Source of the DNA: a virus
IMG/VR virus record: IMGVR_UViG_3300025138_011432
Span: 1-30,807 of that record
Direction: 5' to 3' (one strand)
DNA length: 30,807 nt
The notes below the pieces were generated by a model. The model had not been told where the DNA came from. It did no database searches and saw only the letters and a program-made list of their open reading frames with translations. Position numbers and translations under genes: made by a program. Shown in pieces: positions 1 through 30,807 of the stretch (position 1 is its first letter; every line of letters starts with the position of its first letter).

Positions 1-163
1 AATTAACTCCTTCTTCAAAACCAGCATCAGTAAGTAAATCCATCATTTTCTTTATACTTGCTACTCTATCAACTACTTGTTGATTTTGTCTTTCAACAAA
101 TGAATTAACTTCTGTTTGTTGTTCTGTATTTAATACTTGGAATAATTCTAATTGATCTAACAT
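1..163 (-). CDS. Hypothetical protein, C-terminus cut by window edge
   Basis: An open frame of 54 codons starts with ATG at 161-163 and runs off the left end. It begins MLDQLELFQVLNTEQQTEVN and is rich in Gln, Glu and Val, predicted mostly helical. I do not recognise it. The start is supported by a promoter-like element at 214-243 and by the leader sequence AATAAAGGTTATG, which is repeated in front of the next gene. No function can be given. Confidence 0.7.
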   Translation of the reverse strand, partial: MLDQLELFQVLNTEQQTEVNSFVERQNQQVVDRVASIKKMMDLLTDAGFEEGVN

Positions 164-188
164 AACCTTTATTTTTTAATTAATATTT

Positions 189-243
189 GGGTTCGCACCC
201 GTTTTACCCTGTAAATATACGAACTCTATTTACGGTAGCCAAA
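189..243 (-). promoter_or_regulatory. Phage promoter P1 with leader stem-loop
   Basis: On the minus strand TTTG (240-243) is followed after exactly 20 nt by TATATT (214-219), with TTCG directly before the TATATT. The spacer begins GCTACC. Downstream is a small GGGT/ACCC stem with a GCGA loop (189-200), then an A-rich leader ending GGTTATG. The whole unit closely resembles those at 492-521 and 27647-27676. The spacing fits the Bacteroidota -33/-7 layout. It should drive the gene ending at the left edge. Confidence 0.75.
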
Positions 244-259
244 TTTTATTGCGGAAGTC

Positions 260-439
260 TTACTCAGACTCATAATGCCAAGCCCAATCTTGTTCAGCTG
301 AACATGGTACTTGTATTTCTTCGTCCTTACTAGGTGTCATAGTTATTACTTCGAATTCTTCATTAGTAATTAAACCTTCACTTAATGCATTCATTTCTTT
401 GGTAACATCTCTACCTGTAATTTTGTTTATTATCATCAT
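260..439 (-). CDS. Hypothetical 59-aa acidic protein
   Basis: This small gene starts with tandem ATG codons at 434-439 and ends with TAA at 260-262. The product begins MMIINKITGRDVTKEMNALS and ends in an acidic tail (AWHYESE). It contains many Glu and Asp residues, one Cys and two Trp. I do not recognise a family. Its reality is supported by the dedicated promoter cassette at 492-521 and by the AATAAAGGTTATGATG start context shared with two other small genes. Small acidic phage proteins often bind host proteins, but nothing here shows that directly. Confidence 0.65.
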   Translation of the reverse strand: MMIINKITGRDVTKEMNALSEGLITNEEFEVITMTPSKDEEIQVPCSAEQDWAWHYESE

Positions 440-491
440 AACCTTTATTGTTTTAATTAGTTTTCCGGCGTTTTGCCTTATTTACGTGGTA

Positions 492-521
492 AATATACGA
501 ACCCTCTCTGCGGTAGCCAAG
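492..521 (-). promoter_or_regulatory. Phage promoter P2
   Basis: CTTG (518-521) lies 20 nt upstream of TATATT (492-497), again with TTCG immediately before TATATT and GCTACC at the start of the spacer. The leader holds a possible short GGC/GCC stem (467-477) and ends in AATAAAGGTTATG. It lies between the stop of the GT2 gene at 539 and the 59-aa gene and should drive the latter. Confidence 0.75.
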
Positions 522-538
522 CCTCCTGCGCATTACTT

Positions 539-1579
539 TTAAGAAATATTAAAAGACTTTGAAATATCTTCAATTTTGTTGATTTTGATTTTGACATTAC
601 CTAATTCAAATTCACCTATAGATCCATTATCTTCAACTATTTGATTAAGTTTTGTTATATATTCAAAATCAATAGCTGTAAAATTATTACCATCTATATT
701 AACAACAATATCATCACCACCATTAAACCAATCTTTAATGGTATCTAATTTGGGGTTTGAATTATTAATAATTATCTTTTTATTATATACTGGTACTAAT
801 ATAGGGTGACCAAAACTATCATTTTGTATCCAGCTACCCCATTTTTGAAGATAATGTTTTCTAGCATTTTCCTCAAATTGTTTAAATTCATCATCATTTT
901 TACCAACTTCCTTATTCCATCTGTGGCCTCTACAGGTTAAATGATAAACTAAGGCATCTCTACTTTGAATTAAACCATAACCTTCTATTAGCCATCTTTG
1001 AAATATATCTGAATCTTCATATGGAAAGGGTGCAAATTTAGGATCATGACCACCCATAGCTTGAAAATCTTTTTTATATAAAACCCAAGGAGCAAACATT
1101 CCTTTAGTTACTACACCATGAGAACTAAATGATTCCTTTTTAGCAAATTTATAAAATCCTTCTATATCTAATGAATCAAAATCAAGACCAAAATCTTTTA
1201 TTATTTTTTCATTCCCTTCTGGATGTAAAGGCGGTTCTACTCTAGTAGCACAAACTACCATACCTGGTTCTAAATGTTTAATTAAATTTTCAACATAACC
1301 AGGAGCTATATACATATCTGCATGTAATATTCCTACTACATCATTTTTAGCTTTGTTAATTCCTTTATCATATAAAATAGTATGTCCTACTCTAATATCT
1401 TCTCTCCAAAATATTAAATTTTTATCATCTAATGTTTTTAACCATTCAAAAGTGCCATCATCTGATCCATCATCTATTAATATTAACTCTACTTTATCAG
1501 TATAATGTTTTCTTACACTACTATAAGCGTTTTTTAAATGTCTTAAATTATTATAGCTAGGTATTACTATACTTATCAT
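539..1579 (-). CDS. GT2-family glycosyltransferase with C-terminal extension
   Basis: A 346-aa GT-A fold glycosyltransferase expected to move a sugar from a nucleotide-sugar donor. The N-terminus shows the GT2 start (MISIVIPSYNN) and a nucleotide-binding IDDGSDDGT near residues 35-43. A DxD-like HADM follows near 86-89, and later an acidic PYEDSDIF segment and YHLTCRGHRW. The last ~95 residues are an extension with no family I recognise. The core is paralogous to the protein at 2361-3200, which shares the D-x-D-x-F and YH...RG.H pattern. It overlaps the next upstream gene by 4 nt, so it is the last member of the sugar operon. Acceptor unknown: host envelope glycan, virion protein or DNA are all possible. 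Confidence 0.85.
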   Translation of the reverse strand: MISIVIPSYNNLRHLKNAYSSVRKHYTDKVELILIDDGSDDGTFEWLKTLDDKNLIFWREDIRVGHTILYDKGINKAKNDVVGILHADMYIAPGYVENLIKHLEPGMVVCATRVEPPLHPEGNEKIIKDFGLDFDSLDIEGFYKFAKKESFSSHGVVTKGMFAPWVLYKKDFQAMGGHDPKFAPFPYEDSDIFQRWLIEGYGLIQSRDALVYHLTCRGHRWNKEVGKNDDEFKQFEENARKHYLQKWGSWIQNDSFGHPILVPVYNKKIIINNSNPKLDTIKDWFNGGDDIVVNIDGNNFTAIDFEYITKLNQIVEDNGSIGEFELGNVKIKINKIEDISKSFNIS

Positions 1580-2379
1580 ATTAGTTTATTTATAGGTTGA
1601 TTTATATATTGATAATGTAATATACCACAAGTTGATAAATTTTTAAAACTTGGATCAACAATAGAATTGTATATAACTCTCTGAATTAGTAATTTAAATT
1701 TATCTTTTGGTATTATATCAGACATTTTTAAATTATTTCTAGTAGCCATTTTACCAGTTTCATCTTCACAACATACAAAGTATCCATTTGATTTCTGTTT
1801 ATCATTTTCTTCATAATCTAAATGTTTTTGTTTAACATCTTCTAAATCATATATGTAATCTATTTTACTTACATCTAAAAAATAAAAGTTAGTTTGGGGA
1901 AAAAATGTTTGATTTGCTATAAGCTCTATATCATTTTCCCATTCTAAACACCTTTGGGCTCCTATACCATTTGTGTAATAAAAATCTGAATCATTATTTA
2001 ATTCTAAATCATATGCTTCCTCTAATATAACAACATGATCCATGGTTTTACATATAAATTTGTAATCCCGAGATTTACATAATTGTATTAATAACTCTTC
2101 TTGCTCACATAAAGATCTAACATTAGTAAAATTAGTTTTATTATGAATATAGTCTACATTATTAAAGTGATTATTAAATAATTCTTCAATTTTATCTTTA
2201 TATTCTTTTCTTATTTCTAATGATTTATAATTAACACAAATAATTGTTTTTTTAAATAATTTATTAAAATCTTTATTTATTAACTGTAAGTGATTAATTC
2301 TATCTATATCTTCTTTACCTGCTATATAGGCAGGTAAAACAATAGCATCACATTTTTGTATTACTTCTTTAAACCGCAT
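1576..2379 (-). CDS. Unknown protein of the glycosyltransferase island
   Basis: A 267-aa soluble protein. The segment FICKTMDHVVI (about residues 107-117) sits where a GT-A enzyme would carry its metal-binding DxD, but no clear DxD is present. It may therefore be a divergent or inactive glycosyltransferase fold, or something else. It overlaps both neighbours (4 and 19 nt), which implies co-translation with the two GT2 enzymes. Codon use is very AT-rich like its neighbours. I do not recognise a named family; the only firm inference is membership in the sugar-modification operon. Confidence 0.6.
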   Translation of the reverse strand: MRFKEVIQKCDAIVLPAYIAGKEDIDRINHLQLINKDFNKLFKKTIICVNYKSLEIRKEYKDKIEELFNNHFNNVDYIHNKTNFTNVRSLCEQEELLIQLCKSRDYKFICKTMDHVVILEEAYDLELNNDSDFYYTNGIGAQRCLEWENDIELIANQTFFPQTNFYFLDVSKIDYIYDLEDVKQKHLDYEENDKQKSNGYFVCCEDETGKMATRNNLKMSDIIPKDKFKLLIQRVIYNSIVDPSFKNLSTCGILHYQYINQPINKLI

Positions 2380-3200
2380 ATCATTCCATATTGATTAAAT
2401 TCGGGCATTGAGCCCCATTTTTTAAGCCATTTTTGAGCATTATCCCTTTCAGCTTTAATTTGTCTTTTAGATGATTTATTATCATTTTCTTCTAACCTAT
2501 GGCTTCCTCTAGCACCAAAATGGTAAACTAGTGATTTTGTAGTTAAAATAAACCCAAATCCACTTTGTAGCATTCTTAAAAATAAATCCATATCATCCCA
2601 ACTTGCGGGTGCAAATAAAGAATCATTACCTCCTATTTCATCCCAATCTTTTTTTCTAATTAATCCCGATACTCCTTCACCTTTAGGTATTTCAAAATCA
2701 TTTGTATCAGTAAATTCTTTAGCCCATAAATCAAATATTTGATCTTTAAAATCATTATGATAAGCACCAAACGTTTCCTTAGGTATTATTACTGTTCCTG
2801 GTCTTTGATCTGGGTTGTTAAACATATTAGGTTCAACTCTGTGAGAATTAACCCACAATTTTTGGTTTGGGTATTTTTCAAATACATCCATTAATTTAAT
2901 ATCCCAATCTTTAGTAACATAAAAATCAGAATGTAAAAACATTATAAATTCAGTTTTAACTTTATCAGCACAAAAATTCATACCACCACCAATACCTAAA
3001 GGTATTTCATTTTTATCTAAATAAACATCTAGTTGATATTTTTCTTTATTTTCTATTAACCACTTATCCGTTCCATCATTACAATTTTCGGCATGAATTA
3101 TAAATGGAGCGTCTTTATAATGACTATTTTTCCTAACAGAATCAATAGCTATTTTTAGATACGGTAAATTATTAAAAGTGCTTATACAAAATGTTATCAT
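2361..3200 (-). CDS. GT2-family glycosyltransferase
   Basis: A 279-aa GT-A glycosyltransferase. Visible features are the N-terminal strand MITFCISTFNN, an AENCNDGT donor-loop segment near 37-44, and HSDFY near 90-94 as the DxD-like metal site. An acidic SWDDMDLFLRM follows, then YHFGARGSHR near the end. These last two blocks match the protein at 539-1579, so the pair probably arose by duplication while this copy lacks the long tail. Size is typical for a stand-alone GT2 domain. No membrane segment is apparent. Substrate cannot be read from sequence. Confidence 0.85.
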   Translation of the reverse strand: MITFCISTFNNLPYLKIAIDSVRKNSHYKDAPFIIHAENCNDGTDKWLIENKEKYQLDVYLDKNEIPLGIGGGMNFCADKVKTEFIMFLHSDFYVTKDWDIKLMDVFEKYPNQKLWVNSHRVEPNMFNNPDQRPGTVIIPKETFGAYHNDFKDQIFDLWAKEFTDTNDFEIPKGEGVSGLIRKKDWDEIGGNDSLFAPASWDDMDLFLRMLQSGFGFILTTKSLVYHFGARGSHRLEENDNKSSKRQIKAERDNAQKWLKKWGSMPEFNQYGMICGLKK

Positions 3201-3202
3201 AT

Positions 3203-3985
3203 TTAATATTTAATAGGTAAATCACAATTAGACTGCATAACAACACCCATATATTGTGGTTTTAAATGTTCTTCTGTCCATCCTAATTGTTTATAAAAAC
3301 TATATTGTGCTTCATAATGAAAACATTTAAATAAAGGATCACAAGGCATAAATTTATCTCCCTTAGCTAAAGTAGCTTCACCATACCAATTTAATTCATT
3401 TGGTCTATCTGCAAATGCTTTTATTATCCCAATTTTCTTATCTAACCATTCCCAAACTTCGGTATTCCAAATAAATGGATTAGGACCATAATGATATATT
3501 TTACCTTCCCTATTAAATACTCCTTTAATAAAATTATAATCTTCCTCATGTGACTCTCTAGGATTAAAAGGAAAACACTCTTTATGGTATCTATCAGTCC
3601 ATTCTAACATATCTCCATGTTGTGTCATAACCATATAAGGTATATCTTCTTTATATAAAAAATCTTTAACATAAAAATCTTTAAAGAAATAACAATCACT
3701 ATCTAAACTCACATAGTATTTACTAATCTTTAATTTATAAAAGAATGCTTTTATATATTGTTGGTAATGCCACCCACTAGGTATTTTATGTTTAAATACG
3801 CTTTCATCTTCTATTATTTGGGTATAAAATGGTAATTTATCTTTAAATAAATCTACATCTTTAGATGGAACCGAAATATAAAAAGGTATATTATCTTTAT
3901 TATATTTTTTAATACTGTTAGATAATTCTATAACCCTGTTAAGGTCTTTATCGTAACTTTTGCAATATAAGATTATATTTTCCAT
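3203..3985 (-). CDS. DUF6492-type glycosyltransferase-like protein
   Basis: A 260-aa protein resembling DUF6492, a GT-A-like family. The run YYVSLDSDCYF (about 90-100) supplies a DxD-like metal site, preceded by GWHYQQYIKAFF as in this family. I chose the ATG at 3983-3985, which overlaps the stop of the upstream epimerase gene (TAATG), rather than an in-frame TTG 15 nt earlier. The overlap fits the coupled starts seen throughout the window. Likely role: transfer of one sugar in the same glycan pathway. Family call is from pattern memory only. Confidence 0.75.
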   Translation of the reverse strand: MENIILYCKSYDKDLNRVIELSNSIKKYNKDNIPFYISVPSKDVDLFKDKLPFYTQIIEDESVFKHKIPSGWHYQQYIKAFFYKLKISKYYVSLDSDCYFFKDFYVKDFLYKEDIPYMVMTQHGDMLEWTDRYHKECFPFNPRESHEEDYNFIKGVFNREGKIYHYGPNPFIWNTEVWEWLDKKIGIIKAFADRPNELNWYGEATLAKGDKFMPCDPLFKCFHYEAQYSFYKQLGWTEEHLKPQYMGVVMQSNCDLPIKY

Positions 3986-5010
3986 TATTTTGTTTTCCAA
4001 AAACTATAAATACCTTTATCTAATTCATACTTTTCCCATACGAATCTTTCCTTCATTGGTTGTTTTTTAGCCCAATTCCACATTTGTGTTAAACCTTCCT
4101 TCATTGAAGTTTTATGTTTAAAACCTAATAAATCAATTGATTTTTGGTATGTTGGTATTGAATGTTTTACTTCATGTCTAGCTTCTAGATATAAAATTGG
4201 TATTTCAAAATCAACCTTACCTTCTGTTTCTTGTAATACTTCAACCAAGGTTTCAGCAGCTTGACTTATTGATACTTCCTCAACACCTCCCAAATTAATA
4301 ATTTCTTTACTTGCTTTAGGACTTACAGCTGCATTCCATAGGGGTTCTAATGAATCATCAATAAAACTAAATGCTCTGGTTTGTTCGCCATCCCCAAATA
4401 CTGTTAGTGGTTGTTCTGTTAAATACTGATACATCCAGATACCTAATACATTTCTGTATTTATCCCAAATATTTTGTTTAATACCATATACATTGTGTGG
4501 TCTAATGATACACCAATCTAAATCATGTTGTTTACCTGCTATTTGAATATCCATTTCACAGGCATACTTTGCTACTCCATAGGGATCAATTGGTGCTTGT
4601 TGTTGTTTTTCATCAAATATTCCACCACTTCCATGACCATATACAGCTAATGTAGACGTAAATACCAATCTTTTAACATCATGTTTTATACATTCATTGA
4701 CTATGAGGGCTGTTGACTTTAAATTGTTATCATAGTTGTATCCACGTATAAAAGGCGATAATCCTTCAGCGGCATAAGCTGCAAAATGAAATACATAATC
4801 TGGTTTGTGTGTTTCGAAACAATTTTCAATTGGATGTTCCGTTAAATTCATTTGCCAAAAATTAACTTTTGGGTTAATATTTTCTTTATAACCACCACTT
4901 AAATCATCAATACCAATAACTTTACACCCTGGTTTGTTTTCTATTATCCAATCAGCTAACCTACTACCTAGTAATCCAGCTACACCTGTTATTAATACTG
5001 TTTTATTCAT
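3985..5010 (-). CDS. NAD-dependent sugar epimerase/dehydratase (extended SDR)
   Basis: A 341-aa short-chain dehydrogenase of the extended type that acts on nucleotide sugars. TGVAGLLGSRL near residues 8-18 is the Rossmann GxxGxxG, DDLSGGYKEN follows, and TSTLAVYG leads to the catalytic YGVAK (Tyr-x3-Lys) near 144-148. The C-terminal half carries the substrate region. It is close to UDP-glucose 4-epimerase or UDP-glucuronate epimerase types, but the exact reaction cannot be decided. It would supply an activated sugar to the surrounding transferases. A promoter-like element lies 75 nt upstream, inside the preceding gene. Confidence 0.88.
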   Translation of the reverse strand: MNKTVLITGVAGLLGSRLADWIIENKPGCKVIGIDDLSGGYKENINPKVNFWQMNLTEHPIENCFETHKPDYVFHFAAYAAEGLSPFIRGYNYDNNLKSTALIVNECIKHDVKRLVFTSTLAVYGHGSGGIFDEKQQQAPIDPYGVAKYACEMDIQIAGKQHDLDWCIIRPHNVYGIKQNIWDKYRNVLGIWMYQYLTEQPLTVFGDGEQTRAFSFIDDSLEPLWNAAVSPKASKEIINLGGVEEVSISQAAETLVEVLQETEGKVDFEIPILYLEARHEVKHSIPTYQKSIDLLGFKHKTSMKEGLTQMWNWAKKQPMKERFVWEKYELDKGIYSFWKTK

Positions 5011-5953
5011 TTATTCTATTTATTAAGTCTTGGGCTACAGCCTTAGTTGTTAAATTTTCTTTAAAATATTTAAACATTTCGTCCAATATACGAAAATATT
5101 CTTGCTCATCAAAGTTATCTTTTAATTTATTTCCTTCAATAATTAATTCTTTTGGAAAATTCCATAAAGTATTCTTGGGGCAAAATTTTATATCAGGAAA
5201 ATAAGGTAAACAATAATTACCCATTATTTCATAATGTCTCATACAATCCCACCCTGCTTTTTTTTCTGTGAGACCGAAATTTGATTTATTATAATCATCA
5301 TAATACGATCCTTCATCTCTAAATATATAAGTACTTTTATCTCCGGGTATTACAGTTCCTATATGTTGAGTTTTTGATTTATTTATTTTAGATAAATGCA
5401 CTTCAGGATAACTAAATGTGATAGGTTTTATATTAGAGGGTAAATTAGTAAAATCTGGTAATTCTCTTTTAAAATATAAATAACCTTCATTAACTACTTC
5501 TGAAAGTTGATCATCATCATTTCCATCTAATAATGCTATTTTTTCCTTAGGGTAAATCTTACTTACTATATTAAATAAATGAGTACAACGTCTAAAATTA
5601 CCATAAATAATTAAATCAAATTCTTGGTTTTCTATTTTATTCCTCATTTCATCAAAATACTTTTGGGCTTCCCCTCTATCACTAAAAACTCTTTCATCAT
5701 AATCTTTATTTAAAAGATAAAAAGAAGTCATTCCTCCCCAAAAATGTCCTTCCATGTTACCACTATTAAATAAATGATCAACAGCTCCATTTTTATTTTC
5801 TTTATATAAATGAACGGGTGGTATAAAAGCTGTTACATCTTTACCATATAATTCTTTTAACCCATGAAAGGTTAAATCATTTAAATAATCACTTATAAAA
5901 CCCCCACTTTCAAGAGCAATTTGTTCAAAATCTGTTATGTATAATATTTTCAC
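5003..5953 (-). CDS. Putative GT-B-like glycosyltransferase
   Basis: A 316-aa protein with N-terminal MKILYITDFEQ and several Rossmann-like strands (DLIIYGNFRRC, IALLDGNDDD). The C-terminal segment WDCMRHYEIMGNYCLPYF resembles the donor-binding part of CgeB-like and related GT-B transferases. Nothing in it is decisive. It overlaps the methyltransferase gene (4 nt) upstream and the epimerase gene (8 nt) downstream. A promoter-like element is embedded in its 3' part (FRIL codons at 5085-5113). The likely job is another transfer step in the island. Confidence 0.6.
   Translation of the reverse strand: MKILYITDFEQIALESGGFISDYLNDLTFHGLKELYGKDVTAFIPPVHLYKENKNGAVDHLFNSGNMEGHFWGGMTSFYLLNKDYDERVFSDRGEAQKYFDEMRNKIENQEFDLIIYGNFRRCTHLFNIVSKIYPKEKIALLDGNDDDQLSEVVNEGYLYFKRELPDFTNLPSNIKPITFSYPEVHLSKINKSKTQHIGTVIPGDKSTYIFRDEGSYYDDYNKSNFGLTEKKAGWDCMRHYEIMGNYCLPYFPDIKFCPKNTLWNFPKELIIEGNKLKDNFDEQEYFRILDEMFKYFKENLTTKAVAQDLINRINE
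5085..5113 (-). promoter_or_regulatory. Phage promoter P3 (intragenic)
   Basis: TTTG (5110-5113) is followed after 19 nt by TATATT (5085-5090) with TTCG directly before it. It is inside the C-terminal coding region of the GT-B-like gene and 75 nt upstream of the epimerase start at 5010. It would give the lower half of the island its own transcript. Confidence 0.65.
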
Positions 5954-6558
5954 TTAAATATATTTTTAAATTCTTCTACTGATATTAAGTTTAGTAATTC
6001 TTTCCTATTTTTATCTAAATATTCATAATCTAAATTTAAATCTACGGGAATTTGAGTTTTATCTTCGTTATTAATTATTACACCACAACCACAATCAGTA
6101 TCAACTACATAACAATCAAATGCAGGGTGTATTTGTTTAAATTCAACATATGCTTTCCAAACATCACCATGCCAGGTAACACATTGTCTGGGAACTAGTT
6201 GTGATTCATAAGTTAAAGGATTACAATCATGCATCATTATAATACCATTAGGTTGAAGATGTTTTAAACTGTTTTCTATATCTTTTTTTACTTGGCCATA
6301 ATGATGTAATCCATCTATAAAAATAAGATCATATTTAATATCATGACCTTTAATAAACTCAAAAAATTCATCTGATGTTACAGGATAATTTACTTTTGGG
6401 TGAACAATACCTTCATGACCTGGGTCTACACCATCTTTATGTTCTGCCTTTACATTACTTATACATTCCCCAGTAAATACTCCTATTTCTAGATAATTAA
6501 CAACATTATAAGTGTCAACTAGATGATTTAATAATTCATATCTTTGTATTTCTCTCAT
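5950..6558 (-). CDS. Class I SAM-dependent methyltransferase (Methyltransf_24-like)
   Basis: A 202-aa Rossmann methyltransferase. NYLEIGVFTGECIS (21-34) is the SAM-binding motif I, YDLIFIDGLHHYG (75-87) the acidic motif of Methyltransf_24 proteins, and MMHDCNP (108-114) the following strand. Relatives of this type are common in phage and bacterial glycan clusters and often methylate sugars. It overlaps the GT2 gene downstream in the window (start 6558) by 4 nt and the GT-B-like gene by 4 nt. A sugar O-methyltransferase is more likely than a DNA methyltransferase because no target-recognition domain or DPPY/NPPY motif is present. Confidence 0.8.
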   Translation of the reverse strand: MREIQRYELLNHLVDTYNVVNYLEIGVFTGECISNVKAEHKDGVDPGHEGIVHPKVNYPVTSDEFFEFIKGHDIKYDLIFIDGLHHYGQVKKDIENSLKHLQPNGIIMMHDCNPLTYESQLVPRQCVTWHGDVWKAYVEFKQIHPAFDCYVVDTDCGCGVIINNEDKTQIPVDLNLDYEYLDKNRKELLNLISVEEFKNIFK

Positions 6559-7178
6559 AAAGTATTATAATATGCGTTTTGTTTTTCTTGTCTATCTATA
6601 TTTTTAGGATGGTATAATGCTAATCCTTCCATATCAGGAAGTGGAGAGTAAGTTTTATGACCCTCTAATACTTCGTGTACTTTATTTACCCACTTAATTT
6701 TTGAATTATTTTTCCAAATACGCCATTGATAATCAGGCCAGTTAACCCAACCTTTGGAATTCACTACCCATCCCCATTTCTGAATATGTTCTTCAGTTAA
6801 TCCCTTTACAGTATTAACTCTAGGGACTAAATATACTTCATTATCGGGGTTGCTTGATATTATTGCTGGTAGATTTGTAATTAAACTTTCATGTGGGTAT
6901 TCATCGGCATCAATTTGAAATATGTAATCACCAGAACACATCTCTGTTAATTTATTTTTCCAATCAGCAAAATGATTTTTAAATGTTGCAGACTTTATAA
7001 CACAATTAGGTTCATCATTTAATTCTTGTAAACAAGACCATACTTCAGGTGTACCTCCTTTTTTATCAAATAAAACAACAATTTCATCATTTTTTCTTTT
7101 AAATTGAAAAAGATAGTTTAATAACTTAGTTATTTCATTTAATTCATTACATACTGTGATTGCATAACTTATTTTCAT
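6555..7178 (-). CDS. Short GT2-family glycosyltransferase
   Basis: A 207-aa GT2 protein that starts MKISYAITVCNE, carries EIVVLFDKKGG (32-42) and the metal site FQIDADEYP (87-95, DxD at 90-92). A downstream YQWRIWKNN...VHEVLEGH block is typical of GT2 enzymes related to LPS core transferases. It is shorter than usual (about 250 aa or more) but has a normal stop. A promoter-like element lies just upstream (7199-7228), inside the preceding gene. Likely transfers a hexose or heptose in the island's glycan. Confidence 0.82.
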   Translation of the reverse strand: MKISYAITVCNELNEITKLLNYLFQFKRKNDEIVVLFDKKGGTPEVWSCLQELNDEPNCVIKSATFKNHFADWKNKLTEMCSGDYIFQIDADEYPHESLITNLPAIISSNPDNEVYLVPRVNTVKGLTEEHIQKWGWVVNSKGWVNWPDYQWRIWKNNSKIKWVNKVHEVLEGHKTYSPLPDMEGLALYHPKNIDRQEKQNAYYNTL

Positions 7179-7180
7179 AT

Positions 7181-7627
7181 CTATTCTGGTAGTACCCCAA
7201 TATACGAAAGTGCTTCCATAAAATCACGTTCTCCAAATGTTTCCATTGTAGACATATCAGGTTTGTGGGTTAATTTATTATCAACTTCTTTTAATTCATC
7301 TTCAGTTAAAGGCCTTGCTTTTACTGCTGCCCACTTCCATGTTGATTTATCTTGACCATTAGCAAAAACCATTCCTAATTTTTCTTCATTTATGGTAGTA
7401 GGTAACCAAATAAGTCCTGTTTTGACATCTACCCAAGATAAATCTTTATATAATTCAGGTAAAACTTCTATTTGTTCTTCAAAAAAATCAGATCCTGGGG
7501 TCATTAATGTATTAGTCCAAAAACCACATGATAAACTAAAATAACTAGTTATATCTTTAGTAACTTCTAGTTTATAACATAAATCTCCTCCACTTTTAGG
7601 GCAATTTATAATTTCATCGTAATCCAT
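7181..7627 (-). CDS. Hypothetical 148-aa protein
   Basis: A soluble protein, MDYDEIINCPKSGGDLCYKL..., rich in acidic and aromatic residues. The CPKSGGDLCY part could look like a metal-binding knuckle, but only two cysteines are close together. No catalytic motif is recognised. It sits between GT2 and GT4 genes with only 2-3 nt gaps, so it belongs to the same transcription unit. Its last 10 codons overlap promoter P4 (ALSYIGVLPE). Function unknown; an accessory protein of the glycan pathway is a guess from location only. Confidence 0.7.
   Translation of the reverse strand: MDYDEIINCPKSGGDLCYKLEVTKDITSYFSLSCGFWTNTLMTPGSDFFEEQIEVLPELYKDLSWVDVKTGLIWLPTTINEEKLGMVFANGQDKSTWKWAAVKARPLTEDELKEVDNKLTHKPDMSTMETFGERDFMEALSYIGVLPE
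7199..7228 (-). promoter_or_regulatory. Phage promoter P4 (intragenic)
   Basis: CGTG (7225-7228), 20 nt, then TATATT (7199-7204) with TTCG before it. The element ends 20 nt before the ATG of the GT2 gene at 7178, an ideal distance for a short leader. It is encoded by LSYI codons of the 148-aa gene and uses the Ser codon TCG. Confidence 0.65.
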
Positions 7628-7629
7628 AT

Positions 7630-8940
7630 TTATACTTTTTTAAGTTGTGGTATTTTTAATTCAGGTAATTTTAATTTCACTTGTTGTGAAAAATCAGGTA
7701 AAACATTAGTTAAATGGCTATCAATTAATTCACTCATTTTATCTCTACTAAAATTTGTTTTTGCAAAATAGGCTTGTCTTTTACCTTTACTTAATTTTAA
7801 TTTATAATCTTTGTAAATACTTCTTAAAGATTCTCTAGCATAAACAGCATCAACTTGAAACCATTGGGCTTCTTGTTGTAACCAATCATTAGCAGCACTA
7901 GGATGGATATTTTCTAATTGGCCTTGTACTAAGGTTGTAAATTCAGGATTTAAAAAATCTAAATGACCTGACCAACCAGATGCTATAATAGGTTTTCCAG
8001 TTAAACTAAATTCTAATAATGGTCTACCATATCCTTCACCTTTAGTAAAACTTACCATTGCTTTTACTTTAGGATGATTATATAAATCATTCATTTCTAA
8101 ATCACTAAATTCACCATGTAGTAAATATATGTTTGGTATTTTATGACCTTTATATTCTCTAATGTATCCTTGTATTTGTTCTAAAACTGCTTCTTTACTT
8201 GTGTAAGAATTATTACCCTTACTACATTTTAATATTAGAGCAGGCATTGCGCTTCTATTTCTAAAAGTATCAATAAATTCTTTTATTAATACTCCTACAT
8301 TTTTTCTATCATGACCATGTATTCCTTGCATCCAATGTCCTACAAATAAGTAACAAAACTGTTCTTTTATACCTGATAAATCAATACCTTCAGATTTAGG
8401 TTTAGATATTTTTTTATATAAATCAGTATTTACTCCTTCAAATATAACATTAATTGGTTTTTCTACTTTTAACTCTCCTATTGGTTGTTGAGTATTTTTA
8501 TCTCTTTTTTCAAATTTAACACCTTCAAACATATTTTTTGCAAATTGAGATGATACCCAAGTTTCATCCATTCTATTTATACCTTCAACCCATTCACCCT
8601 TACATGATGTTGCCTCAATACCAGCAGTACATCCAATATTATATCTTCCTACAGGTTTAAATTCATTTGGGATTGTAATTTGCATCCAAATCTCTGGTTG
8701 TTTAGTTGCTTGTTTCATAGGGTCATGCTTATAATCTAATAAAAATTCCCATTCAGGATGATCTTTACAAAAACCCCAAGGAGTTTCACCCCATCTTTGT
8801 GCTACTAGTATAACTTCATATTTACCTGAATCTATTATTGATTTAGCAACATCTCTACTTCTTGCCCCATAACCACTATAAGTATCAAAGGGGCAACTAA
8901 TTACAAATTGAGGTTTCATTTCTGTTTTTATTTTTTTCAT
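7630..8940 (-). CDS. GT4-type (GT-B) glycosyltransferase
   Basis: A 436-aa GT-B glycosyltransferase. The N-terminal half opens with SCPFDTYSGYGARSRD (15-30), as in transferases that act with a glycine-rich acceptor loop. The C-terminal half shows CYLFVGHWMQG (196-206), LKCSKGNN, and the donor-site E302-GYGRPLLE-310 (E-x7-E motif of GT4/Glycos_transf_1), followed by KPIIASGWSGHLDFL. Retaining transfer of a nucleotide-activated sugar is expected. The start overlaps the stop of the upstream GT4 gene by 1 nt. No membrane anchor is seen. Acceptor unknown. Confidence 0.85.
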   Translation of the reverse strand: MKKIKTEMKPQFVISCPFDTYSGYGARSRDVAKSIIDSGKYEVILVAQRWGETPWGFCKDHPEWEFLLDYKHDPMKQATKQPEIWMQITIPNEFKPVGRYNIGCTAGIEATSCKGEWVEGINRMDETWVSSQFAKNMFEGVKFEKRDKNTQQPIGELKVEKPINVIFEGVNTDLYKKISKPKSEGIDLSGIKEQFCYLFVGHWMQGIHGHDRKNVGVLIKEFIDTFRNRSAMPALILKCSKGNNSYTSKEAVLEQIQGYIREYKGHKIPNIYLLHGEFSDLEMNDLYNHPKVKAMVSFTKGEGYGRPLLEFSLTGKPIIASGWSGHLDFLNPEFTTLVQGQLENIHPSAANDWLQQEAQWFQVDAVYARESLRSIYKDYKLKLSKGKRQAYFAKTNFSRDKMSELIDSHLTNVLPDFSQQVKLKLPELKIPQLKKV

Positions 8941-10388
8941 TAGTATATAATTTTATGATTTAAAAAATTTGGTTTTTGGATAGTAGCATTAATAACTTCA
9001 TACTTTTCTCTTGGTTTCCAAGTATCAAATAATTCATTAAATGCTTCCATAACTCTATTACCCTGATGTTCAGCTGTAAATCCAGCTTCATCACTAATAG
9101 CCCATTCTCTACCTTTTAAACCTCTACTTTTTCTTTCTTCAGGATCCATATTATAAATTTCTTCAATTCTTTCAGCTACATCCTCAAAGCAACATCTATC
9201 ATCATAAATGTAAGGTGTTGGAGGTGAACCTTGAATTGATCTTGAAGTTGGATACACAGGGAATGCCCACTCACCATGTTCTTTATAAGTACCTCTATGA
9301 TTAGAAGGAACGTCAGCACTAGGTGTAAACCATTTTCCATTTTCATCAATAAATCTCATTTGATCTTGCATCCCACCTGTTGTGTTAGCAATAATTGGAG
9401 TTCCTGATAATATAGCTTCAGTAAGGGTTAATCCCCAACCTTCATTTGATGTAATTAATATTTGAGCGTCAGCTATATTATATAAATAATTTAATTGTAC
9501 CGGTGTTAATTTATTATGAGAAAAAATAATATTTTCTGAGTATTTTTCACCAAATAAAAAGTCATTTACTTTATATAAATCAGTTCCAGCATCAGTTGAT
9601 CTTTCAGTATGTAAAATCATTTTACAATTTAAAGCATCTTCATAAGGAAGTGAATCTAAAAACATTCTAAAAGCCATCAAACTATCAGGTATTTGTTTTC
9701 TTCTAATATTTCTAGAATTAAAAAATAATGTAAATTTTGGGGCTTGACCCTTAAATATTGCCTCTTTAAATTGTAAGAAATTTTTCTCTAGTAATTCTTC
9801 TTGAGACATAGGATGGTAAATATCATGATTTAAACCATGTGGGATATATTTAAATATTCTTCGTTTATCATTATCAGCTAATACTAATTTATTAATATTT
9901 ACTGTTTGTTTTGAAATACCCATTAGTAAATCACAAGCTTCATAGTATGGTTTATTATACATTGGAACTGGATAATCATCCCATATATTTAAATATGTTA
10001 TAGGGCAAGTTTTTCTAATTTCACTTTCCATATCCCAAATATACCTAAAATATCTTGGATCAGTAATTAACATAATAGCATCTGGTTTTTCAATTTCTAA
10101 TACTTTACGTAATACTTGAGGATCACCATAAGCATTTACTGGGTATAAAAATACACTAGAATCTTCAATTTTTGCATTAAGATTAACATCCTTAGATATA
10201 TCTAAATGTTTTCCTACTTCTGGGTGTGTTATTGCTCCTGCCATTTGTACCCAATTAAAATGATGTGCTGATTTTATAACTACTTCTTTAGCTACTGTAG
10301 CTACCCCAGAGTGTACTCTAATATCATCGCAGATCAATAGTATTTTCTTCCTTTTATCTATAGGAAGATGCTTAAAACTTTTATTCAT
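8940..10388 (-). CDS. GT4-type (GT-B) glycosyltransferase
   Basis: A 482-aa GT-B protein and the first sugar gene in transcription order. KILLICDDIRVHSGVATVAKE (15-35) is the acceptor-side start. FFNSRNIRRKQIPDSLMAF (222-240) and S314-NEGWGLTLTEAILSG-329 with GTPIIANTTGG are the donor-binding blocks of Glycos_transf_1. Similar large GT4 proteins occur in T4-like marine phages. It is separated by only 13 nt from the ribbon-helix-helix-like gene upstream, so the island may be transcribed from that gene's promoter. No copy of the repeated promoter element is seen directly upstream. Confidence 0.85.
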   Translation of the reverse strand: MNKSFKHLPIDKRKKILLICDDIRVHSGVATVAKEVVIKSAHHFNWVQMAGAITHPEVGKHLDISKDVNLNAKIEDSSVFLYPVNAYGDPQVLRKVLEIEKPDAIMLITDPRYFRYIWDMESEIRKTCPITYLNIWDDYPVPMYNKPYYEACDLLMGISKQTVNINKLVLADNDKRRIFKYIPHGLNHDIYHPMSQEELLEKNFLQFKEAIFKGQAPKFTLFFNSRNIRRKQIPDSLMAFRMFLDSLPYEDALNCKMILHTERSTDAGTDLYKVNDFLFGEKYSENIIFSHNKLTPVQLNYLYNIADAQILITSNEGWGLTLTEAILSGTPIIANTTGGMQDQMRFIDENGKWFTPSADVPSNHRGTYKEHGEWAFPVYPTSRSIQGSPPTPYIYDDRCCFEDVAERIEEIYNMDPEERKSRGLKGREWAISDEAGFTAEHQGNRVMEAFNELFDTWKPREKYEVINATIQKPNFLNHKIIY

Positions 10389-10401
10389 TTTTATTTAATT
10401 T

Positions 10402-10587
10402 TTATTTTTCTAAATTAGTTTGGTTTGTAATTTTTTTCCTAAAATCTTCGTCAGTAAGATATAAAAAGATAGATCGATCTGCAAGTTTTTGGAATGAAAA
10501 TTTACGTCTAACGCATTCAACTTTAAAATCATTAAAGAGATCCGTTTTTACTTTTACACTTGTAAGTGTCATTGGTTTATTAGCCAT
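10402..10587 (-). CDS. Putative ribbon-helix-helix DNA-binding protein
   Basis: A 61-aa basic protein. LTSVKVKTDLFNDFKVECVR fits a beta-strand followed by a helix, then RKFSFQKLADRSIFLYL gives the second helix. This is the arrangement of Arc/MetJ-type ribbon-helix-helix repressors. The 48-nt gap upstream is almost pure A+T. Such proteins usually bind as dimers to operators near their own gene, so it could regulate the sugar island just downstream. The assignment is from strand/helix pattern and hydrophobic spacing only. Confidence 0.6.
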   Translation of the reverse strand: MANKPMTLTSVKVKTDLFNDFKVECVRRKFSFQKLADRSIFLYLTDEDFRKKITNQTNLEK

Positions 10588-10635
10588 AGTCTTGATTATT
10601 TAATTTTATTATTCATATTATACATATATATTTAT

Positions 10636-11589
10636 TTATTGAAATACAACCCCAGCACCACAAAATTCTTTATCTTCTTTAAAAGGACAAAAATTACAAT
10701 TCCACTTACTTACAACTTTTTTATATTTTTGTTCTTTAATTTTACCATTCCTGTCAAAAACAGAGTAGATAAAATCATTAATAGTACTTGTAGCTTCTTT
10801 TAATTTTGTTTTGCCTTGAGAAAATACATGGTTTTGAAGTCTAGATAATTTATACTCACTATTTTCCCAAAGTTTTCTTTTAACAATAAAAAATTTAACA
10901 TCAATTTTATCAATAGGTATTTCATATTGCTCTGAAAAGTATTGTTTATATAACAATAACTGATATTTTTTCATATTATCTTTCTTAGCATATTCATTCC
11001 ACCCATTAGTACTGGTTTTAATGTCTATTATTTCAAATTTATCTACAACTTCATTATATAATACGACATCTAAATACCCTGTATATAATACGTTATTATA
11101 CGTTTCATTTGGTGGTATTACTAATGGTACTTCACAGCCAACTAAATATGTTCCTTTTGTACTAAAATGAGTATTAATATCTTTTTTAAATTCTTTAAGT
11201 ATTAAAGTACCATCTTCAAAAAATTCTCTCATTTCTCCCGCTGATGAAAAATGAGTTTTATTATTTGATTTGTATTGTTTTTGGTACTCACCCGCAAATT
11301 TATCTTGGAATAATTTTTCTAAATCAATCTTATTTGCCTTAATTTTTGATACATTATATCTAATGTCAAGGAATTCTTGGATTACTTCATGTATTGCAGT
11401 TCCAAATACTGTATGGATAGAAGATGTAAATCTTTTTATTTTATCTTTATACTGTAATTTCCATCTATGAGGACATTGTTTATAAATCGACATTTGAGAA
11501 TATGATACGTGTTTTTGAAACGCGTAATTTATTTCAGGTGGAGGATTATTTTGTATCCTTTTTACAATATTTGGAACCTTTTTAGCCAA
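10636..11589 (-). CDS. PD-(D/E)XK nuclease, Cas4/RecB type with Fe-S cysteines
   Basis: A 317-aa single-strand DNA exonuclease candidate. The order is VSYSQMSIYKQC (28-39), GTAIHE with His67, GYLDVV with Asp174, IDIKT with Asp189 and Lys191, and KKYQLLLY with Gln210. It ends in Cys298-x2-Cys301-x8-Cys310, which together with Cys39 would hold a 4Fe-4S cluster as in Cas4 and AddB. The start appears to be a TTG directly after the upstream stop codon, since the first internal ATG would delete part of the SYSQ motif. It neighbours the clamp loader, so a role in recombination or DNA processing is likely. There are no Cas genes or CRISPR here. Confidence 0.85.
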   Translation of the reverse strand: MAKKVPNIVKRIQNNPPPEINYAFQKHVSYSQMSIYKQCPHRWKLQYKDKIKRFTSSIHTVFGTAIHEVIQEFLDIRYNVSKIKANKIDLEKLFQDKFAGEYQKQYKSNNKTHFSSAGEMREFFEDGTLILKEFKKDINTHFSTKGTYLVGCEVPLVIPPNETYNNVLYTGYLDVVLYNEVVDKFEIIDIKTSTNGWNEYAKKDNMKKYQLLLYKQYFSEQYEIPIDKIDVKFFIVKRKLWENSEYKLSRLQNHVFSQGKTKLKEATSTINDFIYSVFDRNGKIKEQKYKKVVSKWNCNFCPFKEDKEFCGAGVVFQ

Positions 11590-12003
11590 TTATTTTTTCC
11601 ATTTATTTCGACCTACTAAAAGACCTATTATCCCATAATTAGCTATATCAATAAAAGTATCTTCCATACCTTCACCTTTAACAAATGATCTACCATTAAT
11701 TAGTAAATTTTTTAAACGTGAAATTTTATCTGTAAGTCTAATACATAAACCAGTTAATGAGAATTTTTTATCATCCTTGCTGTTTAAAATATCACCACCC
11801 AAAGCAATATTATTTAAACCATAATCCATATGTTTACGAGCAAACATTTCATACATTTCTCTACCAACATTTTTAAACTCTTCAGATAATTCTGGGTATT
11901 CGTTTTCAAATATTTCTACTGTTTCAGATACGGTTATTCCCTCTAACCTTTCTTGGGCTTTAATTTCATCAGATCTTTCTAAATATTTTTTTACACTATC
12001 CAT
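11590..12003 (-). CDS. Nmad1/DUF1599-like nucleotide-modification-associated protein
   Basis: A 137-aa helical protein. KHMDYGLNNIALGG, SLTGLCIRLTDKISRLKNLL, and the C-terminal DTFIDIANYGIIGLLV match the pattern of DUF1599, also called nucleotide modification associated domain 1. This family is found in phages and near DNA-base modification genes. Its biochemical role is not established. It overlaps the next gene upstream by 1 nt and abuts the nuclease gene. It may act with the 7-deazaguanine pathway at 21-27 kb, but they are not adjacent, so this is inference. Confidence 0.75.
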   Translation of the reverse strand: MDSVKKYLERSDEIKAQERLEGITVSETVEIFENEYPELSEEFKNVGREMYEMFARKHMDYGLNNIALGGDILNSKDDKKFSLTGLCIRLTDKISRLKNLLINGRSFVKGEGMEDTFIDIANYGIIGLLVGRNKWKK

Positions 12004-12227
12004 TATATTACTGATTTTCCAGGTATAAAATATTTTTCTAATACTTCTAATCTTTCTTGGGCTCCAGCAAAAGTTGATAAAGCTTCTTGTGCATTTTTAT
12101 AAAAATCTTCTGTTGTATGATCACCAATCCCTACTGGGTTATTTGATAATAGATCAATACTTAATAATGCTTTTGCTTTATCCGCTGTTGCAGCTGAATG
12201 AAGCATTGTATATAATTTTTCGTTCAT
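12003..12227 (-). CDS. Hypothetical 74-aa protein
   Basis: A small helical protein, MNEKLYTMLHSAATADKAKA..., with an Ala-rich middle and a C-terminal EKYFIPGKSVI. No motif is recognised. It lies directly after the gp62-like gene with no gap and overlaps the Nmad1-like gene by 1 nt. A promoter-like element 56 nt upstream, inside the gp62-like gene, could transcribe it separately. No function is assigned. Confidence 0.7.
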   Translation of the reverse strand: MNEKLYTMLHSAATADKAKALLSIDLLSNNPVGIGDHTTEDFYKNAQEALSTFAGAQERLEVLEKYFIPGKSVI

Positions 12228-12647
12228 TTATTTAATTTTATTTAGTTTTTTTATTTCTTTTTTATCTAATCCTATTGATGTTAATATACGAACTATTTCA
12301 CTCTTATCCAAAATATTTAAGTATGTTTTTGCTTCACTTTTTGAACATTCCCAAAAATTACTTAAGTAACTTATTAAGTCTTTATTTGGTTGTTTAATAC
12401 TAGATTTAATATATTTATTCCATTTATTATTTTTAGGAATAAATTCTCTATATATAGTATAAATTTCCTTTTTATTTTGAGGTAATACAGTTTGTACTTC
12501 ATTGACTATATCAAGAAAGCTAGGATTCATAGACATAAACCTATGAATCATATAGCTGTTCCATAATTCCCAATCTTTATCAGAAAAAGAATTAGGATCA
12601 GCTTTAATGCTGTTTATTTGCTTAAGCCAATCCCAAACATTTTTCAT
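12228..12647 (-). CDS. 62: Clamp loader small subunit, gp62-like
   Basis: A 139-aa protein that begins KNVWDWLKQINSIKADP and contains SDKDWELWNSYMIHRFMSMN, a pattern of T4 gp62-type subunits. The basic C-terminus is rich in Lys (KKEIKKLNKIK). T4 gp62 is 187 aa, so this is a short form. It would join the gp44-like ATPase two genes upstream to load the sliding clamp. The T4 order 44-62 is broken here only by an 83-aa gene. Promoter P5 lies within its last codons (VRIL). The call rests on the N-terminal pattern and genomic position. Confidence 0.75.
   Translation of the reverse strand: MKNVWDWLKQINSIKADPNSFSDKDWELWNSYMIHRFMSMNPSFLDIVNEVQTVLPQNKKEIYTIYREFIPKNNKWNKYIKSSIKQPNKDLISYLSNFWECSKSEAKTYLNILDKSEIVRILTSIGLDKKEIKKLNKIK
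12283..12312 (-). promoter_or_regulatory. Phage promoter P5 (intragenic)
   Basis: TTTG (12309-12312), 20 nt, TATATT (12283-12288), with TTCG before the hexamer. It is embedded in the 3' end of the gp62-like gene and 56 nt upstream of the 74-aa gene. Confidence 0.65.
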
Positions 12648-12899
12648 TTATAGTGTTTCGTCTTTTAATTCTTCTCTTAATTCTTTTGGTAATCCTTCTT
12701 TTAAAATTTTACCGGTAGATGGGTCATAAAATACTGGAAGAGGCATTATAGCATCTTCATCTGTACCTGCTACGAATTTAGAAATTTTTCTTAAAATAAC
12801 CCCAGATACAAAAATATTTTTTCCTTCTGAGTTGAGAATTGCAGAAGTTGTTTTTAAATCTACATTCATTTGTGGTGGTTGTTGTTGTTGTTTTGACAT
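12648..12899 (-). CDS. Hypothetical 83-aa protein between clamp-loader genes
   Basis: The protein starts MSKQQQQPPQMNVDLKTTSA, with a Gln/Pro-rich tip encoded by repeated CAA. A compact region follows (SGVILRKISKF...LPVFYDPSTGKILKE), then an acidic end. No family is recognised. It overlaps the gp44-like gene by 1 nt and abuts the gp62-like gene, so all three should be made together. T4 has gp regA between 62 and 43 rather than a gene here; this protein does not look like RegA. Confidence 0.7.
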   Translation of the reverse strand: MSKQQQQPPQMNVDLKTTSAILNSEGKNIFVSGVILRKISKFVAGTDEDAIMPLPVFYDPSTGKILKEGLPKELREELKDETL

Positions 12900-13816
12900 T
12901 ACTTATTTATTATTAAATTATTAATTAAACTCATTATATTGATTTCTTTATCTATTCTAAAATTGGCCTTATATTGATGGTCATTAATAAGAGCAGTTGC
13001 TGTACCTTCTTTATTAGGTAGAAATTTAGCAGCATTTTCATATAAAAACCTAAACAATTCATCAAAATCATCAACATTAGCATCTGCTATTGTTTGTCTA
13101 ATTTTAGTAAATGAAGGTTTGTTTTCTGATAGTTCTGATAATATTTTATCCATATAATTGGATGATACTAAAATTGATTTATCTAATTTTAGTTGATTAT
13201 CTTGTGTAGATAATTGTATTGTGTTAAGCATCTTACGTATGTCAGGATAGTTGTTATTAACTACCATTGCTAAATCATTAATTTTTGATACTTTAATGCC
13301 TTCTTTATCAGTAATTTTATTTAAATGTTTAACAATATCTAATTTACTAGGAGGTACAATTTTTAATGTTTGACACCTAGATTGTAAAGGGTCAATTATT
13401 CTTTCTATAAAATTACAAGTTAAAATAAATCTTGTAGTTCTTGAAAATGTTTCAATTATATTTCTAAGTGAGGCTTGCGCTTGAATTGTAAGAAAATCTG
13501 CCTCATCTAATATAATAACTTTAAGAGGCTTGAATGAAGCAACTGATGCAAACCCAGAAACTTTATCTCTAATAGTTTCAATTCCACGTTCATCAGAAGC
13601 ATTAATATAAATATAATCACAATCTATATTTTTAATAATTAACTTTGCCAGTGTTGTTTTACCAGTTCCAGCTGGTCCATAAAATATTAAATTCTGGATA
13701 TCATTTTGACCAATGTAATTTGATATTGATTTTTTGATACTTTCATTTCCTACATAATTATTTAAATTTGTAGGACGATATTTTTCTACTAATAAACTAT
13801 TCTCCGTATTCACCAT
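12899..13816 (-). CDS. 44: Clamp loader AAA+ ATPase subunit, gp44-like
   Basis: A 305-aa AAA+ clamp-loader ATPase (T4 gp44 is 319 aa). Walker A is GPAGTGKTT (47-55), Walker B is IILDEAD (101-107), and the SRC arginine-finger motif is at 146-148 (LQSRCQ). The N-terminus has EKYRPTNLNNYVG, typical of RFC/gp44 proteins. It uses ATP to open and load the gp45-like clamp encoded at 17.2-17.9 kb. It overlaps the 89-aa gene upstream by 20 nt and depends on promoter P6. Confidence 0.93.
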   Translation of the reverse strand: MVNTENSLLVEKYRPTNLNNYVGNESIKKSISNYIGQNDIQNLIFYGPAGTGKTTLAKLIIKNIDCDYIYINASDERGIETIRDKVSGFASVASFKPLKVIILDEADFLTIQAQASLRNIIETFSRTTRFILTCNFIERIIDPLQSRCQTLKIVPPSKLDIVKHLNKITDKEGIKVSKINDLAMVVNNNYPDIRKMLNTIQLSTQDNQLKLDKSILVSSNYMDKILSELSENKPSFTKIRQTIADANVDDFDELFRFLYENAAKFLPNKEGTATALINDHQYKANFRIDKEINIMSLINNLIINK

Positions 13817-14066
13817 ATATTGAATATCTTTTAATTGGTTCTGGTTTTATCTCTACTTCTGTAGTTGAAATTGCATATAACTCACTTTGTAAAGGAGCTA
13901 ATTTATAATCACCTTTAAAGCCTGATTTAATCATATAAGCTTCTAAGGCATCTGTTAATGTTGAATGTACTTTACCATCTGGTTCTTCTGCTACTAACCT
14001 CCATTTATCTCCGGGAGGTACTCTACGAGCTATTAAAGTTAAATTTTGTGTTGTTTTTGTTTTCAT
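13797..14066 (-). CDS. Hypothetical 89-aa protein heading the clamp-loader operon
   Basis: The protein MKTKTTQNLTLIARRVPPGD... has basic N-terminal strands, a helix around STLTDALEAYMIKSGF, and an acidic, Tyr-rich end (YSIYGEYGE). No known family is recognised. Its ATG lies only 6 nt after the TATATT box of promoter P6, so its message would start at or next to the AUG. It overlaps the gp44-like gene by 20 nt. Confidence 0.7.
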   Translation of the reverse strand: MKTKTTQNLTLIARRVPPGDKWRLVAEEPDGKVHSTLTDALEAYMIKSGFKGDYKLAPLQSELYAISTTEVEIKPEPIKRYSIYGEYGE

Positions 14067-14072
14067 TACTAT

Positions 14073-14102
14073 AATATACGAAAATTAAATGGGGGAGACA
14101 AG
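14073..14102 (-). promoter_or_regulatory. Phage promoter P6, overlapping a terminator
   Basis: CTTG (14099-14102), 20 nt, TATATT (14073-14078), with TTCG before the hexamer. The -33 box falls in the loop of the terminator hairpin at 14090-14110. It should start the operon of the 89-aa gene, gp44-like, gp62-like and downstream genes, probably as a leaderless mRNA. Confidence 0.75.
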
Positions 14103-14110
14103 CTCCCCCA
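14081..14110 (-). terminator. Rho-independent terminator after the 55-aa gene
   Basis: On the minus strand an 8-bp stem TGGGGGAG/CTCCCCCA encloses a 5-nt loop and is followed by TTTAATTTT. It stands 6 nt after the stop of the 55-aa gene at 14116, closing the chaperone operon. Such a GC-rich stem is conspicuous in this AT-rich DNA. Confidence 0.85.
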
Positions 14111-14115
14111 CTAAA

Positions 14116-14283
14116 TTATTTAGCTTCTTCTGTAGACGCTTTTTTATAGTCTGTAATTACTCTTTTAATAGCCTGGGCTGCTTTTCTTGCAGTTGCTTGA
14201 CTTTTTTTAGTAGTACCACTATTGTTTTCTGCTAAGATATTGAAATTTTCTTCAATTATCTCAAAAATTTGATTTTTTGTCAT
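14116..14283 (-). CDS. 55-aa basic protein, possibly histone H1-like (Hc1)
   Basis: An ATG at 14281-14283 opens a 55-codon frame ending in TAA. The product starts MTKNQIFEIIEENFNIL, and the second half is a Lys/Arg/Ala-rich helix (SQATARKAAQAIKRVITDYKK). Small one-helix or two-helix proteins of this composition in Bacteroidota belong to the Hc1 histone H1-like group, which bind DNA. The resemblance is compositional and in the RKAAQAIK block; I cannot confirm homology. It is the last gene of the GroEL operon before a strong terminator. Confidence 0.65.
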   Translation of the reverse strand: MTKNQIFEIIEENFNILAENNSGTTKKSQATARKAAQAIKRVITDYKKASTEEAK

Positions 14284-14312
14284 TTCTATTTATTTATTTA
14301 TTAATTATTAAT

Positions 14313-15944
14313 TTACATCATTCCCATCATTGATGGGTCCATTGCTGGTTGTTGGTTATTTTTATTTTCTTCTAAATCATTTACTACAGTACATTCTGTT
14401 AATAAAACAGTACCTGCTACTGAAGCAGCATTTTCAAGTGCTAATCTAGTTACTTTAGTAGGATCAATAATACCTGATTCTTTATAATCAATTACTTCTC
14501 CTTTATTAACATCTATTCCTGACCAATGATTATTACCTGAATCTACTAATTTATACCTTCCAAATAATCCAGCATCAACTTTAGTATATCCAGCATTAAG
14601 TAAAATTTGTTCAAATGGTTTACCACATGCTTCATATACAATTTTTGCACCTTCATTATCAGTTTTTATACTTTCTCGGGCATAAAGTAAAGCAACACCA
14701 CCTCCTGGTAGAATTCCTTCTTCAATAGCAGCTTTTGTAGCATGTAATGCATCATCTACTCTATCTTTCTTTTCTTTTAATTCGATTTCAGTATTACCAC
14801 CAACATGAATAATAGCTACACCACCAACAAACTTTGCTAATCTATTTTGTAATTGCTCAGTTTCATATGGAGTTTGTGCATTATCAACTTGACTTTGTAG
14901 GTTTTCTACTCTTTTAGTAATATCATCTTCTGATCCTTTACCATCAACTATAGTTGTTGTTTCTTTTGTAATAGTTGCTGTACGAGCTTCACCAAACCAA
15001 TCCCAAGAAAATTTATCTAATTTCATACCTTTTTGTTTGTCAAATACTTGACCACCAGTCATAATAGCAATATCTTCTAGTATTAATTTTCTTTTATCAC
15101 CAAATTCAGGTGCTTTAACAGCACATACATTAACAGTACCTCTCATTTTATTTACTATTAAAGTAGCTAAAGCTTCATTATCAATATCCTCTGCAATTAT
15201 TAATAGTGATTTTCCTTCACTAGATACTGCTTCTAATATTGGTAATAATTCTTTTACAGAATTTAATTTTTGATCTGCAATTAATACTACAGGATTTTCT
15301 AATACTGATGACATTGTATTATTATCAGTAACAAAATATGGAGATTTAAATCCTCTATCGAATTGCATACCTTCAACAGTTTCAAGATAAGTATCTCCGG
15401 TTTTTGATTCTTCAATATGAACAACACCTTCCATACCAACTTTTTCAAGTGCCGTTGCTATTAAAGTACCTACTTCTACATCATTATTAGCTGATATAGT
15501 TGCAATTTGTTCTAATTGACCTTCAGCTGATATGTCTTCAGATATGTCTTTTCTTAAAGTTTTTATTACTTCTTTAACTGCTTTATCAATATTACGTTTA
15601 ATTTGTACAGCATTTTCATTTTTAGATAGATTATCTAATCCTAGATTAATCATTTCTCTAGCTAACAATGTTGATGTAGTTGTACCATCTCCAGCTTTAT
15701 CTGCTGTTTGTACTGCTGCTTGTTTTACTAATTGAACCCCTAATTCTTCAGTTGGGTTTTTTAATGAGATGGATCTTGCTACTGTAACACCATCTTTTGT
15801 ACTAGAAGGTATACCATCATCTCCTGCAATTACAACATTTCTTCCATTTGGACCTAAAGTTGAAACAACAGCATCTGCTAATATATTAATCCCTTTTACA
15901 AGATCATTTCTAGATTCATCGCTAAATTGTATTTTTTTACTCAT
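14313..15944 (-). CDS. groEL: Chaperonin GroEL
   Basis: A full-length 543-aa group I chaperonin (E. coli 548 aa). It has GPNGRNVVI (31-39), the ATP-site D86-GTTTSTLLARE, AEDIDNEALATLIVNK in the apical domain, and the GGGVALLYARE region. It ends in a Met-rich tail (AMDPSMMGMM). All core segments are present, so it should form an active ring. It follows groES by 4 nt. Phage GroEL is known from a minority of phages, including uncultured marine ones. It would fold capsid or replication proteins, perhaps independent of host GroEL. Confidence 0.97.
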   Translation of the reverse strand: MSKKIQFSDESRNDLVKGINILADAVVSTLGPNGRNVVIAGDDGIPSSTKDGVTVARSISLKNPTEELGVQLVKQAAVQTADKAGDGTTTSTLLAREMINLGLDNLSKNENAVQIKRNIDKAVKEVIKTLRKDISEDISAEGQLEQIATISANNDVEVGTLIATALEKVGMEGVVHIEESKTGDTYLETVEGMQFDRGFKSPYFVTDNNTMSSVLENPVVLIADQKLNSVKELLPILEAVSSEGKSLLIIAEDIDNEALATLIVNKMRGTVNVCAVKAPEFGDKRKLILEDIAIMTGGQVFDKQKGMKLDKFSWDWFGEARTATITKETTTIVDGKGSEDDITKRVENLQSQVDNAQTPYETEQLQNRLAKFVGGVAIIHVGGNTEIELKEKKDRVDDALHATKAAIEEGILPGGGVALLYARESIKTDNEGAKIVYEACGKPFEQILLNAGYTKVDAGLFGRYKLVDSGNNHWSGIDVNKGEVIDYKESGIIDPTKVTRLALENAASVAGTVLLTECTVVNDLEENKNNQQPAMDPSMMGMM

Positions 15945-15948
15945 TTTT

Positions 15949-16323
15949 TTATTTATTATTAATTTCAGTTAAATTTTTCTTATCTTCACTAGTTACCTCA
16001 ATTTTATCTAAAATATCAGATACATTTATCTCTGTAGCTACTTTAGCTAATACTTGATTTTCAGGTCCTACATAATATTCTTCACCATTAAATGGTAATT
16101 TAGTAAAACCTTGAGTTGGTAAAACTACTTTATCACCTACCTTTAAATGCATAGGGATTAAATCACCATTTAGAGTGTATCTACCCGTTCCGATAGCTAC
16201 AATTTCTCCAAATTCATTTTTTTCTTTACCCATATCTGGTACAATAATGTTACCATGGATTTCTTCTTCGTTTTCTATAGGTTTAACGATAACCGCATCA
16301 AATAGTGCTTCTAATTTATTCAT
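15949..16323 (-). CDS. groES: Co-chaperonin GroES with C-terminal extension
   Basis: I chose the ATG at 16321-16323 (MNKLEALFDAVIVKP) because it places the GroES N-terminus correctly; the frame stays open 30 nt further upstream. The mobile loop EIHGNIIVPDMGKEKN includes the IIV tripeptide that binds GroEL. IGTGRY and VGDKVVLP follow. At 124 aa it is about 27 residues longer than ordinary GroES, with an acidic/lysine tail (SDILDKIEVTSEDKKNL). It overlaps the 102-aa gene upstream by 8 nt and precedes groEL, the normal operon order. Confidence 0.9.
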   Translation of the reverse strand: MNKLEALFDAVIVKPIENEEEIHGNIIVPDMGKEKNEFGEIVAIGTGRYTLNGDLIPMHLKVGDKVVLPTQGFTKLPFNGEEYYVGPENQVLAKVATEINVSDILDKIEVTSEDKKNLTEINNK

Positions 16324-16624
16324 GTTCAATATAGTTTTTAATGTTATTTTCAATTGTTTTAAAACGATCTAAAAAATCGTTAAGGTTAGTATAATGCTCT
16401 TTTGTATGTAATTGTTCTTCACTTATTCTTTTTAATGCTTGTTCAAATTTTGAATGAAAAGTTAATGATTTTGAATAAGTTTTACTTTTACCTGTAGATC
16501 TAAAATGGTTTTTATCAGATGTAACTTTAATGTTAACTGTGTAACAATTTTCATCTTTAGTGATAAAATAAGGTTCCATACATGGATCTTCAATAAGGGT
16601 AAGGGATTTTGGTTTTCTTGCCAT
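16316..16624 (-). CDS. Hypothetical 102-aa basic protein upstream of groES
   Basis: MARKPKSLTLIEDPCMEPYF starts at the ATG 16622-16624. A longer frame from TTG at 16654 is rejected because that TTG is part of promoter P7. The protein is rich in Lys, Ser and Thr, with a predicted beta-rich middle (CYTVNIKVTSDKNHF) and a helical C-terminus. I do not recognise it. It is the first gene of the GroES-GroEL operon, overlapping groES by 8 nt, so it could be a chaperonin accessory or a replication protein. Confidence 0.7.
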   Translation of the reverse strand: MARKPKSLTLIEDPCMEPYFITKDENCYTVNIKVTSDKNHFRSTGKSKTYSKSLTFHSKFEQALKRISEEQLHTKEHYTNLNDFLDRFKTIENNIKNYIEHE

Positions 16625-16652
16625 ATAACTGTTTATTATTAATATTGACGCC

Positions 16653-16682
16653 AATATACGAAAAAAATGTGGCTAGGGCACG
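16653..16682 (-). promoter_or_regulatory. Phage promoter P7 for the groES-groEL operon
   Basis: CGTG (16679-16682), 20 nt, TATATT (16653-16658), with TTCG before the hexamer. The spacer contains CCCTAGCC, half of an inverted repeat whose other arm is at 17171-17187. It is 28 nt upstream of the 102-aa gene. Confidence 0.75.
16668..16682. repeat. Inverted repeat arm A flanking hsp20
   Basis: TGTGGCTAGGGCAC on the plus strand matches, at 13 of 14 positions, TGTAGCTAGGGCAC on the minus strand at 17174-17187. The two arms face each other across the hsp20 gene. This arm lies in the spacer of promoter P7. Confidence 0.6.
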
Positions 16683-16699
16683 TTTTTTTGCAATTATTG

Positions 16700-17113
16700 T
16701 TACTTAATTTTAATAGTTTTTGGCTTAGATTCTTCTGCTAATGGGATTGTTAATGTTAATAATCCATTATCCATTTCAGCTATAGTTCCTGATAAGTTAA
16801 ATTTAGGGGCTATCTTATATCTTAAATCAAATGATTTTTTAGATAATCCACTATAAATTGTTCCTTCATGAAATTTATCATTTTCAGGTTTTTGATAACT
16901 AATTTTTAAAACATCTCCTTCAATTTCAGTTAAAACATCACTTCTAGTTAAACCTGTACAGGCAACTTCAAAGTAAAGTGCTTTATCATCGAAAAATATA
17001 TTTAAAGGGTGTGGTTGTTTTGTGTCTAATGCTGGTTGGAATGTACTTTCAGCATTAAAATGATTCCTAAATAGGATGTCGAACGGCGAACGTTCATGTA
17101 ATATTGTACTCAT
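16700..17113 (-). CDS. Small heat shock protein Hsp20
   Basis: A 137-aa alpha-crystallin-type chaperone. The N-terminal arm is MSTILHERSPFDILFRNHF. The core (about 40-125) includes LYFEVACTGLTRSDVLTEIE, LKISYQKPEND, and the signature GLLTLTIPLAEE. The C-terminus carries the IxI oligomerisation motif (KTIKIK). It would hold unfolded proteins and pass them on to GroEL. It stands alone between two non-coding gaps, with its own putative promoter at 17163-17187. Hsp20 genes are common in T4-like phages of marine bacteria. Confidence 0.93.
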   Translation of the reverse strand: MSTILHERSPFDILFRNHFNAESTFQPALDTKQPHPLNIFFDDKALYFEVACTGLTRSDVLTEIEGDVLKISYQKPENDKFHEGTIYSGLSKKSFDLRYKIAPKFNLSGTIAEMDNGLLTLTIPLAEESKPKTIKIK

Positions 17114-17129
17114 ATCAATTTGTTTTAGT

Positions 17130-17187
17130 GGGACCTTAGTTCCCGATTATTATTTAATTTAAAAATATAACTTGTGCCCTAGCTACA
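17130..17187 (-). promoter_or_regulatory. Putative hsp20 promoter, leader hairpin and repeat arm B
   Basis: This holds TTG (17187-17189 region, CATTG) followed by TAGCTAGGGCACAAGT and TATATTTTT (around 17160-17167), a host-like -33/-7 pair with a shorter spacer (about 16 nt) and no TTCG. The spacer is arm B of the inverted repeat. The leader has a 6-nt imperfect hairpin GGGAAC/GGTCCC (17130-17144) and no Shine-Dalgarno before the ATG. The difference from the other promoters suggests separate control, but evidence is weak. Confidence 0.4.
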
Positions 17188-17219
17188 ATGTTATTTTGTT
17201 ATACATATATAAATTTTCT

Positions 17220-17951
17220 TTACTGTTCATTTCTTACTAAAAAATATTCACTTGTTATGCCTAATCCTTCAGAAATAAACTTTAAATTTATATAACCATC
17301 TTGTGTTAATTTTAATACTCCTCCATCCATATCTTTATTAGAATATAATATATCTCTAAATATATTTGAATTAAAGGGCATTGATATATTATCTTCAAAA
17401 TTACCTAATGTTTGGTAAGTAATTTTATTAGCATAGTTAGCATTATCTCCAAATAAGAATTCACACATTTTTACTCCATCAATACTTTCAGCTGTTTTAA
17501 TTAACATATAATCTACTTCAGATAATGCATTTTTAGCTTTTATTAAAGAATCAATATCATTTATAGATAAATCCGTTTCAAGGTTATAACCATTTTCAGG
17601 TTCTTCTAACCATGTATTACTACCAATTACTAATATATCAGCTAATGAATAAGATAAATCAAAATTTGAATCTGATATGTTAATTTTAGTATATATTTTA
17701 TGGGATTTTTCAGGTTGGATTAATAAATCCCCATTAGTAATAGATATTAATTTATTTAATTTATCAGTATCAAAAATTCCTAATTCACAATCCTCAAATG
17801 GAAAATTATTTAGATGTACTTTACATATTTTACCTTTTGAACCAGCATAAATTGTTAAATTATTATCTTTAATCCTCCACTTAACAGTATTATTTAATCC
17901 TTTTAGGTGGTACTTGTTAATAACAGATTGTATTACATTTTTATTTATCAT
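17220..17951 (-). CDS. 45: Sliding clamp, gp45-like
   Basis: A 243-aa DNA polymerase processivity clamp (T4 gp45 is 228 aa). It has the two-domain beta-rich pattern with few motifs: NNTVKWRIKDNNLTIYAGS near the N-terminus, and DYMLIKTAESIDGVKMCEF and LKLTQDGYINLKFIS in the second half. Identification rests on length, pattern and position next to the polymerase. As a trimer it would encircle DNA, and in T4 it also activates late transcription. The ATG is 7 nt after the TATATT box of promoter P8, so a leaderless mRNA is likely. Confidence 0.82.
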   Translation of the reverse strand: MINKNVIQSVINKYHLKGLNNTVKWRIKDNNLTIYAGSKGKICKVHLNNFPFEDCELGIFDTDKLNKLISITNGDLLIQPEKSHKIYTKINISDSNFDLSYSLADILVIGSNTWLEEPENGYNLETDLSINDIDSLIKAKNALSEVDYMLIKTAESIDGVKMCEFLFGDNANYANKITYQTLGNFEDNISMPFNSNIFRDILYSNKDMDGGVLKLTQDGYINLKFISEGLGITSEYFLVRNEQ

Positions 17952-17958
17952 AGGTTAT

Positions 17959-17987
17959 AATATACGAAAATTATTTTATACTTCAAA
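17959..17987 (-). promoter_or_regulatory. Phage promoter P8 for the sliding clamp
   Basis: TTTG (17984-17987), 19 nt, TATATT (17959-17964), with TTCG before the hexamer. The -33 box is in the last codons of the downstream-half polymerase gene. The clamp ATG follows after 7 nt. Confidence 0.75.
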
Positions 17988-18956
17988 GGAATTTAATGAG
18001 TTTACATAAGGGTTTAATGATAAATCCCATTCTAAATCATTAAAAAACCCTTCTAATTTATTCAATAAAATTGAATCAAATACTTTTTGTCTATCAGCAT
18101 AATTATCTAAAAATTGTTTTATTTTTTCAGGCATATCATGGTCAAAAAAAGCTAATGCTTCTATTTTATAGGGATTATCTTTTAAATAAATCCATTTTAC
18201 TTTATCAGCTTGTGTCATTAAGTTATGTTTTTTATCTAATTGCCATAAACATAATAAATCATTATATCTAATAGCTGCTCTAACAGGTGCGGGTGCCCCT
18301 AAGTTTCTTTGTGTTTTACCTTCTTTTTTCTGACTAAGTGGTTTAAGTATTATTGAAAACATTTCTCCTGCAGCTCTACGTCCTCTATATTTATTTAATT
18401 TTTTAATCATTGTTGGATTTCCTAACTGTGTTAAAGAAATACTACCATCTAATATTTTTTGTTTAAATACTTTAATTTGTTTAGTAATACTTTCTTCCTT
18501 AATTCCTTTTAATGTTTGTTGTAAAATATCATTAAAAAATTTACCTAAAATGGGAGGAAAATTAGCTTTCATAAACTCTAAACCCTTAATATCTAAAGTC
18601 TCCTTAGATATACCTTCTGTTTTTGTTATCCACTGGGCATAACGTCTTGTTGCTCTAAAATAAGCTGCACGAATAACACATTCAGTTTTCATTTTTAACC
18701 TATTTTTTCCAATAATTCCAAAACTTTCAGTAACTAATCTTTTATAATCTTCATTAATAACATCTTCGGTTATCTCAGCTAATTTTTCAGTAATGTCGTC
18801 TTTTTCAACATCATTAAATTTATTATTAAAGTCTGGGTATAAATGTTTTAGTACAGGGCCTCCATGAAAATAATTTGAATCTGTGTCAACATAAGCACAT
18901 AAATTCTGATCATCTTTGTTACAAATCCACCACGGAGTATCTTCTAAGTGTCTCAT
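17976..18956 (-). CDS. 43: DNA polymerase family B, C-terminal half (motif C, thumb)
   Basis: A 326-aa protein equal to the last third of T4 gp43. It opens MRHLEDTPWW and carries the catalytic motif C, Y22-VDTDS-27, with both metal-binding Asp residues. RRYAQWI further on corresponds to the KKRYA template-binding block, and a thumb region follows. It cannot polymerise alone because motifs A and B are in the separate gene at 19533-21296. The combined length, 587+326=913 aa, equals an intact T4-type enzyme (898 aa). Its ATG overlaps the stop of the DUF6165 gene (TAATG), so it is translationally coupled. Confidence 0.92.
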   Translation of the reverse strand: MRHLEDTPWWICNKDDQNLCAYVDTDSNYFHGGPVLKHLYPDFNNKFNDVEKDDITEKLAEITEDVINEDYKRLVTESFGIIGKNRLKMKTECVIRAAYFRATRRYAQWITKTEGISKETLDIKGLEFMKANFPPILGKFFNDILQQTLKGIKEESITKQIKVFKQKILDGSISLTQLGNPTMIKKLNKYRGRRAAGEMFSIILKPLSQKKEGKTQRNLGAPAPVRAAIRYNDLLCLWQLDKKHNLMTQADKVKWIYLKDNPYKIEALAFFDHDMPEKIKQFLDNYADRQKVFDSILLNKLEGFFNDLEWDLSLNPYVNSLNSFEV

Positions 18957-19339
18957 TAATATTTTTCGTAAGATTTTTCTTCAACTAAACCGGATTCCGT
19001 TAAAATGTTTATTTCTTTTTTAATATCACATCTTTTATCATTAGTAATATACACAGATCTTGCTAATTCTACAAATGTATTATCAAACTGTGCATTTTTT
19101 TCACATTCCCTTATATCATCTTCAATAGTCCATAATTGACCATTAATTTTAGATAAATGTAAATATAATTCTTGAATTTCTGGTCCATATTTGTCGAATA
19201 AATCGTGTACAAATGGATTTAGTTCATTAAATTCATTATTAATATTGACTAATTTATCTTTGTCTGTTATATTCAACATTTTTAATTCTAGAATTGATAT
19301 TTTATCTAGTAATTCCCCGTTTGATATTTCTATTTTCAT
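18956..19339 (-). CDS. DUF6165-like protein inserted between polymerase halves
   Basis: A 127-aa helical protein. ISNGELLDKISILELKM, QLWTIEDDIREC, FVELARSVYITNDKRCDIKKEIN and the final EEKSYEKY match the DUF6165 pattern, a family usually found next to glycosyltransferases in polysaccharide loci. No nuclease motif (LAGLIDADG, GIY-YIG, HNH) is present. It overlaps the neighbours upstream (ATGA, 4 nt) and downstream (1 nt). Why such a gene lies inside a polymerase locus is not clear; it may be a passenger, or a structural partner of the split enzyme. Confidence 0.8.
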   Translation of the reverse strand: MKIEISNGELLDKISILELKMLNITDKDKLVNINNEFNELNPFVHDLFDKYGPEIQELYLHLSKINGQLWTIEDDIRECEKNAQFDNTFVELARSVYITNDKRCDIKKEINILTESGLVEEKSYEKY

Positions 19340-19536
19340 TTGTTTGTTAGTGTTATTTGAAAAGTTATTTTATTAATTGTAAATCTAAATACTCCTTGTT
19401 TTAAGCATTTTCTAAACATATTTTCTTGTGATTCAGTCCAAGATTCACTCATTTTAATTAATTCATCTTTTTTAATGAGTTTTCCATTAGCTTTAATAGA
19501 CATATTTTGTCTAATTGATTGTTTTTTTAATGTCAT
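19336..19536 (-). CDS. Hypothetical 66-aa basic protein between polymerase halves
   Basis: MTLKKQSIRQNMSIKANGK... is strongly basic, with SESWTESQENMFRKCLKQGVFRF in the middle and a beta-like C-terminus (FTINKITFQITLTNK). No family is recognised. It overlaps the stop of the polymerase N-terminal gene by 4 nt (ATGA) and the DUF6165 gene by 4 nt, so it must be translated with them. The high Lys content would allow nucleic-acid binding, but nothing more specific is visible. Confidence 0.65.
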   Translation of the reverse strand: MTLKKQSIRQNMSIKANGKLIKKDELIKMSESWTESQENMFRKCLKQGVFRFTINKITFQITLTNK

Positions 19537-21296
19537 ATTTCTAATTTTATTTCGTCTCTTAATACTTTATTTAAAAAGGTATTAGCACATAATGCACTTT
19601 CTTGTATAATTCTCTGTCCTGTTAGTGTAATAGCCTGACTAATTAAAAAATCAGGTAATCCATATCTAAATGTGGGTAAAGCAGTAGCCCCATATAATGA
19701 ATTAAGTAAAATTTTCATTGTATACTGCATTAAATAATAATATTCACCTTCTTCTTTATTACCCTTTTTATAAGCATCCTTCATTTTATTTTTATATATA
19801 ACTCTTTCATCAAACCAAGTATTTAATATAGTTGATAAAACTGATTCTTTATCCTGTTTAAAAAATGCCCCATTAGCTGATACAGATAATTCATTATCTT
19901 TTATATATTTAATTAATTTAGGGGGTTTAATAAAAGTTTGTTGACCTTTAACATTTCTGATTTCAATTTGCCTATCAGGATCCATTTCTTTTAAATCGTT
20001 AATAGCCAATCTACTATTACGTTTATCTGCGTCTTTGATATAGCCGACCAAAGTTTCTCTACCTATGTTAAGTGACATAATTATACATGGATACAGCGAA
20101 ACTAAATCCAAATCAAACATATGATCATATAATCCAGCTTTAGGGCAAAATAAATAACCACCAGCATATGTTTCTTTTTTACCTAATGGTTGTTTACCTT
20201 GATATGGTCTAGCAGGTGGTATAATATTTTGGGATAATAAATAAGCAGATATAGCCCCATCTTGAGTTACACTATTTGAATATACTTCACTATAATTATG
20301 TTTACCTTTATGTGCTAAATTTTTTGTTAATGCTATATAATCTAATTTTTCATCTAATAATTTAAGTATTTCAACATCACGAAAGTTATATTCAATAAAT
20401 TTATGTAAATCAGTTTCAAATAATTGATCTAAATTACCTTCATATTCAATTTTTTTAACACCCGCATATTTTTCTCCAATTGCGTCTAATTTATAACTTG
20501 GTTCATCTTTCCAACTATATTTTTTATGTAGGCGGATATAATCTAAGGATTCAATACCCACAATATCTACAAATTGATCTCTTTTAGTCCAACTAGAAAC
20601 CCATTTACCTGTTTCTCTATGTTTCCACCAAGATGCTTTTTCAGTTTTAATTGTCCCTATAGGAGACAACATTTGAGCATAATCTTTACCTAAAACATTA
20701 CATATTCTATAATATAAATAAGGAATATCAAAATAATCTGAATTATAACCAATTAAAATATCTGGGTAGTTGTCTACATGGTAATTTAAGAATTCAGCTA
20801 GTAATTCTTTTTCACTTCTACAAGGTATTATTTTTTTATTTCTTTGTTTATCCCAAGTAGTACTTTTTATTAAATTTTTCTTATCTAAAATTAGAATAAT
20901 CCAATCTTTTTTATCCCACCATGCAATAGAAGTAATGGGCATAGGTGCACTTTCAATATATTCTTTAGTTAAAGCACCACCAATCTCACACTCAATATCA
21001 AAATACACTTCTCTGTGACCTGTAGAGGGGGTATCATTAGTTCCATATTTTTCAATCAAAAATTTTTGGTGGGGTTTCATATCATGGTAGTGCAAACCAT
21101 AATCTTTTTTATTATAATTAGATGTTTTTCGTAACTTTTCACCTTCTAAACCAGTAAATTCTCCATTAGGGTCTTCAATATATGAAGTATTTAACCATTC
21201 AATTTCATCATAGCCACCTTCATCCCATAAATTAATTTTGTAGAGATTACTATCATATTTACCTAATCTTGTTGCATAACATTTAATATAACTCAT
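19533..21296 (-). CDS. 43: DNA polymerase family B, N-terminal half (exonuclease, motifs A and B)
   Basis: A 587-aa protein with the 3'-5' exonuclease and the first part of the palm and fingers. Exo I is YFD100-IE, Exo II GYNSDYFD (183-190), Exo III Y303-NFRD-307. Motif A is D397-LVSLYP and motif B K528-ILLNSLYG-536. It stops about 50 residues after motif B (RDEIKLEI), before motif C. The frame ends cleanly in TGA overlapped by the next ATG, so it is not a sequencing frameshift between adjacent frames. The missing part is the gene at 17976-18956. It should act as a two-chain holoenzyme. Confidence 0.95.
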   Translation of the reverse strand: MSYIKCYATRLGKYDSNLYKINLWDEGGYDEIEWLNTSYIEDPNGEFTGLEGEKLRKTSNYNKKDYGLHYHDMKPHQKFLIEKYGTNDTPSTGHREVYFDIECEIGGALTKEYIESAPMPITSIAWWDKKDWIILILDKKNLIKSTTWDKQRNKKIIPCRSEKELLAEFLNYHVDNYPDILIGYNSDYFDIPYLYYRICNVLGKDYAQMLSPIGTIKTEKASWWKHRETGKWVSSWTKRDQFVDIVGIESLDYIRLHKKYSWKDEPSYKLDAIGEKYAGVKKIEYEGNLDQLFETDLHKFIEYNFRDVEILKLLDEKLDYIALTKNLAHKGKHNYSEVYSNSVTQDGAISAYLLSQNIIPPARPYQGKQPLGKKETYAGGYLFCPKAGLYDHMFDLDLVSLYPCIIMSLNIGRETLVGYIKDADKRNSRLAINDLKEMDPDRQIEIRNVKGQQTFIKPPKLIKYIKDNELSVSANGAFFKQDKESVLSTILNTWFDERVIYKNKMKDAYKKGNKEEGEYYYLMQYTMKILLNSLYGATALPTFRYGLPDFLISQAITLTGQRIIQESALCANTFLNKVLRDEIKLEI

Positions 21297-21860
21297 TTAT
21301 ATAATAGTTTCAACTTTATAAAACTTAGCTAACTCTTCAGTTTCAAAAAATTGAGATAAATCTGGTCTGAAATAATTAATGGATTTCATTACTTTTCTAT
21401 CTCGAGTCCTGTAGACAATATACCTTCCCTCCTCAATTTTTTCAAAATGACAGGCCTCACCTTGTTCCTTACTTCTTTGGCTGATGGTCTGTATGGCTTC
21501 TTCTTCAGTTTTACAAGCTTTTGACATATTACTTGCTTGTACCTCTGAATAGGCAGGCCATATCTTGCTTTTAAGGCCATGTAACATAGTACCGTTCCCA
21601 AGGGAAACATAAGTAATATCGCACAAAGCGTCCAAAACTTCCACAATGTCGCCTCGTTCGCAAGCTTCTTTATATTCTTCAAGTTCTTCGAGGATAAAAT
21701 CATAGACGAATTGCCATTCTTTTTTTTCTGGAATGGTAGGTTCATAATTATTTGGTTTATTAAATGTTTTATTAAAAATTTCAACTTCATCAACAAATGG
21801 AACACGACCATTAGCTTCTGGGTCAAATATTTGAAAATCTAATTTTAATTGTTTGCTCAT
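21297..21860 (-). CDS. MazG/PRA-PH-like NTP pyrophosphohydrolase
   Basis: A 187-aa all-alpha NTP pyrophosphatase. The metal-binding pattern is ILEELEEYKEA (EExxE, near 52-62) followed by EVLDALCDITYV (ExxxxxxD). This family hydrolyses nucleoside triphosphates or phosphoribosyl-ATP to monophosphates. It directly precedes the polymerase gene, so it may clean or adjust the dNTP pool. Bases about 21390-21730 are clearly richer in G+C (CTC, GCG, CGA codons) than all neighbours, which suggests recent transfer from another genome. Substrate undetermined. Confidence 0.82.
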   Translation of the reverse strand: MSKQLKLDFQIFDPEANGRVPFVDEVEIFNKTFNKPNNYEPTIPEKKEWQFVYDFILEELEEYKEACERGDIVEVLDALCDITYVSLGNGTMLHGLKSKIWPAYSEVQASNMSKACKTEEEAIQTISQRSKEQGEACHFEKIEEGRYIVYRTRDRKVMKSINYFRPDLSQFFETEELAKFYKVETII

Positions 21861-21863
21861 AAC

Positions 21864-22400
21864 TTATTTTTTATTAATTTTGTTTTGGAATTTTATAAAT
21901 GATCCTTCTTTATCATTAGTCAAACCACCAATTGTATAAATTTTATCATCTTTTTCTGACCAAGGTCCTGGTTCATCTGCTCTTTCTAAAAAATTTACAA
22001 CATCTGGGTCATTTAAATAATCTTGTATAGCTTCACTATCACTTCTTTCCCAAGGGTATACAATCCACTCATCACCTACTTCTTTAGCCCATATAGTAGG
22101 AACAAAAGATGAGGTATGAGGTTTATAATGTAGTACAGCATGATATAATCCAGGTGCATTTTCTAATGTTTTTCCTGAGTCACAAATATCATCTATTACT
22201 AAGGTATTTGTAAATATATTATTAACATAAGGTAAACCTAACTTATGTGATATTATTACAGCAGGTATTAAACCCCCTCGAGGTAAACCAGATACTGATT
22301 CTATTTGTGGGCATTCTAAAGATATTTTATCACATAAATCATCTGTTGCGCTATTAATATCATCCCAACTTAAGTATATTTTATTATTTGCTTTTACCAT
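21864..22400 (-). CDS. Phosphoribosyltransferase (type I PRTase)
   Basis: A 178-aa PRTase. SGLPRGGLIPAV (37-48) is the pyrophosphate loop and LVIDDICDSGKTL (67-79) the PRPP-binding motif. The C-terminal 80 residues hold WAKEVGDEWIVYPWE, as in xanthine/hypoxanthine-type enzymes. It would join a purine or similar base to PRPP. It overlaps folE by 1 nt and lies inside the deazaguanine/nucleotide cluster. It could salvage guanine for the pool or recycle bases freed by DpdA; this last point is only inference. Confidence 0.85.
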   Translation of the reverse strand: MVKANNKIYLSWDDINSATDDLCDKISLECPQIESVSGLPRGGLIPAVIISHKLGLPYVNNIFTNTLVIDDICDSGKTLENAPGLYHAVLHYKPHTSSFVPTIWAKEVGDEWIVYPWERSDSEAIQDYLNDPDVVNFLERADEPGPWSEKDDKIYTIGGLTNDKEGSFIKFQNKINKK

Positions 22401-23092
22401 TATATATTATGCCCTCCATTATTGATTTTTAAACTATCAAAAAACTCTTTTCTTGCTAAATTAGTATTTTGTCTAAATACTCCTGACGCTTTAGTAGTTA
22501 CCATACCAGCCCCTTGATGTTTAACACCTCTACAACTAACACAGTTATGGGTTGCTACTATAGTTACTATAACACCTCTATTATTATCAGTAATTTGATT
22601 AACCGCATTATGAATAGCTGATGTTAATTGCTCTTGTATTGCTCCTCTTCGTCCAAATAATTCAACTATTCTGTTTAGTTTAGATAATCCAACTACTTGA
22701 CCATCTTCTCCAGTTATGTAACCTATATGAACTACACCATTAATTGTTTGGTGGTGGTGTGAACACATAGATGTTAATGGAATATTTCTCTCAATTACAA
22801 TACCATCATAACCATCTGAAGGGAAAGAAGTAATTGGTGACATTTCATTATATCTACCCGCCCATAAGTCATTTACATATGCTTTAGCTACACGCCTTGG
22901 TGTATCATTTGAATTAGGATCATTTTTCCAATCACAATCTAATGCAGTTAGAAATTCTCCATAAGCTTTAGTAGCTTTTTTTATCATTTCTTCCTTTTGT
23001 TTATCATTTAAAGGAAAATTGGTTGCAACTCCATTTGCAAAACCTTTTTGTACAACTTCTAAATCTTTATGAATGTTTTTATGTTTGTTCAT
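22400..23092 (-). CDS. folE: GTP cyclohydrolase I (FolE)
   Basis: A 230-aa enzyme that opens GTP to 7,8-dihydroneopterin triphosphate, the first step of both folate and 7-deazaguanine synthesis. TSMCSHHHQTINGVVHIGY holds the zinc ligands Cys110 and His113; Cys184 is in THNCVSCRG. GLSKLNRIVELFGRR and the C-terminal KHQGAGMVTT complete the family pattern. Length is normal. With QueD, QueE and QueC on the same strand it points to 7-deazaguanine rather than folate production. Its ATG lies inside the tail of a 49-aa gene. Confidence 0.95.
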   Translation of the reverse strand: MNKHKNIHKDLEVVQKGFANGVATNFPLNDKQKEEMIKKATKAYGEFLTALDCDWKNDPNSNDTPRRVAKAYVNDLWAGRYNEMSPITSFPSDGYDGIVIERNIPLTSMCSHHHQTINGVVHIGYITGEDGQVVGLSKLNRIVELFGRRGAIQEQLTSAIHNAVNQITDNNRGVIVTIVATHNCVSCRGVKHQGAGMVTTKASGVFRQNTNLARKEFFDSLKINNGGHNI

Positions 23093-23228
23093 TTATATAA
23101 CTTTTTAATTTATCAATTAATACTAATACATCATCTGGGTCCATAGTTATAGCACAGCATGTATTTACATTTTCTTCTATATCATCCAATATACGAAGAG
23201 CTTCTTGCTTATCCAAATCTTTACACAC
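23079..23228 (-). CDS. Possible 49-aa acidic protein (GTG start)
   Basis: A frame from GTG at 23226-23228 to TAA at 23079-23081 fills the gap between queE and folE and overlaps both. The product (CKDLDKQEALRILDDIEENV...) is acidic and helical, with a Cys-Cys pair in the middle and a LVLIDKLKSYI amphipathic tail. No family is recognised. It contains promoter P9. Support is only the clean frame, the fit to the gap and the codon composition. Confidence 0.45.
   Translation of the reverse strand: MCKDLDKQEALRILDDIEENVNTCCAITMDPDDVLVLIDKLKSYINEQT
23188..23217 (-). promoter_or_regulatory. Phage promoter P9 upstream of folE
   Basis: TTTG (23214-23217), 20 nt, TATATT (23188-23193), with TTCG before the hexamer. 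It is 95 nt upstream of the folE ATG and would give folE and the downstream genes through the polymerase their own transcript. Confidence 0.7.
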
Positions 23229-24003
23229 ATCTCTCGGTATCAAATGCCATAATATGAGATCTACCTGTAAATCTCCAACCCCTATCTCTTACGAAATTCA
23301 TTACTTCAGGATATGACTCCATTAAACTTTCTCTAGTATCTCCCGCTGGCATAGCCCAAACTTTATCATCTGGTATATCACATATCTTCAAGAATTCTTC
23401 TACCTCATCTATCATAGATAAATTCTTATCTAATACAGGTTTAATATGATAATCAGAATGATATTCAATAGATTGATTTATTGCCTCATAATTTAATCTT
23501 AATCTATTATGTGTTTTAATCATTCTTTCGTCCACATCTTTTCCTTGAGGAGTAACAGCACCCAAAACGGGAACGCTATTACTGAACTTAGGAGAAATAC
23601 TAAGAAGATTAATAGGATAATCAGTAGGGAGGAAATGAGATCCCTCAGTTTCAATAGTAATAAAAATATTTCTTTCATGAGCAAAGTGTGTTAATTCATT
23701 TACTAGTTTAGGATGCATAGTAGGTGAACCCCCAGTTAACATCATTTCTTTAATATGAGGATGTTGATCGTAGGCATCTATAATATCTTGAAAAGAATAT
23801 GTTCCTTTTTCTGGATGAATACTTGTGTACCAACTATCACACCATCCTCCTTCACCAAAGAAACATCTGTGAGTACAGCCTGTTGTTCTAACTACAATAG
23901 TAGGATAACCTTGTCTACTACCTTCTGATTGTACTGCTGTGTATACTTCTAATACGGGGAGGGTTTTATTATAGTCCTCTATTCTTTTTAACTGTTTGTG
24001 CAT
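23221..24003 (-). CDS. queE: 7-carboxy-7-deazaguanine synthase (QueE), radical SAM
   Basis: A 260-aa radical SAM enzyme that contracts carboxytetrahydropterin to 7-carboxy-7-deazaguanine. It has VYTAVQSEGSRQG (20-32), the cluster region G42-CTHRCFFGEGGWC-55 with a Cx3Cx7C spacing, and MLTGGSPTMHP as the SAM-binding GGxP. The spacing differs from the usual Cx3Cx2C and from the Cx14Cx2C variant: the third Cys is shifted by a short Gly-rich insert. G+C content is slightly above that of its neighbours. It overlaps the 49-aa frame by 8 nt. Confidence 0.9.
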   Translation of the reverse strand: MHKQLKRIEDYNKTLPVLEVYTAVQSEGSRQGYPTIVVRTTGCTHRCFFGEGGWCDSWYTSIHPEKGTYSFQDIIDAYDQHPHIKEMMLTGGSPTMHPKLVNELTHFAHERNIFITIETEGSHFLPTDYPINLLSISPKFSNSVPVLGAVTPQGKDVDERMIKTHNRLRLNYEAINQSIEYHSDYHIKPVLDKNLSMIDEVEEFLKICDIPDDKVWAMPAGDTRESLMESYPEVMNFVRDRGWRFTGRSHIMAFDTERCV

Positions 24004-24047
24004 ATGTTCATTTTTTTAAGTGGTTTTTCATTCACTGTTATAACTTA

Positions 24048-24512
24048 TTATTCGCTGTAATAGGCAGCATTTTTTCCATGTTCCATGAATTTAACTTTAG
24101 TGACTCTGACTCTATTATCAGTTTCAGTTTTTACAAATTCATTTATATTACGATAAATATATTCAGCAAATTTCTCTGCACCAGTAGCTGGGATTACTCT
24201 TACTTGAGCTACCCCTGCTTTATCCATTTGTTGAAATGCTTTAAGATTTGGATCATCTTCTGCTATAACCATTGTATGATCAAACATATAATCCATCCAA
24301 GCTTTTGGTTGTTTACCGTCAATTAAGGTTTTGGCTCTTTTCATTCCACCAAAATCCCAAACCCAATTTCTATCATCTAATTCACCCTCAAAGTAAACTT
24401 TAAATGATATACCATAACCATGTACAAATCTACAGTGTGTTGTTTCAGCTTTCCATTGACGAAACACTGTACTAAATCCGTCAAAAACTTTACTTGATTG
24501 AAATTTACCCAT
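24048..24512 (-). CDS. queD: 6-carboxy-5,6,7,8-tetrahydropterin synthase (QueD)
   Basis: A 154-aa protein of the QueD/PTPS family that turns dihydroneopterin triphosphate into carboxytetrahydropterin. Key parts are FSTVFRQW, TTHCRFVHGYG with Cys27 and His31, WVWDFGGMK, and FDHTMVIAEDDP with Asp78-His79. The HGYG in place of HGHxY and the missing early His make it the divergent subfamily often found in phages. It overlaps the thioredoxin gene by 8 nt. It acts between FolE and QueE. Confidence 0.9.
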   Translation of the reverse strand: MGKFQSSKVFDGFSTVFRQWKAETTHCRFVHGYGISFKVYFEGELDDRNWVWDFGGMKRAKTLIDGKQPKAWMDYMFDHTMVIAEDDPNLKAFQQMDKAGVAQVRVIPATGAEKFAEYIYRNINEFVKTETDNRVRVTKVKFMEHGKNAAYYSE

Positions 24513-24750
24513 TATAAAAATTTAAAATTTGTTGTTCTGTTTGTAACCCAACTAACCTATTTTTTTCTGATCCATTTTCTAATAATACTAAAGTTGGGAT
24601 GTTTCTTACACTATGTTTAACTGATAATTCATTATCATTATCTACGTCTATTTTTTCGTAATTAATTTTATTACCTAAAGATTCTATAATAGGACCTAAG
24701 GTTTTACATGGACCACACCATGATGCACTAAAATAAAGTATTTTTTTCAT
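24505..24750 (-). CDS. Thioredoxin/glutaredoxin-like protein
   Basis: An 81-aa thioredoxin fold with the intact active site W11-CGPCK-16 and the cis-Pro motif IPTLVLLENG. It is shorter than usual (about 105 aa), lacking the first strand-helix unit. It is cytoplasmic, with no signal peptide. Phages commonly carry such proteins to reduce ribonucleotide reductase; here it may also serve the radical SAM or modification enzymes around it. It overlaps queD by 8 nt. Confidence 0.9.
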   Translation of the reverse strand: MKKILYFSASWCGPCKTLGPIIESLGNKINYEKIDVDNDNELSVKHSVRNIPTLVLLENGSEKNRLVGLQTEQQILNFYNG

Positions 24751-24767
24751 TTTATTATTATTTATTG

Positions 24768-24968
24768 TTATACTAATTCTTCTATTATTCCTATTACTTC
24801 ACTTAATATAAGTAAAGCTGTTGCAGTAATTAAACTAAAAGGAATAAAGAAATATCCTATTATTCGAACACCAGATTTAAAAAAACTTATTTGTTGATGT
24901 AATTTTGGATCTGGTAGTTTATCTATTTTTGATTCTGTTATATAATCTTCTCCTTTATAATTTTTCAT
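24768..24968 (-). CDS. Small membrane protein, 66 aa
   Basis: A soluble N-terminus (MKNYKGEDYITESKIDKLPD) leads into a hydrophobic stretch of about 30 residues (VRIIGYFFIPFSLITATALL onward), which could be one or two membrane passes, ending in a short acidic tail. No family is recognised. It lies between queC and the thioredoxin gene with 4-17 nt gaps. Confidence 0.6.
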   Translation of the reverse strand: MKNYKGEDYITESKIDKLPDPKLHQQISFFKSGVRIIGYFFIPFSLITATALLILSEVIGIIEELV

Positions 24969-24972
24969 AATT

Positions 24973-25833
24973 TTATTTTTCCCATTTTTCTAATAAGGTT
25001 ATTACATTGTTTTTTGCTACATCCCAAGTAACTGGGCCAGTTTCATCTGCATAATTTATAGGATCAGGTCTTCCTAATTTTATAAATGCTTCAATACGTT
25101 CTACTGATGAAGCTGATTTATAATCTGAATACCATTCCCAAGCATTTGTTTCTGGTCTACTATAATGTTTAATTGGCTTGTAGGATGTATGTGTTCTTTT
25201 ATATACTTCATTAAAATCTATATTTAATTTAGTAACTAATTTTTCACCATCTTGTAAAATACCAAATTTATCAGTATTTAAATAGGGGGTAAAATATCCT
25301 ACTCTTTCATGATCCCAATTTCCTTCTCTAAATGCTTTATCATCTGCATCTCTAAATTCTTGTCTACAATCAGGATAAACAGCATGGTCACCTGCATGGA
25401 TACCTAAAGCAATATTACAAGTTTCTCCTGTTTTATTTGCTATAGATAAAGCTACTGCTTGTGTAATAGAAGCAAATATTTTATTTCTATTAGGTACAAC
25501 TGTTTCTTTCATATTATCTTGTTCATAATGTCCTTCAGGTACATCTTCTCCACCTTCAACTAAAGCTGAATCTAATAAACCTACTAACCCATCTAATTTA
25601 ATTTGTTTATAATTTATAAAATGTGGGTATTCTGCTGTTTTTGAATTTTCATCTACACTAAATTGACTATTTAAGTAATCAACTAAAGATTGAGCTTTTT
25701 TTAATTCTACTTTGTGTTTTTGACCATAGTCAAATGATATTGCTGTTACAGTATCATATTCATTGATAGCTCTTAACAAGAGGGTGCTACTATCCATTCC
25801 ACCACTTAACGAAACTACTATGTGTTTTGCCAT
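24973..25833 (-). CDS. queC: QueC-like 7-cyano-7-deazaguanine synthase without zinc cysteines
   Basis: A 286-aa ATP-dependent PP-loop enzyme (usual QueC 220-240 aa). S10-GGMDSS-16 is the PP-loop; VVPNRNKIF (112-120), ALGIHAGDH and YPDCRQEF (153-160) match QueC. QueC normally turns carboxydeazaguanine into preQ0 through an amide, and binds zinc with four Cys near its end. Here the matching stretch is THTSYK (214-219) and KSASSVERIEAF (239-250): all zinc cysteines are replaced, while VERIEAF and DP remain. About 20 residues are inserted between these blocks. The product may therefore differ. Promoter P10 is upstream. Confidence 0.88.
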   Translation of the reverse strand: MAKHIVVSLSGGMDSSTLLLRAINEYDTVTAISFDYGQKHKVELKKAQSLVDYLNSQFSVDENSKTAEYPHFINYKQIKLDGLVGLLDSALVEGGEDVPEGHYEQDNMKETVVPNRNKIFASITQAVALSIANKTGETCNIALGIHAGDHAVYPDCRQEFRDADDKAFREGNWDHERVGYFTPYLNTDKFGILQDGEKLVTKLNIDFNEVYKRTHTSYKPIKHYSRPETNAWEWYSDYKSASSVERIEAFIKLGRPDPINYADETGPVTWDVAKNNVITLLEKWEK

Positions 25834-25835
25834 AT

Positions 25836-26024
25836 TTATTTAAATTTAATTTTTTGCCAGGTATTATGCGTATAGGCTAACGCTTGTTTAAATTTGCATT
25901 TTATATATAATCCAATATACGAAAAAATTGTTGTAATTCCAAACCCTCCTAAAAGAAGAGTCCAAATATTTGGGTGCCAATGTTCACCACAAAATCCAAG
26001 TGCATGTTTAATTACTTCCGCCAT
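25836..26024 (-). CDS. Small membrane protein, 62 aa
   Basis: The ATG at 26022-26024 (MAEVIKHALGFCGEHWHPN) is preferred over a TTG one codon upstream. One membrane segment (IWTLLLGGFGITTIFSYIGLYI, about residues 20-41) is followed by a basic cytoplasmic tail. There are Cys and His residues just before the membrane. No family is recognised. It overlaps the 66-aa gene upstream by 17 nt and contains promoter P10. Confidence 0.55.
   Translation of the reverse strand: MAEVIKHALGFCGEHWHPNIWTLLLGGFGITTIFSYIGLYIKCKFKQALAYTHNTWQKIKFK
25914..25943 (-). promoter_or_regulatory. Phage promoter P10 (intragenic) upstream of queC
   Basis: TTTG (25940-25943), 20 nt, TATATT (25914-25919), with TTCG before the hexamer. 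It is encoded by FSYI codons of the small membrane protein and is 80 nt from the queC ATG. Confidence 0.68.
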
Positions 26025-26208
26025 CAAATATTTTTTTTATTTTAAAAAATTCATCTAAAAATTCTTTACTGTATAAAAATACTTCTTGATTATTAAATTC
26101 TAATAATCTTTTTTTATAAGGTTGTTCTTTAAGTATAGCATAGGCATTAACTTTTAATCCTGTGCCATTTTGGTCTGCATGACCCGTGTAATCATAAAGT
26201 GATATCAT
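26008..26208 (-). CDS. Hypothetical 66-aa protein downstream of dpdA
   Basis: MISLYDYTGHADQNGTGLKV opens a small soluble protein with a Lys-rich tail. No motif I recognise. It overlaps the dpdA-like gene by 4 nt (ATGA) and the membrane protein gene by 17 nt, so it is co-translated with dpdA. By position it could be an accessory of DNA modification, which is not shown by the sequence. Confidence 0.6.
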   Translation of the reverse strand: MISLYDYTGHADQNGTGLKVNAYAILKEQPYKKRLLEFNNQEVFLYSKEFLDEFFKIKKIFDGGSN

Positions 26209-27005
26209 AACTGTTTTGGTTTTAAATTATTAATTATTCTAAATTGTGTTGTATTATGTAATATATCTTCATATTGAATATCTTCAAATTTAGTATCAAA
26301 ATGATCATTCATATTTGCTTTAGGTTTTTTATTTAAACCATTTTCCCAAATTAAAGTACCTTCTAATGCAGCCATTATTGGATTAGAAGTATCAATTGAT
26401 TCTATTTGTGGGTGTCCATCATACCAACCAAATTCTTGAGGTACTGAGCATCCTAATAAATGAAATTTAGTATCTTTAAATTGATCTAATTTTAATAGAC
26501 CTTGTACAAATCGTATTCTACCCAATGCTTTTCCCATATCCGCGTTAGTATGTGGAAAAAAATCATTATACCAAGTAGCACCATATGAAACACATAATTT
26601 ATTATATCCTAAATTATTCAATAAGCTGGCACATAAATATGCATCATTTTTATCTTTACCTTGAATTACAGCAATTATTTTTGTTTTTTTAGGATATTTA
26701 AATTGTTTCCAGTATTTAGCTTGTGCAGCTGTTTGATGTCCTTGCATCCAAACATCAGGAACAATAAATTCATTAGGTTTTAATTCTTCAATCCAATGTA
26801 GTAGTCTTTGGCTATTATATGCTTCTCCTAATTCATGAAGTGAATTATCCATAATAACATATCTACCCTTATCTCTAGCATCTATAAAATATTGTTTATA
26901 CTCTTCATCTTGATCTAATAAATGAGGTAAACAATAATCATAATCATTAAATTCAGGTGATGCTGTTAAAAGACATCTAGGTACTTCATGTGAAATTTTA
27001 GGCAT
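26205..27005 (-). CDS. dpdA: DpdA-like DNA guanine transglycosylase (TGT fold)
   Basis: A 266-aa TIM-barrel protein of the tRNA-guanine transglycosylase superfamily. Asp53 in MDNSLHELGEA and Asp205 in SIDTSNPIMAAL fit the two catalytic Asp residues. PDVWMQGHQTA (83-93), VIQGKD (113-118) and HLLGCSVPQ (182-190) match the substrate-loop blocks. There is no C-terminal zinc or PUA domain, as in phage DpdA rather than bacterial Tgt (about 375 aa). It would exchange guanine in DNA for a 7-deazaguanine made by the FolE-QueD-QueE-QueC genes nearby. It overlaps neighbours on both sides (4 and 8 nt). Confidence 0.85.
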   Translation of the reverse strand: MPKISHEVPRCLLTASPEFNDYDYCLPHLLDQDEEYKQYFIDARDKGRYVIMDNSLHELGEAYNSQRLLHWIEELKPNEFIVPDVWMQGHQTAAQAKYWKQFKYPKKTKIIAVIQGKDKNDAYLCASLLNNLGYNKLCVSYGATWYNDFFPHTNADMGKALGRIRFVQGLLKLDQFKDTKFHLLGCSVPQEFGWYDGHPQIESIDTSNPIMAALEGTLIWENGLNKKPKANMNDHFDTKFEDIQYEDILHNTTQFRIINNLKPKQL

Positions 27006-27486
27006 ATTTTCTTTTTAATTTTATTTTCCTTTCATATTTATCTTCTATAATATAATAAAGATCTATTAATTCTCCACTACATTCTAGACATTCTTCAATA
27101 ACTTTTTCTTTTGTAATATTAAAATACTTTTCAAAATGTTTATATAATGATTCTAACTTACTATTTTCATCTTTTTCAAAATCTTCAAGCAATCTTTTTC
27201 TACGAGCTTTTAACATTCTTACTTTTTCACTAGTATGATCAAGTTCGCCATCTGAAGATTCTTGTTGTAAATCATCTAACATATGTTCACATAAATATGC
27301 TTGTAATTGATAACTTGATAAATTAAAATCACCATTAAATATTTTATCTCTAAAGTCAGATTTATTTGAAAGTGGTTTGTTTTTTTCATCATACCATCTC
27401 CACCACATAAATCTATTATAGTTTAATTTTCTATAATTAGATAGTTGTTTTTTTATAGTTGATTTAGGTATGCTAGGATTAAACAT
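26998..27486 (-). CDS. Hypothetical 162-aa helical protein
   Basis: A basic N-terminus (MFNPSIPKSTIKKQLSNYRK) with RFMWWRWYDEKN is followed by long charged helices (TSEKVRMLKARRKRLLEDFEKD), a likely coiled coil, and a Lys-rich end. No family is recognised. It is the gene directly before dpdA in transcription order and overlaps it by 8 nt. The preceding 44-aa gene ends in TAATG, sharing one base with its start. Confidence 0.65.
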   Translation of the reverse strand: MFNPSIPKSTIKKQLSNYRKLNYNRFMWWRWYDEKNKPLSNKSDFRDKIFNGDFNLSSYQLQAYLCEHMLDDLQQESSDGELDHTSEKVRMLKARRKRLLEDFEKDENSKLESLYKHFEKYFNITKEKVIEECLECSGELIDLYYIIEDKYERKIKLKRKYA

Positions 27487-27620
27487 TAATAATTACCTGT
27501 TATTATTGCTCCAAATAATAATAAACCATATCCAAATGCAAATATTGCAAGTAAAGCTATAAAATCTACTATAATTGTTAGTGGGTCTTTCTTGAATTCT
27601 TTAATAAGTTCTTTGATCAT
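27486..27620 (-). CDS. 44-aa membrane peptide
   Basis: ATG at 27618-27620 opens a 44-codon frame to TAA at 27486-27488. MIKELIKEFKKDP is a basic amphipathic start, followed by one membrane span (LTIIVDFIALLAIFAFGYGL onward). Its promoter P11 and leader are near copies of those of the two small genes at the left end, which supports expression. No family is recognised. Small inner-membrane peptides like this can be holin-like or immunity-type, but neither is shown. Confidence 0.65.
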   Translation of the reverse strand: MIKELIKEFKKDPLTIIVDFIALLAIFAFGYGLLLFGAIITGNY

Positions 27621-27646
27621 AACCGTTTTTTAATTAATATTACCTA

Positions 27647-27676
27647 AATATACGAACTCTATTTTAAGTAGCCAAA
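27647..27676 (-). promoter_or_regulatory. Phage promoter P11
   Basis: TTTG (27673-27676), 20 nt, TATATT (27647-27652), with TTCG before the hexamer and GCTAC at the start of the spacer. The leader ATTAATTAAAAAACGGTTATGATC is like those of P1 and P2. The similarity to P1 extends upstream through the TTTG box into a GACTTC..GTAAATAA-like block. Confidence 0.78.
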
Positions 27677-27877
27677 TTATTTACGTGAAGTCTTTAACCA
27701 ATCTAACCAAAATCCTATTGCTACTATTACATTTAATCCAATAGAAGATGCAATTTCTAATAAATCATGAAAAGTATGTATTGATAAATGGATATGACCT
27801 ACAACCCAAAAAGGTATAGCTAATTGTTGACTAACCCAAATTAATAAGAATTTAATAAATTTTAGTAGTTTCGTCAT
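27677..27877 (-). CDS. Small membrane protein, 66 aa
   Basis: Two hydrophobic segments (LLKFIKFLLIWVSQQLAIPF and ASSIGLNVIVAIGFWLDWL) flank a His-rich loop (GHIHLSIHTFHD), ending in a basic tail. The topology would suit a holin or a small inner-membrane protein. It overlaps the end of the 420-aa membrane protein gene by 26 nt. No family is recognised. Confidence 0.6.
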   Translation of the reverse strand: MTKLLKFIKFLLIWVSQQLAIPFWVVGHIHLSIHTFHDLLEIASSIGLNVIVAIGFWLDWLKTSRK

Positions 27878-29114
27878 CTAAATTTTTGTAACCTTTTATT
27901 TTATTATTTAAAGCTATAAGATTTAACTTTAAATTTTTTAATCTTTTAGGAGAATCATTGTAAGTACCATTAAATTCTGATGTATTAAAAATATCTATTT
28001 GTTCTTTAACATCACTTGCTTTTTTAATTAATAATTCTAATTCATCTAATTTACCATCTTTATTTAAATCATATTGTTCTAAATCTTTTTTATTTACCCA
28101 CTGTAAATCTTCAGGTAAATCAGCACTATCCATTTTTGCTATTTCTTCATAATGTTCTCCTGTATTACCATTTTGTCCTATAATATTTATTCTTTCTTCA
28201 TCTTCAGGGAATATAGGGTATGATTTATTAAATTCCATTCCTTCAGGAACAGACATTTTTACTTCAACTTCTTCTCCATATAAATTATCTCTATATTTTT
28301 TAGAAGGATAAGCTTGTGAAAAAGCAAAATTAGCAGCTACAACTAATGAAATAGCTAAGGGATCAAATACAAAAATTATAATAAGTAATAGTATATTGAT
28401 AATTTTATCCATAGGTATACCGGTTAAACCCGATAAATACTGCAGTGGTCCTAATTCTCCAGCGACCTCGTTGTTATTATCAAGTTCCAGTACTTGTAAT
28501 TGAAATTTTTGAAGACTGTCAGAAGCTATTGTTCGTTTTATTTCAGCCAATTTACGATTTTCTTCTTCAACTTCAATACGTTTTTGGGCCATTCTAAGCT
28601 CGGTAGTAGAGATTGTTGATCTAATGCCCCCAGATACCGTGGTGTCTCGTACTTGGATGGATGAAGCTTTCGCATTAGATAAAGTACTAATGTTACTAGA
28701 TATTCTTGTAATTTCTGTATCATATCGATTTACATCTACTTGGTAGAAGTCTATTTTTTTATTTATAAATAATTTTTGATTTTCTATCATAGATAACTTA
28801 GAATATGTTTCTTGATAGGCAGCACTTAAAAAACCATAAATACCCATACTAGTAATTAATACTAATATTACTGTAGCAATACATAGGTATGTTCTTAATG
28901 TTTTATTTATAGTATCCCAATATTGGTATAATAATGAAGCTGTAACTAACTTAGCAAATTCTAATGAACCCGCCATTATTATAACTTGAAATTGAGCTCC
29001 TGCAAATAATTTACTTAATCCATAGACTGAGTAAAATGCTGCTGATGCACTTACAGATAAAGCTGAAAATGCTATAAGAAATGGGAACATTCCTTTTTTA
29101 ATATTTTTTAACAT
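27852..29114 (-). CDS. 420-aa polytopic membrane protein with coiled coil and EF-hand
   Basis: Three membrane spans near residues 10-30, 42-62 and 77-99 are followed by a coiled-coil region (about 103-210), a fourth span (238-262), and a long acidic C-terminal domain. That domain contains a perfect EF-hand loop, DLNKDGKLDELE (349-360). The layout resembles inner-membrane proteins seen in T4-like marine phages, of unknown role. Bases about 28430-28740, which encode residues 125-228, are richer in G+C than the rest, so the coil may come from a different source. Promoter P12 lies 27 nt upstream. Confidence 0.75.
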   Translation of the reverse strand: MLKNIKKGMFPFLIAFSALSVSASAAFYSVYGLSKLFAGAQFQVIIMAGSLEFAKLVTASLLYQYWDTINKTLRTYLCIATVILVLITSMGIYGFLSAAYQETYSKLSMIENQKLFINKKIDFYQVDVNRYDTEITRISSNISTLSNAKASSIQVRDTTVSGGIRSTISTTELRMAQKRIEVEEENRKLAEIKRTIASDSLQKFQLQVLELDNNNEVAGELGPLQYLSGLTGIPMDKIINILLLIIIFVFDPLAISLVVAANFAFSQAYPSKKYRDNLYGEEVEVKMSVPEGMEFNKSYPIFPEDEERINIIGQNGNTGEHYEEIAKMDSADLPEDLQWVNKKDLEQYDLNKDGKLDELELLIKKASDVKEQIDIFNTSEFNGTYNDSPKRLKNLKLNLIALNNKIKGYKNLDDETTKIY

Positions 29115-29123
29115 ATTATTAGT

Positions 29124-29597
29124 TTAAACGGTGTCGTAGTCAATATACGAAATTTCTACCTCATCTCCACGCTCTAATGCTTCTGCTATTGAAGGATAAA
29201 TTCTTTTATAAGCATCTGTTGAAGCACCTATAAAACCACTCTTTGATTTTGTTATATTTTGTTGTTGTGTATCCCCCACTAGTAAACAACCATTAGTATG
29301 TTCATCTGTATTACCAGTATGTATTAAGATATATTCAAATCCTGGTACATTTCTTACCCATAACATTCCTTTATGCATAGAACCATACTTTTTAGTATAT
29401 CTAGCATCAAACCCACCTATAGTTCTTAATGTAATTTTATAAGTACCTGATGGTATTCTTGTTTCTCCTGATATTTTAACATCTCTATTTTCATCTTCTA
29501 ATGTATAACATAAAAATTTTCTATCTGTTGTTATATCAAATAATAATCCATTTGTACTATCCTTTTGTGAGCTTACTCTTAAAACTTCTAATTTCAT
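29124..29597 (-). CDS. DUF5675 protein, possible cell-wall lytic enzyme
   Basis: A 157-aa protein with the DUF5675 pattern: LLFDITTDRKFLCYTLED, IPSGTYKITLRT, MLWVRNVPGFEYILIHTGNT and TNGCLLVG. His93, His100 and Cys104 are placed like an L,D-transpeptidase-type active site (H ... H-x3-C), so a peptidoglycan role is plausible but unproven for the family. There is no signal peptide, and it would rely on the two holin-like proteins just upstream to reach the wall. Its ATG overlaps the stop of a 32-aa frame (ATGA). Promoter P12 lies in its last codons. Confidence 0.75.
   Translation of the reverse strand: MKLEVLRVSSQKDSTNGLLFDITTDRKFLCYTLEDENRDVKISGETRIPSGTYKITLRTIGGFDARYTKKYGSMHKGMLWVRNVPGFEYILIHTGNTDEHTNGCLLVGDTQQQNITKSKSGFIGASTDAYKRIYPSIAEALERGDEVEISYIDYDTV
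29142..29171 (-). promoter_or_regulatory. Phage promoter P12 (intragenic)
   Basis: CGTG (29168-29171), 20 nt, TATATT (29142-29147), with TTCG before the hexamer. It is encoded by ISYI codons at the end of the DUF5675 gene and lies 27 nt before the 420-aa membrane protein. Confidence 0.65.
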
Positions 29598-29692
29598 TTT
29601 TTCATATGTTTTGTTAGATTAGGATACATATTATACAATATATCTATAATCCATTTATCAACTTTTTTTATAATATTTTTTAATTTTATCAT
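29594..29692 (-). CDS. Possible 32-aa basic peptide
   Basis: An ATG at 29690-29692, just after the terminator at 29695-29727, opens MIKLKNIIKKVDKWIIDILY, a basic amphipathic helix. The stop overlaps the next ATG (ATGA). The frame is open further upstream to 29779, but that extension would read through the terminator hairpin, so I reject the longer start. Evidence is weak: only overlap and frame. Confidence 0.4.
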   Translation of the reverse strand: MIKLKNIIKKVDKWIIDILYNMYPNLTKHMKK

Positions 29693-29694
29693 AG

Positions 29695-29727
29695 AATAAA
29701 AATTCCCGCACCTTGCGGTACGGGAAT
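29695..29727 (-). terminator. Rho-independent terminator with GNRA-type loop
   Basis: An 11-bp stem ATTCCCGTACC/GGTGCGGGAAT (one G-U pair) closes a GCAA tetraloop and is followed by TTTTATT. It is 18 nt past the stop of the 76-aa holin-like gene. It is the strongest hairpin in the window. Confidence 0.88.
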
Positions 29728-29744
29728 AAATATTAGGATTTTCT

Positions 29745-29975
29745 TTATTTTTTAAGAATACCCATAAGAATGAAAGCACCTACTAATCCAAGTAAACCTT
29801 CAGCACTAAGCGAGCCTAAAAGTCCCATGATGTTTGATACTACAGTCATGTTCCCAAAAAATGGGATTCCTGCTCCCCCAAATAGTACTTCTAATACTAC
29901 TCCAAGAGCGATTACTGAAATTCCGATTTCAGTTAGTTTATTGGCCCAAGAGCCAATCTTTGATAAAATTTCCAT
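29745..29975 (-). CDS. Holin-like membrane protein, 76 aa
   Basis: Two hydrophobic segments, LTEIGISVIALGVVLEVLFG (about 14-33) and SAEGLLGLVGAFILMGIL (57-74), are joined by a Gly-rich loop (GAGIPFFGNM). The tail is short and basic. The size and two-span layout match class II holins, and it is near the DUF5675 gene. Other small membrane proteins are possible. Its codons are slightly less AT-rich than those of the left part of the window, as in the next gene. Confidence 0.65.
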   Translation of the reverse strand: MEILSKIGSWANKLTEIGISVIALGVVLEVLFGGAGIPFFGNMTVVSNIMGLLGSLSAEGLLGLVGAFILMGILKK

Positions 29976-30013
29976 ATAATAAAATTTTAGTTAATAAATA
30001 CGATAACTAGCAA

Positions 30014-30250
30014 CTATTGATCTTCGTTTTTTTTACCGAAGATTTTGCCTACCTCAGCGATTCCGAATGAACCGAGGGTTACGATTACAAAAGAATTATA
30101 AATGTAATCTTGAATTTGAAGTTCTTTTCCGTAAATACCAGTTACAATATCTACTACAGCGAATATAATCATTACTATAAATGATATAAATCCTACTACT
30201 GTTTTTTCGTTAATATTATTGTCGTCTTTGAACAAATTGCCAAATGCCAT
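30014..30250 (-). CDS. Holin-like membrane protein, 78 aa
   Basis: A hydrophilic N-terminus (MAFGNLFKDDNNINEKT) precedes one strong span (VVGFISFIVMIIFAVVDIVT, about 18-37). A weaker one follows (YNSFVIVTLGSFGIAEVG), then a charged tail (KKNEDQ). This is similar in design to the 76-aa protein, and the two may work as a holin pair or as a holin and its antiholin. No family name can be given from sequence alone. Confidence 0.62.
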   Translation of the reverse strand: MAFGNLFKDDNNINEKTVVGFISFIVMIIFAVVDIVTGIYGKELQIQDYIYNSFVIVTLGSFGIAEVGKIFGKKNEDQ

Positions 30251-30326
30251 ATTTTAGTTTTTTAAAGTGAGTGAAAACTATTATGGAACCTTTTTAGTTG
30301 GTGTGATTATACATATTAAAGAACAA

Positions 30327-30656
30327 TTAAAAATCGCTCATTATGATTTCATCTATTTTATCTTGAAGCTCATTTTTTGTAGCTAACATTTTAAAAGAAA
30401 TATCTGCTTGGTATCTTTTTATTTCCTCTCCATCTTGAAATATAATAATTGTTGGTACAACTACCACTTTATGTTTTATTTGTAATTTTGGACTTAATGC
30501 TATGTCTACATAAGTTATATCACAATCTGTTAGATCCCCTACCCATTCAGCCTTATTTGGATCATTCCAAGCAGCATTAAAATGTGTAACTACTATTTGA
30601 GAATACAAACTCTCAGAAAATAAAACCATTAATAATACAAGCAATAATTTATTCAT
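30327..30656 (-). CDS. Secreted thioredoxin-fold protein lacking active-site cysteines
   Basis: A 109-aa protein with an N-terminal signal peptide (MNKLLLVLLMVLFSESLYSQ). FNAAW30-NDPNK aligns with the thioredoxin WCGPCK, with both Cys replaced by Asn. The cis-Pro block KVVVVPTIIIFQDGEE (63-78) is intact, and a C-terminal helix follows. The fold would be kept and redox activity lost. Export would place it in the periplasm, near the lysis genes. It may bind a host envelope protein; this is inference. Confidence 0.78.
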   Translation of the reverse strand: MNKLLLVLLMVLFSESLYSQIVVTHFNAAWNDPNKAEWVGDLTDCDITYVDIALSPKLQIKHKVVVVPTIIIFQDGEEIKRYQADISFKMLATKNELQDKIDEIIMSDF

Positions 30657-30661
30657 AATAA

Positions 30662-30807
30662 TTATCTTAGTTTGTCAATCTTGTCTTCCATTCGGATTAG
30701 ACGAGCTTTTAACTCCTCAACATCTTCTTGTGTTGACATAATAGTTTGACGGATTAATTGATCCTTCATATCATACTCCATTCTAGTTACATCTGGTGGT
30801 AGAGGAT
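30662..30807 (-). CDS. Coiled-coil protein, N-terminus cut by window edge
   Basis: A frame enters from the right edge and ends in TAA at 30662-30664. The visible 47 residues end in a heptad-like stretch (EDVEELKARLIRMEDKIDKL). Two internal Met codons exist, so the true start may be outside the window or at one of these. No family is recognised. Confidence 0.6.
   Translation of the reverse strand, partial: PLPPDVTRMEYDMKDQLIRQTIMSTQEDVEELKARLIRMEDKIDKLR

Follow-up and report, generated by a model that had tools for sequence, protein, structure and literature searches.

A family B DNA polymerase split between motifs B and C around a cargo slot in uncultured marine phages

Organization of the split polymerase locus

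The window, a 30,807-nucleotide stretch of viral DNA (IMG/VR record IMGVR_UViG_3300025138_011432), carries four adjoining minus-strand genes whose order, read from the list of open reading frames and their translations, is N-half, P66, DUF6165 and C-half. The N-half of PolB (19533..21296, 587 aa) contains the exonuclease domain and motifs A and B, as identified from its open reading frame, Pfam (DNA_pol_B_exo1, 2.8e-16; DNA_pol_B, 2.6e-23), PHROG and an alignment with RB69 gp43; the C-half (17976..18956, 326 aa), an open reading frame likewise recognized by Pfam and PHROG, contributes motif C and the thumb. Between them lie the gene of a 66-aa protein, P66 (19336..19536), and that of a 127-aa protein (18956..19339), which Pfam assigns to DUF6165 (7.7e-14, 52 bits against a cut-off of 27). 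Successive genes of the four overlap by 4, 4 and 1 nt. The conserved upstream neighbour of the cluster is a MazG-like pyrophosphohydrolase gene (21297..21860, minus strand), identified by Pfam, PHROG and the loci of relatives, and on the other side follows a probable gp45-like sliding clamp (17220..17951, minus strand), assigned from a weak match to phrog_223 (0.028) and from synteny with the clamp of intact relatives; a gp44-like clamp loader is encoded at 12899..13816 on the same strand (phrog_168, 3.8e-75).

Together the two halves amount to 913 aa. Along the 856 positions of phrog_262, the N-half covers 38-568 and the C-half 565-844 (2.2e-36), so that the pair accounts for one polymerase without a gap. 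The exonuclease domain and motifs A, B and C found across both halves, with motif B (KILLNSLYGA) in the first and YVDTDS in the second, identify a family B enzyme of the T4/phrog_262 type. The N-half matches RB69 gp43 up to residue 610, which places the break ahead of the motif C strand, in the loop that connects it to the helix following motif B. Purifying selection acts throughout, with median dN/dS values of 0.17 (N-half), 0.12 (P66), 0.15 (DUF6165), 0.12 (C-half) and 0.12 (clamp). The preliminary description of the locus, namely a 913-aa polymerase divided between motifs B and C by genes for a 66-aa protein and a 127-aa DUF6165-like protein, with overlaps of 1-4 nt at every junction, is borne out by these assignments.

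Conservation of the split and an intact sister clade

Relatives of the C-half were confirmed for 248 IMG/VR records, and for 415 when a more distant member of the clade served as the query; after removal of copies, 125 distinct contig sequences had a readable junction. Searching relatives for the same arrangement was a check suggested at the outset, and its result was uniform: the junction is split in all 125, with none fused or intact within the split group. Because all of these distinct relatives agree, the split is not an assembly error; it is real and exceeds what chance or misassembly would yield. Misassembly, an intron or a split intein has next to no probability as its cause. Elsewhere, phage PolB genes do contain inteins or introns, as in the large phage L158 described below, in Aeromonas phage 25 and in Pseudomonas phage MIJ3 (PMC6892783); here, however, the N-half ends and the C-half starts at conserved places without intein-like pieces, Pfam gave no Hint or intein domain match on the window's split-polymerase halves, and Rfam gave no match within the window, including any group I or II intron at the junction. 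Conserved half ends, the Rfam result and the concordance of the contigs speak against all three readings for the window. At two loci (L098 and L113) the C-half, and in L113 also the N-half, matched piecewise, reflecting frameshift or sequencing error.

In a tree obtained by a quick search, in which long branches separate the groups, the split clade (53 entries) is monophyletic with a support of 100, and its sister is a clade of 6 intact polymerases (joint support 100); both are separate from the Mel-JY01-like clade discussed below. Intact relatives encode the polymerase as one gene of 862-909 aa that is followed by the clamp and, in L516, preceded by MazG; several continue, like the window, with Hsp20-like and GroES/GroEL-like genes. 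Sequence reading also revealed GIY-YIG-like genes in intact relatives, close to either the polymerase or the clamp loader (L515, 2247-3023; L439, 5449-6192). Refusion of the halves was found in none of the split-clade members examined, and, given the well-supported intact sister, a single fission that was never reversed accounts for the data: the break arose one time only, in an intact polymerase gene carried by the ancestor of a large group of uncultured marine phages.

A conserved head on the C-terminal half

In the intact sisters a conserved ES segment and DTDS lie about 21 residues apart, whereas in the split enzymes the corresponding stretch mostly consists of 18 residues ending the N-half and 23 opening the C-half, about 20 extra. 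In 123 of 124 members the head of the C-half (18876..18956 in the window, minus strand) runs from the initial Met through motif C over 27 residues; P8, C12 and N18 are invariant, and W9 is present in 122 of 123. Its motif, MKHLExTPWWICD, occurs in essentially every split member and is absent from intact sisters, a distribution that makes this N-terminal stretch a candidate helper for joining the halves, that is, a candidate latch.

Cargo genes between the polymerase halves

The near clade was sampled as 78 distinct loci with a complete interval between the halves; P66 is in the slot at every one of them, and DUF6165 at 59, being missing from 19. Across all 125 relatives, P66 occupies the slot in 101 and is missing from 24, of which 7 hold other genes and 17 have an empty slot, where the halves abut, mostly overlapping by 4 nt. 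Slot size varies from empty to 4.3 kb and content from none to about six unrelated genes, which include those for a mannose-6-phosphate isomerase-type cupin, a cytidylyltransferase, an Smr domain, a PLP-dependent enzyme, an NAD epimerase, DUF2452 and a 2OG-oxygenase-like protein, as well as, by sequence reading, DegT-like, acetyltransferase-like, methyltransferase-like and sulfotransferase-like products. The gap has become a place where unrelated genes settle as cargo, many of them belonging to sugar modification.

Particularly long cargo was seen in L061, L069, L073 (about 4.2 kb), L074, L081 (3.0 kb) and L157 (2.7 kb), where sequence reading points to DegT-like aminotransferase, glycosyltransferase-like and formyltransferase-like genes; in the window itself, glycosyltransferase-like genes follow one another near one end (539-10388), in agreement with sugar cargo.

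DUF6165, an optional occupant of the slot, is probably a sugar-related cargo gene as well. In the L131/L160 group it is located between the C-half and the clamp instead, and it is also found at loci that have no polymerase close by; its structure model is a four-helix bundle (pLDDT 91) for which a fold search gave no significant match. Two earlier proposals hold up in this light: that the inserted family belongs with glycan loci, since many relatives hold other sugar genes in the slot, and that a relic insertion became fixed, an old fixed insertion site being the best reading.

The further suggestion that the small proteins bridge the halves fared differently. Were P66 and/or DUF6165 structural bridges or obligatory subunits joining the halves, the constancy of P66 in the complete near-clade intervals and its strong purifying selection would be explained; yet the 17 empty slots and the 24 slots lacking P66 argue against this, 11 of the split records lacking slot P66 (fragments of up to 100 kb) gave no P66 elsewhere, P66 lies away from the polymerase in phages whose polymerase is intact, and DUF6165, besides its near-clade absences, turns up at polymerase-free loci. 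Because each protein is dispensable, and because P66 accompanies intact polymerases elsewhere, bridging is unsupported and, in our estimate, highly improbable; P66 and DUF6165 are probably passengers of the slot rather than glue.

Counted against real upstream stops, 105 of the 125 relatives have a C-half whose start shares 1 or 4 nt with the stop of the gene before it, regardless of which gene that is; the second codon of the C-half nearly always begins with A. Such overlaps are commoner here than among neighbouring gene pairs of the window genome (9 of 37, three of them in the polymerase cluster). Coupled translation through these overlaps may help to supply the halves together, although overlaps are frequent genome-wide in the window.

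The P66 family

Two signatures, QSIR and F[KR]KxLKQG, mark the P66 family; both are present in the window protein, a short form without the last ~20 residues of the family. It has no Pfam or PHROG match, and comparisons of the P66 profile or of members with PDB, Pfam and PHROGs gave nothing convincing. An AlphaFold2 model of middling confidence (pLDDT 75, pTM 0.53) had no significant match in Foldseek searches of PDB and BFVD and reached Z 2.1 at best in a second comparison; the fold gave no indication of function. P66 is a previously undescribed family of small phage proteins, probably with a function of its own.

A profile scan recovered 311 stretches encoding P66. Among the best 80 of these loci, 56 have an N-half upstream and a C-half downstream, 5, at contig ends, show one half only, and the other 19 have no polymerase in their vicinity. 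P66 was found apart from polymerase halves in 13 records, 6 of which contain a polymerase: in five of the latter a single open frame of 869-926 codons runs from N to C, and the sixth polymerase, truncated by the contig end, is likewise open across the junction. In other neighbourhoods of related phages (L439, L462, L467, L474, L476, L480, L482, L487 and L492) the family was seen beside QueC-like, ThyA-like or small hypothetical genes, or between GroEL and the clamp loader.

On the tree, slot P66 needs five changes and is present in early branches of the split subgroups, so that early entry followed by several later losses is the simplest history. No other slot gene is as constant as P66, and selection on it matches that on the clamp in strength; it would suit not only a passenger but also, rather than a bridge, an accessory factor or regulator of replication that profits from co-expression with the polymerase. 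Its near-constant place beside the polymerase in the near clade, its clamp-like dN/dS and its position between GroEL and the gp44-like clamp loader in one intact relative all favour such a role, but it lies among unrelated small genes in L467, L482, L487 and L492 and was lost several times within the split clade; we regard an accessory P66 as possible, if somewhat doubtful.

Homing endonucleases and distant polymerase splits

How the polymerase came to be broken may be connected with homing. A homing endonuclease gene could have inserted, broken the polymerase and later been lost, leaving a slot for others to enter; this plausible origin, whose chances we consider evenly balanced, is compatible with a stably split enzyme whose slot carries passengers. 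The original statement that no endonuclease is present is accurate for the window, which holds only P66 and DUF6165 between the halves, but does not extend to all relatives: in L207, L208 and L212 the N-half and P66 are separated by a GIY-YIG gene. A GIY-YIG gene also separates 43A from 43B in Aeromonas phage 25, and in several phages of the distant Mel-JY01-like clade homing-type genes interrupt the polymerase at this very loop (NUMOD3 with GIY-YIG in L416, a zinc-finger type in L277 and L410, a NUMOD3-bearing type in L411). Conversely, the window and almost all of its relatives are without an endonuclease, that of L207 may have arrived later in an existing gap, and no intermediate is known.

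The polymerases of the Mel-JY01-like clade are otherwise intact. PolB is split just before motif C in L277 (5128-6030; the same record as L409, with L412 a near copy), L293 (5700-6040; L408) and, further, L410, L411, L413/L415/L417, L414 and L416 (L386), with a homing-type gene between the halves in sufficiently long records save L293/L408. The C-half starts with a short open reading frame, mostly MKIK..DYNxYxDT, that stops immediately, and the remainder (TDSVF..) lies in another frame, with no upstream start codon in 9 of 10 stretches; a skip of 5 nt between two Thr codons would re-create YxDTDS. An IMG/VR pattern scan for this opening gave PolB in 10 of 10 matches, and all six such records, one of 175 kb, have a single PolB C-part. 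The arrangement resembles the endonuclease-plus-bypass at T4 gene 39/60 (PMC5009743); no clear RNA structure was found.

The N-half ends of L277, L293, L386, L410, L411 and L158 share a C-terminal tail of ~40 residues, YxIxLENGK..NG..KKVSELTENDDVLI, which by eye resembles part of an N-intein (gp41-1 intein, weak match, E 0.7) and is possibly an intein-derived clasp between polymerase halves. L158 (LR756508.1; 3364-6417 and 9423-11288) is a 484-kb uncultured phage whose PolB is split before motif C, with intein-like domains within motifs B and C and about 3 kb of other open reading frames between the halves.

Comparison with known split enzymes

Split phage polymerases are already known in kind. 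The gp43A and gp43B proteins of Aeromonas phage 25 purify together and show activity (PMC2988022), and phages 25 and 44RR resemble the window in dividing a T4-type PolB between two genes with an insert between them. The products of the two genes must assemble there, as the halves of the window enzyme presumably do. The initial comparison with Aeromonas split gene 43 was right as to kind but not as to position: two neighbouring PolB genes are found in both, but 43A of phage 25 (498 aa) ends ahead of KILxNSLYG, before motif B, and the window enzyme breaks between B and C. Moreover, 43B of phage 25 contains a group I intron, and its halves flank a GIY-YIG gene; in the window no endonuclease occupies that position, the cargo is of other kinds, and the split is fixed clade-wide.

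A split PolB3 was reportedly described in Methanobacteriales by Kelman in 1999. Its second polypeptide carries motif C, a lead towards a similar break point. The enzyme consists of two polypeptides (PMC4104785) as here, but is archaeal and was proposed to result from faulty intein excision. In Pseudomonas phage MIJ3, whose PolB occupies two open reading frames, a putative split intein is accompanied by an HNH endonuclease gene (PMC6892783); there is likewise a gene between the frames, whereas no split intein is found here. In the OM43 phages MEP401 and MEP402, PolA is split in two open reading frames around a small one of unknown function (PMC10580990): a marine group in which the split is common, as here, but in a family A rather than a family B polymerase. 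In this comparison, a P66 query against the phage collection gave no match. T4 gene 39/60 topoisomerase and Aeh1 nrdA are other essential enzymes that are permanently split and whose parts assemble in trans (PMC2988022, PMC5009743), in their case with the endonuclease still beside or between the parts.

The literature search found no description of this split clade or of DUF6165; nor did the literature searched hold a B/C break fixed clade-wide, an exchangeable non-endonuclease slot, the new C-half head or the P66 family.

A possible host

C-half relatives occur on contigs binned as Flavobacteriaceae, and part of the MazG gene (21345-21758), which alone gave a match in a DNA search of cultured phages, has 77% DNA identity to Flavobacterium phage immuto. 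Because binning is weak evidence, the host is only suggested: it is perhaps a marine member of the Flavobacteriaceae. Phage immuto has a family A polymerase, so that the MazG likeness reads as gene exchange and a host hint; it also carries GroEL and queuosine-type genes, like the window (GroEL, 14313-15944; QueC-like gene, 24973-25833).

Discussion

The locus is, quite probably, that of a stably split replicative PolB with a cargo slot, in which P66 and DUF6165 are passengers. An intact polymerase gene broke once, in the loop between the helix that follows motif B and the motif C strand, and the gap became a slot that later received P66 and many sugar-modification genes. By analogy with gp43A and gp43B of Aeromonas phage 25, the N-half and C-half would associate in trans as one active polymerase, presumably through the native palm interface together with the new N-terminal element of the C-half.

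A more far-reaching account, which we consider rather unlikely, holds that the constant-length N-terminal stretch of the C-half, MKHLExTPWWICDxxD, is a new latch that evolved with the fission and re-forms the palm in trans, that the slot tunes C-half supply by coupled translation, and that P66 is a replication accessory; if true, the latch would be a purpose-evolved assembly element that arose with the fission.

In summary, a polymerase cut beside a catalytic motif stays in two pieces across an abundant marine phage group, even where the slot is empty. Its intact sister, empty-slot members and cargo-bearing members form a natural comparison for the assembly of a split enzyme and for its lack of rejoining, and the locus provides both a candidate latch sequence and a cargo slot for sugar-modification genes that lies between the halves of an essential enzyme.
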